A DNA stretch of 64,000 bases, from assembly GCA_023249675.1 (NCBI GenBank), contig JAHFCE010000006.1:1-64000 (forward strand), in the 5' to 3' direction. Under the pieces are notes generated by a model that saw only the letters and a program-made list of their open reading frames with translations, did not search any database and had not been told where the DNA came from. This stretch comes from Elusimicrobiota bacterium. Its GTDB lineage: Bacteria; Elusimicrobiota; Elusimicrobia; UBA1565; UBA9628. A program made the position numbers and the translations under genes. The stretch's first letter is position 1; each line of letters opens with the position of its first letter. Of the stretch, positions 1 through 64,000 are shown piece after piece.

Positions 1-745
1 AGTCCTCGTAGGGGGAGATCGCATAGGTGTAGATCGTGTGCGGCAAGGTGGCGATCGGATTCAGCCAGCCGTTGTCGGGGAAGCGATTGCCGAACGCCGT
101 GAAGATGAGCGGCGCGGTTTCTCCCGCGACGCGCGCGAGTGCCAACAGGGCGCCGGTGAGGATTCCGCGCCCGGCCGTGGGCAAAATCACGAACAAGGTC
201 ACCTTCCAGCGCGGCACGCCGAGAGCGAGCGCCGCCTCGCGGATCGTGCCGGGCACGAGGCGCAGGAATTCCTCCGTATTGCGCAGGACGATCGGGACCA
301 TGATGAAGGCCAGCGCCGCCGATCCCGACAGTGCGGAAAATTTCCTCATCGGGTGAACGATCAGGGCATAAGCGAACAGACCGATGACGATCGAGGGGAC
401 GCCGTTCATGATGTCGGCGGCATAGCGCACCGCGAAGGCATATCGGCCCCGGCCGTACTCGGCAAGGTACACGCCGGCCAATACGCCGACCGGAATGCCG
501 AGCGCGCCCGCAAGCCCGACCACCTTCGCCGAACCCACGATCGAGTTCGCGATGCCGCCGCCGTGCTCGCCGACCGGCCTCGGCAGATTAACAAGGAAGG
601 CCCAGTCGAGCGCCGACGCGCCCTTCCAGGCGATGTAGCCGAGGATCGCAAGCAAGGCTCCGGAGGCAGCCGCGGCGCACACCGCGGTCAACGCGAACAT
701 CAGCGCGTTGACCTTCCGGCGCCGGGTGTACGCCGCGTCGTTCAT
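1..745 (-). CDS. pstA: Phosphate ABC transporter permease PstA (partial)
   Basis: Inner-membrane permease of the high-affinity phosphate importer. Reading the minus strand from the ATG at 745 gives an open frame to the window edge (about 248 residues, C-terminus missing). It has a TM segment near residues 13-35, the motif DIMNGVPSIVIGLFAY typical of PstA, and the permease loop EAALALGVPRWKV followed by GETAPLIFTAFGN. The start overlaps the pstC stop by 4 bp (ATGA), so it is the last visible gene of pstS-pstC-pstA. pstB, and possibly phoU, would be expected beyond base 1. Confidence 0.93.
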   Translation of the reverse strand, partial: MNDAAYTRRRKVNALMFALTAVCAAAASGALLAILGYIAWKGASALDWAFLVNLPRPVGEHGGGIANSIVGSAKVVGLAGALGIPVGVLAGVYLAEYGRGRYAFAVRYAADIMNGVPSIVIGLFAYALIVHPMRKFSALSGSAALAFIMVPIVLRNTEEFLRLVPGTIREAALALGVPRWKVTLFVILPTAGRGILTGALLALARVAGETAPLIFTAFGNRFPDNGWLNPIATLPHTIYTYAISPYED

Positions 746-1605
746 CCGCGAGCCCCGAGATGATCGAGCATCAAGCGCGCCGCGCCATTGACGACGACGG
801 TCACCGCCATCAAGGTCAGCCCGATCGCGACGAGCGCGGAAAGGTGCGCGTCGCTCGCCGCCTCGGCAAGCTCGTTGGCGATCACCGCGGCCATGCTGTA
901 GCCCGGATCGAAGAGCGACGCGGACATTTTGGGCGTGTTGCCGATCACCATTGTGACCGCCATCGTCTCGCCGAGCGCGCGGCCAAGCGACAGGAACACC
1001 GCGCCGACGATGCCCGAGCGCGCAAACGGCAGGCTCACCCCGCGCACGACCTCCCAGCGCGTGGCGCCAAGCGCATACATCGCCTCCTTGAGCGGGCGGG
1101 GGACGGTGAGCAGGACCTCGCGCGTGATCGTCGTGATATAAGGCAGGATCATGAAGGAAAGGATCAGTCCGGCCGTGAGCATGCCGACACCGTAAGGAGA
1201 GCCCAGCGCACGCATCGCCGGCACAAGGATGAAGATGCCCATGAGGCCCAGGATCACGCTCGGCACCGCGGCCAGGAGCTCGACGGCGAACATGAGACTA
1301 TCGGCGAGACGCTGAGGCGCCAGCTCGGTGAGAAAGACGGCCGCGCCGACCCCGAGGGGCACGGCGATCAGCAAGGCGAGAAAAGAGGAAATGGCGGTGC
1401 CGTACAGGAAGGGAAGCGCGCCGAAGACTTCGTTCACCGGATCCCAAGTGGACGTCCACAGAAAGGCCGGTCCGAATGTCTTCCAGGTCGCGGCGGACTC
1501 GCGCGCGAGCTGCCACGCGAGGGCCGCGGCCGCAAGCAGGATGATCCCGGCGAAGCCGGCGGTCGCCGCGCGGAAAAGGCGATCGCCGGTTCGCTCGGCG
1601 CTCAT
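742..1605 (-). CDS. pstC: Phosphate ABC transporter permease PstC
   Basis: The second permease half of the Pst importer, 287 residues. It has a first TM at about residues 15-33, the segment AAVPSVILGLMGIFIL in the position expected for PstC, and the cytoplasmic coupling loop EAMYALGATRWEVVRG followed by GRALGETMAVTMVIGN. I chose the internal ATG at 1605 (MSAERTGDR) because the longer open frame would run into pstS and adds an Arg-rich non-membrane tail. The start lies 1 bp after the pstS stop, and the stop overlaps pstA, so the three genes are probably co-translated. Confidence 0.93.
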   Translation of the reverse strand: MSAERTGDRLFRAATAGFAGIILLAAAALAWQLARESAATWKTFGPAFLWTSTWDPVNEVFGALPFLYGTAISSFLALLIAVPLGVGAAVFLTELAPQRLADSLMFAVELLAAVPSVILGLMGIFILVPAMRALGSPYGVGMLTAGLILSFMILPYITTITREVLLTVPRPLKEAMYALGATRWEVVRGVSLPFARSGIVGAVFLSLGRALGETMAVTMVIGNTPKMSASLFDPGYSMAAVIANELAEAASDAHLSALVAIGLTLMAVTVVVNGAARLMLDHLGARG

Positions 1606-1606
1606 T

Positions 1607-2608
1607 CTATTTGATGGCCTCGATTGTCTTGGCGACCATCGCGTTGACGGATCCCGGCAGCGACGCGTAGCCGAGCGCACCCGTCATGGCCTGGCCGTCC
1701 TTGAGCATCCAGCGCAGGAAGTCTTTGAGAACCGGGCCCTTGTCGGAGGAGTTCTTCTCGTAGATCAGCAGCCAGGTGAAGGTCGAGATCGGGTACGCCG
1801 TCTCGCCCGCCGCGTCCGTGATCGACACCCGGTAGTCCTTGGGCATGACGGCGCCCGCCGCAGCGGCGGTCACGCTCTCGATCGACGCCTTGACGAACTT
1901 GCCCGCCTTGTTCTGAACCGAGGCGTAGGCGATGTCGTTCTGCTTCGCGTAGATCAGCTCCACGTAGCCGAGCGCGTTCGGCGTCTGCTTGACGAGACCC
2001 GTAACGCCCTCGTTGCCCTTGCCGCCGAGACCGACGGGCCAGTTGACGGCGGTGGCGACACCGACATTCTTTTTCCACTCCGAGCTCACCTTGGAGAGAT
2101 AGTCGACCCAGCAGTAAGTCGTGCCGGACCCATCCGAGCGGTGCACGACGGTAATCGGCGCGTCCGGCAAGGCCGCGCCCTCATTGAGCTTGGCAATCGC
2201 CGGATCGGTCCACCGAGTGATCTTTCCAAGGAAGATATCAGCCAGCACCGAACCCGACAACTTCAGGTTCTCCACGCCCTTGAGGTTGTAGGCAGGCACC
2301 ACGGCACCAAGCACGGTCGGGATGTGCAGGATTTTGCCGTCCACCTTGAACTGCTGCTGGTTGCTCATCGGGCCATCGGTGGCGCCGAAGTCCACCGTGC
2401 GCTCGGTGATCTGCCGGATGCCGCCGCCGGAGCCGATGGATTGGTAATTGATCTGGAGGTCTGGCTTCACCTTGTGGTACTCATCGAACCACTTGGAATA
2501 GATCGGGTACGGAAAGGTCGCGCCCGCTCCGTTTAGAGTCTTCATCTGCGCCGCGGCGGGGGCCGCGAGCAGGACGGCGACGGTGATCAGATTCAAAGTG
2601 CGCTTCAT
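1607..2608 (-). CDS. pstS: Periplasmic phosphate-binding protein PstS
   Basis: Substrate-binding protein of the Pst system, 333 residues with a Sec signal peptide ending near AAPAAAQ. The mature start LNGAGATFPYPIYSKW, the phosphate-binding segment SIGSGGGIRQ, the FGATDGPMS stretch and HRSDGSGTTY are all PstS hallmarks. An ATG 6 nt further upstream is also possible, but a GGAG at 2615-2618 is well spaced only for the ATG at 2608. It is the first gene of the pst operon and lies just downstream of tandem PhoB-box-like repeats (2643-2680), so phosphate-starvation induction is expected. Confidence 0.95.
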   Translation of the reverse strand: MKRTLNLITVAVLLAAPAAAQMKTLNGAGATFPYPIYSKWFDEYHKVKPDLQINYQSIGSGGGIRQITERTVDFGATDGPMSNQQQFKVDGKILHIPTVLGAVVPAYNLKGVENLKLSGSVLADIFLGKITRWTDPAIAKLNEGAALPDAPITVVHRSDGSGTTYCWVDYLSKVSSEWKKNVGVATAVNWPVGLGGKGNEGVTGLVKQTPNALGYVELIYAKQNDIAYASVQNKAGKFVKASIESVTAAAAGAVMPKDYRVSITDAAGETAYPISTFTWLLIYEKNSSDKGPVLKDFLRWMLKDGQAMTGALGYASLPGSVNAMVAKTIEAIK

Positions 2609-2642
2609 AGTCATCTCCGTGAGGTTATGTTATCGGTCCCAT

Positions 2643-2680
2643 GTGACGAACGCGTGACGGCTCCGTGAGAAGCGCGTGAC
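2643..2680 (-). promoter_or_regulatory. Predicted PhoB box array upstream of pstS
   Basis: On the plus strand the pentamers gtgac, gtgac, gtgag and gtgac begin at 2643, 2654, 2665 and 2676, exactly 11 bp apart. Read toward pstS they are GTCAC-like half-sites, resembling the 11-bp-spaced TGTCA repeats bound by PhoB. A CATAAC-like -10 lies downstream at about 2624-2629. Position, orientation and phoB in the same window support the assignment; binding is inferred. Confidence 0.75.
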
Positions 2681-2685
2681 GCGGT

Positions 2686-3876
2686 TTAAAACTTGATCGA
2701 CAGGTCCATCTGCAGGCGGTTGATCGCCTTGTCGAGGTTGGTCCCCGCGTTGGGCGTGACGCCCGCCACGGTCGGGAAGCTGCGGTCGAGGGCGTCGGTG
2801 ACGAAGCCCTTGACCTTCAGCACCATCCAGTCGCGTGGAGCATAGGCGATCCACGCGATGTGGCCGACCCGGTTCGTACCGCCGTCGCCAAAATCCGAAT
2901 CCGCGACGTCGGCCACGGTCGAATCGATCTGGGAGTATTTCTTGAAATACGCGGCCTCCCACTGGCCCTTCGCCTTAGCCGAGCCGATGATCAGGCCGGC
3001 CTGGTAGCCGTCACGCCCGATGGGACCCTGAATGTTGTCATTGTGGACCTGTCCGAAGTTTCGGATCACGGTCGCCTGGAAGGCGAGCGGCACCGAGCCA
3101 ATCCAGGAAGAGAGCTGGCCGGTCACTTCGCCGACCCCGAAACGCGCGGCCAAGGAGCCATTGGTCAGGCGCCGGTTGCCATCTTGGACCGTGACTTGGC
3201 CGAAGCTGGAGCGGTTCTCATCGCTCCACTTGTGGTAGGCCCCGGCCACTCGCAAGCGGCTCTCTAAAGGAAGCGTCTTCTCAACGCCGAACTGCGAGGA
3301 GAACACCCACTGGTTCTTGCCCGAATTGGAGTCCTCGTCGGCCACGGCCTGCAGGCCGTTGGCGAACACCGACATGTCCGGTCCGGGCAACACCCACTCG
3401 ATGCTCTCGCCGAAACCCTCCGGATTGAAGTCGTCGTCCCAGACGACGTCGGACGAATACGTGCGCCACAACGGATTCTGCATACGGCCGGCATGAAGCG
3501 ACGTCATCGCGTCATCGTTCAGCATCGGCTTCCAGCGCAGGTACATGAGGTCGAGCCAAATCGCCTTCTGCGCGCCCAGGTTGTCGTAGCTTTGGTTGGT
3601 CGAGACCTGCTCGCCCGTACCCGAGCCGAGCCGTATGATCGCGGTGAGGTTCTCGGGCAGCTCGATCTCGGGGCCGAAGCGCAGGCGATAGCGCAGGCGA
3701 CCGCGATTGTTCTGGCCGGCGCCGCGCTTGGCGCTGACGTCGTTGCGCAGGCGGAGGTCGCCCGCGAACTTGATCGACTGGACGGTGTCCGAGAGCTTGA
3801 GCTTGTCAAGCTGCGCGGACGCGGGAACGGCTGTGAGGGCAAGAAGACCGGCAAGGACAGTACAGTTAGGTTTCAT
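2686..3876 (-). CDS. Outer-membrane barrel porin, probably phosphate-regulated
   Basis: A 396-residue protein with a signal peptide (MKPNCTVLAGLLALTAVPASA), alternating aromatic and polar strand-like segments, and a terminal Phe (QMDLSIKF), as expected for a BAM-folded barrel. The N-terminal pattern FAGDLRLRNDV...RLRYRLRFG resembles the putative porin family (Porin_5-like). The ATG at 3876 was chosen because it directly begins the signal peptide. It lies between phoR and pstS on the same strand and has its own PhoB-like repeats upstream, which suggests a phosphate-starvation porin analogous in role to PhoE/OprP. It is not clearly homologous to those, and substrate selectivity is unknown. Confidence 0.75.
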   Translation of the reverse strand: MKPNCTVLAGLLALTAVPASAQLDKLKLSDTVQSIKFAGDLRLRNDVSAKRGAGQNNRGRLRYRLRFGPEIELPENLTAIIRLGSGTGEQVSTNQSYDNLGAQKAIWLDLMYLRWKPMLNDDAMTSLHAGRMQNPLWRTYSSDVVWDDDFNPEGFGESIEWVLPGPDMSVFANGLQAVADEDSNSGKNQWVFSSQFGVEKTLPLESRLRVAGAYHKWSDENRSSFGQVTVQDGNRRLTNGSLAARFGVGEVTGQLSSWIGSVPLAFQATVIRNFGQVHNDNIQGPIGRDGYQAGLIIGSAKAKGQWEAAYFKKYSQIDSTVADVADSDFGDGGTNRVGHIAWIAYAPRDWMVLKVKGFVTDALDRSFPTVAGVTPNAGTNLDKAINRLQMDLSIKF

Positions 3877-3921
3877 GGATGCACAGTAACGCATCCATGA
3901 CGAATGGTCCGTACTGGATAG

Positions 3922-3948
3922 GTCAACTCCGCGTAACGAGCGCATGAC
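3922..3948 (-). promoter_or_regulatory. Predicted PhoB box upstream of the porin gene
   Basis: Plus-strand pentamers gtcaa (3922), gtaac (3933) and atgac (3944) are spaced exactly 11 bp. A second 11-bp pair, gtaac (3886) and atgac (3897), lies closer to the start codon but out of phase. On the minus strand they read GTCAT, GTTAC and TTGAC, close to the PhoB half-site. They sit 46-72 bp upstream of the ATG at 3876. This is weaker than the pstS array but consistent with it. Confidence 0.6.
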
Positions 3949-4047
3949 GTAGTCGGCAAGTCATCCGAAGTCGCGCCGGTGCGAATACTCTTCGCTCGAC
4001 TGTTTCCGGAAACAGTTGGAAACCCGCCAACTCTGGCAGGTAAAAAA

Positions 4048-5799
4048 TTATGCGGCTTTGAGCGAGAAGAAAAAGGTCGACCCGCCCGGCTGGCGGCTCT
4101 CGACCCAGACGCGGCCGCCCTGCGCCTCGACAAGATGCTTGACGATCGCCAGGCCAAGGCCCGTGCCGCCGGCATCCCGCGAACGGCTCTTGTCCACACG
4201 GTAGAAGCGCTCAAAAACGCGCGGGAGGTCGGAGTCGGGAATGCCGACTCCGGTGTCGCGGACCGAGACGATGAGCTCGCCGCCTTCAGCGCGCGCTGAA
4301 AGCTCCACGAGCCCGCCAGGTTCGTTGTACTTCATGGCGTTGTCGATCAGATTGGCCAAAACTTGGCGGAGTTGGTCGGCGTCGGACCGCGCGGAAGGCA
4401 GCTCGTCCACGGAAGCGACCGACACGCGCACCCCAAGCTCGGCCGCCGCGGGCGCGGCATCTCGCGCCGCCGACTGGAGAAGGGGCAGAAGTGCCAGCGT
4501 CTCGAGCCTTGGAGGACGATACCCCGATTCGATCGAGGAGAGGTCGAGCAGGTCGTCCACAAGCTTGGACAGATGGACCGCCTGCTCCTCGATCGTCTTC
4601 ACGAACTCGAGGCGATGCGTCTTGTCCTCGATCGCGCCGTCGCGGAGGGTCTCGGCGTAGCCCTTGATCGAGGCAAGCGGCGTTCTGAGTTCGTGGCTGA
4701 CGTTCGCCACGAAGTCCCGGCGGATATGCTCGAGGCGGCGCAGGCGCGTGATGTCATGAAGCACCACGAGCGCGCCCGCCGGCCGCCGCCCGTCCTGGTG
4801 AAGGGGCGCAGCATGCGCGTCGAACACGAGCTCCTCGGGAGAGAACAGCCGCAGCTCGCGCGCCGCGGGACAGCCGCCGCGCAGAACCTCGCCGATGAGC
4901 TCGGCAAGGCCATGGTGGCGCAGGCTCTCCAGGTGGCCGCGCCCGCGCGCCTGAGCCGCATCGATGCCGAGCAGGCGCGAGAGCGCCGGATTGACGACCA
5001 GGACGCGGCCTTCCGCGTCCACAGCGACCACGCCCTCGGCCATCTGGTCGAGCACCGCGGCCAGGCGGCTCTTGTCTCGCGACAGCTCCCCGACCGTTTC
5101 CTCCACGCGCCCGGCCAAGGCGTTGAGCGTCTCGCCCAGCAGCGCGCGCTCGTCTCCGCCGAGCGGGCCGCGCACGCGCGCGCCGTACTCGCCCGCGGCA
5201 AGCCGCCGCGCGACGTCCGCCATCTCCTCGAGCGGACGACCGGCGGCCCGCGCCAATAACCACGCGAGAATCAACGCCGCGGCGAAGGTCAACGCGGCCG
5301 TCCACAGCACGAATCGTCTCGCTAAACCGACGCGACGGGCGACCTCGGTCAGCGGCAGGGACAAGCGAATGACCGCCCGGACCTTTCCATCTCGACCGGC
5401 CACCGGCGCGGCGGCATACAGGTGCTCAACGCCGAGCGTCGCCGAACGCCGCACCGCGCTTGCTTCGCGGCCTTCAAGCGCCGCCGCAACCTCCGGACGG
5501 GCGCGGTGATTCTCCATGTTTGCGAGGCCCTGCGCGTCAAGGCTCGAATCACCGAGCACGACGCCGTTGGAGGCGATCACGGTCGCCCGGCACTCGCACG
5601 CGGCGCCAAGAGCCCGCGCATCGAGCACCGAACGCGCGCCGAGCCGGGCCTCAATGAGAAGAGATCGCGTCAGGTCGCCGACCAGCTGGCGCTTGAGGTC
5701 CTCCGCGAAGGCAAGGCCCATCGCCCCGATCGCGGCGGCGAGCAGAGCGCCCATAGCCAGCGCCAGGCGGGGGGCGAAGCGGCCCGCCGGACGGCTCAC
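4048..5799 (-). CDS. phoR: Phosphate-regulon sensor histidine kinase PhoR
   Basis: Membrane histidine kinase of 583 residues. TM1 is at about 11-33, followed by an extracytoplasmic sensor region of about 125 residues with one CEC cysteine pair, TM2 at 163-185, a HAMP linker at 186-240, a PAS domain at about 245-355, and HisKA with the H-box FVANVSHELRTPL (phospho-acceptor His369). A HATPase_c domain follows with N-box NLIDNAMKYNEP, DTGVGIPD and GGTGLGLAIV. The TM-HAMP-PAS-HisKA layout is that of PhoR. Its start overlaps the phoB stop by 4 bp, so kinase and regulator form one operon. The extracytoplasmic domain is longer than in enterobacterial PhoR. Confidence 0.9.
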   Translation of the reverse strand: MSRPAGRFAPRLALAMGALLAAAIGAMGLAFAEDLKRQLVGDLTRSLLIEARLGARSVLDARALGAACECRATVIASNGVVLGDSSLDAQGLANMENHRARPEVAAALEGREASAVRRSATLGVEHLYAAAPVAGRDGKVRAVIRLSLPLTEVARRVGLARRFVLWTAALTFAAALILAWLLARAAGRPLEEMADVARRLAAGEYGARVRGPLGGDERALLGETLNALAGRVEETVGELSRDKSRLAAVLDQMAEGVVAVDAEGRVLVVNPALSRLLGIDAAQARGRGHLESLRHHGLAELIGEVLRGGCPAARELRLFSPEELVFDAHAAPLHQDGRRPAGALVVLHDITRLRRLEHIRRDFVANVSHELRTPLASIKGYAETLRDGAIEDKTHRLEFVKTIEEQAVHLSKLVDDLLDLSSIESGYRPPRLETLALLPLLQSAARDAAPAAAELGVRVSVASVDELPSARSDADQLRQVLANLIDNAMKYNEPGGLVELSARAEGGELIVSVRDTGVGIPDSDLPRVFERFYRVDKSRSRDAGGTGLGLAIVKHLVEAQGGRVWVESRQPGGSTFFFSLKAA

Positions 5800-6485
5800 G
5801 CGCCGGCCTTGATCCGGTAGCCGACGTTTTTGACCGTGGCCACGACCGCACCCTCGGGGCCGAGCTTCTCGCGCAGGCGCGCAACGTGCTGGTCGATCGT
5901 GCGCGTGTCGATCTCCATCGAACGGTCATAGCCCCAGACCTTCTCGAGAAGCTGCTCGCGCGAGAGGGCGCGCCCGCTCACAGACAGCAGAAGCTTGAGG
6001 AACTCGAACTCCTTTGTGGTCAGGGTAATCGCCTTGCCTCGGACGGTGACCTCGTAGCGCTCCGGATCAAGCGCGACAACGCCGGCGCGCAGAAGCGCGC
6101 CGGGGACGCTGGAAGAGGGCGCCGCACGGCGTAACAGGGCCTTCACGCGCGCCAAAAGCTCGCGCACTCCGAAGGGCTTGGTCACGTAGTCGTCGGCGCC
6201 GAGCTCGAGACCAAGGACGCGGTCCATCTCCTCCTTGCGCGCCGTCAGCATGAGGACGGGGACCCGGGTCTCGCGGCGAATGACCTTGAGAAACTCGAAG
6301 CCGTCAAGCTTCGGCATCATCGCGTCGAGCACCACCAAATCGGGGCGCTCCTTGCGCAGGGCGGCTAAGCCCGCCTCCCCGTCCGCGGCCGACGCCAGAC
6401 GATAGCCCTCCTTCTCGAAGTTGTACTTAAGAAGCTTGACCAGATTCTTGTCATCCTCAATAATCAGCAGCTTTTCATGGGCCAT
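5796..6485 (-). CDS. phoB: Phosphate-regulon response regulator PhoB
   Basis: An OmpR/PhoB-family response regulator of 229 residues. The receiver domain has acidic pocket ED-D at 10-12, phospho-acceptor Asp54 in VVLDAMMPKLDG, and the TKPF lysine near 104. The C-terminal winged helix covers about 130-226 (TTKEFEFLKLL, then VWGYDRSMEIDTRTIDQHVARLR). The in-frame ATG at 6485 is preferred over 6494 because it begins directly at AHEKLLIIEDD. It precedes phoR with a 4-bp overlap and is divergent from the DUF47-pit operon, with only 23 bp between the two starts. Predicted targets are the 11-bp repeats at 2643-2680 and 3922-3948. Confidence 0.92.
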   Translation of the reverse strand: MAHEKLLIIEDDKNLVKLLKYNFEKEGYRLASAADGEAGLAALRKERPDLVVLDAMMPKLDGFEFLKVIRRETRVPVLMLTARKEEMDRVLGLELGADDYVTKPFGVRELLARVKALLRRAAPSSSVPGALLRAGVVALDPERYEVTVRGKAITLTTKEFEFLKLLLSVSGRALSREQLLEKVWGYDRSMEIDTRTIDQHVARLREKLGPEGAVVATVKNVGYRIKAGA

Positions 6486-6491
6486 GGCGAA

Positions 6492-6508
6492 CATGGTATC
6501 ATGTCCCC
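6492..6508. promoter_or_regulatory. Compact overlapping divergent promoter (phoB / DUF47)
   Basis: Only 23 bp separate the divergent ATGs at 6485 (minus) and 6509 (plus). On the plus strand TATCAT at 6497-6502 lies exactly 6 nt before ATG 6509. On the minus strand TACCAT (6497-6492) lies 7 nt before ATG 6485. There is no room for leaders, so both transcripts would be leaderless or nearly so, and the two -10 elements share the same bases. Confidence 0.5.
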
Positions 6509-7135
6509 ATGGCCTTCAGCTTCATCCCTAAGGAAGAAAAGTTTTTCGAGTTGTTCGAGGCGCAGGCCGTGCATAGCGTGGCGGCCGCCAAGCTCTTCCG
6601 CGAGATGGCGCTCAAGTGGAGCCGCGAGACCGCGGCTTTTGACCGCCTGCGCGACATCGAGCACGAGGCGGACATCACCTGCCACGACATCTACGCGAAG
6701 CTTAACAGGACCTTCGTCACGCCATTCGACCGCGAGGACATCCGCGACCTCGCCAGCGAACTCGACACCATCACCGACCTCATCGAGTCGGTCGGCCAGC
6801 GCATGTACCTCTACCAGATCGACAAGAGCACCGACGACCTCGTCCAGCTCACCGACATCCTGTGGCAGGCGACCGAGAACGTGCGCAAGGCGATCGCCGA
6901 GCTCCAGCACCCGGAAAAAACGCGGCACGTCATGGACTACTGCATCGAGATCAATCGCCTCGAGAACGCGGGCGACTACGCTCTCGGCGTGGCGATCGGC
7001 AAGCTGTTCCAAGGCAAGCCCGACCCGCTCGAGGTCATGAAGTGGAAAGAGATCTACGAGACGGTCGAGCAAGCCATCGACAAGTGCGAGGACGTCGCGC
7101 ACACGCTCGAAACGATCCTCGTCAAGCAGGCCTGA
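6509..7135 (+). CDS. DUF47 PhoU-like regulator of phosphate transport
   Basis: A soluble all-helical protein of 208 residues in the DUF47 (YkaA/PhoU-like) family. It opens with the family pattern FSFIPKEEKFFELFE, contains the metal-binding-type stretch DIEHEADITCHDIY (residues about 50-63), and ends with EDVAHTLETILVKQA. DUF47 proteins usually sit next to Pit transporters and modulate them; here the pit gene starts 4 nt downstream. The start ATG has a TATCAT 6 nt before it and no Shine-Dalgarno sequence, which suggests leaderless translation. Confidence 0.9.
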   Translation: MAFSFIPKEEKFFELFEAQAVHSVAAAKLFREMALKWSRETAAFDRLRDIEHEADITCHDIYAKLNRTFVTPFDREDIRDLASELDTITDLIESVGQRMYLYQIDKSTDDLVQLTDILWQATENVRKAIAELQHPEKTRHVMDYCIEINRLENAGDYALGVAIGKLFQGKPDPLEVMKWKEIYETVEQAIDKCEDVAHTLETILVKQA

Positions 7136-7139
7136 GGCC

Positions 7140-8138
7140 GTGCCGCACGTGACCGCGTCGGTTCTCTTCGTCATCACGCTGGCTTACCTGTTCGACTTCC
7201 TGAACGGGATGCACGACTCGGCGAATTCAATCGCCACCGTCGTCTCGACGCGCGTGCTCTCGCCGCGATCGGCCGTGGTCTGGGCCGCGTTCTTCAACTT
7301 CGCGGCCTTTGCCATCTTCGGCGTGCACGTGGCGAACACGATCGGCAAGGGCCTCGTGGATCCGAAAGTCGTCGACACCGCGGTCGTGGCCGGAGCGCTG
7401 ATTGGCGCAAGCCTGTGGTCGTGGATCACGATCGTGTTTGGCATTCCCGTGTCGTCTTCCCACGCGCTGATCGGCGGCATGATCGGCGCCGGCCTCTCGA
7501 AGGCCGGGACCTCCTGCCTGCAATACGATAAGCTCAAAATGACCGTGGCCTTCATCTTCCTGTCGCCGATGATTGGGATGCTCTTTGGCTTCAGCCTGAT
7601 GATCGCGATATTCTGGCTCTTCCGGCGCAAGTCCCCGAGCTCGGTCGACCGCACCTTCCGGATCGGCCAGCTGCTCTCGGCCGGATTGTACAGCCTCTCG
7701 CACGGCGGCAACGACGCGCAGAAGACGATGGGCATCATCGCCGTGCTGCTGTACTCCAACGGCCTGCTCGGCGACAAGTTCTACGTGCCGTTCTGGGTCG
7801 TGCTCAGCTGCCACGCCGTGATCGCGCTGGGAACTTTGATGGGCGGCTGGAAGATCGTCCACACGATGGGCAGCAAGGTCACCAAACTCAAGCCCGTGGG
7901 CGGCTTCTGCGCCGAGACGGGTGCTGGCCTTTCGATTCTGATCTGCTCCTACCTAGGCGTGCCGGTCTCGACGACCCACACCATCACGGGTGCGATTGTC
8001 GGCGTCGGCTCGACCCAGCGGCTCTCGGCCGTGCGTTGGGGCGTCGCGGGCCGGATCGTCTGGGCGTGGGTCCTCACGATCCCGTGCGCCGCGCTCACCG
8101 CCGCGCTGGTCTACCAGGCCGTCAAGCTGTTCCTCTAG
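7140..8138 (+). CDS. pit: Low-affinity inorganic phosphate transporter Pit
   Basis: A 332-residue, roughly 10-TM inner-membrane phosphate:cation symporter of the PiT (PF01384) family. Both duplicated signature motifs are present: FLNGMHDSANSIATVVSTR near residues 20-38 and SHGGNDAQKTMGIIA near 183-197. SVSTTHTITGAIVG-like segments occur in each half (SSSHALIGGMIGAG and VSTTHTITGAIVG). The start is a GTG 4 nt after the DUF47 stop, and the stop abuts the next ATG, so three genes form one operon. Coupled high-affinity (Pst) and low-affinity (Pit) uptake are thus encoded side by side. Confidence 0.95.
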   Translation: MPHVTASVLFVITLAYLFDFLNGMHDSANSIATVVSTRVLSPRSAVVWAAFFNFAAFAIFGVHVANTIGKGLVDPKVVDTAVVAGALIGASLWSWITIVFGIPVSSSHALIGGMIGAGLSKAGTSCLQYDKLKMTVAFIFLSPMIGMLFGFSLMIAIFWLFRRKSPSSVDRTFRIGQLLSAGLYSLSHGGNDAQKTMGIIAVLLYSNGLLGDKFYVPFWVVLSCHAVIALGTLMGGWKIVHTMGSKVTKLKPVGGFCAETGAGLSILICSYLGVPVSTTHTITGAIVGVGSTQRLSAVRWGVAGRIVWAWVLTIPCAALTAALVYQAVKLFL

Positions 8139-8921
8139 ATGAGCCGCCTTAAAGACTTCTCGAATCTTTTGATCCGGAAACTCGCCATCGACGACCTCCG
8201 CTTCGTCGAGATCGAGTGCAAGAAACGCGTCCAGCCCCAGGAGGCCGCCGCGCTCAAGAAGTGGCTGGGCGACCGCAAGGGCGTCAAGCACCTAAAAAGC
8301 GCATTCTTTTTTGATCAATTTCTCGACACACCGTCCTTCGATCTCCTGAAGAAGAACGCCAGCCTGCGCCTGCGCTACAAGAAGAACGGCACCGCGGTTT
8401 ACCTGCAGTACAAAGGACCCGGGTTCACGCGCGATGGACTTCTCTACCGCTCCGAGTTCTCCTCCGAGCGCCTCGACAAGCTCGTCCGCGAGGAAAGCCA
8501 CCACGACATCGTGAAGTTCACGGACTTCAGCGTGGACGCGATCCTAAAGGACCACGCCGGCGACGAGATGAGCGCGACGATGCGTCGCCACCTCGGCGCG
8601 CGCACGGTGCGCCGCATCACGAGCGGCCCGATCATCGCGCTGTACCAGAAGGAGAAATACGCGGTGGACCTGGGCTCCGCGTTCCTCGAGCCCTCGCTCG
8701 ACCGGGTCTCCGCGTTCTACATCGCCAAACGCGGTCTGCACGCCCTCTCGACCTTCTGCGAATTCGAGAACGAGATCAAAGCCGAAGATGGGTTGCTCGA
8801 GGAAAAGCTCGAGCACCTCGATGAGATGATCGACTTCAACCGCGCAGTCGAGAAAAATTTCGACCTGCGGCGCGAGCCGCTCGACAAGTACCGCCGCTGC
8901 GCCTCGTTCTTCCTGAAGTAG
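8139..8921 (+). CDS. VTC/CYTH-like triphosphate-tunnel protein, probable polyphosphate enzyme
   Basis: A 260-residue soluble protein. The N-terminal VEIECKKRV matches the ExExK signature of the CYTH/triphosphate tunnel metalloenzyme fold. Later strands carry alternating basic residues (LRLRYKKN, YLQYKGP) and acidic residues (CEFENEI, LEEKLEHLDEM), as expected for a tunnel binding polyphosphate and Mg/Mn. The closest functional class is the VTC polyphosphate polymerase domain. It is translationally coupled to pit (0-bp gap) and precedes ppk1, so a role in making, sensing or cleaving polyphosphate is a sound inference. It could alternatively be a tripolyphosphatase or adenylate-cyclase-like CYTH protein. 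Confidence 0.75.
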   Translation: MSRLKDFSNLLIRKLAIDDLRFVEIECKKRVQPQEAAALKKWLGDRKGVKHLKSAFFFDQFLDTPSFDLLKKNASLRLRYKKNGTAVYLQYKGPGFTRDGLLYRSEFSSERLDKLVREESHHDIVKFTDFSVDAILKDHAGDEMSATMRRHLGARTVRRITSGPIIALYQKEKYAVDLGSAFLEPSLDRVSAFYIAKRGLHALSTFCEFENEIKAEDGLLEEKLEHLDEMIDFNRAVEKNFDLRREPLDKYRRCASFFLK

Positions 8922-8928
8922 CGCGGCT

Positions 8929-11052
8929 CTACGCGGCGACCGCTTTCGCGCGGTCGGCGAGCGCGGTGTCTCGATAGTCGGAACGGGCGAGCGCCTCGAA
9001 GAAGGTCTGCGAGCGCACGAGCGCGGCTCCGGGGCCGGGCGTGACGCGCCCGTACGCGCCGTCGGGCTTCAGCTGCCACGCCTTCTGGTTGTCGGCCAGG
9101 CCCTTGCCCAGGATCGTGTCGCGGATGTAGCGCTTGAGCTGGAGGTCCTTGATCGGGAAGGCCACCTCGTAGCGCGAGTAGAAATTGCGCGGCATCCAAT
9201 CCGCGCTCGACAGGTACATGCGGCGCGCGCCTCCGGCGCGAAAGTAGTAGATGCGGCTGTGCTCCAGGAAGCGGTCCACGACGCTGACCACGCGGATGTT
9301 CTCGGACATGCCCGCGATACCCGGGCGCAGGCAGCAGATGCCGCGCACGAGCAGGTCGACCGTCACGCCCGCGCTCGACGCCTCGTAGAGCGCCTCGATG
9401 ATTTCTGGGTCCTGCAGAGAGTTCATCTTCGCGATGACGCGGCCCTTGCCGGTGTCCTTGAAGAACTTCGTCTCCTCTCGGATCAGGCGCAACATTTCGT
9501 CATGCAGGTTCACGGGCGCGACGAGCAGCTCCTTAAGCCCGCGAGGCGGGGTGCCCTTGGCAAGCGCGTCGAAGTAGGAGAGCCCCTCGCGGCCGATGCC
9601 CTCGTCGCTCGTGAGCAGGCCCAGGTCGGTGTACTGGCGCGCGGTGACCGGATGGTAGTTGCCCGTGCCGAGATGCGAGTAGACGCGCTCCACGCCCTCC
9701 TCCAGGCGCACGATCGAGGTGACCTTCGAGTGCACCTTGTAGCGCCCGAGATGGGGCACGACCTTCACGCCGGCACGGCGCAGCTCCGCGGCCCAGCGCA
9801 GGTTGTTGAGCTCATCGAAGCGCGCCTTGATCTCAACGTAGGCCGTGACCTTCTTGCCCGCGGCCGCCGCGGCCGCAAGCGCGGCCATGATCGGCGAGTC
9901 GAGACTCGTGCGATACAGCGTGTGGTAGATCCTCGTCACACCCGGGTCCTTGGCCGCCGCCTCGAGGAACTTCACGACGATATCGAAGGCATCGTACGGA
10001 TGATGGAGCAGGATGTCCTTGCGCCGCACGATCTCGAACGCCGAGGAGGGCTTGCGCAAGGGCGCGGGCACCTGCGGCTCGATCGGAGGATAGCGCAGGC
10101 CGGGCTTGGGCGACTCGAGGCGCGCGAGCGTGCGCAGGTCGAGGGGAAGATCGAAACGGTACAGCGCAGACGAGTCAAGACCCAGGGCCGCCGCCAGGAA
10201 CAGCGCGCCTTCGGAATACGCGGAGGAGTCCACCTCGAGGCGGACGACCTTCGCGCGCACGCGGCGATTGACCGCCTCGAGAATCTGATTCTCGAGGCTT
10301 TCCTCATCGTCCGGACGCCAGCGCAAGTCGGCGTCGCGGATGATCTTGAACGGAAACGTCTCGATGACCTCGCGGTCGGGAAATAGCTCCTCGGCGCGGT
10401 CCGCGATCCAGCGCTCCACGAGCGCGTAACGGCGCACGCCGTCCTTCGTCGGAAGCGCGACCATCCGACCCTCGCGGTCCTCGATCGTGACGACGGCGTA
10501 CTCGCGCGGAAATCGGACGAACACGTGCAGGCGCTCGCTCGCCAGCGCGGGCGGCGGCTCCGGATATCGCCGGACCATGACCTTCAGCTTCGGCAAGCGC
10601 TCCTGCACCTCGGCGTCGGGAGAGCGCTCATCCTCGAAGTCGGCGATGATCTCGACGCCCTCGGCGCGGAGCGCCGCTAAGATGTCGCGCAGAATCTCGG
10701 CCTGGCGCGACTTCTGGCGCAGCGCGTGCTCGCGGATTTGGGCAAGCACCTGCCGCGCCGTCATGCCGTCGAGAAAGCGCTTGCTCGCGCTGCGCCGCGC
10801 GAGCTTGCCGATCTCGGCCACGCGCGTCATGAAGAACTCATCGAGGTTCGAGCTGACGATGGTGGCAAAGCGCAGGCGCTCGAAGGCCGGCACGGTCGCG
10901 TCGGCCGCTTCGGACAGAACGCGGTCGTTGAAGGCGAGCCAGGACAGGTCGCGGTTGAAGAAGCGCTCGGCCGCCTTCAGGCCGACGGCCTGAGGCACGG
11001 TCACGGCGGGAGCCGCATCGATGCGAAGCGGAACGATTTTGGAGCGGACCAT
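8929..11052 (-). CDS. ppk1: Polyphosphate kinase 1
   Basis: Polymerises the gamma-phosphate of ATP into polyphosphate (reversible). The 707-residue length is typical of PPK1. Visible blocks are the N-terminal NRDLSWLAFNDRVLSEA, ILLHHPYDAFDIVV, the head-domain catalytic region KVHSKVTSIVR and HLGTGNYHPVTARQYTDLGL (autophosphorylated His region), and the second phospholipase-D-like half KMNSLQDPEIIEALYEASSAGV with the later RIYYFRAGGARRMYLSSADWMPRN. It converges on the pit-VTC operon (7-bp gap). A TATCAT-like -10 is at 11079-11074 on the minus strand. Confidence 0.96.
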   Translation of the reverse strand: MVRSKIVPLRIDAAPAVTVPQAVGLKAAERFFNRDLSWLAFNDRVLSEAADATVPAFERLRFATIVSSNLDEFFMTRVAEIGKLARRSASKRFLDGMTARQVLAQIREHALRQKSRQAEILRDILAALRAEGVEIIADFEDERSPDAEVQERLPKLKVMVRRYPEPPPALASERLHVFVRFPREYAVVTIEDREGRMVALPTKDGVRRYALVERWIADRAEELFPDREVIETFPFKIIRDADLRWRPDDEESLENQILEAVNRRVRAKVVRLEVDSSAYSEGALFLAAALGLDSSALYRFDLPLDLRTLARLESPKPGLRYPPIEPQVPAPLRKPSSAFEIVRRKDILLHHPYDAFDIVVKFLEAAAKDPGVTRIYHTLYRTSLDSPIMAALAAAAAAGKKVTAYVEIKARFDELNNLRWAAELRRAGVKVVPHLGRYKVHSKVTSIVRLEEGVERVYSHLGTGNYHPVTARQYTDLGLLTSDEGIGREGLSYFDALAKGTPPRGLKELLVAPVNLHDEMLRLIREETKFFKDTGKGRVIAKMNSLQDPEIIEALYEASSAGVTVDLLVRGICCLRPGIAGMSENIRVVSVVDRFLEHSRIYYFRAGGARRMYLSSADWMPRNFYSRYEVAFPIKDLQLKRYIRDTILGKGLADNQKAWQLKPDGAYGRVTPGPGAALVRSQTFFEALARSDYRDTALADRAKAVAA

Positions 11053-11115
11053 GGAGGGGCGGCCTTCTTGACCATGATAGCTTTTACCCCAGCGCGGGTC
11101 CTAGCGATTTTATCG

Positions 11116-11127
11116 TACAATAGTACG
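11116..11127 (+). promoter_or_regulatory. Predicted leaderless promoter of recQ
   Basis: TACAAT at 11116-11121 is followed by exactly 6 nt and then the recQ ATG at 11128. There is no Shine-Dalgarno sequence and no clear -35 element. Confidence 0.45.
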
Positions 11128-12648
<1,521 letters not shown>

Positions 12649-12652
12649 CTGG

Positions 12653-12664
12653 TAGAATCAGCCT
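12653..12664 (+). promoter_or_regulatory. Predicted leaderless promoter of the glycosyltransferase gene
   Basis: TAGAAT at 12653-12658 is followed by 6 nt and then the GTG at 12665. It lies in the 16-bp gap after the recQ stop. Confidence 0.45.
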
Positions 12665-13720
12665 GTGCGGTTAAAAGACCTGGGGAAAAAAATCGAGGTC
12701 GGCGGCAAATCCCTGCTGCGCGGGTCGTTGCTCAAGCTCTTGCCCAAACCACAGCCTCATCAGGGTCCGCCTGATCCGTCCCGAGTGCGCCGGATTCTCG
12801 CCGTGCGCCACGACGCGCGGCTTGGAAACCTGCTTCTGCTCACACCAGCGCTGCGCCTGTTGAAGGCCGCCTTTCCAGAGTGTCGTCTCGATGTCTTGAT
12901 CGCCGACCGCTACGGCGACGCGCTCAAGTTCAATCCGTGCGTGGAGGACATACTCACCGCGAAGTCCCTGGCCGGCCTGCGCCTACGCGGCTACGATCTC
13001 GCCATCGACTTCTCGCCGCAGCACGCGTTTTCTCTGTCGAGCGCCCTGTGGACGGCGATGTCGGGCGCCCAGCGCCGCATCGGCTTCGACCGCGGCGACG
13101 CGGAAAAATTCCTCGATGATCTCGTTCCGGTGCCTTCGAGCCGCGCGCACGAGACCGCCAACCTCGCGTCTCTGGTGCGCCACGCCGCGCCCGCCGCGGC
13201 TCTGCCGCCCGACTCATCCTTGCGCACCGAGTTTCATTTCGGCCCGGGCGAGGAGGAAGCGGGGGGCAAGCAATGGGCGTCATGGGGCCTTAATCGCGAC
13301 AGCGTCGCGCTCTTTCTCGGCGCACGCGCCGAGAAGCGCCTTGACCCATCCTGGTTCTTCGATCTCGGAGAGCGCCTCGTCCGCTCTGGACGCAAGACCG
13401 TGCTGATGGGCGGTCCGGCTGAGAGCAAACTCCTGAAAGGCAGAACGATTCCGGATGGAATAGTCGTTGCGCCCGAATTATCCTTACGCGCCTTTGCCGC
13501 CGCTATCGCACATGCCCGCGCCGTGCTCACCGCCGACACAGGACCGATGCACCTGGCGGTCGCGCTCGGCGTTCCCACGCTCCAGTTGTTCAGCCACACC
13601 GAGCCGTGGCGTTTTGGGTACGGGCACTTGCCCGGGCATCGCCTGCTCGAGACCCCCGGACGGCATCCGACCCCGGACGAAGCTTGGTCCGAGCTGTCCG
13701 CGCTGCTCGCCAGCCGCTAA
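12665..13720 (+). CDS. Glycosyltransferase family 9 (heptosyltransferase-like)
   Basis: A 351-residue GT-B enzyme resembling ADP-heptose:LPS heptosyltransferases. The N-terminal acceptor domain has ILAVRHDARLGNLLLLTPALRLLKAAFP (about residues 42-69), and the C-terminal donor domain has LTADTGPMHLAVALGVPTLQLFSHTEPWRFG, the family's TGxxH sugar-nucleotide motif. It probably adds a sugar to lipopolysaccharide core at the inner leaflet. The start codon is GTG with a -10-like TAGAAT 6 nt before it. Its stop codon overlaps that of the opposing family-9 gene. Confidence 0.87.
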   Translation: MRLKDLGKKIEVGGKSLLRGSLLKLLPKPQPHQGPPDPSRVRRILAVRHDARLGNLLLLTPALRLLKAAFPECRLDVLIADRYGDALKFNPCVEDILTAKSLAGLRLRGYDLAIDFSPQHAFSLSSALWTAMSGAQRRIGFDRGDAEKFLDDLVPVPSSRAHETANLASLVRHAAPAAALPPDSSLRTEFHFGPGEEEAGGKQWASWGLNRDSVALFLGARAEKRLDPSWFFDLGERLVRSGRKTVLMGGPAESKLLKGRTIPDGIVVAPELSLRAFAAAIAHARAVLTADTGPMHLAVALGVPTLQLFSHTEPWRFGYGHLPGHRLLETPGRHPTPDEAWSELSALLASR

Positions 13721-14697
13721 ACAGGACTGAGTCGTTTGATGTGGGCGGCGAGCGCTGCGTGCGCCTCGTCGACCGTCGTCTCCCGGCAGGACTCCCACTC
13801 CGGACACAGCGTGCCTCCGTGGCGAGCGCCGCGCGGGCGCCAAACCGCCTGGGTATAGCCCGCGTAGAAGCCGAACGTCGGCACGCCGAGCGCCGCCGCG
13901 AGATGGGTCGTCCCAGTGATATTGCAGACGAACAGATCCATGCGTTTGAGCATGGCGCCGCTGACCCCAAGCCGCGCGGGCGGCAGGATCGGCGCCGGGC
14001 GCTTGAGCATCCTCACGATCGCGGCGACCTTCTCATGCTCCCCAGGCCCGCCCATGAAGAAGAGCTGAACCCGCTCGTCGTCAAGCAGGCGGTTGGCCAG
14101 CTCTGCAAACTTCCCCTCGGGCCAGCGGAACGAGAAGCGGTCGAAGTTTCCTGGATGGATCACGACGCGAAACGCTCCGCCTCCGACAGGAGGCAGCGTG
14201 GCCAGAAGACGGTCGGCCTCATCGAGGTCCGCGGTCGGCAGGCGCAGCTCCGGATCCTGATCGTAAGGCGCGTCGAGCGCCGCGGCCAATCGGCCGTAGC
14301 GGTCCCACATGTGCTCGCGTTCCTCCGGAGCTGCGACGAGTTCGGTCCAGACGACCGGCCCCCGCCCCTTGTTAAAGGCGAGGCGGCGGGGGGCGCGCAC
14401 CACGCGCGCGATCGCGGTGGACGTCTTCGAGTAAGACGAGTTGAGGTCGACGAGCAGGTCGCACGGCTCGCGGAGAAGCTCCCATGCGAGCTTAAGATGC
14501 GCGCCGATCCGAACAGGCTTCTCGAGCACAGCCCACTCATCGATGAACGGAATCAGCGGCAGAACCTGGATCGAACGCCAGCCGACGATCAGGCGGATGC
14601 GCGCTTTCGGATAGCGCCGCCGAATCGCGCGCAAAAAGGAGGTCGCGACGATGACGTCGCCGACGCGTCCGATGTAAAGGGCGGTGATCCGCTCCAC
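13717..14697 (-). CDS. Glycosyltransferase family 9 (heptosyltransferase-like)
   Basis: A 326-residue GT-B protein and second family-9 member, convergent with the first. It has YIGRVGDVIVATSFLRAIRRRYP at the N-terminus, VVIHPGNFDRFSFRWP at the domain hinge and CNITGTTHLAAALGVPTFGFYAG at the donor site. The two proteins are diverged rather than recent duplicates. The start is GTG at 14697 with TATAAT exactly 6 nt upstream (14709-14704), so it is transcribed from its own promoter right after macB (12-bp gap). Probable role: LPS core or another glycan. Confidence 0.86.
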   Translation of the reverse strand: MERITALYIGRVGDVIVATSFLRAIRRRYPKARIRLIVGWRSIQVLPLIPFIDEWAVLEKPVRIGAHLKLAWELLREPCDLLVDLNSSYSKTSTAIARVVRAPRRLAFNKGRGPVVWTELVAAPEEREHMWDRYGRLAAALDAPYDQDPELRLPTADLDEADRLLATLPPVGGGAFRVVIHPGNFDRFSFRWPEGKFAELANRLLDDERVQLFFMGGPGEHEKVAAIVRMLKRPAPILPPARLGVSGAMLKRMDLFVCNITGTTHLAAALGVPTFGFYAGYTQAVWRPRGARHGGTLCPEWESCRETTVDEAHAALAAHIKRLSPV

Positions 14698-14709
14698 GGT
14701 CAGATTATA
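14698..14709 (-). promoter_or_regulatory. Predicted leaderless promoter of the minus-strand family-9 glycosyltransferase
   Basis: On the minus strand a consensus TATAAT (14709-14704) is followed by 6 nt and then GTG at 14697. This is the best -10 match among the 6-nt-spaced promoters in the window. Confidence 0.55.
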
Positions 14710-16704
14710 TCACTCGTAGCGGAGCGCTTCGATCGGCGACAGCAAGGAAGCCTTGCGCGCCGGCCAGAAGCCGAACACGATGCCGGTACCGGCCGAGAAA
14801 AAAAAGGCGAGCAGGACCGACTGCAGGGTCACGATCGCCGCCCACCCCGCGAAGTAGGACATCCCAAAGGCGATCGCCATGCCAAGCGCAATGCCGAGAA
14901 GGCCGCCGCACGTGGACATCGCGACCGCCTCGACAAGAAACTGGAGAAGCACCGCGCGCCGCGTGGCGCCGATCGCCTTGCGCAGGCCGATCTCTCGCGT
15001 GCGCTCACTCACGGACACGAGCATGATGTTCATGATCCCGATGCCACCGACGACAAGAGAGATCGCCGCGACGATGCCGAGCAGCAGAGAGAAGATCTTC
15101 GACGTCCCGGTCAGCGCGGCCTGAATCTCGGCCATATTGCGCAAGGTAAAATCGTCTTCCTTGTAGTCGGGCAGACGATGACTCTTGCGCATCAGCGCGC
15201 GTACGGCCTCGATCACGCCGTCGGTCTGCTCCGGGCCCATCGTTTCGATCGAGATCGTGCCCAGGTACTGCCGGCCAAGAAGCTTCTTCATCGCGGTCTT
15301 TAGGGGGACCAGTATCTTGTCGTCCTGATCCTGAAAGCCGCCCGAGCCCTTGCGCGGCAGAACTCCGATCACCTTGAACTTGATATGCTCCACGTTGATC
15401 GAGCGCCCGAGAGGATCGCCGTCGCCGAAAAGAGCCGTCGCCACGGTCGGGCCGAGCAGAACCACGCGCGCCATCTTCTCGTTTTCCGCGGCCGTAAAAA
15501 AACGCCCATAATACGCCTGGGCGTTGCGCATGTCGGCATATTCTGGTTCGGCCCCGGTCAGGCTGGTGTTCGTGTTCTTGTCGCCATACACGGCCTGCAC
15601 GCTGCCCGAAACCTCGCCCGCGGCGCGGACGATGCCGGGATGCGCGCGACGGATCGCGACGACATCGTCCATCGCCAGGCGGCTGAAGGAACCCATTGCC
15701 GCACGCGCTCCGCCGCCGCCGGTACGAGGGGACATCGGCCACAGCATCACGAGGTTCGAGCCCAGGCTGGACAGCTGGGTTTCGACCGACTTCTGCGCGC
15801 CCTTGCCGATCGCCAGCATCGCGATGACTGCGGTCACGCCGATCAGGATGCCCAGCATCGAAAGCGCGCTGCGCAGCTTATTCGCGCAAATCGCCCGCAA
15901 AGCCGAGCGCACATGCTCGAAGAACTCCTCGAACGACAGTTCCCGGACGGGGGGAATGGAAGCCGGGGCTGCCGCGCCGGCGCTCAGACCGCCGTGCCGA
16001 TTTTTCCCGGCGCCGCCGCGGGGCGAGACATTGCGCTCATCGGACACGATGACGCCGTCTTTGATCTTGATGACGCGCTGGGCGTAGGCCGCAATGTCGG
16101 ACTCGTGCGTGACCATTAAAATCGTGATGCCCGCATTGTTGAGGTCGCTGAGCTTGAGCAGGATCTCCTCGGCCTGGGCCGAGGCGAGGTTGCCGGTCGG
16201 CTCATCGGCGAAGATGATCTTGGGCTTATTGACCAGCGCGCGCGCGATCGCCACGCGCTGCTGTTGACCGCCCGAAAGCTGGTTCGGCGCATGATCCATG
16301 CGGTCCGCGAGCCCGACCTCCGCCAGAACCTCCGCCGACCGCGCCTCGCGACCCGGATCGCCCGTATAGAGCATCGGAAGAGCCACGTTGTCCCGCGCGC
16401 TCGTGCGCGCGAGCAGATTGAACATCTGGAAGACGAAGCCGATCGTGCGCGAGCGCAGGGCCGCGCCCTCGTCGTCCGACAGCGTGGAGACGTCCAGACC
16501 CATCAACTTGTACGAGCCCAAAGTCGGACGATCGAGCAGACCAAGAATCTGCGTCAACGTGGACTTGCCCGAGCCTGAGGGGCCCATGATCGCGACAAAA
16601 TCGCCCTCCTCGACCGTCAGATCGATGCCCTTGAGCACATCGAGCCGGCAGCCGCCCACGAAGTAGGTTTTCGTGACGCCGCGCAGCTCGATCAAGGAAG
16701 GCAT
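14710..16704 (-). CDS. macB: MacB-type ABC exporter (ATPase-permease fusion)
   Basis: A 664-residue inner-membrane half-transporter. The N-terminal ATPase has Walker A GPSGSGKS (about 42-49), signature LSGGQQQR and Walker B IIFADEPTG. A short linker leads to a permease with TM1 near 275-300 (LSMLGILIGVTAVIAML), a large MacB periplasmic domain and three C-terminal TMs beginning with LVVGGIGIMNIMLVSVSERTREIG. This layout is MacB/FtsX-type. It is the last gene of the efflux operon, 2 bp after the adaptor gene. Possible substrates include macrolides, lipopeptides or envelope lipids; none is shown by sequence. Confidence 0.92.
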   Translation of the reverse strand: MPSLIELRGVTKTYFVGGCRLDVLKGIDLTVEEGDFVAIMGPSGSGKSTLTQILGLLDRPTLGSYKLMGLDVSTLSDDEGAALRSRTIGFVFQMFNLLARTSARDNVALPMLYTGDPGREARSAEVLAEVGLADRMDHAPNQLSGGQQQRVAIARALVNKPKIIFADEPTGNLASAQAEEILLKLSDLNNAGITILMVTHESDIAAYAQRVIKIKDGVIVSDERNVSPRGGAGKNRHGGLSAGAAAPASIPPVRELSFEEFFEHVRSALRAICANKLRSALSMLGILIGVTAVIAMLAIGKGAQKSVETQLSSLGSNLVMLWPMSPRTGGGGARAAMGSFSRLAMDDVVAIRRAHPGIVRAAGEVSGSVQAVYGDKNTNTSLTGAEPEYADMRNAQAYYGRFFTAAENEKMARVVLLGPTVATALFGDGDPLGRSINVEHIKFKVIGVLPRKGSGGFQDQDDKILVPLKTAMKKLLGRQYLGTISIETMGPEQTDGVIEAVRALMRKSHRLPDYKEDDFTLRNMAEIQAALTGTSKIFSLLLGIVAAISLVVGGIGIMNIMLVSVSERTREIGLRKAIGATRRAVLLQFLVEAVAMSTCGGLLGIALGMAIAFGMSYFAGWAAIVTLQSVLLAFFFSAGTGIVFGFWPARKASLLSPIEALRYE

Positions 16705-16706
16705 CT

Positions 16707-17717
16707 CTATTTTCCGGCGGTCTTCTTAGGCTTGGGGGCCGCACCCTGCTGGGCGCCGCCCCGGCCCATACCGCGGCCCATGAACGACAGCGGGCTTGAC
16801 TCGGGCGCCTTCTGAGCCTGGTATTGACCGGCGGTGACAACCACCTTGTCTCCGGGGGTAAGACCGTTGAGGATTTCAACTTGCTCATCGGTCTCAATGC
16901 CCGTCGTCACCTCGCGCGTTTCGAACTGACCGTCCGCGCCGAGCGGCAACGTGACGGTCCGCTTGCCCCCGGGCCCATCCTTGACGGCCGCGGCGGGAAC
17001 GAGCAGAGCGTCCTCCTTGCGCTTGACGAGGAAGCTCACGTTCGCCGTCATCTGCGAGCGAAAGAACGGGGGGACCCTGTCCGGGCGGATCTTGACGCCG
17101 TAGGTGATCACATTCGAGACGTTCTTGCCCTCGAATAGGATGTCAAAGACCTTCCCATCCACGGTCTGGTCAGGATAAGAATCAAGGCGGATGCGGGCCT
17201 TCTGGCCGAGCTTGATCTTGCCGATGTCGGACTCATCGACCTGCGCGTTGACGACCAAGGTGTCGGCCACCGCAAAGAGCACCGTGCCCGCGTCCACGGC
17301 CTGGCCGACGACGACGTTGCGCAGGATGACCTCACCCGGAAGAGACGCGAACACGGCGGTCGGCTTGTAGGCGTCCTCCCATTTCTTGACCTGCTCGGGG
17401 CCCTGCGCGCGCGCGGCGTCGAGAATCGCGGTGCGGTCGGTCGAACTCATCCAGGCCGTGATCTGTCCGGTCTTGACCTTGTCGCCCTCGTCGACCAGAA
17501 GCTGCTCGATGCGGCCCCCGACGGGAGGCTTGATCTCGACGCGATTCTGCGGCGCGACCGAACCCGTGGCGTCGATCGACTGCTCGATTGGGCCGACCGC
17601 GGCCGCGACGCTCCTCCCGTGGCCGCCGCGATCCCTCCTCGAACCGGTGAATTCATATTTCCAAACGGCGCCGCTGACGAGAACAGCGGCGGCGATGGCG
17701 ATCATGGCGCGCTTCAT
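16707..17717 (-). CDS. Periplasmic adaptor (MacA/HlyD family) with very short helical hairpin
   Basis: A 336-residue membrane-fusion protein with an N-terminal anchor (MKRAMIAIAAAVLVSGAVW). The split lipoyl halves (VEIKPPVGGRIEQLLVDEGDKVKTGQ and VFASLPGEVILRNVVVGQAVDAGT) are separated by only about 40 residues, so the coiled-coil hairpin that usually reaches TolC is very short. A beta-barrel domain follows (DESDIGKIKLGQKARIRLDSYP), then a C-terminal Gly/Met-rich, Lys-rich tail. It sits between a TolC-like gene (1-bp gap) and macB. It is the only adaptor for both the RND pump and MacB in this operon. Confidence 0.85.
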   Translation of the reverse strand: MKRAMIAIAAAVLVSGAVWKYEFTGSRRDRGGHGRSVAAAVGPIEQSIDATGSVAPQNRVEIKPPVGGRIEQLLVDEGDKVKTGQITAWMSSTDRTAILDAARAQGPEQVKKWEDAYKPTAVFASLPGEVILRNVVVGQAVDAGTVLFAVADTLVVNAQVDESDIGKIKLGQKARIRLDSYPDQTVDGKVFDILFEGKNVSNVITYGVKIRPDRVPPFFRSQMTANVSFLVKRKEDALLVPAAAVKDGPGGKRTVTLPLGADGQFETREVTTGIETDEQVEILNGLTPGDKVVVTAGQYQAQKAPESSPLSFMGRGMGRGGAQQGAAPKPKKTAGK

Positions 17718-17718
17718 T

Positions 17719-18999
17719 TCATTCTCCAAGCGCCCGGCCCAGGGCGCGGTGCCACGCGGTCTCCGCGTCCATGGCGGCGCGTCTCGCCGAAAGGGCCTGC
17801 CTTTCGGTGGACACACGGTCGGACACGATGACCTCCCAATTGTCGAAGCTCAGCAAGCCGGAGCCGTAGCGGACGTCGGCCTCGTCGTTGCGCTGCCGCG
17901 CGGCCTCGAGCAGGGCGTCCTGCACGGTCACCTGATCGGCGGCATCCGCATAGTTGGACCAGGCCGTCTCGAGATCGGAGAGCGCCGCCTGGCGCGCGGC
18001 CGCAAGGTCCGACTGCGTCTTCTCGTAGCCGAGGCGCGAGGCCTTGGTGTTGAGGTAAGCCGCCGTAGGTCCGCCGCCAAACAACGCGTAGCGAAGCTCG
18101 GCGCCCGCGCTCCAGGCGGAGCGCGCGGCGGGAAACTCGCTCGCTCCGCTGCGCGTACGGCTGTAGCTCGCCGACACAGTCGGCCAGAACACCGAGTTCG
18201 CGGAGTCAAGCGAAGCTTGCGACGAGCGCAAGGCCGCCTCGGCGATCGCGACGTCGGTGCGCAAGGGGAGGAGGGCGCGAAAATCGTCGGGACGCGGGGG
18301 CGGCGGCGCCGAGGCGAAGGCGCCGGTCGCGACGAAGGCCTCGAAGCCCTCCCGGCCGAGCTGACGGGACATATCGCGCTGCGCTGTGCGCACATCGCGC
18401 TCGCCGGAGATGACGGCATACTCCGCCTGCATCGCTTGCGCCCTCGCTCGGAGCCTATTGCCCTTCGACTCGCGCCCCGCCTCATAGCGGAGACTCACAA
18501 GCTCCGCGTCATGAAGGCGGATCTCGAGGATACGACGAGAGGTCTCGAGGGAAGCTTGGGAAAACAGCAAAGCGGAGAAAGTCTGGCGCAAAGACGAGCG
18601 CAGGTCGGCCGACGCGGAGCGCAGAGACGCCTCGGCGGCGTTTAGCGCGGCTGAGGCGGAGCGGACTGAAGCGGCTTCTCCGACGCTGAAAAGAGTCATC
18701 GACGCCGAGGCGCTCGCGGAATAGGAAGGCGAACGCGAAGCGTTCGCCTCCGAGAGAGAGTTCGACAGCGAGAGCGACGGCAAAAATCCGTTGAACGATG
18801 AATAATAGAGGGCGCGGCTCGCGTCCACGGACAACCTCGAGGACGAGAGCGCCGGATTGGCGCGGGCGGCCGCGGCGACGCTCTCTTCCCAAGTCAGCGC
18901 CCCGCCATCGGCCGCGCGGACGCCGCCCGCGAACAGCAGCAGAGCGAGAGCGGCCGAACTAGCGCGCCGGGCAACCTCGCCATCGGTGGTCTTTGTCAT
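17719..18999 (-). CDS. TolC-family outer-membrane efflux protein
   Basis: A 426-residue OEP-family protein with a signal peptide (SSAALALLLFAGGVRA). Two repeats of long amphipathic helices rich in Ala/Ser/Arg (for example LTWEESVAAAARANPALSSS and LRYEAGRESKGNRLRARAQAM) form the trimeric tunnel. It is the second TolC homologue of the same operon; its sequence is unusually Ser/Ala-rich (SASASASMTLFS). It follows the RND gene by 4 bp and precedes the adaptor by 1 bp. It probably partners MacA-MacB, the RND pump, or both. Confidence 0.85.
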   Translation of the reverse strand: MTKTTDGEVARRASSAALALLLFAGGVRAADGGALTWEESVAAAARANPALSSSRLSVDASRALYYSSFNGFLPSLSLSNSLSEANASRSPSYSASASASMTLFSVGEAASVRSASAALNAAEASLRSASADLRSSLRQTFSALLFSQASLETSRRILEIRLHDAELVSLRYEAGRESKGNRLRARAQAMQAEYAVISGERDVRTAQRDMSRQLGREGFEAFVATGAFASAPPPPRPDDFRALLPLRTDVAIAEAALRSSQASLDSANSVFWPTVSASYSRTRSGASEFPAARSAWSAGAELRYALFGGGPTAAYLNTKASRLGYEKTQSDLAAARQAALSDLETAWSNYADAADQVTVQDALLEAARQRNDEADVRYGSGLLSFDNWEVIVSDRVSTERQALSARRAAMDAETAWHRALGRALGE

Positions 19000-19003
19000 G
19001 GCC

Positions 19004-22000
19004 TCAATGTCCGGCGACCCGTTCGTCCTCGTCTCGTTCAGCTTGGCGCACGGCGCGGATCACCGCCGCATGGGTCGTCGCAGACTTGCCACTCTCCAGT
19101 CGGACGAACAGGCTGTACGCGGCCGGCACGACGAACAAGGTCAGGACGGTCGAAACCGTCACGCCGCCGATCAAAGACAGCGCCATCGGCACCGTCGCCT
19201 CGGAACCGGCGCCGCGCGCGAGCGCGGTCGGAATCGCCGCCGCCACCGTCGCGATCGACGTCATCAGGATCGGCCGCAGGCGGATGGGACACGCGTCGAG
19301 AAGAGCCGCATGAGGGTCGAGACCCTCGTCGCGCCTCTGGTTGGTAAAGTCCACGAGCATGATCGAGTTCTTCTTCACGAGGCCCATCAGCAGGAGCAGC
19401 CCGATCATCGAGTTGATGTTGAGGCTGCGGTCGAACGCCCACAAAGTCAGGAAGGCCCCTGAGAGACTGAACGGCAAGGCGAGCAGGACCGTGACCGGAT
19501 GGACGAAGCTGTTGAACTGCGCTCCCAGCACCATGTACGCGACGAGGATGCCCAAAACCAAGGCGAACAGCAGGCTTTGAAACGACTCTTTGAATGTTTT
19601 CGATGAGCCCGAGAACACGACGTGGTAGCCGTCAGGCAAAGTCTTCTTGCCCAGGGCCTCGATGTCGGCCAGGATCTGCGCCTGTGACTTGCCGGGGGCG
19701 ACGTTGGCGAAGACGCCGATCGCGCGCTCGCGATCCTTTCGCGTGATCGCAAGCAAAGACGGCCGCGTTTCGAGCCGAACGACCTCGGACAGCCGGATCA
19801 TCTCGCCTCTGTTGTTGCGAACGTAGAACTTATTGATGTCCTCGGGTGCCAGACGGTACTTCGCCTCCGTTCGGACGCGAACGTCGTAACGCCGGCCGTT
19901 GTCGGTGAACAAGCCCGCGCGCACGCCCCCGATCATCGCGTTGATCGTGGTCCCGATGGACTGAATCGAAACGCCGCGCGCGTACGCCTTCGCGCGGTCT
20001 GGATACACCCGGACCTCAGGCATGCCGCTCTTGTAATCGGTGTCCACATCGAGCAGTTCGCCGGTCTTCACGAGAGCCTCCTTGAAGCCGACCGCGGTCT
20101 TGATCAACGTCTCCCAGTCGGGGCCGCGGATCGTGAACTCGATCGGAAAGCCGCGCGAGGCCGAGAAGCCGCCTTGTGAAAGATCCATGATCAGCGCGCG
20201 CAGGGAGGGGATGGCGTTCAGAGATTTGCGGGCGTCCTTCATCACGTCGCCCTGGGTGATCGTCCTACCGGCGGCGTTCTTCGGGCGATTGGCCAGGTCC
20301 TTGAGCGTAACGAACAGCATGCCTGCGTTGACCTCGCCGCCCTGAAAGCCGCCGACCGCGGAGTAGTAGCCCTCGACGGCGGGATTGCCCGTCATCCACG
20401 CTTCGGCTTCCTTGAACTTGCCGTCGGTGTACTCGAATGAAGAGCCGACGGGCGTCTCCATGCGGATCAGAAACATCCCCTGGTCTTGCGCCGGAACGAA
20501 CTCCTTGCGTATCTTCTTGACGCTGATCAGCGAAGCCGCGAAGAACAGCGCGCCGAAGCCAACGACGGTCCAACGGTGCGCGAGCGTCCATTCCAGGCGC
20601 CGCCGATAGGCCGCCGCGCTCCACGCGAAGGCCGCGTCGACGGCGCGGATCACCGCGTTGCCGCGGCCGCCGACCTCGAGGAACTGCGAACAGCGCATCG
20701 GCGCGAGCGTGAGCGCCTCAAGCAGGGAGAACGACACCGCGGCCGAGATCGTCACGCCGAACTGAAAGAAGAACTTGCCGATGATGCCCTTCATGAACAC
20801 GACGGGCATGAAGATCGCGAGCACGGCGACCGTCGCGGCCGCCGCGGCGAAGGCGATCTCCCGGGCGCCGAACACGGCGGCCGTGAGCTTGTCCTGGCCT
20901 TTCTCGCGGTGGCGCACGATGTTCTCAAGCACCATGATCGCGTCATCGACGACGATGCCGATCGACAAGGTCAACCCGAGCAAGGTGAAGCCGTTCAGCG
21001 TGAACCCGAGGAAGTAGGTCACGATGAAGGTGCCGAGCACCGCGGTGGGAATCGCCAATAGGACGTTGACGGTGGAAGACCAGGAGCCGAGGAACAACCA
21101 GCACACCAGCGACGTCAGCACCGCGGCGAGAACGAGATGGCGCGTCAGCTCGCGGACGGAGTCCTTGATGAACTTGGTCGAGTCAAAGCGGATGCCGAGC
21201 TTCATGCCCTTGGGCAAGGTCGGGATGGTCTCCGCCATCTTCGCCTTGATACGCGCGGCGATCTCAACGGCGTTGGCGCCGCGCTGCTTGCGAATACCCA
21301 GGCCGACCGCGCGCTTGCCCGCGACGCGGGAAATGCGGCGGACGTCGGCGAGGCCGTCCTCGATGCGGGCAACGCGATTGAGCGCGATCGGGATGTGGAT
21401 CGGACTGCCGCCGCGCTGGGTGATCAGCAGATGTCCAAACTGAGCTGGATCGGAGATCTCGCCGAGAGTGCGGACATTGAACTCCTTGGCGTCGGTCTCG
21501 ATCTGCCCCGCCGGCACCTCGGCGTGCTCGCGACGGATCGCATCGAGAATGTCCGACACTGTGATCTGCTGGGCGCGCATCTCGTCCGCGTCGAGCCACA
21601 CCCGCAGATTCCGGGACACGAGCCCGCCGAGCAGGACCTCGCCGACGCCGGGCACGGTCTGGAAGCGGTTCTTGAGGTGGTCCTGCGCGTAGACCATGAG
21701 GTCCTTGAGCGGCACGTCGCCAGACAACGCGAGCCACATGATCGGGTTGTCCTCGGGATTGACCTTGGTCACGATCGCCGGGTCCATGTCCTTGGGCAGG
21801 CGCTGCTGGGCCTGCGCGATCTTCGTCTGAACCTCCTGCAGGGCGACGTCGATGCCACGATCGAGCTCGAACTCGATGGTGATCGCGGCATGGCCGAGCT
21901 TGGAGGACGAAGTGATCTCCTTGACGCCCTGAACCGACGTGACGGCATCCTCGATGACGTCGACGACCTCGGCCTCCATGATCTCGGGAGCCGCGCCCTC

Positions 22001-22153
22001 CCAGGTGACCGCCACATTGACGATCGGGAAATCCACGTCGGGCATCTGCGAAACGCCCATGCGGCCGTAGCCGATCCAGCCGAAAATCATCAGCGCGAAC
22101 ATCAGCATCCAAGCAAAGACGGGGTTCTTAATCGAACGATCGGAAATCGTCAT
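19004..22153 (-). CDS. RND-family efflux pump permease (AcrB/MexF-like)
   Basis: A 1049-residue proton-driven transporter with the HAE1 layout: TM1 (NPVFAWMLMFALMIFGWIGY), two large periplasmic loops and 12 TMs. The proton relay is intact: the Asp-Asp pair in TM4 (SIGIVVDDAIMVLEN) and the Lys in TM10 (LLLMGLVKKNSIMLVDF). The start overlaps the upstream TolC-like gene stop by 4 bp. No adaptor lies directly beside it, as is usual for acrAB-type operons; the only adaptor is two genes downstream. Substrate unknown; drugs, lipids or solvents are all possible. Confidence 0.93.
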   Translation of the reverse strand: MTISDRSIKNPVFAWMLMFALMIFGWIGYGRMGVSQMPDVDFPIVNVAVTWEGAAPEIMEAEVVDVIEDAVTSVQGVKEITSSSKLGHAAITIEFELDRGIDVALQEVQTKIAQAQQRLPKDMDPAIVTKVNPEDNPIMWLALSGDVPLKDLMVYAQDHLKNRFQTVPGVGEVLLGGLVSRNLRVWLDADEMRAQQITVSDILDAIRREHAEVPAGQIETDAKEFNVRTLGEISDPAQFGHLLITQRGGSPIHIPIALNRVARIEDGLADVRRISRVAGKRAVGLGIRKQRGANAVEIAARIKAKMAETIPTLPKGMKLGIRFDSTKFIKDSVRELTRHLVLAAVLTSLVCWLFLGSWSSTVNVLLAIPTAVLGTFIVTYFLGFTLNGFTLLGLTLSIGIVVDDAIMVLENIVRHREKGQDKLTAAVFGAREIAFAAAAATVAVLAIFMPVVFMKGIIGKFFFQFGVTISAAVSFSLLEALTLAPMRCSQFLEVGGRGNAVIRAVDAAFAWSAAAYRRRLEWTLAHRWTVVGFGALFFAASLISVKKIRKEFVPAQDQGMFLIRMETPVGSSFEYTDGKFKEAEAWMTGNPAVEGYYSAVGGFQGGEVNAGMLFVTLKDLANRPKNAAGRTITQGDVMKDARKSLNAIPSLRALIMDLSQGGFSASRGFPIEFTIRGPDWETLIKTAVGFKEALVKTGELLDVDTDYKSGMPEVRVYPDRAKAYARGVSIQSIGTTINAMIGGVRAGLFTDNGRRYDVRVRTEAKYRLAPEDINKFYVRNNRGEMIRLSEVVRLETRPSLLAITRKDRERAIGVFANVAPGKSQAQILADIEALGKKTLPDGYHVVFSGSSKTFKESFQSLLFALVLGILVAYMVLGAQFNSFVHPVTVLLALPFSLSGAFLTLWAFDRSLNINSMIGLLLLMGLVKKNSIMLVDFTNQRRDEGLDPHAALLDACPIRLRPILMTSIATVAAAIPTALARGAGSEATVPMALSLIGGVTVSTVLTLFVVPAAYSLFVRLESGKSATTHAAVIRAVRQAERDEDERVAGH

Positions 22154-23436
22154 AAGGAACCCCCGGGAAGGCCCGCCGCGACTTCAAGCCGCACGCGGGA
22201 CCAATACGCGTCGATGCGCGCCGCGTTCTGCTGGAGTCGTGTCTGCTGCAGAGTATTGAGGCTGCCGAGCACGTCAAGGTTCGTGACCTGCCCGAGGCGG
22301 TAGTCCTCGCCCTGGGCCTTCGCGTTTTCCTCGGCAAGGCGCGCCGCGTTATCAAGCGCAGCGGTCACAGACACAGACGCGAGGAGTTCTTGATGCGCGG
22401 CTTTCACCTCGAACTCGGCGATGCGCAATATCTCGGAAAAAGCTGCGCGCCTCGCACGCAGCCGCGCCTCCTGCTGGCGCGTCTGGGCACCGATCTCGCC
22501 GCCCCCATAGAGTGGGAGAGAGCCGGTCAGCGCCGCATCCCATCTCACGTCGGAGGTGAAGCTGGGCGGACGCTGAAAATAGTAGTTCGCATCGAGTGCA
22601 ATCGTCGGCCAGCGCTGGCGCGAGGCGACCTTGATTGCGAACTCGGCCGACGAGACCTCCGCGCGGCGCGACTCGACATCCGGGCGCGCGCGCGCGCGGG
22701 CCAGCACCGCGGCGAGCTCCGGCGCCGCGGCCGGCGCGGGTGTAGGCGCCGGCGTGAGGCGTTCCTCGAGCCCGGTCAGAAAGCCGAGCTTGAACTGCGC
22801 GACCTGCTCGGCGGCGCGGGAACTTTCGAGCTGAGCCGCCTGCTGGGCGACTTGCGACTCGGCGGCAAGATACTCGCTCGCGCGCGCGCGCCCGACCCTG
22901 CGGAACTCCTGGAGGTCCTTGACCCGATCTTGGGTGATCTCCAGAAGGGCTCCGCGGATACGGATATCGTCCTGCGCGGCGAGCAAGTCGAGATAAGCGC
23001 GAGCCACGTCACGGTATAGAAGCTGCTGGGCGCGGGTCAGCGAGAGCTCGGCGGCGCGGCCGAAATCCTTCGACGCTCTATATGCGAGAAATTCGCGCAG
23101 GCCGGAGAAGAGGGGTTGGTGAAGATTCACCCAGCCCTGCTCGCGCTGGCGCTGCAAAAACAGGCCGGACGAACCGCGCGGAACATCTTGGAACGTCTCG
23201 GACCCCATCAGGTTGATATGCGGCGTCGCGCGGGAGAAGATCTCATCGGCCTTCGCCAAAGTCTCCTCGTAGGTCGCACCGGAGATCGCGATCTCTTCGC
23301 TGCGCACCAGAGCAAGCTTGTACGCCTCGGCCAGATCGAGGAAACGTCCCGAAACGGCCGAGCTCGAAATCATCTGCGCCGCCGCCGACAGGGGGAGACA
23401 AAAGGCAGCCATCAACAACAGGAAGGACTTTCTCAT
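22150..23436 (-). CDS. TolC-family outer-membrane efflux protein
   Basis: A 428-residue OEP-family channel with a signal peptide (MRKSFLLLMAAFCLPLSAAA). Helical repeats are visible (DLAEAYKLALVRSEEIAISGATYEE in the first half and VESRRAEVSSAEFAIKVASRQRWP in the second), and the conserved YRLGQVTNLDVL motif lies near the C-terminus. It overlaps the TetR gene upstream and the RND gene downstream by 4 bp each, so the three are translationally coupled. It is clearly distinct from the second TolC-like protein in the operon. Confidence 0.87.
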   Translation of the reverse strand: MRKSFLLLMAAFCLPLSAAAQMISSSAVSGRFLDLAEAYKLALVRSEEIAISGATYEETLAKADEIFSRATPHINLMGSETFQDVPRGSSGLFLQRQREQGWVNLHQPLFSGLREFLAYRASKDFGRAAELSLTRAQQLLYRDVARAYLDLLAAQDDIRIRGALLEITQDRVKDLQEFRRVGRARASEYLAAESQVAQQAAQLESSRAAEQVAQFKLGFLTGLEERLTPAPTPAPAAAPELAAVLARARARPDVESRRAEVSSAEFAIKVASRQRWPTIALDANYYFQRPPSFTSDVRWDAALTGSLPLYGGGEIGAQTRQQEARLRARRAAFSEILRIAEFEVKAAHQELLASVSVTAALDNAARLAEENAKAQGEDYRLGQVTNLDVLGSLNTLQQTRLQQNAARIDAYWSRVRLEVAAGLPGGSL

Positions 23437-24041
23437 ACCGCGACTCCGCTTCCACCGAGAAAGAACGAGACGACGGCCTCGGCCTCGCGTTCGAGCGGCT
23501 TATCGTGCTTCTCGATGATCTTGCGCATTGTCGCCGTGCGGCACAGGCCGAAAAAAGCTCCGGCCGCAAAGCTAAGATCCGCCGCCGACTTGCCGCCGTC
23601 CTTTGATGCGAGCACGAGGATCGCGCGCAGGAGGGCATGATTTGTCCGGAGCTTCTCCATCAGCCTCTCGCAGGAGCGGTCGCCGCAGCCGGGGAAGCGC
23701 CCCGTGCTGAACTGGGCCATGAAGTCGCGGCTGTGGTCGAAATGGTTGAGCACGACTTTCGCGGCCGCGACAAGCAGTTCCTTGCCTGTCAGGCCGGTCT
23801 TGGGAAGCGTCTCGAGCTCGAGGCCCAGGCCGTCCACGAGGTCCGCGAACACGGCGGAGAACATCTCTTCCTTATCTTTGAAGTGGAGAAACAAAGTGCC
23901 CTTGGCCACGCCGGCCTCGCGCGCGATGTCATCGAGCACAATGTCCTGGAAGCCTCGCTTGACGAGCATGCGGCGGGCGGCGGCGAGGATCCGGCGCTTC
24001 TTCAAATCGGGATCGCGGACGACCTGTTTGACGGTGGCCAT
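23433..24041 (-). CDS. TetR-family transcriptional repressor of the efflux operon
   Basis: A 202-residue regulator. The N-terminal helix-turn-helix covers about 15-60 (RRILAAARRMLVKRGFQDIVLDDIAREAGVAKGTLFLHFKDKEEMF), with a diverged ligand-binding domain after it. It is the first gene of the efflux operon and overlaps the TolC-like gene by 4 bp, so it probably controls its own expression with the pumps. A 26-bp palindromic element just upstream (24054-24079) overlaps the likely promoter and is the obvious operator. Confidence 0.9.
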   Translation of the reverse strand: MATVKQVVRDPDLKKRRILAAARRMLVKRGFQDIVLDDIAREAGVAKGTLFLHFKDKEEMFSAVFADLVDGLGLELETLPKTGLTGKELLVAAAKVVLNHFDHSRDFMAQFSTGRFPGCGDRSCERLMEKLRTNHALLRAILVLASKDGGKSAADLSFAAGAFFGLCRTATMRKIIEKHDKPLEREAEAVVSFFLGGSGVAV

Positions 24042-24053
24042 TTCAATGCCCCT

Positions 24054-24079
24054 ATTATGACTGACTGGTTAGTCATAAT
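24054..24079. promoter_or_regulatory. Predicted TetR operator (palindrome)
   Basis: Perfect 9-bp arms attatgact (24054-24062) and agtcataat (24071-24079) flank the 8-nt spacer gactggtt, which itself partly repeats the arm (gact...agtc). Such TGACT...AGTCA sites are typical of TetR repressors. On the minus strand the arm includes CATAAT (24059-24054), a -10-like element 12 nt before the TetR ATG, so binding would block transcription. Confidence 0.75.
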
Positions 24080-24114
24080 TCCAGTCAACGAACGGCGCCC
24101 AGCGGGGACGGTCT

Positions 24115-25158
24115 TTACGGGGTCTTCTCCGTGAGCTTCGCCTCGATCGCGCGGAACTTCACGAGCAGCTCGGGCAACCTCGCGAGGGCGGCGTTCATCT
24201 TGTGCATCTCGCGCGCATTGCGGGCGGGGATGCCGAAGTAATGCTGTTTGGGCTCGGTGTCCTGCAGCACCGCCGACATCCCCATGACGATCGAGCCCGC
24301 GGCGATCTTGAGATGATCCTTCACAACGACCATGCCCGAGATCATCGCGCCGTCCTCGACCACAACCGAGCCGCCGAGCGCGCTGTTGCCAACAATATAG
24401 ACGAAACGCCCGACTTGACAGTTGTGGCCGATGTGCACCTGGTCGTCAAGCTTTGTGAAGCGGCCGATCGTCGTGCTCTCGACCGTGGCCCGGTCCACCG
24501 TGCAGGAAGCGCCCAGTTCGACGTCATCGGCGATGACGACGTTGCCGATATGGGGGACCTTGTGCCGCATGCCAGGGCGGTCGTAAAAGCCGAAGCCATC
24601 CGCGCCGATGACCGTCGCGGAGTGGATGAGGCAGCGCTTGCCGATCACGCAGGCGTGCCCGATCACGACATTCGAGCGGATAACGGTGCCTTCGCCGATC
24701 ACAGCGGCCGGCTCGATCACGGCCCCAGGGTAGATCACGCAGGCGGGCCCGATGACGGCACGGGCCATGACGACGGCTCCATCGAGCACGCTCGCGGTCG
24801 GATCGATCTGGGCCGAAGAGTCCACAAGCGCCCGGGGGCCGACGCCGGGAGCGAATGCGGGCGCCCGGTCGAAGTGCGAGAGCGCTTTGAAAAATGCGAG
24901 GCGCGCGTCGCCGGAAACAATGACCGCGCGGGGAAACTGCTCCGCGAGCTCGGCGGTCGTGAGAATCACGCCGTTTCCCGCGGCCAGCGGATGGCGCTTG
25001 AGCACCGCCCGAGACTCGACGAAATACAGGCAATGCTCCTCGAGGGGCTGTTCGGCGCTCAACCTTTCGATGTCGCGGATCCCCGCAACGGCATAGTCTC
25101 CAGCGCCCTTGATCTCCGCTCCAAGCAAGCGTCCCAGCTCTTCTAATGTGATGATCAT
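24115..25158 (-). CDS. lpxD: UDP-3-O-acylglucosamine N-acyltransferase LpxD
   Basis: Third enzyme of lipid A synthesis; adds the N-linked acyl chain to UDP-3-O-acyl-glucosamine. The 347-residue protein has the N-terminal uridine-binding domain (about 1-100), a left-handed beta-helix of hexapeptide repeats (about 105-290; for example VIGPACVIYPGAVIEPAAVIG), the catalytic His in VHIGHNCQVG, ADGFGFY and a C-terminal helix. The start at 25158 (MIITLEELGRLLG) was chosen by family alignment and the AAGG at 25170-25167. It proves lipid A synthesis. A 36-codon open frame ends 5 nt before it. Confidence 0.93.
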   Translation of the reverse strand: MIITLEELGRLLGAEIKGAGDYAVAGIRDIERLSAEQPLEEHCLYFVESRAVLKRHPLAAGNGVILTTAELAEQFPRAVIVSGDARLAFFKALSHFDRAPAFAPGVGPRALVDSSAQIDPTASVLDGAVVMARAVIGPACVIYPGAVIEPAAVIGEGTVIRSNVVIGHACVIGKRCLIHSATVIGADGFGFYDRPGMRHKVPHIGNVVIADDVELGASCTVDRATVESTTIGRFTKLDDQVHIGHNCQVGRFVYIVGNSALGGSVVVEDGAMISGMVVVKDHLKIAAGSIVMGMSAVLQDTEPKQHYFGIPARNAREMHKMNAALARLPELLVKFRAIEAKLTEKTP

Positions 25159-25163
25159 CGATT

Positions 25164-25274
25164 CTACCTTCCAAATTGCTTGAGCAAGCTCAGATCGTTG
25201 GCCAAGCCCCTCGCCGACAGTAAAAGCGTCAAAAAAAGAGGGCCGGCAATGACCGGGATCTTCAGGAGCTGCAC
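25164..25274 (-). CDS. Candidate 36-residue secreted or leader peptide upstream of lpxD
   Basis: A short open frame from GTG at 25274 to TAG at 25164-25166. The product begins MQLLKIPVIAGPLFLTLLLS and continues ARGLANDLSLLKQFGR, that is, a Lys, a hydrophobic run and an AxA-like ARGLA site, as in a signal peptide with an 11-residue tail. On the minus strand a consensus TATAAT (25287-25282) lies 7 nt before the GTG. The stop is 5 nt before the lpxD ATG, so translation may couple the two. It could be a regulatory leader, a tiny exported peptide or chance; I recognise no family. Confidence 0.4.
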   Translation of the reverse strand: MQLLKIPVIAGPLFLTLLLSARGLANDLSLLKQFGR

Positions 25275-25280
25275 TCCGTC

Positions 25281-25287
25281 TATTATA
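25281..25287. promoter_or_regulatory. Putative promoter between lpxD and the exporter operon
   Basis: The plus-strand string tattata reads TATAAT on the minus strand (25287-25282), facing lpxD. The same bases offer TATTAT (25281-25286) facing the exporter operon on the plus strand. No convincing -35 is visible for either direction. Confidence 0.4.
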
Positions 25288-25403
25288 ACCCCGATACACC
25301 GTCAGATCCCATCATCAACGCGGCCTTGACTAATATCCAGAAACCTGTTATCACCCACCCAACGGAACTCGATGATCCCCGAAGCCCCGGCCTGACCCGG
25401 CAG

Positions 25404-26741
25404 ATGTTGACATTCACCCTCAGCAGCGCCATGATTCTCTCCTGCCTCGCCGCCCTTTCCAATCACGCCTCGGCCGAGGGCGGTCCTCCGCGCGCGCTCA
25501 GCTGCAGCCTGAAGCAGGCGATCCAAATAGCGCTCGGCCCCGATGGGAACCGCCAACTGCAGCTGGCTCAACAGTCTCTGCGTTTGGCCCAGTCCCATTC
25601 CAACGAGTCGCGATCCGCCCTTTTTCCCGATATTTCCGCCGCCGTGAGCGGACAGCGGCAGCTCCAGAGCCTGGAGACGATGGGCGTCAGCATCCCCGGC
25701 TTGACGATTCCGCGCACGGCAGGGCCCTACAACACCGTGGATGCTCGAATGACCGCGACCAGCACGTTGGATCTGAGCTCCATCCAGCGCTGGCGCGCCA
25801 TGCGCAAGGGAATTAAAATCGCTCAAGGAGAGCTATCCCGCATGCAGGACCAGGTGGCTGCCGCGGTGGCCAAAGCGTATTGGACTTTGCTGCGCGCTCA
25901 GGCGCTGGTGCAGTCCGCGCAGGAGAGCGTTAAGCTGGGAGAAGCTCTTTTGGAGTTCGCCGATCATCGCGCGGCCGTCGGCAAAGGCATGATGCTGGAC
26001 GTCACGCGGGCGCGCTTGCGACTCGTCAACGAACGCGGGCGCCTGCTCGCCAACGAAATCCAGCAGTCCCGCGCACGCTTCAAGCTGCTTCAGGCCATGG
26101 GCCTCAGCCTGGATGCTCCCGTGGAATTGACCGACCCCCTGACTTTCACGCCCGCTCAAGAGATGCCGCTGCAGGAGGCCCTGGCAACGACCTTCGAATC
26201 GCGAGGCGACCTTCAGGCGCAGCAGGACCGCGTGCAAAGCCGTCGCCTGCTCAGCGCGTCCATCAATTCGGAGCGACTGCCGTCTCTTTTGGCCTTTGCC
26301 CACTACGGACCTCAAGGCTTGGGATTCAACCGGACGGTCAACACATATGCGGAAGGAGTCGCCCTGCGTCTGTCTCTTTTCGACGGCGCGCGCGTGGCGT
26401 CCCGCTTGGCCGCAAGCCGCGCGCAGCTGAAGGAGGAGGAGACGCTGTCCTCGGATTTGCGCGCGCAGGCCGAGCTTGAAATTCGCGAGTCGCTGGAATC
26501 GATGCGGCTGGCGAAAAAACAAGTGGACATCGCCCAAGAAGGGCTGTCGCTGGCCCAGGAAGAACTGGCTCAAGCGCAGCGCCGCTACGTGGCCGGAATT
26601 ACGAATAATCTAGAGGTGATCGAGGCCCAGACGCATCTGGCCCACGCGCAGGAAAAGCAGACAGAGGCCCTGTTCGCGCACCAGCAGGCGCGCATTGATC
26701 TGGGGCTGGCGATGGGCACCATCCGCACCCTACTCCAATGA
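25404..26741 (+). CDS. TolC-family outer-membrane protein of the DevBCA-type exporter
   Basis: A 445-residue OEP-family channel. The ATG at 25404 begins a signal peptide (MLTFTLSSAMILSCLAALSNHASA); a TTG at 25326 would add 26 residues and is less likely. Long helical repeats include QAQQDRVQSRRLLSASINSERLPSLL and, near the end, EELAQAQRRYVAGITNNLEVIEAQ, the OEP YxxG-x3-LEVLxA motif. The adaptor gene starts inside its last codons (ATGA overlap), so it is the outer-membrane exit of this tripartite exporter. Confidence 0.86.
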   Translation: MLTFTLSSAMILSCLAALSNHASAEGGPPRALSCSLKQAIQIALGPDGNRQLQLAQQSLRLAQSHSNESRSALFPDISAAVSGQRQLQSLETMGVSIPGLTIPRTAGPYNTVDARMTATSTLDLSSIQRWRAMRKGIKIAQGELSRMQDQVAAAVAKAYWTLLRAQALVQSAQESVKLGEALLEFADHRAAVGKGMMLDVTRARLRLVNERGRLLANEIQQSRARFKLLQAMGLSLDAPVELTDPLTFTPAQEMPLQEALATTFESRGDLQAQQDRVQSRRLLSASINSERLPSLLAFAHYGPQGLGFNRTVNTYAEGVALRLSLFDGARVASRLAASRAQLKEEETLSSDLRAQAELEIRESLESMRLAKKQVDIAQEGLSLAQEELAQAQRRYVAGITNNLEVIEAQTHLAHAQEKQTEALFAHQQARIDLGLAMGTIRTLLQ

Positions 26742-27616
26742 CACTCTCCATTCGATGGCTCAAAATATCCGCGCTGCTGGCGGGACTGGGACTGGTTACC
26801 CTGGTTTGCGTGTGTGTCAGACGTCGAGCCGCCGCCGGTGCCAAGCCCAGCGCCGAGGCGGCCGCCATCGGGTGCATCGGCCGCATTGAACCTGACCAGG
26901 GCGTGATCCGGGTCTCCGCCCCTTATTTCACCGGACGCCCCTCATTGGTGGGCGAGCTCAAAGTCAAAGAGGGCGATTGGATGCAGGCCGGTCAAATCGT
27001 GGCAGTCCTGCAAAGCGCGCCGCAGCTCAACGCCGCTTTGCAGCAAAGCGAGGCCCACGTGGCCTTGGCGCGCAGCCGCGCGGATAACGCGCAGGATGAA
27101 TACGTCCGATACACGAAACTCTACGAAACCAAGGATGTGTCTTCCTCCGAATTGGACGAAAGGCGCCTCGCCGCGCAGACCACGCAGGCGGCGTTGCGGG
27201 CAGCCGTGGCCGACGCCGCCTATGCGCGCGCGGAGTCGCAATCCAGCGTGATCCGCGCGCCCACCGGCGGCCGCGTCTTGAAAATCCATGCTCGACCGGG
27301 GGAAACGGTGGGAACGGAAGGGCTGCTTGAGCTGGGCGATACGACCCGTATGGTCGTGATGGCGGAGGTGTATGAAACCGACATTGGACGAGTCAAAGTC
27401 GGACAACAGGCGACCATTTCTGGAGATATCCTGCCCCAGCCGCTGCAAGGCGTGGTGGAGCGCGTCGGCTCGCAGGTAATCAGGAATGCCGTCTTGCCCA
27501 CCGATCCGGTCGCTTTTTCCGACGCCCGCGTGATTCAAGTCAAAATCGGCATGGCGGACTCTCGACCATTGGCGAATCTCGTCTACGGGAAAGCGTCCGT
27601 TGTGATCCAGCCGTGA
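26738..27616 (+). CDS. HlyD/DevB-family periplasmic adaptor
   Basis: A 292-residue membrane-fusion protein. The N-terminal anchor is at residues 8-28, with lipoyl halves GELKVKEGDWMQAGQIVAVLQ and SVIRAPTGGRVLKIHARPGETV flanking a helical hairpin of about 90 residues (about 92-165), and then a beta-barrel with VYETDIGRVKVGQQATISGD. The arrangement and the following DevC and DevA genes make it the DevB-type adaptor. Four-bp overlaps couple it to both neighbours. In cyanobacteria DevB-DevC-DevA with TolC exports envelope glycolipids; the cargo here is unknown. Confidence 0.85.
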   Translation: MTLSIRWLKISALLAGLGLVTLVCVCVRRRAAAGAKPSAEAAAIGCIGRIEPDQGVIRVSAPYFTGRPSLVGELKVKEGDWMQAGQIVAVLQSAPQLNAALQQSEAHVALARSRADNAQDEYVRYTKLYETKDVSSSELDERRLAAQTTQAALRAAVADAAYARAESQSSVIRAPTGGRVLKIHARPGETVGTEGLLELGDTTRMVVMAEVYETDIGRVKVGQQATISGDILPQPLQGVVERVGSQVIRNAVLPTDPVAFSDARVIQVKIGMADSRPLANLVYGKASVVIQP

Positions 27617-28770
27617 GGCAGGAGGTCGCCTGTCTCGCCTGGCTCCAACTCGCCAAAGACAAGCTCCGTCTGGCGGCGGCTGTGGCCGGCATCACGTTCG
27701 CCGTCGTCTTGATGCTGGTCCAGCTGGGCTTTAAAGAGACGCTCATTGAAAGTGCCGCTCTGCTGTATTCCCACGTCAATGCAGACCTCGCTTTGATCAA
27801 TCCCGACTACCAATATATCCTCGCGACCAAAAACATCAGCAAGCGGCGCTTATACCAAGCGCTGAGCTTCAAAGGTGTGCAGTCCGTCGGTTTCATCAAC
27901 CTAGGCGTAGTCCCCTGGAAAAATCCACAAACGCTCAAGGAACGCATCATCTTCCTGGTTGGATTGGAGCCGCGAATCGGCGTCTTCGATCTGCCGGCGA
28001 TCGACGCGAAAATCCCGGAGCTCCGCAATCCAGACACCGTCTTGTACGACGTGGACAGCCTGCCCGATTTTGGCCCGATCAGCAAGGAGTTCTCGGAGCA
28101 TCAGCGCGTCATGACGGAAGTCTCCGGACGCAAAATTCAAGTCGTCGGACTGTTCAAAATGGGAACCTCCTTCGGGGTCGACGGCACTGTCATCACGAGC
28201 GACCTCAACTTCTGTCGACTGCTCTCCACCCAGAATCCCAAGCTGGCCAGCATCGGCCTGATCAAGCTCAAAGCCGGCGTCGATCCGGAAAAAATGCGGG
28301 ACCTCATGGCCGCAGCGCTCCCGCGGGATGTGCGCGTCTTGACCCGCCGACAGCTGATCGAGCTGGAAAGAGGCTACTGGACGACCAACACTCCGATCGG
28401 CTTTATCTTCAACTTGGGCGTTCTGATGGGCCTGTTCGTCGGCTGCATCATCGTCTATCAAATCCTCTACACCGATGTGTCGGACCATCTCAGCGAGTAC
28501 GCAACCCTCAAAGCCATGGGGTATCCGGATCGCTACCTCTTTTCGGTTGTGATTCAGGAGGCCCTCATCCTCTCCCTGTGCGGCTTTCTTCCGGGATTGA
28601 TCGTCTCCTTGATTGTGTACCGGGTGGCGGCCGCCGCGACGCTGCTGCCTCTGCAGATGACTGTCCAGCGGGCGTTGATCGTCTATCTTCTCACGGCGGC
28701 GATGTGCGCCCTGTCCGGGGCGCTGGCGATGCGTCGCCTCAACAGCGCCGATCCGGCGGAGATCTTCTAG
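27613..28770 (+). CDS. DevC-like ABC exporter permease (FtsX/MacB fold)
   Basis: A 385-residue permease. TM1 is at about 18-40 (LAAAVAGITFAVVLMLVQLGF), followed by a periplasmic domain with the DevC pattern LINPDYQYILATKNISKRRLYQAL, and three C-terminal TMs: LGVLMGLFVGCIIVYQILYTDVSDHLSEYATLKAMGY, the segment near 310-340, and one near 355-375. It has no fused ATPase, unlike MacB, so it needs the DevA-like ATPase encoded next. The start is GTG overlapping the adaptor stop, and the stop overlaps the ATPase GTG by 1 bp. Confidence 0.86.
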   Translation: MRQEVACLAWLQLAKDKLRLAAAVAGITFAVVLMLVQLGFKETLIESAALLYSHVNADLALINPDYQYILATKNISKRRLYQALSFKGVQSVGFINLGVVPWKNPQTLKERIIFLVGLEPRIGVFDLPAIDAKIPELRNPDTVLYDVDSLPDFGPISKEFSEHQRVMTEVSGRKIQVVGLFKMGTSFGVDGTVITSDLNFCRLLSTQNPKLASIGLIKLKAGVDPEKMRDLMAAALPRDVRVLTRRQLIELERGYWTTNTPIGFIFNLGVLMGLFVGCIIVYQILYTDVSDHLSEYATLKAMGYPDRYLFSVVIQEALILSLCGFLPGLIVSLIVYRVAAAATLLPLQMTVQRALIVYLLTAAMCALSGALAMRRLNSADPAEIF

Positions 28771-30128
28771 TGGCCGATTTAGAGCCGGTCATTGCGGTCC
28801 GCAATGTGAATTATTACTACGGCGCCGGCACGCTGCGCAAACAGGTGCTCAACAATGTTTCCGTCGATATCGAGGCGGGAGAAATCGTCATTCTCACCGG
28901 CCCTTCGGGATCCGGCAAAACCACTTTACTCACGCTTGGCGGGGCCCTGCGCTCGGTGGAAGAGGGCAGCGTGCGCGTCTTGGGGCAGGAACTCAACGGC
29001 GCTGGTCATGCCGCTCTCGTCAGCGTGCGTCGAAACATCGGTTTTATTTTTCAAGCCCATAATCTCCTGGGCGCGCTCACCGCTTCTCAGAACGTCCAGA
29101 TGTCGTTGGGGCTAGACCCCACATTGCCTCCGGAGGAGGCCCGCGTCCAATGCGCCGCCATGCTTGGCGCTGTCGGACTCGGCGCTCACTTGAACCATTA
29201 CCCGGAGCAGCTGTCCGGCGGTCAGCGGCAGCGCGTGGCGATCGCGCGCGCCTTGGTGCGGCAGCCCAAGATCGTTTTGGCCGATGAGCCGACGGCCGCC
29301 TTGGACAAGCAATCCGGGCGGGAAGTCGTCATACTTCTGCAAAAACTGGCGAAAGAGCAAGGCTGCGCGATTCTCCTGGTCACGCACGACAATCGCATCC
29401 TGGACATCGCCGACCGCATCATGATGCTGGAAGACGGTCGGATCGCCTCGTTTTCCTCCGGGATCATGGAGCACACGGGAAATCTCCTGTCCGTCTTTGC
29501 CTCTCTTCAGCGCAAGGGCGACCTCGTGCGCCACGTCGGCAGCCTCTCCGACAAGAAGTTCCTCGAGTTCCTCGAGCAAGTCACAGCGGAATTCGAACAA
29601 TTCACGCGCATGATCGAACTGGGCAATCAGGAAGTGGTCGAGGCGTTGTTCGATCAAATGCTGGACGCCATCACGCTGAAAATCCGGGACATGCTGGAAG
29701 CCGAACGGGCGACCATTTTCCTCGTGCAGCGAGAGCTCGGCATTCTCCAGTCGAAGATCGCGCATGGAGACGGGCAAAAGCCGCTGAAGATCACAATTCC
29801 TCTCGCAGCGGGCATCGCCGGGCGCGTGGCCCGGACGGCCGAAACCTTGAACATCGCGGACCCCTACCAACACCCCGATTTCAACCCGACAGTCGACCGG
29901 GAGACGGGCTTCCTCACGCGTCACATCCTCTGCATGCCGATCAGCGACAAGACTTCAAACGTGTTCGCCGTGGTTCAGCTGGTCAACAAAAAAGGCGGCA
30001 GCCCGTTTTCCGCCGCCGATGAAAAGCGTTTCCGTGATTTTGCCGAGCCCATGAGCGCCATCCTTCAAGCCGCCATCTCTCTCCAGCGGCGCGCGGAACC
30101 CGGACCCCTTCCTCAGAGGCCCGATTAG
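28770..30128 (+). CDS. DevA-type ABC ATPase with C-terminal GAF domain
   Basis: A 452-residue cytoplasmic ATPase. Residues 1-235 are a DevA/LolD-type ATPase with Walker A GPSGSGKT (44-51), signature LSGGQ (148-152) and Walker B IVLADEP (168-174). After a helical linker, residues about 285-440 form a GAF-like domain (ATIFLVQRELGILQS, AGIAGRVARTAETLNIADPY, TRHILCMPISD, VVQLVNKKGGSPFSAADEKRFRDFA). The GAF suggests that a small ligand or redox cue gates export. The GTG start overlaps the devC-like stop. The stop overlaps that of the opposing sterol-reductase gene by 4 bp. Confidence 0.87.
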   Translation: MADLEPVIAVRNVNYYYGAGTLRKQVLNNVSVDIEAGEIVILTGPSGSGKTTLLTLGGALRSVEEGSVRVLGQELNGAGHAALVSVRRNIGFIFQAHNLLGALTASQNVQMSLGLDPTLPPEEARVQCAAMLGAVGLGAHLNHYPEQLSGGQRQRVAIARALVRQPKIVLADEPTAALDKQSGREVVILLQKLAKEQGCAILLVTHDNRILDIADRIMMLEDGRIASFSSGIMEHTGNLLSVFASLQRKGDLVRHVGSLSDKKFLEFLEQVTAEFEQFTRMIELGNQEVVEALFDQMLDAITLKIRDMLEAERATIFLVQRELGILQSKIAHGDGQKPLKITIPLAAGIAGRVARTAETLNIADPYQHPDFNPTVDRETGFLTRHILCMPISDKTSNVFAVVQLVNKKGGSPFSAADEKRFRDFAEPMSAILQAAISLQRRAEPGPLPQRPD

Positions 30129-31210
30129 TAGAAGCCGGGAACGATCCGCGCGGGCACGGCACGGCAATAAGTCTTCCACTCTTCTCCATAAGCCGCCAGG
30201 CATCGCGCATGGTCGCGCCGTTCGCGCTGCAGCAGAAGCGCGAGGAGGGAGAAGAAATAAAAATACGGCAGGAGATGGTTGAAGCCGCAGGCAAGGCACC
30301 AGGCCAGGGCCATGCAGAGATCGCCGAGATAATTGGGATGGCGGGCCGCGCCCCACCAGCCGGAGGCCAGCAGCCGTCCGCCCTGCGCCGGATCTTGCCG
30401 GAACCGATGCTTCTGCAGATTGGCGCCGCGGAAAATCAAGTAACCAGCGGTGTTGAGGACGACAACGGCCGCGGCGAACATCGGCGACGGCGCGTAGGGA
30501 TGATTGACGAGATACAGGGCCTGCAGACCGTACGTAAACGGCACCCACACAAGAGTCCCCCAGCACAACATCCACCCAAACTTCTCATGCCGCATATCCC
30601 AGGTACTGAGAACCGCCTCTTCATGGAAAAAATAGTCGGCGACGTAAAGGGCCTGAAAGACGTTCACCAGAACCATCGAGAGCGAGAGAGCGCCATGAAG
30701 CTGGTATTGCTTCGCCGCCATGGAGAGATTGAACAACAGCCAGAGAAGAAGGCTGGGCCGGCCTTCGCAGAAGAATTTCAGGTCGAAGCCGCCCAATCGG
30801 GGATTGAGGGCGAGACCTTTGAAGTAATCCTGAGCGCTCATCCCGACCCGCCGGCCGCGGGCATAAAGACCGAAGCTGCAGGCAAAGGCGAAGATGTTGG
30901 CCGTGGCCAACAGCGGGCCGAAAAGGTCATAAGCCGCCGTGGAGGATACCCAGCCCCTCTCAACGACAAGAAGAGCCGCGGCCAAGGTCACCCAGAGGCA
31001 AGTCCAGCCGTTGAGCGTGTAGCGCAGGCCCGCGGCCTCCCGGACTTTTCCCGGCACGACGGCGTATAAGACAGCCTGAAAAGCAAGCCAGCAACCATAA
31101 AGGACCGCGGACGTCGGCGTCGGCAGCGGCAAGGCGCTGGCGCTCGTTGCGCCCATCCACAGAGAGACCGTCAGCAACGGCAAGACCAGCATGAACGCGA
31201 TGGCGGACAT
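30125..31210 (-). CDS. Sterol C-14/C-7 reductase family (ERG4/ERG24-like)
   Basis: A 361-residue polytopic membrane protein with about 8-9 TMs. It matches the ERG24/TM7SF2/DHCR7 family: DLKFFCEGRPSLLLWLLFN, YVADYFFHEEAVLSTWDMRHEKFGWML, VPFTYGLQALYLVNHP, the NADPH-site block NLQKHRFRQDP and the C-terminal GWWGAARHPNYLGDL with YGEEWKTYCRAVPARIVPGFY. In sterol synthesis such enzymes reduce the delta14 bond left by CYP51. It is the last gene of the operon holding CYP51 and the cyclase fusion, so delta14 reduction is the best call; delta7 or delta24(28) reduction cannot be excluded. Confidence 0.88.
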   Translation of the reverse strand: MSAIAFMLVLPLLTVSLWMGATSASALPLPTPTSAVLYGCWLAFQAVLYAVVPGKVREAAGLRYTLNGWTCLWVTLAAALLVVERGWVSSTAAYDLFGPLLATANIFAFACSFGLYARGRRVGMSAQDYFKGLALNPRLGGFDLKFFCEGRPSLLLWLLFNLSMAAKQYQLHGALSLSMVLVNVFQALYVADYFFHEEAVLSTWDMRHEKFGWMLCWGTLVWVPFTYGLQALYLVNHPYAPSPMFAAAVVVLNTAGYLIFRGANLQKHRFRQDPAQGGRLLASGWWGAARHPNYLGDLCMALAWCLACGFNHLLPYFYFFSLLALLLQRERRDHARCLAAYGEEWKTYCRAVPARIVPGFY

Positions 31211-31211
31211 G

Positions 31212-31733
31212 TTAACGACAGCGCTCCGACTCGGCCTCTTGTCTCAGGCGGGCGTTGATGGCCGTGATCGAATCGTAGACCATATAGCCGCTTCCCAGCA
31301 GCCACGGCAAGTTCGCTCCAAAAAAAATGGTGAACCGCCGCCAATCGTGGCGGCTCATGCCGGAGTAACCGGACAGGTGCGCCACCAAAAAATACAGCAC
31401 CACGGAATAGACAATGTAGGATGAGACGCTCAACTGCAGGGCGTGACGGTAATACGCGCGCCGGAGGATGGCATAGAGCAGCCAGACATGCAGCCACGTC
31501 GTCGCAAAAACGTGAAACCCTTCAAGGGCCAATGAGAACGGCGACACCGGATGACAATAACCCCGATCGCTCTCTCCGTAGACGGCCCACAATCGGCCCA
31601 GGCAGTCGTACCGGGGCAGGCCGCGGTGATAAAAGAGCCAATAGAACTCCACGGTCCACGCCACGACCAGAAAAAAAATAATGATCCCGATGATCGCTCG
31701 ATCCTTCTTGGGGCGGGAGTCCAAACCCGTCAT
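31212..31733 (-). CDS. Emopamil-binding-protein-like sterol delta8-delta7 isomerase
   Basis: A 173-residue membrane protein with four TMs (about 13-33, 66-90, 100-120, 136-156), an EXPERA/EBP topology. It resembles human EBP in order: RLWAVYGESDRGY (47-59), a Glu-led helix (Glu71), LQLSVSSYIVYSVVLYFLVAHLSGY (99-123) and NLPWLLGSG (141-149), whose Asn141 and Trp144 align with EBP active-site residues. Glu29 fits the first catalytic Glu, but the paired His appears to be Ala25; His74 may substitute. These alignments are by eye and from memory. It overlaps the cyclase fusion by 4 bp. Confidence 0.83.
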   Translation of the reverse strand: MTGLDSRPKKDRAIIGIIIFFLVVAWTVEFYWLFYHRGLPRYDCLGRLWAVYGESDRGYCHPVSPFSLALEGFHVFATTWLHVWLLYAILRRAYYRHALQLSVSSYIVYSVVLYFLVAHLSGYSGMSRHDWRRFTIFFGANLPWLLGSGYMVYDSITAINARLRQEAESERCR

Positions 31734-34700
31734 GAAGCGGCTCCCTGCTCGGCGGCCACGGGCGTTTCCAGGCTGATCGATCGGGCGGGTTCGATCGGAG
31801 CTTCCGGCCGCAGGCGGCGGCGCGCTTCATACAACCCCAAGGCCCACACCGGGAAGTAGCTCCGATAGAGGGTATAGTCCAGGGAAGCTGTGCGGAAAAA
31901 AATGCCGGACGGATCCTGTTTGGGCCAATTGCCGTCTTCGCCCTGCAGCCGAGCGAGACACTGAGCGCCCCGCGCGATCGCTTCCTCATCCGTCTCGCCG
32001 GCTTCCAACAGCGCCAACAAGGCCCACGCAGTTTGGACGGCTTGGCTCTGCGGGTGTTCGATGTAAACGTCCCGGAGAGAGCTTTCGAAATATTCGCCCC
32101 AGCCGCCGTCAGGTCTTTGCGTCTTCAACAGCCAACGGCATGCTTTTCGAATGGCCGGGTCACGACCGGGGACACCGGCGGCCAGCAAGCCTCTGATTCC
32201 AAACAATGTCCCATAAATGAAGTAGATCCCCCAGGCCCCAGGCCAGGAACCATCCTCTCTTTGTTGGCGTCGAAGCCAGACCCCGGCAGAGTCGACGGCA
32301 CGGCCGACATCTTGGCGCCCCGAAATCGGACTGAAGCGGGACAGAGCGGCCACGCAGGACGCCGTGCATTCGACATAGGAGTGTTCCGTCATGGAGTCGC
32401 CGAACATCTCGGCCGAGTTCATCCATGACAGGGTGGAGGCCGTGCGGCGCCGTTCGTACGAGCCGAAGCCTCCGTCTGGGTTCTGGCAGCCGAGGATGAA
32501 ACGAACGGCCTCCTGCGCTCGGCGGGGGGACAGCGAGTCCGCATCGTCCTGAAGAGCCAACAGGGCCTCCGCCGTGCAATCGCTCACAGGCCAGCCATGC
32601 CAAACGCGGGCAAAACAAAAACCTCCGCGCGTCTCCTCGGGGCGGCCGGGCAGGGAGGCCGTCATCTGCTGCGAGGCCAGCCACAGTCGGCCCTGCCGCA
32701 GGCCTTCGGCCGCCTCCGGTCGAGCCGCGGCCTCCAGAGCCTGCAGCGCAAACGCCGTGTCCCAGGTCGCGCTCAGAGCGCCGGCGACGCGCAGGCCGTG
32801 CGGACGATCTTCGAACATCCAAACCCCGAAACGAGCTAGGGCTTTGCGCAGGTCGCCGTCGTTGGGATCGGCAAGCCAGAGCGAGAGGATGTTGAGCAGA
32901 CCGTTGACCGGCGAAAGACAGGCATAGTCGGTGTTCCGCAATTCCATCCGAATGTGGCCCAGGAGCTCGGCTAAGACCTCCTGCCGTAGGCTCCGCAGAT
33001 GCCAGCGCTCATAGGCGGCGGACAACCCGTACAAGCAACGCAAAGCTAAACTCGGCGGCGAAAAAATCTCGGCGCTGCGCAGGGCTCCGCGGGCTCGTCG
33101 GAAATCAACGCTGGAATAATCCGCCGCATACAGCTCCGCGCGCACAGCCTGGAGAACGTCGGTCAATGGCGCTTGGAATTTGCGACCGTACAGATACGCC
33201 ATGCCGAGATAAATCATGCGGGTGTGGCAATAAAAATTGGACGGATGAAACGGCAGCCACCGGGGCATCTTCCAAGCCTCCGGAAGTATCGGCTGCACGC
33301 CATCCCAGTCGTAAAGATTGAGTACCGCGAGCCAGAACTTTCCCCAGGTCGGAATGGCCACGACGCCGCCGTTTTCAAGAATGAAGCGATGGGCGGCCGC
33401 GATCAGCGGATCCTCGGACGCCACGCCGAGAAGGCGCGCGGCGATGTAAACGAGGGTCGTCATGTAGAGGGAGGGAGCGGCCTGCGCGCCGAGGGACCAG
33501 AGGCCGTCCCGGCTGGTCGTGGCAAAGTGACGCAGCAGCGCCTCTCGACGCTCTTGCGAGATCGCCAGCCCGATGACATGAGCTGTCAACACGTATTGAG
33601 CGGCCAGCATGGGGCACCAGACGACTTCGCCTTCCCAAGAACCGTCCGTGCCCTGAGAGGACAGCAAAAAGCGCGTGCCGCGCTCCAGCGCGGCAGAGAC
33701 ATCGACCCGTGGAGGGATGGACGCGGAAACGTCGGCTGCCTTCGCCGCCGGAAACCACTTCCCGAGCGCAAGCTGGGTCAACGACCTTCTTAAATATTGC
33801 AGAGAGTCCGTGACCGAGCGCCATCGGTATCCCCGTTGCAGCATCGTCAATGAAGCGGCGGCCACGACCTGGACAAGCGGCCGGACGATCTCCCAGCGGC
33901 CGCCGTCTTCCCCGGCCAAAAGACTCATCGCGCGCGAATCGTTCTTTAAATCGTTGCGCCAGAGGCGATAGACGGCTTGGCGCAGCGGCGCGGCGGATTG
34001 TCGTTCCAAGGTCAATAGCTCGTGCAGCATGCCCGCCAGCAACCGCGGCGCACGGCTGCGTGAGGCGCGCTCGCGCCGGTACCGTGCGAAGCTGTCGCTG
34101 GCGGCGAGGGATTCTCCATCCATAAATCCCAAGGTCAAGCCCACGGCGGTGATCGGATGGCAATGTCCCGCCGCATCTCCGGCCAACGCGAAGCCCTCGC
34201 GGCCGTAATGGGCACGGGGGGAAACGGTATTGGCGGCCCAGATCGGAGTTCTTTCCTGCAACGACCGGTAAAAAGCGGGACGCAGGGCCGGGGGCAGGAC
34301 GCGGCCATAGGAATCCCACAGCATGGCGGCGCCTGCCTTCGGCGTGCCGGGAAGGGCGGGGGCATCCAGCATTAAGCGCAACTGTTTGGGGCCAATCCGG
34401 TAGAGAAAACCAGGTCCGCAGACGCCGATGAACAGATGCCCAAAACCTTCAAAGGGGGCATCAACGTCCTCTAAAAGCACTCCGGCCATATGCGAGACGA
34501 CGGCACGGTCATCCGGCAGGCCAAGCCATTTCCGCGTTAAAGGCGAGCGACCGGTCGTTCCAACGATGGCCGGCACGCGGATCGTCCGGCTGCTCGCGCC
34601 CTCCATGAAACTGAGCGTTTGGCCCTCGACATTCGTCACTTTGCTCGAGGAAAGATAGCGGATTGACGGCTGGGCGGCGACAGCGTCGCGCAACACGGTC

Positions 34701-35008
34701 AGAAGACCGCTGTATTCGCAACTCATCCCGGACATGCCCGCGGGGTAGCGCATCAGAATGGGGCTTGTCCCATCATCGGGATAAACGGCAAAGCCCTGTC
34801 CGACCGACGAGTCCACAGACGCCAGCGCGGGCATGACGCCCAAACGCTGCAAAACAGCGACCGCGCCCGGGTGCAGCCACTCGCCGCCCAGCCGCCGCGG
34901 CGCCTCGGGCCGAATTTCCAGCAGAAGAACTTGCGCTCCGCGCCGGGCGAAGGCCAAGGCCGTCACGCACCCGACCGGCCCGGCCCCGATTACGGCGACG
35001 TCAGGCAT
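31730..35008 (-). CDS. Squalene-epoxidase-like / oxidosqualene cyclase fusion
   Basis: One 1092-residue chain. Residues 1-345 are an FAD monooxygenase with GAGPVG (8-13), Glu31 and GDAAGHCHPITAVGLTLG (277-294), close to the squalene epoxidase GDA...HPLTGGG motif. After a helical linker, residues about 435-1065 are an oxidosqualene cyclase: YCHTRMIYLGMAYLYG (His595), VSDCTAE (808-814, catalytic Asp810 with Cys811), YVECTAS (Cys881), DGSWPGAWGIYFIYGTLFG, DGGWGEYFES and YFPVWALGLYEA. DCTAE rather than DxDDTA marks it as an oxidosqualene, not squalene-hopene, cyclase. Start ATG 35008 has GGGAGGA 4 nt before it. It probably makes a lanosterol, parkeol or cycloartenol type product. Confidence 0.9.
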   Translation of the reverse strand: MPDVAVIGAGPVGCVTALAFARRGAQVLLLEIRPEAPRRLGGEWLHPGAVAVLQRLGVMPALASVDSSVGQGFAVYPDDGTSPILMRYPAGMSGMSCEYSGLLTVLRDAVAAQPSIRYLSSSKVTNVEGQTLSFMEGASSRTIRVPAIVGTTGRSPLTRKWLGLPDDRAVVSHMAGVLLEDVDAPFEGFGHLFIGVCGPGFLYRIGPKQLRLMLDAPALPGTPKAGAAMLWDSYGRVLPPALRPAFYRSLQERTPIWAANTVSPRAHYGREGFALAGDAAGHCHPITAVGLTLGFMDGESLAASDSFARYRRERASRSRAPRLLAGMLHELLTLERQSAAPLRQAVYRLWRNDLKNDSRAMSLLAGEDGGRWEIVRPLVQVVAAASLTMLQRGYRWRSVTDSLQYLRRSLTQLALGKWFPAAKAADVSASIPPRVDVSAALERGTRFLLSSQGTDGSWEGEVVWCPMLAAQYVLTAHVIGLAISQERREALLRHFATTSRDGLWSLGAQAAPSLYMTTLVYIAARLLGVASEDPLIAAAHRFILENGGVVAIPTWGKFWLAVLNLYDWDGVQPILPEAWKMPRWLPFHPSNFYCHTRMIYLGMAYLYGRKFQAPLTDVLQAVRAELYAADYSSVDFRRARGALRSAEIFSPPSLALRCLYGLSAAYERWHLRSLRQEVLAELLGHIRMELRNTDYACLSPVNGLLNILSLWLADPNDGDLRKALARFGVWMFEDRPHGLRVAGALSATWDTAFALQALEAAARPEAAEGLRQGRLWLASQQMTASLPGRPEETRGGFCFARVWHGWPVSDCTAEALLALQDDADSLSPRRAQEAVRFILGCQNPDGGFGSYERRRTASTLSWMNSAEMFGDSMTEHSYVECTASCVAALSRFSPISGRQDVGRAVDSAGVWLRRQQREDGSWPGAWGIYFIYGTLFGIRGLLAAGVPGRDPAIRKACRWLLKTQRPDGGWGEYFESSLRDVYIEHPQSQAVQTAWALLALLEAGETDEEAIARGAQCLARLQGEDGNWPKQDPSGIFFRTASLDYTLYRSYFPVWALGLYEARRRLRPEAPIEPARSISLETPVAAEQGAAS

Positions 35009-36024
35009 TGTTCCTCCCACTTGCGGACCGTCAGGCGTTGAAAATGGCCGATGGCCGGGTTCAACTCGGCGATGGGGGCGTCGTGATGGGCCTCGTGCGC
35101 CTCCTGCTCCGCCTCAACGGCAAAACCGTCTTGACGCAGGAGCGGGGCGATCAAGAATCGATTGGCCAGGCGAAGCACCGGGGTCATCAACCAGCGTGGA
35201 ATGCGAAAAGGCGTGAGCGGAATTTTGAGGGCCTCGAAATAAAACAGGAAGAAAACCCGGGTCGTGCGCGCGTCCAACGGCAGCAGAAAACACCAGTGTT
35301 TTATCTTGCCGCCGGTGTCCGACCACTGATATGGGTACTCGTAACACAGCTCGATATGGTTCGTGTCGATGCGGCGGCGATCGACAAAAAATTTAGAGAT
35401 CGCTCCTCTGCCAATCTGACTGTCGTAGGAGACCCGCACCCGGTCGCCCTCGGTTTCGCAGCGAGTCAGACGGGCGTTGACGAAAGGCTGGTATGTGCGG
35501 TGCAGCCACGCATGCGTAAAATCGCTGACGTTATCGATAATGAGCGAGTGGTGCGCTTTCCAGGTAAAATCCAACGGGGCGCAAGCCCAACGGCCGGCCC
35601 CCTCAAGCTCGGGAATATCCGGGACGGCGCGCTCGCCCGCCTTGGCGGGATCGCCCGGGAATATCCAGATGAGCCCGTAGCGAACCCGCACCGGATAGGA
35701 CGCGACCTTAAAAGTCGGCATCGAACGTCCAAAAAGCTCATGGGGGATGTGCGCGACTTGACCGGCCGCGTTGTACGCCCACCCGTGGTAAGCGCACACC
35801 AAGTGGCAGCCTTCGACCGACCCTTCCGTGAGCTTGAGTTGACGATGAACGCATCGATTCTCGATCGCCGCCAGCAGGCCGTCCTCGCCGCGATACAGCG
35901 CGATCGAGCGGTTCCAGAATCGAACTTCCACGGTGCGGCCGGGCCTCACGGCATGGTCATATTCGACGGCATACCAATAGTCTGGATGCAGACCGGCAGC
36001 GCGGGCTTTTTTGCGCATATTCAT
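34990..36024 (-). CDS. Rieske oxygenase, probable sterol C-4 methyl oxidase (SdmA-like)
   Basis: A 344-residue Rieske non-haem iron oxygenase. The [2Fe-2S] ligands are C58-x-H60 and C77-x2-H80 (CVHRQ and CAYHGW). The mononuclear iron site is in DNVSDFTHAWLHRTY with His171 and His175. The ATG at 36024 overlaps the CYP51 stop by 4 bp; the longer frame upstream is inside CYP51. In bacteria, sterol C-4 demethylation is known to use a Rieske oxygenase (SdmA) with an NAD-dependent reductase/decarboxylase (SdmB); both types are in this operon, so that role is the best inference. A ring desaturase role (DAF-36-like) is the alternative. It needs a reductase not seen here. Confidence 0.82.
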   Translation of the reverse strand: MNMRKKARAAGLHPDYWYAVEYDHAVRPGRTVEVRFWNRSIALYRGEDGLLAAIENRCVHRQLKLTEGSVEGCHLVCAYHGWAYNAAGQVAHIPHELFGRSMPTFKVASYPVRVRYGLIWIFPGDPAKAGERAVPDIPELEGAGRWACAPLDFTWKAHHSLIIDNVSDFTHAWLHRTYQPFVNARLTRCETEGDRVRVSYDSQIGRGAISKFFVDRRRIDTNHIELCYEYPYQWSDTGGKIKHWCFLLPLDARTTRVFFLFYFEALKIPLTPFRIPRWLMTPVLRLANRFLIAPLLRQDGFAVEAEQEAHEAHHDAPIAELNPAIGHFQRLTVRKWEEQCLTSP

Positions 36025-37364
36025 GTCGATTTGCGCCGATAACGGACGCGACACGGCGGCCTTGGTCCGACCACGAAGGTGCGATAATTGGGGCGCACAT
36101 CGCGGTCGATCAACTCCAGGTTGAAGCGGCGAAATAAGACGCTCCAAATCACTTTCACTTGCAGATACGCGAAGGTCCCGCCGATGCAGGCATGACGCCC
36201 TCCCCCAAAGGCGATCATCGAGTATTTCGGAAAGCCCTCGTTGGAGGAAAAACGGTCGGGATTATAACGGTCCGGATCGGGAAAAATATCCGGGATGCGC
36301 TGCGAGACGGCGGGGGAGACCATCGCGATGTCCCCGGCCGGAAGGACATATTCACCGTACGTCACGTCCTTCAAAATCCGGCGCATCAGCATGATCAGCG
36401 GCGGGTGCATGCGTTCCGCCTCGCGGATGGCGCGCTCGAGAACGCCCATTGCGCGCAAGGCCTCCAACGTCATCTCCGGCGCGCCCGCGAATGCCGCGTC
36501 CTGCTCCGCAAGAACCGCGGGCAGAAACGCCGGATTTTGCAGCAAGAGCGCTCCCGTCCAACACGCCAACACCGAACTCGTGTGCTGGCCGGCAAAAATC
36601 GAGGTCAACAACAACCCCGTGATCGCCTCGTCCGTGAGAGCCTTCCCATCGCCGCCGCGGGCCGCCATCAACGTCTGAAGAAAATCCTCCCCCTGCGTTC
36701 GGCTCTCCCGACGCTCCGCCACGATGCCGGAGATGATTTCCACCATCCGCCGGCGCGCTCTGTCGCGCCGCTTAAACGACGGCAGCGGCAGATCGGGGTT
36801 GAAAAAAGCCAGCAGATTGATGCCGCCCTCCAGATCATGGTAGAGGCGGGCGAATTCGGTGGAGAGGCGCCGCCGGAATTCATCGCCGACCAGGCAGCGG
36901 CTGGAGATGAAGACCGTCAGCTCATTCATCGCCGTCAGAAGGTCCGCCTCGCCCCCTTGCGGCCAGCGTCCGAAATAGTTTTCCGCTTCTTCTTCCATGA
37001 CTCGGGCGTAAGATCTCAGCCGCTCATCCTTGAGAGCCGGAAACAGGAAGCTGATCTGCTCCTCCATCACGTCGGGAGTCGCATCATAAGCGATTCCCGG
37101 CCCGAAAATCGGGACGGTGAATCGGTAGGCCTCCTTGGCGCTCAGCTGGTCGTCGGGGGCTTGAAAAAAGGCCGCGTTGGCTTTCGGCCCCGTCAGGGCA
37201 TGAATTCGCGAGCCGGCCAGGCGGAACCAGAAAATATCCCCCAAGCGTTCGCGACCGCGCTGAAGAAGCCCCACCGGGTCCGCATGAAATTTAAACGCAT
37301 GCCCAAACCATGGAATCCCGCCGGAAAGCCGCGGCGCGAGCCGGGAGGCCCCTTGATGGCTCAA
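36021..37364 (-). CDS. cyp51: Sterol 14-alpha-demethylase (cytochrome P450 CYP51)
   Basis: A 447-residue P450 that removes the C-14 methyl of lanosterol-type sterols. CYP51-specific marks are YRFTVPIFGPGIAYD (80-94, B' helix) and the I-helix FAGQHTSS (257-264). The ExxR is at 315-318 with RMHPPLIMLMRR, and the haem loop is FGGGRHACIG with Cys393. The TTG at 37364 is the best start: it overlaps the upstream stop as TTGA and has GAGG 6 nt before it; the ATG at 37460 lies inside the SDR gene. No N-terminal membrane anchor is visible. Redox partners are not in the window. Confidence 0.93.
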   Translation of the reverse strand: MSHQGASRLAPRLSGGIPWFGHAFKFHADPVGLLQRGRERLGDIFWFRLAGSRIHALTGPKANAAFFQAPDDQLSAKEAYRFTVPIFGPGIAYDATPDVMEEQISFLFPALKDERLRSYARVMEEEAENYFGRWPQGGEADLLTAMNELTVFISSRCLVGDEFRRRLSTEFARLYHDLEGGINLLAFFNPDLPLPSFKRRDRARRRMVEIISGIVAERRESRTQGEDFLQTLMAARGGDGKALTDEAITGLLLTSIFAGQHTSSVLACWTGALLLQNPAFLPAVLAEQDAAFAGAPEMTLEALRAMGVLERAIREAERMHPPLIMLMRRILKDVTYGEYVLPAGDIAMVSPAVSQRIPDIFPDPDRYNPDRFSSNEGFPKYSMIAFGGGRHACIGGTFAYLQVKVIWSVLFRRFNLELIDRDVRPNYRTFVVGPRPPCRVRYRRKST

Positions 37365-38356
37365 ATCAGGCCTCGTTGCGCAAAAAATCCGTAAGCTTCC
37401 TTGACCGCCTGCGCAAGATCGGTCGGCCGATATCCCAATTCCTGACGTGCCTTGCTGCAATCCGCCCGGCGCCGCATGCGCAGCAGGCGCACCGCCCCCG
37501 GCGTAAAACGTTGCTCCGCCTCGGGAAATAAACGCGTCAAGAAGAAACTGGAAACGTGGGCCGCCGCGGACATCAACGGGGGGGACAGTCGAAGTCGGGG
37601 ACGCGGCCGTCCGGTCACGGACTCGAACAGCGACATCAGATCATCCGTCGTCATATATTGGGTGCTGAAAATATAACGCTGTCCGGGACGTCCCCGGCTC
37701 ATCGCCAGCAGGTGGCCCTGCACGATGTCTCGAGCCGCGACGAATTCAAATCCGCCCGGCACGTACGCGCGCAGCCTGCCCTTGGCGTAATCGCAGAGAG
37801 TCCGTCCCATGCGGGAGGGTCCGAAGTCCTGGGGACCGACGATGGCGCAGGAAATGGCGACGACGACTTCCAAACCGTCCGCCGCGGCTTTCAGGCATTC
37901 ATGTTCGACCAAGGCCTTGGAGGCGGCGTACGGCAGCGGCCGGTCGAAGGGATCAAAGGGCATCGACTCATCGCTGGGGCGGGAAGAATCATAGCCCACG
38001 GCGCTCAACGAGCCGGTGACGACTACGCGCGCAACGCCCGTCTCCAAGGCCGCGCGCAAAACGTGGCGCGTTCCCAGCACATTGCAGTCGTAAATCTCCC
38101 GCCGCAGCCGGTCCCCGCCCTCGAGCGTGGAAACCTTCGCGGCGCAATGATACACGCGCTCGCAGCCGTGAACGGCGGCCTTGGTCGCGAGAAAATCCCG
38201 CAAGTCTCCATAAACGCGCTCGACCTCCAGGCCTTCGACGGCGGAGTCGTCGCTGTCCGCGCGCAAAAGCACCCGCACGGCTTCGCCGTCTTGCAGAAGG
38301 CGGCGCACCAGATTCGCGCCCAAATGGCCGCTGGCTCCGGTGACCAACGTTTTCAT
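37361..38356 (-). CDS. Extended SDR: 3-beta-hydroxysteroid / sterol-4-carboxylate dehydrogenase type (SdmB-like)
   Basis: A 331-residue NAD(P)-dependent extended short-chain dehydrogenase. The nucleotide-binding motif is TGASGHLG (6-13), the acidic loop includes DLRD (51-54), and the catalytic pair is Y143-x3-K147 (YAASK) with Ser near 116-118 (TGSLSAVG). The family includes NSDHL and bacterial SdmB, which decarboxylate and oxidise 4-carboxysterols. It is the first gene of the operon and overlaps cyp51. The ATG at 38356 directly begins the Rossmann fold. Context decides the function; by sequence alone it could act on another sugar or steroid. Confidence 0.85.
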   Translation of the reverse strand: MKTLVTGASGHLGANLVRRLLQDGEAVRVLLRADSDDSAVEGLEVERVYGDLRDFLATKAAVHGCERVYHCAAKVSTLEGGDRLRREIYDCNVLGTRHVLRAALETGVARVVVTGSLSAVGYDSSRPSDESMPFDPFDRPLPYAASKALVEHECLKAAADGLEVVVAISCAIVGPQDFGPSRMGRTLCDYAKGRLRAYVPGGFEFVAARDIVQGHLLAMSRGRPGQRYIFSTQYMTTDDLMSLFESVTGRPRPRLRLSPPLMSAAAHVSSFFLTRLFPEAEQRFTPGAVRLLRMRRRADCSKARQELGYRPTDLAQAVKEAYGFFAQRGLI

Positions 38357-38467
38357 GAGACGAAAAATCCGGACACGCGCATCCTTAGATTCCTCATTTA
38401 AACGCCTCAAGCCAGACTGCGGCTCCCCGAAAGAATGGGGGGTGACGAACTTTGGCTTCCCAGACGA

Positions 38468-38496
38468 ATTAGACCAGTTTATTTCGTCCTCGCCAA
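38468..38496 (-). promoter_or_regulatory. Putative sigma70-type promoter of the sterol operon
   Basis: On the minus strand TTGGCG (38496-38491) and TCTAAT (38473-38468) are 17 bp apart. A transcript starting near 38460 would have a leader of about 105 nt before the ATG at 38356. The elements are moderate matches. Confidence 0.4.
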
Positions 38497-38517
38497 CCCC
38501 TGTAAACGCCGCGATGT

Positions 38518-38985
38518 ATGGGGAATATGCTCATCGGCATCATCGCCGGATTGGCCGGGGCATTTTTTTCCACGGCCATTCTGCGCGGGCAGCTATTCTT
38601 CGCTCGTTTCAACTCCGGTCCCAGTCGCTACCTGCCCCCAACGGCCACCGCCAGCGCGCTGCTGGCCGTGGCTTATTTCGCGGGAGCTCAGGTCCTCGGG
38701 CCGGGTAATGAGGTCTCAAAGGGCTTGACTCACGGAAATCTCAATTCGTGCGGGGCGCTGTTCCCGCTGGCCAAGATGGCGACGACGATGCTCAGCTATT
38801 GGTCCGGGATCGCCGGGGGCATTTTCGCCCCGAGCCTCTCAGCCGGGTCGGCGCTGGGCGCCGACGGCGCGCGTTTCATGGGAGCCTCGGTCGAAAGCTG
38901 CGCCCTCATCGGAATGGCTGCGTTGCTTTCCGGGACAATTCAAGCGCCGATCACGTCCTTCGTGATCATATTTGAGGATGCTTGA
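38518..38985 (+). pseudogene. Truncated ClC-type chloride channel remnant
   Basis: A 155-codon open frame covering only the C-terminal half of a ClC channel/antiporter. It has the GIAGGIFAPSLSAGSALG filter-region motif and IGMAALLSGTIQAPITSFVIIFE. Intact ClC proteins exceed 400 residues; the first half with GSGIP and GREGP is absent, and the frame stops inside the last helix after FED. It is probably a decayed gene left at the junction of the sterol operon and the toxin-antitoxin and nitrogen-oxide block. Confidence 0.75.
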
Positions 38986-39036
38986 ACTGAAAAGAAGCTG
39001 CCGCACAATATTTTTATTCGGACTTTAGAACCTGGT

Positions 39037-39330
39037 TCATTTCAGCCAGCCCCGACGTCGAGCTTCCAAGATCCCTTCTTGATACGCATCACGACGGTTG
39101 ACTATCTGGATCACTCGAACCAAAGGCGACTCGATATGATAGAGAACCCGATAATCGCCCACTCTCAGACTCCAATATCCACTGAGGTTGCCGCTCAAAG
39201 GTTTGCCGTAGTCTTGGGGCGCACGCGTTAAACGCGACTCGATGGCTTTGCGGACCCGCGTTTTGACATCGCGGTTAAGCAGTGGAACATCTTTATCCGG
39301 AACGGCCGGATGGTAAACAACCCGGAACAC
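39037..39330 (-). CDS. RelE/ParE-family toxin
   Basis: A 97-residue basic protein of the RelE superfamily, probably a ribosome-dependent mRNA endonuclease. It has the central SLRVGDYRVLYHIE and the C-terminal VIQIVNRRDAYQE characteristic of RelE toxins. The start is a GTG 2 nt after the antitoxin stop. It forms a type II toxin-antitoxin pair with the upstream gene and should be co-transcribed from the palindrome-bearing promoter at 39567-39595. Confidence 0.88.
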   Translation of the reverse strand: MFRVVYHPAVPDKDVPLLNRDVKTRVRKAIESRLTRAPQDYGKPLSGNLSGYWSLRVGDYRVLYHIESPLVRVIQIVNRRDAYQEGILEARRRGWLK

Positions 39331-39332
39331 GT

Positions 39333-39560
39333 CTACTTCCAGACCTCGTCATGAGTGAGCCAGCGCCGCACCTTGCCCGACTTCATGCGCTTGTCCGCTA
39401 GCACCGATAGTCCGAGGTCTTCGACATCCCCGCACGCCTCACGGATCAGATCACGCGCCGCCATAGACAAAGTCGTACCATTGGTTTTAGAGATCGACTT
39501 CACTTTAGCGTAGAGGCCAGGCTCAAGCGTCACGATAAGACGTGGGTTCTTGGTTGGCAT
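39333..39560 (-). CDS. Antitoxin of the RelE pair (ribbon-helix-helix-like)
   Basis: A 75-residue protein. The N-terminal PRLIVTLEPGLYAKVKSISKTNGTTLSMAARDLIREA looks like a ribbon-helix-helix DNA-binding domain, and the C-terminal KRMKSGKVRRWLTHDEVWK is the likely toxin-wrapping tail. The ATG at 39560 is preferred over an upstream in-frame codon because the latter overlaps the promoter. It probably represses its own promoter via the 13-bp palindrome. The adjacent toxin gene starts 2 nt after its stop. Confidence 0.82.
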   Translation of the reverse strand: MPTKNPRLIVTLEPGLYAKVKSISKTNGTTLSMAARDLIREACGDVEDLGLSVLADKRMKSGKVRRWLTHDEVWK

Positions 39561-39566
39561 AGCCAA

Positions 39567-39595
39567 AGTGTATCTGAAGTGATTCACTTTGTCAA
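39567..39595 (-). promoter_or_regulatory. Consensus promoter with palindromic operator, leaderless, of the toxin-antitoxin operon
   Basis: On the minus strand a perfect TTGACA (39595-39590), 17-bp spacer and TACACT (39572-39567) are followed by exactly 6 nt and the antitoxin ATG (39560). The spacer holds the 13-bp palindrome aagtgattcactt (39577-39589), a natural operator for the antitoxin. Confidence 0.75.
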
Positions 39596-39720
39596 GGAGC
39601 AAAATCAGGTCAAAATGGGGTCCCTGAAGGTGCAGATCGGAGAACCGAATTAACCTCTAAAGTCAGCGCCATCAGGTGGCGTGACCTCGGCATGGCCGTA
39701 ACGTTGCGCGGACAGTCGCG

Positions 39721-39927
39721 GTGAAGGAACTCCCGACTCTCGACATGACCGTGCGCCGTATCCTCGATCTCTGGCCCGAGATCGAACCATTGCTCGCAAG
39801 GCACGGTTTGGACCTGTGTTGCGGCGGAGTCCACCCGTTGCGCATGGCGGCCCAAGCGCACGGCCTGAATCCTGACGCGGTCCTCGCCGAGATACTGGCG
39901 GCACTGGAAACGGAGGCGCGACGATGA
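39721..39927 (+). CDS. DUF542 (ScdA/RIC N-terminal-like) protein
   Basis: A 68-residue single-domain protein. The pattern LARHGLDLCCGGVHPLRMAAQAHGL matches the DUF542 domain found at the N-terminus of RIC/YtfE/ScdA iron-sulphur repair proteins, with the two adjacent cysteines (CCGG). Stand-alone copies often occur beside DUF2249 and nitric-oxide genes, as here. The start is GTG at 39721; the next gene overlaps by 4 bp. Confidence 0.8.
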   Translation: MKELPTLDMTVRRILDLWPEIEPLLARHGLDLCCGGVHPLRMAAQAHGLNPDAVLAEILAALETEARR

Positions 39928-40133
39928 CTCGGATCACGATGGACCTGCGCGGACTCACGCCGCCCGAGCCGATGATACGCATCCTCTCCGCGTTGGGCGA
40001 CGACGAGATCGAGGCGACGCTACCGCACCAGCCGGTCCCGTTGTACGCGATGCTGGAGGAGCGCGGCTATGCGCACGAAGTGGTCCGCGACGAGCCCGGC
40101 GTGTGCGTTGTGCGCATTAAAAGACGACCATGA
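39924..40133 (+). CDS. DUF2249 protein
   Basis: A 69-residue small soluble protein. LDLRGL-type start (MDLRGLTPPEPMIRILSAL), LPHQPVPLYAMLEERGYAHEV and a final VRIKR strand are typical of DUF2249, a TusA/SirA-like fold common in denitrification and nitric-oxide-response clusters. No catalytic Cys is obvious. It overlaps both neighbours by 4 bp, so three genes are co-expressed. Confidence 0.82.
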   Translation: MTRITMDLRGLTPPEPMIRILSALGDDEIEATLPHQPVPLYAMLEERGYAHEVVRDEPGVCVVRIKRRP

Positions 40134-41467
40134 GCGAGCCGATCGAAGTCGACGAATGCGCCCAGCCGGCGCCGCAGCGCGGCAGCGGTCCGTTCCTGAA
40201 GATCGCCCCGCCGTTGTCGGTTCCTCTAAGACATTTCGCCTTGGGGTCCGCGGCGTTCCTCGTTTTCGCCGCAGGCCTCTGTTTGGGCGCCGATCGGCTG
40301 GTCGGATTCGGTTTCGAGGCGAAATTCGCGCTTGGCTTGGTCCATGTCCTGACGCTCGGTTGGATCGCGCAGACTATCCTCGGCGCCTGGACGCAAATGA
40401 TCTCCGTGCATGGCGAGACGCCCCTGGCTTCAATTGGCATCGTGAAGACCTCGTGGTGGCTCTTCGCTGCGGGCTTGGGTGCTTTCGTCGTCCTGTTGTG
40501 GTCGGGGTCGGACCGATATTGGATCGCGGCCGCGCTGGTCTACGCCGGGCTCCTAGGCGAGCTCGCGGTGCTCGGGGTCACGCATGCGCGCGCGGTGCGA
40601 CGCGATTGGACATGGACCCATTTCACGGCGGCGTTGGGCTGGCTGTCCGTCCTCGGTCTCATCGGCGTGCTGATGGCTATCGATCGCCACCGCGGGACGA
40701 TCTTCCGCGATCCGGAGGGTGGGTTGATCGCGCATGTCCATATGGCCCTCGTCGGCTTCGTGACAACGACGGTCTTTGGGGCGGGCTACCGGCTGTTCCC
40801 TTGGGTCTCGATGCATCAACTGCGCTCGAAATTGGCGGGGCGGTTGTCGTTCATATTGCTCCAAATTGGACTGGGGGGCCTGGCGTTTGACGCGCTGTTC
40901 TTCGGGCGGCGGTTGATGCCGTTGTGGGCGATACTGCTGGCCGTATCCTATCTGCTCTATTTCTCCCAACTGAGGCCATTGCTGGCGGGCGGGGCGACTT
41001 TCGACCCGTCCCTTGCGCTCGTCTTGCTCGGTGTCGCCGGCGGCGCGTTATGGGTCACGGTCGGCGTCGGGTTGGCATGCGGTTGGATCAAAGATGAACC
41101 GTCGGCGCGCGCGGCCTATGTCTACAGCGCTCTCATCGGCTTCTTCGCGCCGATCATCCTGAGTCAGTCCCATAAGATCGCGCCTTTCCTCGTCTGGCTC
41201 CATGTCTATAGCCCGCGCCAGTATACGCCGCCAGTCAAGGTTCCGAAAATCGACGATCTTACGAATCGCGGCCTCGCCTGGGGGGAATTCTTCACGCTAG
41301 CCGTTGCGGTACCGCTTGGAACGGCGGGTTTCTGGCTTGAACGAGGAGATCTGGTGCGTTTCGCCGGAATTTATCTATTCGCGACGGCCGCATTCTATGC
41401 CTGGAACCTGGGGACCACGCTTCGACATATCGTGCGTCCGGATAACCGTTGGACCCTGCCCTCATGA
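40130..41467 (+). CDS. Haem-copper-oxidase-subunit-I-like / NnrS-type membrane protein
   Basis: A 445-residue polytopic membrane protein with about 12 TMs and regularly placed His residues. Segments GLVHVLTLGWIAQTILGAWTQMISV, AHVHMALVGFVTTTVFGAGYRLFPW and FFAPIILSQSHKIAPFLVWLH resemble the stand-alone oxidase-subunit-I-like proteins found with nitric-oxide genes. These proteins may bind haem and protect against or reduce NO. It is in an operon with DUF542 and DUF2249. It is not a proven NO reductase; the full set of NorB ligands cannot be confirmed by eye. Confidence 0.7.
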   Translation: MSEPIEVDECAQPAPQRGSGPFLKIAPPLSVPLRHFALGSAAFLVFAAGLCLGADRLVGFGFEAKFALGLVHVLTLGWIAQTILGAWTQMISVHGETPLASIGIVKTSWWLFAAGLGAFVVLLWSGSDRYWIAAALVYAGLLGELAVLGVTHARAVRRDWTWTHFTAALGWLSVLGLIGVLMAIDRHRGTIFRDPEGGLIAHVHMALVGFVTTTVFGAGYRLFPWVSMHQLRSKLAGRLSFILLQIGLGGLAFDALFFGRRLMPLWAILLAVSYLLYFSQLRPLLAGGATFDPSLALVLLGVAGGALWVTVGVGLACGWIKDEPSARAAYVYSALIGFFAPIILSQSHKIAPFLVWLHVYSPRQYTPPVKVPKIDDLTNRGLAWGEFFTLAVAVPLGTAGFWLERGDLVRFAGIYLFATAAFYAWNLGTTLRHIVRPDNRWTLPS

Positions 41468-41544
41468 GCATGTGTTAGGCAATGGCCCTTTCGTTGCTAT
41501 GCAGCATGCGTCGGGGTTTTATTTTTTGGCCCCAAAGAGGATAA

Positions 41545-41994
41545 ATGCAGGCGAATGTCCGTTTAGTCAGGCTTCCGCTCGGCACGCGCTACGCCATTCA
41601 GGGCATGGTCGTTCTCGCGCGGCAGCCGCGGTCGAGCTACTGTCTCCTGGAGGACGTCGCCAAGGCGGGCAAGATGCCGAGAAACTTCCTCTCCAAAATC
41701 TTCCAGGACCTGGTGCGCGCTGGACTGCTCGAATCGCGCAAAGGACGCGGGGGCGGCTACGGTTTGGCCCGCTCAGCGGACAATATCCGGCTCATGGAGA
41801 TCATCGACGCCATTCAGGATCACTTTCCGGAGCAGAGCCATTGCCTTCTGAGGCCGGAGGCCTGTTCGTCGGACGCGCCTTGCGTCCTGCACGAGTCGGT
41901 CGCCGGCTGGGAGGCCCAGATGAAGCAGAAGCTGCAAAACACGACCTTGCTGGATGCCCTCGAAGGCGCGAGCAATCGAAAGGAGGATAAGTAG
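41545..41994 (+). CDS. Rrf2-family regulator (NsrR-like, three Cys)
   Basis: A 149-residue Rrf2 winged-helix repressor. The HTH covers about 30-75 (LEDVAKAGKMPRNFLSKIFQDLVRAGLLESRKGRGGGYGLA). The three Cys C100-x6-C107-x5-C113 would hold an iron-sulphur cluster, as in NsrR/IscR. An AGAGGA lies 5 nt before the ATG. It abuts the cytochrome c and nosZ genes (0-bp gap), so it probably regulates this N2O-reduction operon in response to NO or redox state. Confidence 0.86.
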   Translation: MQANVRLVRLPLGTRYAIQGMVVLARQPRSSYCLLEDVAKAGKMPRNFLSKIFQDLVRAGLLESRKGRGGGYGLARSADNIRLMEIIDAIQDHFPEQSHCLLRPEACSSDAPCVLHESVAGWEAQMKQKLQNTTLLDALEGASNRKEDK

Positions 41995-42573
41995 ATGAAA
42001 AGGGGAGTCGCCGTCATCGTCGCCTGTCTCGCGGCAGGGACGTTTTGGGCAAGCTCGGTCCGCGGGGAGGATTCCGCTAAGCACGAAGCGGCCGAGAAGG
42101 AGCCTAAGTCCGCCACCGCCAACACGGGTTTTTATCCCAACGATATGGGGCCGGCGGAGATCGATGTTTCCGGCTATCCCAAAGAGATGAGGCAGAACTA
42201 TCGAGTGTTCGCGTTCAAATGCGCGGCCTGCCACACGATCGCGCGTCCGATCAATTCTCAGTTTTTGGAGCTGACCCCGGAGGAGCAGGCCGCGGCCAAA
42301 AAAGAGGACCCGGACCTTTTCAAGGATTCGAAACTCGTCATGCCGGAAGACAAGATTTGGAGCCGCTACGTGAAGCGCATGATGGCCAAGCCGGGGTGCC
42401 CGGTCGGCAAGGACGGCAAGATCATCTACGAGTTCCTGACCTACGACTCCAAGCTCCGCAAGACGGGGGCCAACGCCAAGGCTTGGCGCGAGCATCGCGC
42501 CCACCTGATCCATGAATTCAAAGAGAAGTATCCGGACAGCTACAAGACGGTTTTCCCAGACGCGTCAAAATAG
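41995..42573 (+). CDS. Secreted monohaem c-type cytochrome, likely NosZ electron donor
   Basis: A 192-residue periplasmic protein with a signal peptide (AVIVACLAAGTFWASSVRG) and a single CAACH haem motif (C76, C79, H80). Several Met residues after it (for example in KLVMPEDKIW and KRMMAKPGC) could be the sixth ligand. The ATG has AGGAGG upstream, inside the end of the Rrf2 gene. nosZ follows after 17 bp with its own AGGAGG, so it most likely carries electrons to N2O reductase. Confidence 0.85.
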   Translation: MKRGVAVIVACLAAGTFWASSVRGEDSAKHEAAEKEPKSATANTGFYPNDMGPAEIDVSGYPKEMRQNYRVFAFKCAACHTIARPINSQFLELTPEEQAAAKKEDPDLFKDSKLVMPEDKIWSRYVKRMMAKPGCPVGKDGKIIYEFLTYDSKLRKTGANAKAWREHRAHLIHEFKEKYPDSYKTVFPDASK

Positions 42574-42590
42574 TCAAGGAGGATTGGTTC

Positions 42591-44588
42591 ATGAATAAGA
42601 AGATTCAATTCGGTCTGTACACGGCCGCTGCGGGCCTAGCCTTATTCGCGGTCGCGTTGTTGGGCTCCGGAAAGAATATATTCGCCCAAATGAGCGGCGG
42701 GCTCGGGTCGAGTCTCGAGGCCATCATCAAGGCGCGGGAACTGTCCCCTGATGACGTTGAGGCGGCGTTGAAGACCTTCGTCCCGCCCGGCAGCTACGAC
42801 GAGTATTACATGTTCGCCTCCGGCGGGCAGGCGGGCAACGTCGAGGTTTTCGGCGTGCCCTCGATGCGCCTCATGAAGAATATCCCCATTTTCTCGGAGG
42901 ACTCCTGGCAGGGCTATGGGATCGGCGACAACGAAACCAAAAAACTCTTCGCCCAGGGCAAAGCCGCCGGCATGACGCAGACGTGGGGAGATGTTCATCA
43001 TCCGGCGCTCTCCGTGACCAAGGGCATGTACGACGGCCAGTTCCTGTTTGCCAACGACAAGGCCAACGGCCGTATCGGCGTCGTCGACCTGCGCGACTTT
43101 CACGTCAAGCAGATCGTCAAGAACCCGCTCATAGCCACCAACCACTGCGGCGCCAAGCTCACCGAGAATAGCGAATACTATGTGGAGGGGTCTCAGTTCG
43201 GCACTCCGCTGCCGTATACGAAATTCGTGCCGCTCGAAAGGTATAAAGAGGAGTACCGCGGTTTGGTGACGTTCTGGCCGTTCAATCGAGCCGAAGGCAA
43301 GCTGGAGCAGTCGAAGACCTTCACTATCGAACTGCCTCCGTACTATCAAGATCTTGGCGGAATGGGTAAGCAGGTCAGCAACGGCTGGGTGTTTATCAAC
43401 ACCTACAACGCCGAGATGGCCACGCCCGACGACCTCAAGGGCAAGCCTCCCATGGAAATCGCGGCTTCGCAGCGCGAGATGGACTACCTGCACATCATCA
43501 ACTGGAAGCGCGCCGAGGAACTGCTCGCCAAGGGCCAACTCAAGTACAACAGGATCAGCGGCATGCGCGTGGTCCCCATCGCAGAGGCCGTGGCCAAGGG
43601 CATCCTTTATCAGGCCGCCGAGCCCAAGAGCCCGCACGGCTCAGACGTTACGCCGGACGGACGCTTCATCACGGTCAGCGGCAAGCTCGATCCGCACGTG
43701 ACCATCTTCAGCTTCGATAAGATCCAGAAAGCCATAGCCGCCAAGAACTTCGAGGGCAAGGATGAGTTCGGCATCCCGGTGCTGCGCTTCAAGGATGTCG
43801 TCGAGGCGCAGGTCGAAGTCGGCCTGGGGCCGCTGCACACCGAGTATGACGACAAGGGCTACGCCTACACGTCGATGTTCCTTGACTCCTCGATCAACAA
43901 GTGGTCGCTGGACAAGCCGGCGGGCGGCGAGAAACCGTGGACTTTGCTCCAGTCCTTGCCCGTCCACTACAACACCGGCCACCTCGTCGTGGCCGGGGGC
44001 GACACGATCAAGCCCTACGGCAAGTATCTCGTCACCCTCAACAAGTGGTCGCTCGACCGCGCCCTGCCGGTCGGGCCTTTGCACCCGCAGAACCTTCAGT
44101 TGATCGACATCTCCGGGCCGACGATGAAGCTTCTCAGCGACACGCCGGTCGTGGGCGAGCCTCACTACGCGGTGATGATCAAGGCCGACAAGCTCAAGCC
44201 GTGGAAGGCCTATCCGGAGGTCGGCTACAGCGCGTTGGAGCGCAAGGCCAGCGCGACTTTGACCCTTCCCGGCAAGGAACGCGTCGAGCGCAACGGCAAG
44301 GATGTGCACGTGTTCATGACGGCACAGCGAAGCCATTTCACGCCCGACCGCATCGACCTCAACCAAGGAGAGAGAGTCCACCTCCACATCACGAACATCG
44401 AGAGGGCCGAGGACGCCACGCACGGCTTCGCGCTCTCGTCGCACAACATCAACCTGTCCATTGATCCGGGAGCGACCGTCGACGTCGATTTCACGGTCGA
44501 CCGCTCTGGCGTGTTCCCCTTCTATTGCAGCGAGTTTTGTTCGGCGCTGCACATGGAGATGATGGGTTATCTCACGGTCAAGAAATGA
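42591..44588 (+). CDS. nosZ: Nitrous oxide reductase NosZ (Sec-type, clade II-like)
   Basis: Periplasmic copper enzyme reducing N2O to N2, 665 residues. The N-terminus (MNKKIQFGLYTAAAGLALFA) is a Sec signal without twin arginine, a mark of clade II (atypical) NosZ. CuZ-domain His motifs include DVHHPALS and NHCGAKL, with further His in the propeller (SPHGSDVTPDGR, GPLHTEYD, GEPHYAVM). The C-terminal cupredoxin CuA site is YCSEFCSALHMEMMGYL, with THGFALSSHNI upstream. AGGAGG precedes the ATG. Its stop overlaps the next start (ATGA). Confidence 0.96.
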   Translation: MNKKIQFGLYTAAAGLALFAVALLGSGKNIFAQMSGGLGSSLEAIIKARELSPDDVEAALKTFVPPGSYDEYYMFASGGQAGNVEVFGVPSMRLMKNIPIFSEDSWQGYGIGDNETKKLFAQGKAAGMTQTWGDVHHPALSVTKGMYDGQFLFANDKANGRIGVVDLRDFHVKQIVKNPLIATNHCGAKLTENSEYYVEGSQFGTPLPYTKFVPLERYKEEYRGLVTFWPFNRAEGKLEQSKTFTIELPPYYQDLGGMGKQVSNGWVFINTYNAEMATPDDLKGKPPMEIAASQREMDYLHIINWKRAEELLAKGQLKYNRISGMRVVPIAEAVAKGILYQAAEPKSPHGSDVTPDGRFITVSGKLDPHVTIFSFDKIQKAIAAKNFEGKDEFGIPVLRFKDVVEAQVEVGLGPLHTEYDDKGYAYTSMFLDSSINKWSLDKPAGGEKPWTLLQSLPVHYNTGHLVVAGGDTIKPYGKYLVTLNKWSLDRALPVGPLHPQNLQLIDISGPTMKLLSDTPVVGEPHYAVMIKADKLKPWKAYPEVGYSALERKASATLTLPGKERVERNGKDVHVFMTAQRSHFTPDRIDLNQGERVHLHITNIERAEDATHGFALSSHNINLSIDPGATVDVDFTVDRSGVFPFYCSEFCSALHMEMMGYLTVKK

Positions 44589-47437
44589 CTTCATTCGCGT
44601 CCGGCAGCCCCGCCGTCGAGCCCTCCCAGCGCCGCTTCGCGGCGACGCTGGGCTGGGCCGCGGCGGGGTTGTTGGCCGTGTCTTTGTTCTTTCCGTATTG
44701 GCAGGCGCGGCTCATGGCGCCGCAATATCGCCAAGGGCTCACGGCCACGATGTACTCGTACAAGGTCGTGGGCGATGTCGATGAAATCGACGGTTTGAAT
44801 CATTATATCGGGATGCGCAAGCTGGGAAGCCTGGCCCGTCTTGAACGTATCGTCGCGATCCCTGCCGTGCTGCTGCTGGCCCTACTGTGCGGTTTTTCCT
44901 TTTGGCGGGGCACATACGCCCTGCGCGTCGCCGCAGCGGGAGGGACTATCTTTTTCCCAATCGCCTTTGTCGTCGATATGGCCTTTTGGATGCGTTACGC
45001 GACGAAACATCTCGACCCCATGGCCCCGCTCAAACTAAAACCGTTTTCGATACCCGTCATCGGTAGCGGACGCGTGGCGCAGTTCCATAGCGAACTCATG
45101 CCGCTGCTAGGGTTCTATCTTGCGGTCTTAGCCGCGCTTATGACGCTGGGGGCGTTTTGGCTTTCGCGCGTGAAGACGCCGCGGAACGACCTGTCGTCGC
45201 GAAGGACAGCGGCCGTCGCCTTGGCGATTGCAATCATGTCGACCGTAAGCTATCCGGCCAGCGCCGCAAACTCACTGACTGATCTCGTGGCCCGGGCGGC
45301 CCCCGGCGCCGTTATCGATCTTCCGGCCGGCCGTTACGACGCGCCGTTGATCATCGATAAGCCGATCACTCTGCGCGGAAACGGCCTTGCCGTCATCAAC
45401 GGACACGGACAGGGCACGCTGATAAAGATTAAATCTCCCGGGGTGGATTTAGAGGGATTGGTGCTGGAAAATTCTGGAGACAGCCTGCTTTTTGAAGACA
45501 GCGCCGTGCGCGTGGAAGCCGCTTCGGCCGTGGTGCGCGGCTGCCGCATGAGCGACGTTTTGTTCGGAGTGTTCCTGGTCAACGCTCCCGGCGCGCTGGT
45601 CGAGAGCAACCACATGAGCGGCAAGACCATCGATATGGGGCGCCGCGGCGACCTCGTGAGGTCCTGGAACAGCGACCGAATTACTCTGCGCAAAAACTTG
45701 CTCGAGGGGGGGCGCGATACGGTGTTATGGTTTTCCACGGGATCGATCGTCGAATCGAACACGGTTCGCGATGGCCGCTACGGCCTGCATTTCATGTACA
45801 CCAACAACGCCGTGGTGCGAGAGAATATTTTTCAGGGGAACTCCGTCGGCCTCTACGTGATGTATTCGAAAGAACTTCGCATCGAGGACAATCGCTTTGA
45901 AAACCATCGCGGCCCCAGCGGCGCGGCCCTGGGCCTTAAGGAGAGCGACTCGATCTGGGTCTCCCATAATTTTTTTCTCGGAAACCGTCAGGGCATCTAC
46001 ATCGACGGATCGCCTCTCATCGAGGAAAACTCGAACACGTTTACGAAGAATTCATTCGTTTATAACGACATCGGGATTTCCGTGCTCCCCGGGGTCAAGG
46101 GCAATTCCTTTTTCAGCAACGCTTTCGTGGACAACCTGCAGCAGGTCTCTCTGCGCGGAGGCGGCCAACTCCGTGGCAACGCATGGAGCCGGGCGGGGCA
46201 AGGCAACTTCTGGAGCGACTACGCGGGCTATGGCGCGGCGGGAGCGGCCATCGGCAGTCTTCCGTACCGGCAGGACAGCGCCTGGGAGAGCCTCATGGAC
46301 CGGCAGCCATTGGCGCGCTTTTTCCTATTCACGCCGGCCGCGCAAGCCGTCGAATTGGCCGGCCGGGCATTCCCTCTTTTTCGGCCCAAGCCTGTGCTGA
46401 CCGATGAATTTCCTCTATTGGCGCCGCCAGCCGGGCTTCCGTCCGCGCCCATGGCACCTATTCAAGCCGGCATGGAATTCCCAATCGGGCTTCTTTTTGT
46501 GTCCGGCCTGCTTCTCTGGATTCCCCGCCTGCGTCCCAGACGCGCGGCGACAGCCCTAACTCCTCAAGCCAATATCCCGGCTTTGGAGGCTTCGAATGTG
46601 TCGAAATCCTTCGCGGGACAGGCCGTGTTAAGCGATCTCGATGTTCGCATCGAGCCGGGGCGGAGTGTCGTTCTCTGGGGGGCGAACGGAGCCGGCAAGA
46701 GCACGTTCATTCGCTGCCTGCTCGGCCTGCACGGTTATGAGGGCTCGATTCGAATCTTCGGCCGCGACGCGCAAAGCGACGGGGAGTCGGCCAGAGCGTT
46801 TGTTGGGTACGTCGCCCAGGAGTTCGCGGGCTACCACTGGACCGTACGTGAGGCTATGGAATTCATGGCCGACTTACGCGGGGTCGCCCGCGAACGTATC
46901 GCTCCGACCCTGGCGCGCTGCGGACTTTCAGGCTGCGAGGGGAAGGCTGTTCCCCAGCTTTCCGGCGGCATGAAGCAGAAACTCGCGCTCGCGCAGGCGC
47001 TGCTCGCCGATCCGCCGCTTCTCGTCCTCGACGAACCCTGCTCCAGTCTCGACCCGAAGAGCCGCGCCGAGTTTCTGCACATACTGCAGGGGCTCAAGGG
47101 TTCGCGCACGATCTTGATGACGAGCCATCGCGTCGAAGAAGCCTCGGCCCTGGCCGATCTCGTTCTTTGGCTCGAGGCCGGCCGCCCGGCTCGGCTTCTC
47201 TCCCGGGAGGAATTTGTGCGCGAGGTCAGCGCCGGCCGGCCGCTCTGGGTAGAACTTCAGGAACGTGGACTGAGGCCGCGGGCGCTGGAAGCGCTCGCGA
47301 AAGCAGGCTTCTCGGCCAAACTCAACGGACACGGCATCTGGGTCGAGGCCGAGCCGGGCCGCGTTTCTCCAATGCTCGAGGCCCTCAGTGCCGCTGGAAT
47401 ATCCGTTCGCGATCTGCGGCGGGAGATAGCGTCATGA
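44585..47437 (+). CDS. Membrane domain / NosD / NosF triple fusion
   Basis: One 950-residue chain joining three nos functions. Residues 1-200 are a four-TM domain (TMs about 20-38, 88-107, 117-136, 170-193) with PYWQARLMAPQYRQGL and DGLNHYIGM, as in the membrane protein (NosB-like) that follows nosZ in clade II clusters. A further hydrophobic segment (207-227) leads into a NosD periplasmic beta-helix (about 228-600; GRYGLHFMYTNNAVV). TM 632-648 returns the chain to the cytoplasm, where residues 665-950 form the NosF ATPase: GANGAGKS (699-706), LSGGM (792-796), LLVLDEP (812-818). Topology is coherent for copper-site maturation. Confidence 0.88.
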   Translation: MTSFASGSPAVEPSQRRFAATLGWAAAGLLAVSLFFPYWQARLMAPQYRQGLTATMYSYKVVGDVDEIDGLNHYIGMRKLGSLARLERIVAIPAVLLLALLCGFSFWRGTYALRVAAAGGTIFFPIAFVVDMAFWMRYATKHLDPMAPLKLKPFSIPVIGSGRVAQFHSELMPLLGFYLAVLAALMTLGAFWLSRVKTPRNDLSSRRTAAVALAIAIMSTVSYPASAANSLTDLVARAAPGAVIDLPAGRYDAPLIIDKPITLRGNGLAVINGHGQGTLIKIKSPGVDLEGLVLENSGDSLLFEDSAVRVEAASAVVRGCRMSDVLFGVFLVNAPGALVESNHMSGKTIDMGRRGDLVRSWNSDRITLRKNLLEGGRDTVLWFSTGSIVESNTVRDGRYGLHFMYTNNAVVRENIFQGNSVGLYVMYSKELRIEDNRFENHRGPSGAALGLKESDSIWVSHNFFLGNRQGIYIDGSPLIEENSNTFTKNSFVYNDIGISVLPGVKGNSFFSNAFVDNLQQVSLRGGGQLRGNAWSRAGQGNFWSDYAGYGAAGAAIGSLPYRQDSAWESLMDRQPLARFFLFTPAAQAVELAGRAFPLFRPKPVLTDEFPLLAPPAGLPSAPMAPIQAGMEFPIGLLFVSGLLLWIPRLRPRRAATALTPQANIPALEASNVSKSFAGQAVLSDLDVRIEPGRSVVLWGANGAGKSTFIRCLLGLHGYEGSIRIFGRDAQSDGESARAFVGYVAQEFAGYHWTVREAMEFMADLRGVARERIAPTLARCGLSGCEGKAVPQLSGGMKQKLALAQALLADPPLLVLDEPCSSLDPKSRAEFLHILQGLKGSRTILMTSHRVEEASALADLVLWLEAGRPARLLSREEFVREVSAGRPLWVELQERGLRPRALEALAKAGFSAKLNGHGIWVEAEPGRVSPMLEALSAAGISVRDLRREIAS

Positions 47438-48273
47438 GATACCCGATCATCGAAGTCATGGCCGCCAAAGAGATGCGCGACGCCGCGCGCAGCCGATGGC
47501 TGGCGGGTTTTATCGCGACGTTCCTCGTTCTGGGCGGCGCGCTGATGCTTGTCGGCTCGATGAGTTCGGCCTTTGGCGGCTCGGCGGGCTTTGGCCGCAC
47601 CACGGCCGCTCTGGTCAACCTCGTACTTTTGGTCGTGCCTCTGATGGGTTTGACAGCGGGGGCGTTGGCGTTCTCTCTAGAACGCGAGCGCGGCACGCTC
47701 GAAGGCCTGCTCTCGCTCCCCGTGCGGACCGACGAGCTGTTCTGGGCGAAGTTCGGCGGGCTTGCCGGCGCGTTGTCGGCGGCGGTCGCGCTCTCGTTCG
47801 GGCTCTTGGGGCTGGGGCTTGCCGCGCGCGGCGGATTCGGTCACGCGGCGGCGTACGCGAGTTGTCTTGCCGCCACCTTGCTCCTGGCCCTCATCTCTCT
47901 TGCGCTTGGCCTCCTTCTTTCGGTGTTGGCGCGGCGCGTGGCCACGGCGTTGGGTTGGGCGCTTCTGCTTTGGTTGGTCTTGGTTTTTGCGGGCGACTTA
48001 GGCCTCCTCGGCACGAGCTTGGCCGTGCGCCTTCGCCCCGGCGCGCTTTTAGCCGCGGCCTGGCTTAATCCCTTAAGCCTCTACCGCCTGCTCGCCATCG
48101 ACGCCACGGCGGCGGGGCTCGAGATGCTGGGCCCGGCGGGACGCTGCGCTCAAGACATTTTGGGAAGTTGGCTTCGGCCGGCCGCCTTGGCGGGCCTTCT
48201 GGCTTGGCTCGGGGCCGCGTTAGCCGTGGCGCTCGGGCTGTTCCGCCGTGATCCAATCGGACGCGGAGTATGA
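47434..48273 (+). CDS. nosY: ABC permease NosY
   Basis: A 279-residue inner-membrane permease partner of the NosF ATPase domain. It has a cytoplasmic start (VMAAKEMRDAARSRWL) and about six TMs, with ALAFSLERERGTLEGLLSLPVRTDELFWAKF after TM2, the NosY/ABC-2 coupling-helix region. The ATG at 47434 overlaps the fusion-gene stop (ATGA); the longer frame upstream is inside nosF. It overlaps nosL by 4 bp. Confidence 0.9.
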   Translation: MRYPIIEVMAAKEMRDAARSRWLAGFIATFLVLGGALMLVGSMSSAFGGSAGFGRTTAALVNLVLLVVPLMGLTAGALAFSLERERGTLEGLLSLPVRTDELFWAKFGGLAGALSAAVALSFGLLGLGLAARGGFGHAAAYASCLAATLLLALISLALGLLLSVLARRVATALGWALLLWLVLVFAGDLGLLGTSLAVRLRPGALLAAAWLNPLSLYRLLAIDATAAGLEMLGPAGRCAQDILGSWLRPAALAGLLAWLGAALAVALGLFRRDPIGRGV

Positions 48274-48692
48274 AAAAACTAGCGCTGGCCGCCGCGCTTA
48301 TCTTTTCGGCTTGCGCGCGCTCGGGTAGCGATCTGCCCGCGATACATTACGGGCGGGACGCCTGCGCGCGCTGCGGCATGATCATCGGCGAGGAACGCTT
48401 CGCTGCGGGCTACGTCGGGGCCGACGGCGAGACCGTGGCTTTCGACGATCTGGGAGAGTTCCTGACCGCCGTTTCCAAAGATCCGGCCTTGGTCGCCAAG
48501 TCCCATGTTCACGACGCTCAGGACGGCCGCTGGCTGCGCGCCTCCCAAGCCGTTTTCGTCAAGTTGTCGGGCTTAGCCACGCCGATGGGCTCCGGTTATG
48601 CGGCTTTCGGTTCGGAAGCGGAAGCAAAAGACTATGCGCGCCGCCTGGGCAGGTCGTTTGCAGAACCTGTCGTGACTTTGGCTTCCCGATGA
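48270..48692 (+). CDS. nosL: Copper chaperone lipoprotein NosL
   Basis: A 140-residue lipoprotein with lipobox LIFSAC (Cys15). The mature domain has the NosL copper motif CARCGMII (near 33-40), VAFDDLGEFL and VKLSGLATPMGSGYAAFGSEAEAKDYA. NosL delivers Cu(I) for NosZ cluster assembly. It overlaps nosY by 4 bp and is the last clear nos gene. nosR and nosX are absent from the window, as is usual for Sec-type systems; nosG, nosH and nosC pairs are also absent. Confidence 0.93.
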   Translation: MKKLALAAALIFSACARSGSDLPAIHYGRDACARCGMIIGEERFAAGYVGADGETVAFDDLGEFLTAVSKDPALVAKSHVHDAQDGRWLRASQAVFVKLSGLATPMGSGYAAFGSEAEAKDYARRLGRSFAEPVVTLASR

Positions 48693-48708
48693 GCTCGTTA
48701 GAGCCGAC

Positions 48709-49104
48709 ATGATGATTCGCCGCAGAGGGTCCGTCTGCCGTCTTTTGCTCGCCGCCACTTTGCTGTACGGTTCCGGCGCGCATTGGCTACTCATGCAAGG
48801 CAGCGCGTGGGCGAACATGCTTGCGGCGCGCGCGCGGCGGGGCTCGATCGCCGAAGCCGTGGCGACGACGTTCGACGGCCGCCACCCATGCCGGGTCTGC
48901 CTCGCCGTTCGCCGCGGCGCCGGCGGTCCCGCGCCTCTCGGATTCACTCGTCCCTCGCCCAGCGTGGATTTCGCCTTTTCCGCCGGTCCCGCTTCGATCC
49001 CCGCCGCATCCGTTTTGCTGCCGTCGTCATCCGCGCCACAGATCTCTGATTCGATTCCACACGCCCCTCCGCTCCCACCGCCCAAGACCATCCAGGTCGC
49101 CTGA
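48709..49104 (+). CDS. Small membrane-anchored protein with HPCxxC motif
   Basis: A 131-residue protein of unknown function. A hydrophobic segment is at about 11-30, then AVATTFDGRHPCRVCLAV with Cys61 and Cys64, then a Pro/Ser-rich tail ending in PPLPPPKTIQVA. The TFDGxHPCxxC pattern recurs in small hypothetical proteins near copper and respiratory genes, and would suit metal binding. It follows nosL by 16 bp, so a role in copper handling for NosZ is possible but unproven. Confidence 0.6.
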   Translation: MMIRRRGSVCRLLLAATLLYGSGAHWLLMQGSAWANMLAARARRGSIAEAVATTFDGRHPCRVCLAVRRGAGGPAPLGFTRPSPSVDFAFSAGPASIPAASVLLPSSSAPQISDSIPHAPPLPPPKTIQVA

Positions 49105-49170
49105 CGTTCCACCTCGCTTCTCACCCAACGCGAGGCTAACAACGCCGCTCATGACACCTGGAGGTGCATT

Positions 49171-50169
49171 ATGTTCCGACGCATCGCTTTCATCCTTACC
49201 ACTTTAGCCGCCTTCGCCGCCCGTCCGGCCGCCGCCAGTTGCGGCGCGGCCTCGTGCTCCGTCGATCCAATCATGCATGAGCCTTCCGCGGCGGGTCGCA
49301 TGCGCCTCGACGTGTCGTTTCAATACATCGATCAAGGGACGCCCCGTGTCGGGGACCGTCGTGCCGACGTCGGCGAAGACCCAAATCCGGATCACAATGA
49401 GGTGCGCTCGATCAATCGCCTCTGGAATACGCGACTCGATTACGATTTCTCGCCGCGCTGGGGCGTCGGAATAACCTTGCCGTTCTTCGCGCGAACGCAC
49501 GACCACATCGACACAGCCAGCGGCGACTTAAACCGCTGGAAGTTCACCGGCGTCGGGGACCTGATGGTTGAGACGCGCTGGGCCGCCTGGCGTGGCGACG
49601 GACCGGCGGCCCCGGTCGTCACTTTGACGCTGGCTGGGAAATTCCCGACCGGGCGGACCGGCGCTCACAACGAAACGGACAACGCAGAGGTCCCGATCCA
49701 ACCGGGCTCGGGTTCTTACGACGCGGTCGGCGGGATCGTCTACTCGCAGAGTCTGCCGAAACTGATCGAGACGCCTCGCACGCCCTCGCTCTTCGCCAGC
49801 GCGAGCTACCGAAAGAACGGTTCAGGCTCTCGCGGCTATGTCGTCGGCGACGTGTTCGACGGCCGCGTCGGCGCGACAGTGCCGGTTTGGTCGAAGCTGG
49901 ACCTGCTCGGCCAGATCGATTGGCGCGTGCGGCGCCGCGACCAGGCCGGAGAGACGACCGAGGACGTGTCGTTCACGGGAGGAGAGTCGCTCCACCTGAG
50001 CCCCGGCCTCCGCTGGCATTGGAGTAAGGGGATCTCGACCTACGTCTACGCTCAACTGCCCATCTATCAATACGTTAACCGCGAGCAATTGACCTCGGAC
50101 GTCAACTGGCACCTGGGGCTGACCTGGGAGTTTGCCGCGCCGGCGTTACGCACAAAATCACATTTTTGA
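49171..50169 (+). CDS. Outer-membrane beta-barrel protein of unknown substrate
   Basis: A 332-residue protein with a signal peptide (FILTTLAAFAARPAAA) and a mature N-terminus CGAASC. It is followed by repeated strand patterns alternating with periplasmic turns (TRLDYDFSPRWGVGITLPFFAR, GDLMVETRWAAWRG, VVTLTLAGKFPTGR, YVYAQLPIYQYV), as in outer-membrane transporter-like barrels (MetA/phenol-degradation-like). A GGAGGTGCATT ribosome site precedes the ATG. It lies downstream of the nos genes; copper or small-molecule passage is conceivable. Confidence 0.65.
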   Translation: MFRRIAFILTTLAAFAARPAAASCGAASCSVDPIMHEPSAAGRMRLDVSFQYIDQGTPRVGDRRADVGEDPNPDHNEVRSINRLWNTRLDYDFSPRWGVGITLPFFARTHDHIDTASGDLNRWKFTGVGDLMVETRWAAWRGDGPAAPVVTLTLAGKFPTGRTGAHNETDNAEVPIQPGSGSYDAVGGIVYSQSLPKLIETPRTPSLFASASYRKNGSGSRGYVVGDVFDGRVGATVPVWSKLDLLGQIDWRVRRRDQAGETTEDVSFTGGESLHLSPGLRWHWSKGISTYVYAQLPIYQYVNREQLTSDVNWHLGLTWEFAAPALRTKSHF

Positions 50170-50190
50170 AGCAGAGCTGATTCAAACAAG

Positions 50191-50227
50191 AGAGGCCGGA
50201 GCCATTGACAAACTGGCTCCGGCCTCT
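50191..50227 (-). terminator. Strong hairpin terminator, probably of tRNA-His
   Basis: A perfect 14-bp stem (50191-50204 with 50214-50227, agaggccggagcca and its complement) around a 9-nt loop. On the minus strand it is followed by CTTGTTTG, moderately T-rich. It lies between the convergent barrel gene and tRNA-His and may stop transcription from both sides. Confidence 0.7.
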
Positions 50228-50244
50228 TGACACGTCAAGATCCG

Positions 50245-50319
50245 GGTGACCGAGGGGACTTGAACCCCCGACCTCAGCGTTCACAGCGCTGCGCTCTAAC
50301 CAGCTGAGCTACGGCCACC
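50245..50319 (-). tRNA. tRNA-His (GTG)
   Basis: The minus strand folds as a full cloverleaf: acceptor GTGGCCG/CGGTCAC, D arm GCTC...GAGC, anticodon stem CAGCG/CGCTG with loop CTGTGAA, and T arm GGGGG-TTCAAGT-CCCCT. The anticodon GTG (plus-strand 50282-50284) reads His codons. The encoded extra G at -1 (plus-strand c319) and discriminator C73 (plus-strand g245) are the tRNA-His identity pair. CCA is not encoded. A TATGAT (50335-50330) lies 10 nt before the 5' end. Confidence 0.95.
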
Positions 50320-50421
50320 ATCGGAGGAGATCATACCACTTTCGCGCCCAGCTCCCATCTAGGCCCTTAGGCCCAGGGAGACCCAGGCCCCACGCCCCAT
50401 GCGCGCCTTCCTCGGCGCCGG

Positions 50422-50433
50422 TATACTGAGGTC
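50422..50433 (+). promoter_or_regulatory. Predicted promoter of the TPR gene
   Basis: TATACT (50422-50427) lies 6 nt before the ATG at 50434. An AAGGA at 50437-50441 could instead serve in-frame ATGs at 50446 or 50449, so leaderless initiation is less certain for this gene. Confidence 0.4.
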
Positions 50434-51675
50434 ATGAAGGAAAACATGATGAAGACGAGCCGCACCGTCCTCGCCCTTGCGTTGGCCGCCCTTCTCTTCA
50501 CCCCTCCGGCCCACGCCTCCAAGAATAAGAAAATGGCCAAGTCCAAGGCCAATCCTGAGGCGCAGCGCCTCATGTCCGCAGGTCTCGCCAATCTCGAGAA
50601 AGGTGAAATCTCTGCGGCGATCGCGACGTTCAACAAAGCCGTGCGCAAGAAAGGCTCGGTTTCGGCCTACTTCCTGCTGGGCTGGGCGCACTATCAGCGC
50701 GGCTTCACGAAAGGCTCGACCGAGACCGCCGACCGCGACGACGCCCAGTCCGCGATCGACGCCTACACGATGGCCCTCAGCCTTGATCCCTCCCTTAAGG
50801 AGCTGCCGGACGCCTCCCGCCTGTACTTCTCGATGGCGCTGTGCTACGAGGCCGTGCAGTCCTACGGCCAGGCACTCGACGCCTACAAGATGGCCCTGCG
50901 CGCCGCCCCGGACAAGGCCCTGATCCCGATGCACGCCGCCCGCCTACGCCTGAAGATGGGTGACGCGTCCAAAGCCGTCTCGAACATCGAGCTTGCCCTG
51001 CAGAAGGCGGGCAAGACCGGTCAGATGAAAATGCTGCGCGACGCCGTGCGCCGCGACCCCGTTTTCGCTCCGCTGATCGCCCATGCTCCTTCCCGCATGG
51101 CGCTCGGCCTCGACGAAGGCGCGGACGGCGCCATGGTGGCCGACATCGGCGCCCGCAAGGAAGAGATGCGCGATTCCGTCCGCGACACCGCGCCAAAGCC
51201 CGCCGCCCCCGCCTCGGACGTCCAGGTGCTCGAGAAGCTCGCCTCAGGCGACATCGAATTCAAATTCCGCCGCTACACGTCCGCCGTCTCGGCCTACGAT
51301 GAGGCCCTGGCCCTCGATCGGGAACGCCTGACCCTCGGCGCGCCGCAGATCGCCTCGGTTTACGAAAAAATAGGCACGGCCTACAACAAGCTGGGCCAGT
51401 CAGAGGTCGCTATCCGCTCCCTGCAGAAATCACTCCAGCAGAATCCGATGAACCCATCGGCGCACTACCAGATCGCCCTCGCCTACGCGATGTCAGGCAA
51501 GACGGCGGTCGCGCTCAACGCCCTTAAAGAGTCTTTCAAATCCTGCGTTGGCCCCGGCGATCTGCGCCGCTTCGTGATACAGGCCAAGACCGACACCGAG
51601 CTCGAAGCGGTGCGCGATCTGCCGGCCTTCCGCTCCGCCGTTGACCAATACGCCGATCGCGTCGCCCTGCGCTGA
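50434..51675 (+). CDS. Secreted TPR-repeat protein
   Basis: A 413-residue protein with a signal peptide (RTVLALALAALLFTPPAHA), so periplasmic. Tetratricopeptide-type helix pairs are visible at about 45-75 (AQRLMSAGLANLEKGEISAAIATFNKAV), 75-160 and 270-370 (ASVYEKIGTAYNKLGQSEVAIRSLQKSLQQNPMNPSAHYQIALAYAMSGKTAVALNAL). Such proteins scaffold envelope complexes; the partner is unknown. It stands alone upstream of the FNR-like gene. Confidence 0.75.
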   Translation: MKENMMKTSRTVLALALAALLFTPPAHASKNKKMAKSKANPEAQRLMSAGLANLEKGEISAAIATFNKAVRKKGSVSAYFLLGWAHYQRGFTKGSTETADRDDAQSAIDAYTMALSLDPSLKELPDASRLYFSMALCYEAVQSYGQALDAYKMALRAAPDKALIPMHAARLRLKMGDASKAVSNIELALQKAGKTGQMKMLRDAVRRDPVFAPLIAHAPSRMALGLDEGADGAMVADIGARKEEMRDSVRDTAPKPAAPASDVQVLEKLASGDIEFKFRRYTSAVSAYDEALALDRERLTLGAPQIASVYEKIGTAYNKLGQSEVAIRSLQKSLQQNPMNPSAHYQIALAYAMSGKTAVALNALKESFKSCVGPGDLRRFVIQAKTDTELEAVRDLPAFRSAVDQYADRVALR

Positions 51676-51681
51676 AGTTGC

Positions 51682-51693
51682 TATCATAGGGTC
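51682..51693 (+). promoter_or_regulatory. Predicted leaderless promoter of the FNR-like gene
   Basis: TATCAT at 51682-51687 is followed by 6 nt and then GTG at 51694, immediately after the TPR stop codon. No Shine-Dalgarno sequence is present. Confidence 0.45.
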
Positions 51694-52401
51694 GTGCCTT
51701 ATTCGAAACGCGACGCGCCCAACTGCGATTGGTGCCCCTACAAGAAAAACTGCTTCTACGACCTCCTCGGCACGAAGGAGTCCAAAAAGGCCTGGCGCGA
51801 AATCCGCCTCGCGAACCCCTTCAAGCGCGGCGAAGTGGTTTTTCACGAAGGCGCCATGCCCCAGGGCGTCTACGTCGTCTGCACCGGCAAGGTGAAGGTC
51901 TACAAGTCGAGCCGCACCGGCCAACAGCTCACCACGCGCGTCGAGTCTCCCGGCGATCTTCTCGGTCACGTGACCTTGCTCGCCGATGAGGGAGCCTACA
52001 CCGGCACCGGCGAGGCGCTCGAGCCCAGCGTCGTGTCGATGATCGACAGGAATACCTTCTACAACTTCCTCTCGAAGTACCCGCCCGCCTCGCACGCGCT
52101 CATGAAGGAGCTCGCCAAGGATGTGCGCCGCGGCGAGAACAAGGCGCGCGACATCGCCTTCAAGCCCGCGCGCGGCCGCCTCGCCGACACCTTAATCCGG
52201 ATGATGACGCCAAAGAAGCCGTACCCAATCGTCGCCGGCATCAAACGCCGCGACCTCGCGGAAATGGCGGGGCTCACGATCGAGACCACCGTGCGCCTGC
52301 TCAGGGACTTTGAGGAGCGCGGTGTTCTGCGCAAGAAGGAAAAGGATCTCCTGATCCTCAGCGAGGAGCGCCTGCGCGCGCTCGCCGGCGCCGCGTCGTA
52401 G
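51694..52401 (+). CDS. CRP/FNR-family regulator with FNR-type N-terminal cysteines
   Basis: A 235-residue regulator. The N-terminus has C11-x2-C14-x5-C20, the same spacing as the [4Fe-4S] ligands C20/C23/C29 of E. coli FNR; Cys63 could be the fourth ligand, though it lies elsewhere than FNR Cys122. A cyclic-nucleotide-type beta-roll covers about 40-125, then the dimer helix and a winged helix with recognition segment AEMAGLTIETTVRLLRDFEERGVL (about 190-215). An oxygen-sensing role is the best inference, fitting nearby nos genes and an FNR-box-like site 28 bp after its stop. Confidence 0.85.
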   Translation: MPYSKRDAPNCDWCPYKKNCFYDLLGTKESKKAWREIRLANPFKRGEVVFHEGAMPQGVYVVCTGKVKVYKSSRTGQQLTTRVESPGDLLGHVTLLADEGAYTGTGEALEPSVVSMIDRNTFYNFLSKYPPASHALMKELAKDVRRGENKARDIAFKPARGRLADTLIRMMTPKKPYPIVAGIKRRDLAEMAGLTIETTVRLLRDFEERGVLRKKEKDLLILSEERLRALAGAAS

Positions 52402-52428
52402 GCCCTAGTCCTACTCGGCATAGGACCT

Positions 52429-52442
52429 TTGACCTAGATCAA
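52429..52442. promoter_or_regulatory. FNR/CRP-type binding site
   Basis: TTGACCTAGATCAA fits the FNR consensus TTGAT-N4-ATCAA with one mismatch. Its centre is 78 bp before the ATG of the Cys-loop gene at 52514. A half-site TTGAT recurs at 52466-52470. It lies between the FNR-like gene and the Cys-loop gene and may control the latter. Confidence 0.6.
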
Positions 52443-52501
52443 TTGAGGAACATCAAGCATGTCAGTTGATCACTCTCATCGAAGACTCCCTCAGCGAGCG
52501 C

Positions 52502-52513
52502 TAGACTGTGCTC
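52502..52513 (+). promoter_or_regulatory. Predicted leaderless promoter of the Cys-loop gene
   Basis: TAGACT at 52502-52507 is followed by 6 nt and ATG at 52514, the same spacing as at several other genes in the window. Confidence 0.45.
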
Positions 52514-52774
52514 ATGATCAACATGATTCTGACGCTCTCGCTCTCTCTCCTGAATGCCCAGCCCGCGACCCAGACGGCTCAGTTCCGCCCGTGCGTGTGG
52601 CCCAATCTCTGCAGAACCCAGCCGGCCCCCGAAGCCGTCGCCCAGTTCCGGCCCTGCGTATGGCCGAACCTCTGCAAGACGCAGCCCGCGCCGATCATCC
52701 TGATCGCCCCGGTCACCGAAGTCGCCCAGTTCACCACCTGCGTGTACCCGCGCACCTGCGCCAAGAGCGCCTGA
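52514..52774 (+). CDS. Small secreted protein with three C-x5-C loops
   Basis: An 86-residue protein. A signal peptide (MINMILTLSLSLLNA) is followed by three units: AQFRPCVWPNLCRTQPAP (22-39), AQFRPCVWPNLCKTQPAP (43-60) and a diverged AQFTTCVYPRTCAKSA (71-86). Each has two Cys five residues apart (27/33, 48/54, 76/82), suited to small disulphide loops or metal binding. I recognise no family. The preceding FNR-like regulator and FNR-type site suggest oxygen-linked expression. It could be a secreted structural peptide, a metal-binding protein or a multi-core peptide precursor; no modification enzymes are adjacent. Confidence 0.65.
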   Translation: MINMILTLSLSLLNAQPATQTAQFRPCVWPNLCRTQPAPEAVAQFRPCVWPNLCKTQPAPIILIAPVTEVAQFTTCVYPRTCAKSA

Positions 52775-52786
52775 ACTCGGCTCCGC

Positions 52787-53410
52787 CTAAGTATTAAAGA
52801 GGCGGTCGCCCGCGTCCCCGAGGCCCGGGACGATGTAGCCGTGTGAATTCAGCACGGCGTCCACTGCGGCGGTGTACACCGGGACGTCGGGGTGATCCTT
52901 GTGGATGCGGGCCACGCCCTGCTTCGAGGCGAGCAAAGTGAGCAGCGTGATATTTTTCGCGCCATCGGTCTTGAGGATGTGGATCGACTCGGAGGCGGAG
53001 CCGCCGGTGGCGAGCATCGGATCGCACAGCACGACGAAATAGTCCGACAACCTCTTCGGCAGACGGACATAATAGCGGACGGGATTAAGGGTCTTCTCAT
53101 CGCGGTACAGGCCGATGTGGCCGATGGCCGCCTTCGGCGCCAGTTCGAGGAGACCCGGCGTCATGCCAAGGCCGGCGCGCAGGACCGCGACGAACGCCAA
53201 CGGCTGATCGAGGGTGACCGCCGAGGCCGTCTTGAGCGGGGTCGACACCGTCGTCTGCCGCGTGCGCACGCCCTTGAGCGCCTCGCATCCGATCAGCATG
53301 GCCACCTCGGCCATGAGGCGACGGAAGTTCTGCGGATCGGTGGTCTTATCGCGCAACCGCGCGAGTTTGTCTAAGACGAGAGGGTGATCGCTGACAAATA
53401 GTTTCGGCAT
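52787..53410 (-). CDS. upp: Uracil phosphoribosyltransferase
   Basis: Converts uracil and PRPP to UMP. The 207-residue protein has the family start LFVSDHPLVLDKLARLRDKTT, the flexible loop VLRAGLGM, RDEKTLNPVRYYVRLP, and the PRPP-binding motif LCDPMLATGGSA (near 128-139), ending GYIVPGLGDAGDRLFNT. The ATG at 53410 begins the family N-terminus; the longer upstream frame overlaps the phosphorylase gene. It is the last gene of a nucleoside-salvage operon. Confidence 0.95.
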   Translation of the reverse strand: MPKLFVSDHPLVLDKLARLRDKTTDPQNFRRLMAEVAMLIGCEALKGVRTRQTTVSTPLKTASAVTLDQPLAFVAVLRAGLGMTPGLLELAPKAAIGHIGLYRDEKTLNPVRYYVRLPKRLSDYFVVLCDPMLATGGSASESIHILKTDGAKNITLLTLLASKQGVARIHKDHPDVPVYTAAVDAVLNSHGYIVPGLGDAGDRLFNT

Positions 53411-53423
53411 CGTTCTTCTCCGT

Positions 53424-54731
53424 TTAACGAATAATCTCAAGCACGACGGATTTCGGGCGAACAGCCCTCGCGGACACGACGAGCGCTTCCCGGTATTGGC
53501 GCTCTCCTTGATCAAGCTTGGCTTGGTCGGCGGCATGGAGGATCGCGACCGGCTCCGCCTTGGTCACGCGGTCGCCGATCTTTTTGAGCAGTTCGAGCCC
53601 GGCGCCGTAGTCGAGCTCCTGATCTTTGAACGCGCGCCCCGCGCCGAGCAGAACGGCGGCCTGGCCGATCTGACGCGCGTCGAGCGTTGAGACGAAGCCG
53701 GACTTAGCCGCGCGCACGACGCGGGACAGCTTCGCCTGGGGCAGGAGAGAGAGGTCGTCGATCACGGCCGCGTTGCCGCCCTGGGCCTTCACCCCGTCGC
53801 GAAACAGTCGCAAGCCGGAGCCGTCCTTGATCTTGGAGCGCATGAGTGCTGCGCCGGCCGCGGGCGTCTTGGAGAGGCCCCCAAGCTTGAGCATCCAGCC
53901 GCCGAGCGCCAGCAGGCACTCGAGGTAGTCCGCCGCGCTTTCGTCGCCGCGCAGGATCTCCACAGCCTGACGCACCTCAAGGGCGTTGCCCACGAAACGG
54001 CCCAGCGGCTGCTCCATGGCGGTGAGCACGGCGACGGCCGGCATGCCGAGGCCCTTTGCGGTCTTGACCAAGGCCCGGGCGAGCTCGCGCGCGCTCTTGG
54101 CGTCTTGGAAAATCGCGCCGGAGCCGACCTTCACATCGAGCACGAGCGCGTCGAGCTCCTCGGCGGCCTTCTTGGAGAGAATGCTGGCGACGATCAGCGC
54201 TTGCGCGGGCACGGTCGCCGTCGCGTCGCGCAGCGCGTACAAGGTGCGGTCGGCGGGGGCGAGCGCGCCGGTCTGGCCGAACAGGCTGAAGCCGAGCTTC
54301 GCGACCTGCGCGCGAATCTCCGGAAGGTCAAGGCGGACGCGCAAGCCCGCGATTGACTCGAGCTTGTCGAGCGTGCCCCCGGTGTGGCCGAGACCGCGCC
54401 CCGACATCATCGGGACCGCGAGGCCGCAGGCCGCGGCGAGGGGGGCAAGCGCCAGGGATACGCCATCACCGACGCCCCCAGTGGAGTGCTTATCGGCCTT
54501 CGGGCGCGTGAGCGGGCCAAGACCAAGCGTCTCGCCTGAGTCTGCCATCGCGCGCGTGAGCGCGACGGTTTCCTTCTCATCCATACCGCGGCACAGCACG
54601 GCCATGAGCCAGGCGGACAGCTGATAGTCGGGAACAAGGCCCTTCGCCGCGACGCGGGCGACGCACGCAAGCTCGCCGGGCGTGTGCCGACCCCCGTCGC
54701 GCTTCTTGGCGATGAGGTCGAGGAACAGCAT
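53424..54731 (-). CDS. Pyrimidine-nucleoside / thymidine phosphorylase
   Basis: A 435-residue enzyme that phosphorolyses pyrimidine (deoxy)nucleosides to base and (deoxy)ribose-1-phosphate. The family signature is KADKHSTGGVGDGVSLALAPLAAACGL (about 78-104), with MMSGRGLGHTGGTLDKLES after it, SKKAAEELDALVLDVKVGSGAI near 188-209, and a C-terminal beta-hairpin domain (about 345-435). It is 4 bp downstream of the purine phosphorylase gene. Together with Upp it recycles uridine and thymidine. Confidence 0.92.
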   Translation of the reverse strand: MLFLDLIAKKRDGGRHTPGELACVARVAAKGLVPDYQLSAWLMAVLCRGMDEKETVALTRAMADSGETLGLGPLTRPKADKHSTGGVGDGVSLALAPLAAACGLAVPMMSGRGLGHTGGTLDKLESIAGLRVRLDLPEIRAQVAKLGFSLFGQTGALAPADRTLYALRDATATVPAQALIVASILSKKAAEELDALVLDVKVGSGAIFQDAKSARELARALVKTAKGLGMPAVAVLTAMEQPLGRFVGNALEVRQAVEILRGDESAADYLECLLALGGWMLKLGGLSKTPAAGAALMRSKIKDGSGLRLFRDGVKAQGGNAAVIDDLSLLPQAKLSRVVRAAKSGFVSTLDARQIGQAAVLLGAGRAFKDQELDYGAGLELLKKIGDRVTKAEPVAILHAADQAKLDQGERQYREALVVSARAVRPKSVVLEIIR

Positions 54732-54735
54732 CGGA

Positions 54736-55566
54736 TTAAACCACCTTGATCAGGTCGCTGAGCACGCCGCGCAGGTCGTCGGACACGCGAGCGCCGAGTG
54801 CGAGCACGTCGCCGTGGTTCTGGATCGAGCCGGGCAGGCCCGCGGCCATGTTCGAGGTCCACACGAGTGCTGCCGTCGTCAGGCCCATCTGCCGCGCCGG
54901 CACCACCTCAGGGACGACCGACATGCCAACGACATCCCCGCCGAGCGCGCGGAAGGCGCGGATTTCAGCCGGCGTCTCGTAAGAGGGGCCGCCGACGGCG
55001 ACGTACACGCCCTCGTGCACGGGCACCTTGCGCTTGCGGCACGCGGCCAGAATGACGCGGCTCAGGCGCGCGTCGTAGGCCGCGGTCATGTCGGGAAACA
55101 TCGTCCCGAATTCTTCCTCATGAAACGCTCTCAGAGGGTTGCGGCCCATCAGGTTGATGTGGTCGGTCAGAACGGTGAAGTGGCCGGGTTTGACCTTCTC
55201 GCGCATCGAGCCGACGGCCGCGGTCACGATCATCGTCTTGAGGCCCATGTATTCGAGTACGCGCACGGGCAGCGCGATGGATTCCATCGCGTGGCCTTCA
55301 TAGTAGTGGAAGCGGCCCTGCATGACGGCGACCGAACGTCCGGCCGAGCGCCCCAAGATGAGCTTGCCCTCATGGCCCGGGACCGTGGTGCGGGGGAATC
55401 CCGGAATATCGCGGTAGGGGATCGTCAGCGTCTTTTCCAGCGGGGGGACCGCCTTCGCCAGGCCGGAGCCGAGCACGAAGCCGATGTCGGGCGCAAATCC
55501 CGGGGCCCGCTTCTTGATGAACGCCGCCGCCTTGCGGATCGCGCCGATGTAGAGATTGATCTTCAT
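54736..55566 (-). CDS. Purine nucleoside phosphorylase (trimeric class)
   Basis: A 276-residue enzyme cleaving purine nucleosides with phosphate. It has the phosphate-binding start FVLGSGLAKA, YRDIPGFPRTTVPGHEGKL, MQGRFHYYEGH, the active-site block YVAVGGPSYETPAEIRAFRALGGDVVGMS and NMAAG near the C-terminus. The ATG at 55566 is preferred: an upstream in-frame codon lies inside the likely promoter (TAGAAT at 55580-55575, 8 nt before this ATG). First gene of the salvage operon. 5'-methylthioadenosine phosphorylase is a related alternative. Confidence 0.9.
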   Translation of the reverse strand: MKINLYIGAIRKAAAFIKKRAPGFAPDIGFVLGSGLAKAVPPLEKTLTIPYRDIPGFPRTTVPGHEGKLILGRSAGRSVAVMQGRFHYYEGHAMESIALPVRVLEYMGLKTMIVTAAVGSMREKVKPGHFTVLTDHINLMGRNPLRAFHEEEFGTMFPDMTAAYDARLSRVILAACRKRKVPVHEGVYVAVGGPSYETPAEIRAFRALGGDVVGMSVVPEVVPARQMGLTTAALVWTSNMAAGLPGSIQNHGDVLALGARVSDDLRGVLSDLIKVV

Positions 55567-55643
55567 GATATGCGATTCTATCAAAGCTCAGGTGAGAAGC
55601 GGTGGGCTAATTCCTCCCGCCTTGTTAGAAGTATGGAGAATTT

Positions 55644-56510
55644 GTGATGAACGAACCCAACAGTAATCCCGAAGCGCGTGTTCCGCTGTTTCAGAAACGC
55701 GAAATCCGTCGCACGATGCACCACGACGAATGGTGGTTTGTCATCACGGACATCATCGCCGCCCTGACGGATTGCGCCGACTCTTCTGATTACTGGAAGA
55801 AGATGCGCAAACGGGATCCAGATTTGGTCAAAGCCCTCCAAGGGGGGGGGCAATTTGTCCCCCCCCTTGCCTTGGAGTTTACGACGACCGGAGGGCTTCA
55901 GAAAATCCAATGCTGGAACACCGAGGGCATCTTCCGCCTGATCCAGTCCATCCCCAGCACCAAGGCCGAACCGTTCAAGCGCTGGTTGGCCCGCATCGGC
56001 AAGGAACGCATCGACGAGATCGAGAACCCTGAACTGGCCATGGGCCGAATGCAGTATCTCTACGAAAAGAAGGGCTACCCTAAGGAGTGGATCGACAAGC
56101 GGCTGCGGGGCATCGCCGTACGACAGGACCTCACCGATGAGTGGAAAGACCGTGGCGCCTCGACCAGTACTGAGTTCGCCATCCTGACCAACGAAATCAT
56201 GCAGGGGGCCTTTGGCCTCAAGGTGGACGAATACAAGCAGATGAAGGCGCTGCAACAGGAGAACCTGCGCGACCACATGACCGACATCGAGCTTATCCTC
56301 ACCATGTTGGCCGAGGCGACGACCACGAAGCTGCACCGGGACCGGGATTCACGAAGCATGGGGCCTCTCAGGAAGGACGCGAATGACGGTGGCGCGGTGG
56401 CCGGCAGGACGCGTAAGGATATCGAACGCCAGACAGGAAAACCGGTGATCTCGACCGGGAACTTCAAGCAACTGACCAGCAGGCGGCCGAAGAAGCTGAA
56501 AACACTATGA
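55644..56510 (+). CDS. Bro-N domain protein (phage antirepressor-like)
   Basis: A 288-residue protein. The N-terminal domain (about 15-125) resembles the Bro-N DNA-binding domain: VPLFQKREIRRTMHHDEWWFVITDIIAAL, TDCADSSDYWKKMRKRD, then KIQCWNTEGIFRLIQSIPSTKAEPFKRWLA. The C-terminal part is charged and helical. Such proteins come from phages and mobile elements, but stand-alone chromosomal copies are common. A G9 tract and C8 tract interrupt the middle of the Bro-N region. The serpin ATG overlaps its stop by 4 bp. Confidence 0.78.
   Translation: MMNEPNSNPEARVPLFQKREIRRTMHHDEWWFVITDIIAALTDCADSSDYWKKMRKRDPDLVKALQGGGQFVPPLALEFTTTGGLQKIQCWNTEGIFRLIQSIPSTKAEPFKRWLARIGKERIDEIENPELAMGRMQYLYEKKGYPKEWIDKRLRGIAVRQDLTDEWKDRGASTSTEFAILTNEIMQGAFGLKVDEYKQMKALQQENLRDHMTDIELILTMLAEATTTKLHRDRDSRSMGPLRKDANDGGAVAGRTRKDIERQTGKPVISTGNFKQLTSRRPKKLKTL
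55839..55869. repeat. G9/C8 homopolymer inverted repeat inside the Bro-N gene
   Basis: G9 at 55842-55850 and C8 at 55859-55866 form an 11-bp stem (55839-55849 with 55859-55869) around a 9-nt loop. Homopolymers of this length are slippage-prone; one-base changes would shift the frame of the Bro-N protein. Confidence 0.8.
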
Positions 56511-57718
56511 TGAAAATAACCTTCGTGGCCGCCGCACTGCTGTTCGTCCTGCCCGCGTCCGCCCAGGTGCCCACCGTCACCGATGAGATTGCCTTCGCCC
56601 TGACCCTGCATCGCCGCATCGCGGGCAGCACCAATGTCATGACCTCGCCGTACAGCCTGCGCCAGGCACTGGGCATGGCCTACATCGGCGCAGCCAGCAA
56701 GACCCGCGCCCAGATGGCCCGCGTCCTTGGCGCCGGACCGACGTTCGAGTCCGATGAAAAAAAGCGCCGGGAATCACTCGGGGCCGCAGACGACCCCGTG
56801 ACGCTCAAAGTAGCGAACGCTCTGTTCGTCAAGGAGGGCTACACCTTTCTACCGCGCTTCATTCAAACGGTCACGGACACCTTCGCGGCCGACGTGTTCA
56901 TCCGAAAGTTCGGACCGAAAGCTCTCGCCGAGATCAACGGCTGGGCCCAGGCGGCAACAAGTGGAAAGATCCCCGTGATCCTCGATGAACTCAATGACGC
57001 TGATCGCGCGGTCCTCCTCAGCGCGGTGTACTTCAAGGGCAGTTGGGTCACGGCTTTCCCGAAGGAAAAGTCCGAGGCGACGAGACCGGGCGACGCCACA
57101 AGCGGCCCGCTTCCGGAGACATTCCATCCGACGAAGGGAAAGCCCTTCTCCGTAAAGCTGATGTCGGTCAATGGGAGCTTCGAGTACGCCTCGGCGCCCG
57201 GCTGGCAAGCGGTACGCCTGCCTTACAAAGGAGACCGGCTCGCGATGATCGCCGTCCTGCCCGCCGCCGATTCCTCGTTGGCCGGTTTCCGCGAAAAACT
57301 CAACGCCCGAATGTGGCGAAGCCTGCGCGATCAACTGAAAAATTACCAGCAGGGACTGGTCGCAATTCCAAAGTTCACGTTCTCGAAGACGCACGAGATG
57401 AAGGCTCCGTTAGGCGAGCTCGGAATGACTCTTCCTTTCGATCGAGTCTACGCGGACTTTTCGAATATGTCGAAGCCTGCAAATATGCGGGAGGAGATTT
57501 ATATCAGCAAGGTCGTGCACAAGGCCTTCGTCGCGGTTGACGAAGAGGGGACCGAAGCCGCCGCCGTCACCGCCGTCGTGATGTCCATAAAGGGAACTGC
57601 GGTGGACCTCGAGGCGCCGTTTCAGTTCGTCGCCGACCGCCCTTTCCTGTTCGTGATAGAGGATATCCGCAGCGGAACGATCCTCTTCATCGGCGAGGTT
57701 CACGACCCGCGTGAGTGA
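56507..57718 (+). CDS. Secreted serpin (serine protease inhibitor)
   Basis: A 403-residue protein with a signal peptide (ITFVAAALLFVLPASA). The serpin fold is evident: NVMTSPYSLRQALGMAYIGA, VANALFVKEGY, LLSAVYFKGSWVTAFP, SVKLMSVNG, VAIPKFTFSKTHEMKAPLGELGMTLPF, ISKVVHKAFVAVDEEGTEAAAVTAVV and DRPFLFVIED. Counting the hinge from Glu346 (P17) puts Lys362 at P1 and Gly at P1', predicting inhibition of trypsin-like proteases. The small-residue hinge (GTEAAAV) suggests it is inhibitory. It overlaps the Bro-N gene by 4 bp, an odd pairing. Bacterial serpins are sporadic and often transferred. Confidence 0.92.
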   Translation: MMKITFVAAALLFVLPASAQVPTVTDEIAFALTLHRRIAGSTNVMTSPYSLRQALGMAYIGAASKTRAQMARVLGAGPTFESDEKKRRESLGAADDPVTLKVANALFVKEGYTFLPRFIQTVTDTFAADVFIRKFGPKALAEINGWAQAATSGKIPVILDELNDADRAVLLSAVYFKGSWVTAFPKEKSEATRPGDATSGPLPETFHPTKGKPFSVKLMSVNGSFEYASAPGWQAVRLPYKGDRLAMIAVLPAADSSLAGFREKLNARMWRSLRDQLKNYQQGLVAIPKFTFSKTHEMKAPLGELGMTLPFDRVYADFSNMSKPANMREEIYISKVVHKAFVAVDEEGTEAAAVTAVVMSIKGTAVDLEAPFQFVADRPFLFVIEDIRSGTILFIGEVHDPRE

Positions 57719-57737
57719 ACCAGGCTCATCGTTTTAG

Positions 57738-57749
57738 TAGAATCGATTC
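57738..57749 (+). promoter_or_regulatory. Predicted leaderless promoter of the transketolase operon
   Basis: TAGAAT at 57738-57743 is followed by 6 nt and ATG at 57750; GTGAAC (57715-57720) lies 17 bp before the hexamer as a weak -35. No Shine-Dalgarno sequence. Confidence 0.5.
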
Positions 57750-58586
57750 ATGCCCACCACGACCACCGCCCCGACGAACCTGAAGTCCCTGACCAAGCAG
57801 CTGCGCCTCGACATCATCCGCATGATCGAGGCGGCCGGAAATGGGCACCCCGGCGGCTCGCTGTCCATCATCGACATTCTCGCCGTGCTGTACGAGAAGT
57901 TCCTCAAGCACGACCCCAAGAATCCCGCCTGGGAAGGCCGCGACCGCTTCATCCTCTCGAAGGGCCACGCCTGCCCCGCGCTGTACGCGGTGATGGCGCA
58001 CCGCGGCTACTTCGCCAAGGCCGATCTCCTGACTCTGCGCAAGCTCGGCAGCCCGCTCCAGGGCCACCCCGACCGCCTGCGCCTGCCCGGAATCGAATTC
58101 TCCACGGGCTCGCTTGGCCAGGGGCTCTCCGTGGGACTCGGCATGGCCTGCGCGGCCAAGCTCGACAAGAAGGAGTGGAAGACCGTCGTGGTCTTGGGGG
58201 ATGGAGAACTTCAAGAAGGCCAAAGCTGGGAGGCCTTCATGGCCGCGCCCAAGTTCAAGCTCGACAACCTGATCGCGATCGTCGACCACAACAACGGCCA
58301 GATCGACGGCCCGGTGAAGGAGGTCATGGACATCGAGCCGCTGAGCGACAAGTTGAGGGCGTTTAATTGGGACGTGCAGGCGATCGACGGCCACGATCTC
58401 GATTCCATCCAGAAGGCTCTGTCCTGCGCCTGGGCGGCCAAGAGTGGCCGGCCGCAGGTCCTCGTCGCCAAGACGGTCAAGGGCAAGGGCGTCTCCTTCA
58501 TGGAGCACAACATCGCCTGGCACGGGAACGCCCCGAAGAAGGAAGACGCCGACAAGGCCTGCATGGAGATCGAACATGGCCGCTAA
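57750..58586 (+). CDS. Transketolase, N-terminal (thiamine-diphosphate-binding) subunit
   Basis: A 278-residue first half of a split transketolase. It carries GNGHPGGSLSIIDILAVLY, LSKGHACPALYAVMAHRGYF, GSLGQGLSVGLGMA, and the ThDP motif GDGELQEGQSWEAFMAAPKFKLDNLIAIVDHNNGQIDG (about 150-190). Together with the next gene it transfers two-carbon units in the non-oxidative pentose phosphate pathway. Its last 11 bp overlap the C-terminal subunit gene. A 1-deoxyxylulose-5-phosphate synthase is excluded by the split and motifs. Confidence 0.93.
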   Translation: MPTTTTAPTNLKSLTKQLRLDIIRMIEAAGNGHPGGSLSIIDILAVLYEKFLKHDPKNPAWEGRDRFILSKGHACPALYAVMAHRGYFAKADLLTLRKLGSPLQGHPDRLRLPGIEFSTGSLGQGLSVGLGMACAAKLDKKEWKTVVVLGDGELQEGQSWEAFMAAPKFKLDNLIAIVDHNNGQIDGPVKEVMDIEPLSDKLRAFNWDVQAIDGHDLDSIQKALSCAWAAKSGRPQVLVAKTVKGKGVSFMEHNIAWHGNAPKKEDADKACMEIEHGR

Positions 58587-59520
58587 AGCGACGCGCGAAT
58601 CCTTCGGGGAGACGATCCTTGAGATCGCCGAGAAAAACGAAAGCGTCGTCGTGCTGGACGCTGACCTCTCCAAGTCCACGATGACCCAGCCCTTCATGAA
58701 GAAGTACCCCAACCGCCATTTTGAAATGGGCATCGCCGAGCAGAACATGATCGGCGTCGCCGCGGGTTTGGCGCTCTCCGGCAAGATCCCGGTGCTGACC
58801 TCCTTCGCCTGCTTCCTGATCGGCCGCGTGGAGTCCATCCGCGTCTCGGCCGCGTACAACCAGACGAACATGAAGCTCGTCGGCACGCACGCCGGCATCG
58901 GCATCGGCGAGGACGGCACCTCGCAGATGGGCCTCGAGGACGTGGCCGCGATGCGCGCCCTTCCCCACATGACGATCCTCCAACCGGCCGACCACACAGA
59001 AACCCAGCAAGCGGTGCGTTGGATGATCGAACACAACGGACCTGTCTATCTCCGCCTGACCCGCCAGAAGATGCCCGACGTCCACGCCGCCGGCTACCGG
59101 TGGCAGCCGAATAAGATCGACATATTATGGACTCCGGCGAAGCCGGCGGCGAAGTACCAGGCGACGATCATCGCCTCGGGCGGCCCCGTGCCGCACGCGA
59201 TCGAAGCAGCCAAGCTCCTCGAGGCCAAGGGCTTCTCCGTGCGCGTGGCCAATGCCTCGACGCTGCTGCCGTTTGACGGCGAGACCGTCGCCCTTCTTGC
59301 CGCCGACTCCCAACGCATCGTCGCGGTCGAGGACCATAATATCCACGGCGGCCTCGGTTCGGCGGTGTGCGAGGCGGTCGCCGAGAGCGGCCTGGCCTGC
59401 CCCGTCGTCCGGATCGGCCTGCGCTCCTTCGGCGAGTCCGCCACACCCGAGCAGCTCTACGAGAAGTACGGCCTGACCGCGCCGAGCATCGCCGAGGCCT
59501 GCCTCAAGAACCTGCCGTGA
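58576..59520 (+). CDS. Transketolase, C-terminal subunit
   Basis: A 314-residue second half. The pyrimidine-binding domain (about 5-165) has VVVLDADLSKSTMT, FEMGIAEQNMIGVAAGLALSG with the catalytic Glu, SFACFLIGRVESIRVSAAYNQTN and THAGIGIGEDGTSQMGLEDVAAMRALP. The C-terminal domain (about 185-310) has AVEDHNIHGGLGSAVCEAVAE. ATG at 58576 lies inside the end of the N-terminal subunit gene, so the two halves are made together. The stop shares one base with the isocitrate dehydrogenase start. Confidence 0.93.
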   Translation: MAAKATRESFGETILEIAEKNESVVVLDADLSKSTMTQPFMKKYPNRHFEMGIAEQNMIGVAAGLALSGKIPVLTSFACFLIGRVESIRVSAAYNQTNMKLVGTHAGIGIGEDGTSQMGLEDVAAMRALPHMTILQPADHTETQQAVRWMIEHNGPVYLRLTRQKMPDVHAAGYRWQPNKIDILWTPAKPAAKYQATIIASGGPVPHAIEAAKLLEAKGFSVRVANASTLLPFDGETVALLAADSQRIVAVEDHNIHGGLGSAVCEAVAESGLACPVVRIGLRSFGESATPEQLYEKYGLTAPSIAEACLKNLP

Positions 59521-60971
59521 TGTCCGCCAGAAGACACCCGGTCACTTTCATCCCTGGAGACGGTATCGGCCCTGAAGTCATCGCCGCCGTCCAAGCGGTG
59601 CTCGCCGCCGCCGAGGTCCGCATCGACTGGGAAGAGCGCCACGCCGGCGCCCGCGTCTTCAAGGCCGGCGTCGCCTCCGGCGTCCTGCCCGAGACCATCG
59701 AGTCCATCCGCCGAACGCGGTGCGCGCTCAAGGGCCCGCTCGCCACGCCCGTGGGCTTCGGCGAAAAGAGCGCCAACGTGACCTTGCGCAAGTTCTTCGA
59801 GACCTACGGTAACATCCGCCCGGTGCGCGAGCTCCCGGGAATCCGCACGCCCTACTCGGGCCGCGGCATCGATTTCGTCGTCGTGCGCGAGAATGTCGAG
59901 GACCTCTACGCCGGCATCGAGTACCTGCAAACACCCGGCTTCGCGCAGGCGCTGAAGATCGTCACGCGCAGGGGCTCTGAGAAAATCTGCCGCCTCGCCT
60001 TCGAGCTCGCCCGCGCCGAGGGCCGCAAGAAGGTGACCTGCGCGACCAAGGCGAACATCCTCAAGTTCACGGAAGGGCTGTTTAAGCGCGTCTTCGAGGA
60101 AGTCGCCAAGGACTATCCGGACATTCAGTCCGAGCACCAGATCGTGGACAACTGCGCCCATCAGCTCGTCATGCGCCCCGAGCAGTTCGACGTGCTCGTG
60201 ATGACAAACATGAACGGCGACATCCTATCTGACCTCGCCTCGGCCTTGATCGGGGGCCTCGGCTTTGCCCCATCGGCCAATTTGGGCGACGGCGCCTCCA
60301 TTTTCGAGGCCGTGCACGGCTCCGCGCCCCAGATCGCGGGCAAGGACATGGCCAACCCGACAGCACTCCTGCACAGCTCGGTGCTGATGCTGCGCCACCT
60401 CGGCGAGATGAAGGCCGCCGCCGCCATCGAGAACGCCCTGCTCTTCACGCTCGAGGAGGGGAAAATCCTGACGGCCGACATGGCCGGCGGCGGCCGCGAG
60501 CCCTCGGGCACGAAGGCGTTCACGAAAGAGGTGATCAAGAACTTGGGCTCAGCGCCCAAGACCTATCCGCGCCGCGAATACCGGCGCATCAAGATGCCGC
60601 AGGTCTCGCCCGCCGCGGTCGCCGCCAAGGAGACGCGCCCGATGGGCGTGGACGTCTTCGTCGTGACCGCCATCGACCCGGCGGTCCTCGGCCCGTCGAT
60701 CGAGAGCGTCCTCTCGGGACTGCCCGTGCGCCTCACCCAAATATCGAACCGCGGCATCAAGGTGTACCCCAACACACTGGGCATCGAGTCCGAGCCCGGA
60801 GACTGCGCGCGCCTGCGCTTCAAAGTCGCCCGACGCGGCGACACGTTGGCCGACAAGGACATCGCCGATCTGCTCCTGCGCGTGGGCGCGAAAGCGCCCT
60901 GGGTGCACGTCGAGAAGCTCTTCAAGTACGACGGCCAGGCCGCCTTCACGAAGGACCAGGGCGAGGATTAG
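59520..60971 (+). CDS. Isocitrate dehydrogenase with C-terminal extension
   Basis: A 483-residue beta-decarboxylating dehydrogenase oxidising isocitrate to 2-oxoglutarate. It has [11 protein letters not shown], the substrate loop [79 protein letters not shown], and the nucleotide site [23 protein letters not shown]. Residues about 370-483 form an extra domain ([18 protein letters not shown]...), as in the longer Thermus/Rickettsia-type IDH. Cofactor preference (NAD or NADP) cannot be set by eye. The ATG shares one base with the transketolase stop. Confidence 0.9.
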
Positions 60972-60988
60972 GTCTCGGGAAAACTCGA

Positions 60989-62203
60989 TTACCGCTGGGG
61001 ACGGGGACGAGGTCCAAGATGGTGCGTCTCATAGGCACCATCCGACATGGCCTCCCTCCTCTCCTGGCTGCTATACTGCAGTCCATGGCCGGATCCGCCG
61101 GGACTATTGCCTCCGACACTGTCAACACCTGGCGGTGGAGAGGCAGCTACAGGTTTTTCCCTGATGCAATCGCTATTATTTACAATGCTACCGCCTGCGT
61201 CATTTGTGAGGACGGGATCATCAGCATATGCACAATATTGCTGACGTAGAGTTTTGCACGCATAGGGTCTGGGATCACGCGCAGCCCGCGGCAAATAATC
61301 TCGAACACCAGAGACTAAGTTGCCACACTCAAAAAAGTCCTGCGTTCCGCCCACAGCCTTGCACTCATCATACTGGGTAACAATGTCCTCAATAATTCTT
61401 TTTCGGGTGTTATGGGCCATTCTATCTGCAGCGTGTCCAAAATACAGGCAGATAGTTTTATCCAGTAAGTTCAGAGAGGCACTAGCGGCTCCATTGGACG
61501 AGGCAAGCCTGGCTCCTCCTCTCGTTTCAACTCCACGTGTATCTCCACCCGTGCCGGACCCGCGGGTAGTTCCAAGGCTTCCACGCTTGGATTCTTCGGT
61601 TGCACGTTGCGTGGAATCAACACCACCCTGCTTGAGCCTTTCCGAAGTCGCTTCCAATAGAAAAGGAAGAACTTGCGGCACTCCGCTTGCCACATCTAAT
61701 CCAGCCTGACAGCCAGGATTGTTATTTACAAACTGCAAGGACTTTCCAACGGGGGTCCTTAATTTCCGAAACGCACCCAGAACCCTGGAGGGTTTACCGC
61801 TGCCCCTCTCACTGCAGAGCTCACTCACAAAGCGTTGTCTGTCGCTGATGATCTCATACACATAATCCATTCTGATCAAATAAAATTTATAACGGGGGGC
61901 TTGGAGCGCTAGGGCATCCTCAGAGACGTCCAAAGCGTCCAAGGCTTCCAGAGCATCTCCCTGATTTTTTAAAAAACCAATCTGATGGATCCCGGATGGT
62001 TTCTGTTGTCCCGGCACATAAGTCAGCTGACCCGTAAACTTTGCATCATCATTATTCCCATAGCGCTCGTCATAGACTCTGAGTTCGCTCCGATAGTCAG
62101 CACCTCGGTTAGATGGCACGGCTCCTTGGGCCAAAACAGGGGTTCTAAGAAAAGCAGTGAGAGCGGCCCCTAAAAGAACTAAGGTCTTAAAAAATTTATT
62201 CAT
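60989..62203 (-). CDS. Secreted protein of unknown function (paralogue A)
   Basis: A 404-residue protein with a signal peptide (FKTLVLLGAALTAFLRTPVLA, cut before QGA). The mature part has YKFYLIRMDYVYEIISDRQRFV (near 105-127), the segment RLKQGGVDSTQRATEES, scattered Cys pairs, and a Ser/Gly/Pro-rich C-terminus ending in GPRPRPQR. The first two features recur in the neighbouring upstream gene, so the two are paralogues. Base composition appears less GC-rich than in the core genes. I recognise no family or catalytic motif. Confidence 0.7.
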   Translation of the reverse strand: MNKFFKTLVLLGAALTAFLRTPVLAQGAVPSNRGADYRSELRVYDERYGNNDDAKFTGQLTYVPGQQKPSGIHQIGFLKNQGDALEALDALDVSEDALALQAPRYKFYLIRMDYVYEIISDRQRFVSELCSERGSGKPSRVLGAFRKLRTPVGKSLQFVNNNPGCQAGLDVASGVPQVLPFLLEATSERLKQGGVDSTQRATEESKRGSLGTTRGSGTGGDTRGVETRGGARLASSNGAASASLNLLDKTICLYFGHAADRMAHNTRKRIIEDIVTQYDECKAVGGTQDFFECGNLVSGVRDYLPRAARDPRPYACKTLRQQYCAYADDPVLTNDAGGSIVNNSDCIREKPVAASPPPGVDSVGGNSPGGSGHGLQYSSQERREAMSDGAYETHHLGPRPRPQR

Positions 62204-62250
62204 AGGTTCAGCCTCAACCTGCTTCGGCGGGTGGGGGGCCCGCTTTGTCT

Positions 62251-63729
62251 TTATTCCCCTCTTGCCCTTCTTTCCCTCGCACCCCTCGCCGCATCACCGC
62301 GCCCTACCGCCAGCTTAGCCGCTTTCCAGTCGCCTGAACCTGACACTTGGTGCTTGGAGGGTTCGGATTTCCAAAAATTGTTCCAGATCGTTGCCACTTG
62401 ATCCAACCATCCCGGTTCATCCGGCCTTGACTGCGGAGCTGGCGGGGGGGGTGAAAAAGCCAGTTGCACTCGAAGATATGGATCGGCTCGGCAAATTGCG
62501 TCGTGAAGATTGCGACACCGCGGGATCCCAGAATAAGGGCTATCACAATTGCGGAAAGCAGCTTCTCCGCAAAATCTCGCGGCGTCTGCGATGGCCGTTT
62601 TCAGCGCTACGTCATCACTTGCGCCAAAATCAGACTTAAGAATCTGGGCGATGGCGTTGACATGGCTCGGCCATTGGGCGCTCATTCTCTCGATTTCAGC
62701 GCGATCGGCGGCGGGCTGGGCTCCGACTCCGCCGGGAACAGAGCCGGAATCGCCGGTCTTTTCTAATTCGCCACGAGCGACTCTCGCCGCGCGCTCAGTG
62801 GCATCAACGCCACCCTGTTCGAGCCTTCTCGAAGTCGCAGCTGATGGAGAAGGATGGATTATTATTGTGGCCAACAAATCACTTCTTGAACCAACACACG
62901 CAGGAAGAAACTTTGGAGAATTATCCGCTTTGAAAGAGAGCCTTGCGGTGGACATTTTCTGGACCGCAGCCAGAGCCCCTGCGGCGGTACCGCCGCAAAA
63001 GTCTCTTATAAAATCGCTTTTTTTCGCCTCCGAAATGCGCTGATAGACATAATCCATCGCGACGAGGTAATCCTTGTAACGGAGGGGCTCCGAATTAGCG
63101 GAACCTAGCGCACCACCCAGATTCTTCAAATACAACAAGGCCCTTGCCTGATCTCTTTCGGAATCATAGAGAACTTGGAACTCGCGCCTGCTGTTGAATG
63201 CAAACTCGCGATCCATTAGGTCCGATGGCACAGCACGCTTTTGATATTCAGCCTGATTGCGACGATAATTGTCATCCATTCTGGGAAAATATTTCCCATT
63301 GAAGTCTGAAGCGAGAATAGGCAAGGAAATCTTATCGCTCCCCCGCATGAAGTATTCTCGAACCCCTGGCCCCTGATGAGCGCCGCCGCTAATCCGATCC
63401 CGCTCCAAGACCTTTTCAGAAAGCTCCGCTATCGGCCCAGAGAGTTTTGGGTTATAAACATCATTCCCGGAATCTATTTTTGAGATCAGCAGATAGAAAT
63501 AAAGATCAACCTTGACGTTAGCCCAGTCCGCCTCACTCAACTCCCTCGCCTCTGGCGGTAGTGTCACCCCGTGTCTCAACATCTCTGCCCTGTAGCCCGA
63601 ATCGTTATACCTCGGATCGTACGGATTGGCCACGCCGTTTACGCTAAAAACTTGCGCCAAGAGCGGACCCGCGAGGAGACAGGAGAAAACGACCCCCAAA
63701 CAACCGAGAGATTTTAAGAAATTCTTCAT
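62251..63729 (-). CDS. Secreted protein of unknown function (paralogue B)
   Basis: A 492-residue protein with a signal peptide (FLKSLGCLGVVFSCLLAGPLLA). It shares with paralogue A the motifs YKDYLVAMDYVYQRIS (about 217-232) and RLEQGGVDATERAARVA. Extra N-terminal sequence is present (DVYNPKLSGPIAEL and others), as are Cys-rich C-terminal stretches (CRNLHDAICRAD). It ends in a highly basic tail (RGARERRARGE). It is in the same orientation as paralogue A with a 47-bp gap, and both genes share the same short motif before the ATG. Function unknown. Confidence 0.7.
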   Translation of the reverse strand: MKNFLKSLGCLGVVFSCLLAGPLLAQVFSVNGVANPYDPRYNDSGYRAEMLRHGVTLPPEARELSEADWANVKVDLYFYLLISKIDSGNDVYNPKLSGPIAELSEKVLERDRISGGAHQGPGVREYFMRGSDKISLPILASDFNGKYFPRMDDNYRRNQAEYQKRAVPSDLMDREFAFNSRREFQVLYDSERDQARALLYLKNLGGALGSANSEPLRYKDYLVAMDYVYQRISEAKKSDFIRDFCGGTAAGALAAVQKMSTARLSFKADNSPKFLPACVGSRSDLLATIIIHPSPSAATSRRLEQGGVDATERAARVARGELEKTGDSGSVPGGVGAQPAADRAEIERMSAQWPSHVNAIAQILKSDFGASDDVALKTAIADAARFCGEAAFRNCDSPYSGIPRCRNLHDAICRADPYLRVQLAFSPPPPAPQSRPDEPGWLDQVATIWNNFWKSEPSKHQVSGSGDWKAAKLAVGRGDAARGARERRARGE

Positions 63730-63930
63730 AATGGAATCTTCGCCAACCTGCTTAGGTGAGTGTAGGGCGCAGGCCTTGCGTTGTCAAGGCCCGCCAGTAC
63801 AAGCGGCAGGCTCAAGCGCAGGCGCGCGCCGCCCTCGGCGCGGTTTTCGACCGTCAGGCTGCCGCCTGCTCGGCGCTCGACTGTCCCACTCAAGGGCGCC
63901 CTGACGTCCCGCGCGGCCGGAAATAAAAAT
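63726..63930 (-). pseudogene. Possible C-terminal remnant of a histidine kinase
   Basis: The minus strand encodes an open stretch with no good start codon. It contains RAGGSLTVENRAEGGARLRL followed by SLPL, which closely resembles the end of a sensor-kinase ATPase domain. The frame starts after a TAA near 63932 and runs to a TGA that overlaps the ATG of paralogue B (ATGA). The rest of the kinase is missing. It is either a decayed fragment or a chance match. Confidence 0.35.
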
Positions 63931-63966
63931 TATGAAATATTCTCATATGATGAGGATATTACATGG

Positions 63967-63972
63967 TATCAT
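63967..63972 (+). promoter_or_regulatory. Possible -10 element of the gene at the right edge
   Basis: TATCAT at 63967-63972 lies 23 nt before the ATG at 63996, leaving space for a ribosome site. No clear -35 is visible in the AT-rich stretch at 63920-63960. Confidence 0.3.
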
Positions 63973-63995
63973 TCCTTCCCAACAGAGGAAGTAGG

Positions 63996-64000
63996 ATGAA
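63996..64000 (+). CDS. Start of a gene cut by the window edge
   Basis: An ATG at 63996 is preceded by a purine-rich GAGGAAGTAG ribosome-binding-type stretch. Only one full codon is visible, so nothing can be said about the product. Confidence 0.4.

Follow-up and report, generated by a model that had tools for sequence, protein, structure and literature searches.

A squalene epoxidase-oxidosqualene cyclase fusion encoded in a sterol gene cluster of an Elusimicrobiota bacterium

Sterol synthesis is committed by two reactions, the epoxidation of squalene and the cyclisation of oxidosqualene. To our knowledge, each of them has a protein of its own wherever the enzymes have been characterised, in eukaryotes as in bacteria. 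Human squalene monooxygenase (SQLE; 6C6N) and lanosterol synthase (1W6K) are two separate membrane proteins, the former with an extra N-terminal part, whereas the window (the whole stretch of Elusimicrobiota DNA analysed here, 64,000 nucleotides) encodes a squalene epoxidase (SQE) and an oxidosqualene cyclase (OSC) as one chain. Folds and key residues are common to the human enzymes and the two halves of this chain, with amino acid identities of approximately 21% to SQLE and 34% to lanosterol synthase.

A described bacterial counterpart is the cluster of Calothrix sp. NIES-4105 (PMC10202945; locus L043), the OSC of which produced lanosterol when expressed in E. coli. Its SQE and OSC share 43% and 56% identity, respectively, with the window halves, and the two clusters have the same SQE/OSC order and the common partners SdmA, SdmB, CYP51 and ERG24. 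In Calothrix, however, SQE and OSC are separate genes with a one-base overlap (TAATG), whilst in the window they constitute one frame.

A sequence-only reading of the window knew of no described natural fusion of this kind. In the literature searched, none was found to have been described or tested, though such fusions had been mentioned: a single sentence in the methods of Brown et al. 2023 (PMC10070321) refers to ‘fused SMO/OSC homologs’ that were trimmed during preparation of an OSC tree. These homologues, from bacterial genomes or metagenomes, have the same two-domain architecture, and were reported without description, distribution, context or test of the fusion. Theirs was the only paper in the full-text search to mention it; a PNAS article by Hoshino and Gaucher (2021) on steroid genes in bacteria, which lay outside the search, may also do so. 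The SQE-OSC architecture is thus one that has been noticed in print but is undescribed, and both enzymes are of known kinds.

Organisation of the fusion gene and its two halves

The sequence-only reading had placed a single frame without a stop between the domains at 31730-35008, omitting the strand. The minus strand proved to be one unbroken frame between 31730 and 35020, comprising 1096 codons when counted from a GTG, and the plus strand over 31730-35008 contains many stop codons. ATG 35008 was preferred as the start over GTG 35020, as it is preceded by GGGAGGA and the upstream sequence GTGGGAGGAACAATG constitutes a strong ribosome site; the end coordinate of 35008 was therefore correct. Residue numbers below are counted from GTG 35020 unless otherwise stated.

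Table 1. Features of the sterol locus and of the variable segment in which it lies
Feature	Position	Strand	Basis
SQE-OSC fusion gene, 1092 aa from ATG 35008 (alternative GTG 35020)	31730..35008	-	Single frame, Pfam domains, ribosome site
Squalene epoxidase domain including C-terminal helices, residues 5-422	33755..35008	-	Family profile vs human SQLE; fold match 6c6n
Short interdomain linker, about residues 423-438	33707..33754	-	pLDDT <50 at 422-438; low conservation
Oxidosqualene cyclase domain, residues 439-1072	31805..33706	-	Profile matches; human lanosterol synthase E 3e-132; AF2 fold
Catalytic Asp-Cys of DCTAE motif, D814-C815 (human D455-C456)	32576..32581	-	Alignment with human OSC
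SdmB-like sterol C4 decarboxylase/dehydrogenase	37361..38410	-	NF052578 333 bits (below cut-off 600); 54-70% identity to sterol-cluster homologues
CYP51 sterol 14-demethylase	36021..37460	-	PDB CYP51s, up to 400 bits
SdmA-like Rieske sterol C4-methyl oxidase	34990..36147	-	NF052579 409 bits (below cut-off 600); 51-66% identity to sterol-cluster homologues
EBP-like (EXPERA) delta8-delta7 sterol isomerase	31212..31733	-	PF05241 45 bits; 6OHT E 2.5e-8
delta14-sterol reductase (ERG24 family)	30125..31210	-	PF01222 321 bits; 4QUV 358 bits
Island-like segment containing sterol cluster	25300..50243	.	Missing in same-genus G006 between hexapeptide gene and tRNA-His; GC3
tRNA-His, right border of variable segment	50244..50318	-	Border comparison with same-genus genomes

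The chain consists of a full-length SQE, a linker of approximately 16 residues and a complete OSC. An AF2 model built from 16 fused sequences had a mean pLDDT of 78.8 and a pTM of 0.57, the latter leaving the mutual placement of the SQE and OSC domains uncertain.

In the C-terminal half, both SQHop_cyclase domains were matched (Pfam), the AF2 model aligned with human OSC over residues 438-1072, and the active-site residues D814, C815, C885 and H599 were all intact, bearing out the earlier description of a complete cyclase. The triad previously given as Asp810/Cys811/Cys881 corresponds to D814/C815/C885, aligning with human D455/C456/C533. The OSC half scored 494 bits against TIGR01787 (cut-off 323), and scored higher with the OSC model TIGR03463 (700 bits) than with the squalene-hopene cyclase model TIGR01507 (291 bits); the TIGR03463 cut-off of 851 is missed by the window OSC and also by the experimentally confirmed Calothrix OSC (731). 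At product-related positions, the window OSC has Val at human 453 and His at human 449, and its motif VWHGWPVSDCTAE is identical in the Calothrix NIES-4105 enzyme. Based on these residues and the Calothrix enzyme, lanosterol is the most likely product of the OSC half.

The N-terminal half contains FAD_binding_3 and SE domains (Pfam), the latter (PF08491) scoring 44.7 bits against a curated cut-off of 20.1, half of the 85-97 bits obtained by its relatives. A profile of this half built from 20 relatives matched human SQLE with an E value of 1.6e-52 over residues 4-394 (391 positions, covering the C-terminal part as well); VisC ranked next among the families (1e-19). In the AF2 model, residues 4-422 were superimposed on SQLE 122-569 (6C6N; Z 40.2, rmsd 2.3, 412 aligned), ahead of halogenases (Z 35) and PHBH (Z 32). 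Profile and fold rankings together ruled out a UbiH-type hydroxylase or a halogenase, and the boundary of 1-345 initially given to the FAD monooxygenase was too short, since the SQLE alignment spans 4-422. The FAD-site motifs GxGxxG, GExLxP and GDxxxxxHPxT are present as GAGPVG, GEWLHP and GDAAGHCHPIT. Tyr92 is also kept, aligning with the Tyr of the IPYP motif of SQLE (Tyr195).

The sterol gene cluster and the proposed pathway

The fusion is one of six genes that run in the same direction with overlaps or tiny gaps, in the order SdmB-like, CYP51, SdmA-like, SQE-OSC, EBP-like and delta14-reductase. The end of the SdmA-like gene overlaps the start of the fusion by 19 nt, and the fusion stop overlaps the EBP-like start (ATGA). 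Equivalent cluster genes adjoin SQE and OSC in Cyanobacteria and Myxococcota. Elsewhere in the genome are an HpnC/HpnD-like pair and a squalene-hopene cyclase-like gene, the latter indicating that the organism probably makes hopanoids too. The genome also carries an FA_hydroxylase-family gene, which is too generic to be called a C5-desaturase.

The SQE half of the fusion is the sole SE-family match in the window genome. This, together with the SQLE profile match, the predicted fold and the sterol operon context, supports the squalene-epoxidase-like character already attributed to the FAD half, and makes it unlikely that this half acts on a substrate other than squalene. Domain identities, cluster context and the sole SE-family match likewise agree with the proposal that two consecutive steps have been fused. 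As judged from sequence, the encoded protein is thus very probably a single bifunctional enzyme, likely associated with the membrane, that converts squalene to, most likely, lanosterol; we infer this activity, product and membrane location for the window fusion.

In the pathway that we propose, squalene would be supplied by the HpnC/HpnD-like pair and converted to 2,3-oxidosqualene by the N-terminal half, using FAD, O2 and an outside electron donor. D814 of the C-terminal half would then protonate the epoxide, with cyclisation following, most likely to lanosterol. CYP51, the delta14-reductase, SdmA/SdmB and EBP may subsequently strip the methyl groups from C14 and C4 and move the double bond, so that the pathway would end in a C4,C14-demethylated delta7 or delta8 sterol.

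Fused and unfused relatives and a possible benefit of fusion

Among GTDB species genomes, 27 relatives were identified in a scan, and in 15 of these a single frame with a conserved start encoded both SQE and OSC. When individual lineages were sampled with the window protein, 62 of 379 Myxococcota genomes were OSC-positive, 15 of them with a fused gene (three being single contigs of 10-13 Mb); positive genomes also numbered 4 of 395 Acidimicrobiia (3 fused) and 1 of 390 Cyanobacteria, that one being fused. The two-domain architecture is therefore shared by more than 25 fused homologues, each in one frame, from at least three other phyla, and the fused gene was the only SE-family match in each of the 12 fused genomes tested. 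As these homologues are independent and include single-contig genomes, chance, or a sequencing error joining an SQE and an OSC gene, the possibility by which the sequence-only reading thought it might be overturned, is excluded.

Unfused relatives encode SQE directly before OSC. The two genes overlap by ATGA in Hormoscilla and by the TAATG of Calothrix NIES-4105, whilst in Amazonocrinis they lie in one frame, separated by TAA GGA TGA alone. A single origin of the fusion with vertical descent was rejected, in that the fused genes do not form one clade (p-AU 7.6e-53); fused and unfused states alternate on the tree with at least six changes, so fusion, splitting or both have taken place more than once. 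The two fused genes from Cyanobacteria branch from within unfused cyanobacterial genes, a placement that is fully supported. Fused strains in culture include Calothrix rhizosoleniae SC01. Placement of the window gene was weak and on a long branch, being near the Cyanobacteria or unresolved in the OSC tree and with Myxococcales L020 in the SQE tree.

We hypothesise that any benefit of fusion may be channelling, a fixed 1:1 stoichiometry, or the shielding of oxidosqualene from hopene cyclase. Against channelling in particular, it is quite possible, if a little short of probable, that both halves work without it and that fusion is the near-neutral loss of a stop between overlapping, translationally coupled genes, yielding at most a 1:1 ratio. 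The gene junctions of the unfused relatives and the repeated changes of state are as this explanation would have it, as is the wide variation of the linkers in length and sequence among the fused homologues. On the other hand, the fusion has been kept in those other phyla with its domains well conserved, and the joining of SQE to a second partner, squalene synthase, hints at selection for joining neighbouring steps. Near-neutral stop loss is a rival to channelling only, and is compatible with the bifunctional enzyme proposed here.

This second fusion, in which SQE is joined to a squalene-synthase domain, was found at no fewer than ten loci (L035, L037, L084-L088, L091, L092 and L094), with L084 and L085 originating from single-contig genomes. 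The literature searched for the SQE-OSC architecture contained no mention of it. At six of these loci a middle domain matched a late stretch of OSC (model positions ~451-608 of 635; profile E 1e-16 to 1e-9), and the nine placeable proteins were united in a single clade by their SQE halves (SH-aLRT 98). Both fusions occur near each other at four loci (L084, L085, L086 and L091). The SQE-(cyclase remnant)-squalene synthase proteins of Myxococcota (L037, L084, L085 and others) share with the window fusion their SQE family, a fused neighbouring step and a setting in sterol clusters; they differ in having squalene synthase as the partner and, unlike the window fusion, a cyclase part that lacks the catalytic DCTAE motif. 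The cyclase remnant in the middle of the chain suggests, we infer, that these proteins descend from an SQE-OSC fusion whose cyclase has decayed. A broader and rather doubtful proposition is that covalent sterol front-end assemblies evolved in bacteria in the form of SQE-OSC, accompanied in some Myxococcota by an adjacent SQE-(cyclase remnant)-squalene synthase, so that FPP could be taken to lanosterol via two polypeptides without free squalene or oxidosqualene. If true, such assemblies would keep oxidosqualene from competitors such as the squalene-hopene cyclase-like enzyme of the window genome.

Divergence and origin of the window gene

The SQE half of the window is the most divergent of the 16 fused homologues, and its DG motif reads GTTGR, with Thr in place of Asp and the glycine kept. 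The Asp is general to class A flavin monooxygenases and not specific to SQE. These features could mean that the activity of the SQE half is lost or altered and that only the cyclase half works, on oxidosqualene supplied from elsewhere. We consider this improbable: the genome has no second SE-family match, the frame of the fusion is intact, and the DG-motif Asp is also absent from three other fused members, which have Ala at this position (Asp is found across the rest of the clade). Most of the residues invariant in the other members are moreover retained, the window SQE keeping 73 of 84 such columns, whereas every other fused member retains no fewer than 73 of 77.

The sterol cluster lies within a segment that varies among genomes of the genus. 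In G006, the hexapeptide gene found to the left of an ABC exporter in the window is followed directly by tRNA-His, the approximately 25 kb that are missing comprising the exporter, the sterol cluster and nos genes. At the corresponding site, 8-10 kb of different DNA is present in three further genomes (G005, G013 and G009). The GC3 of the cluster genes is 0.70-0.75, as against 0.77-0.87 for flanking genes. Absence of the segment in G006, other DNA in relatives and the lower GC3 together fit acquisition of the sterol cluster at a variable site beside a tRNA. No integrase was found among the window proteins scanned with Pfam, nor any convincing direct (att) repeats around the variable segment.

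That the gene is an artefact of assembly or binning, through a missed stop or a contig of another organism, is exceedingly improbable even though the genome is a draft of 54 contigs and no other case of an SQE-OSC gene was found among 341 genomes of its phylum, given that homologous fusions recur in many independent assemblies; one gene of the contig shows 90-92% identity to genomes of the same genus, and the gene order flanking the variable segment agrees with G006 on both sides. Misbinning of the contig is specifically ruled out, since the flanks share 75-92% identity with genomes of the genus and the gene order is shared.

As a natural single chain that recurs in several phyla, the SQE-OSC fusion can be compared directly with its own unfused relatives to test whether a very hydrophobic epoxide is channelled, and offers a compact tool for triterpene production. 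It also bears on how bacterial sterol pathways are assembled and transferred.

Variable segment of the window

The segment at 25300-50243 of the window was found to be missing in the same-genus genome G006, and in the comparison genomes G005, G009 and G013 the content between the hexapeptide-transferase gene and tRNA-His varies. A truncated CLC chloride-channel ORF (38518-38985), whose Pfam match is confined to the later half of the profile, sits immediately next to the sterol cluster and is followed at ~39000-39600 by an apparent toxin-antitoxin pair, as judged by eye. At 40130-48273 the segment also harbours nitrous oxide reductase genes, encoding the nosZ propeller, NosD, an ABC ATPase and a permease, alongside a COX1-like fragment.

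A second fusion type in relatives

Squalene epoxidase (SQE) was also joined in frame to squalene synthase, at at least 10 loci (L035, L037, L084-L088, L091, L092 and L094), with a degenerate cyclase fragment devoid of the DCTAE motif between the two in at least six. This fusion neighbours the fusion of SQE to oxidosqualene cyclase (OSC) in L084, L085, L086 and L091.

Coordinates of SQE-squalene synthase fusions
Locus	Position
L037	979-4062
L035	3-2864
L084	3997-7473
L085	11780-15247
L086	4408-7824

Frame breaks and cyclase motif variants

In Amazonocrinis (L017, 9240-9320), SQE and OSC share a frame and are kept apart by no more than a pair of stops (TAA GGA TGA) plus a few nucleotides, possibly an intermediate between the split and fused forms. 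OSC and SdmB each occupy two frames in Hormoscilla GM7CHS1pb (L039), but are intact in the near-identical L042 and L032; these splits are likely indel errors of long reads.

Two Myxococcota/delta fused SQE-OSC proteins carry ECTAE (L027) and DATAE (L028) at the cyclase catalytic motif, and given this alteration their product or activity may differ.
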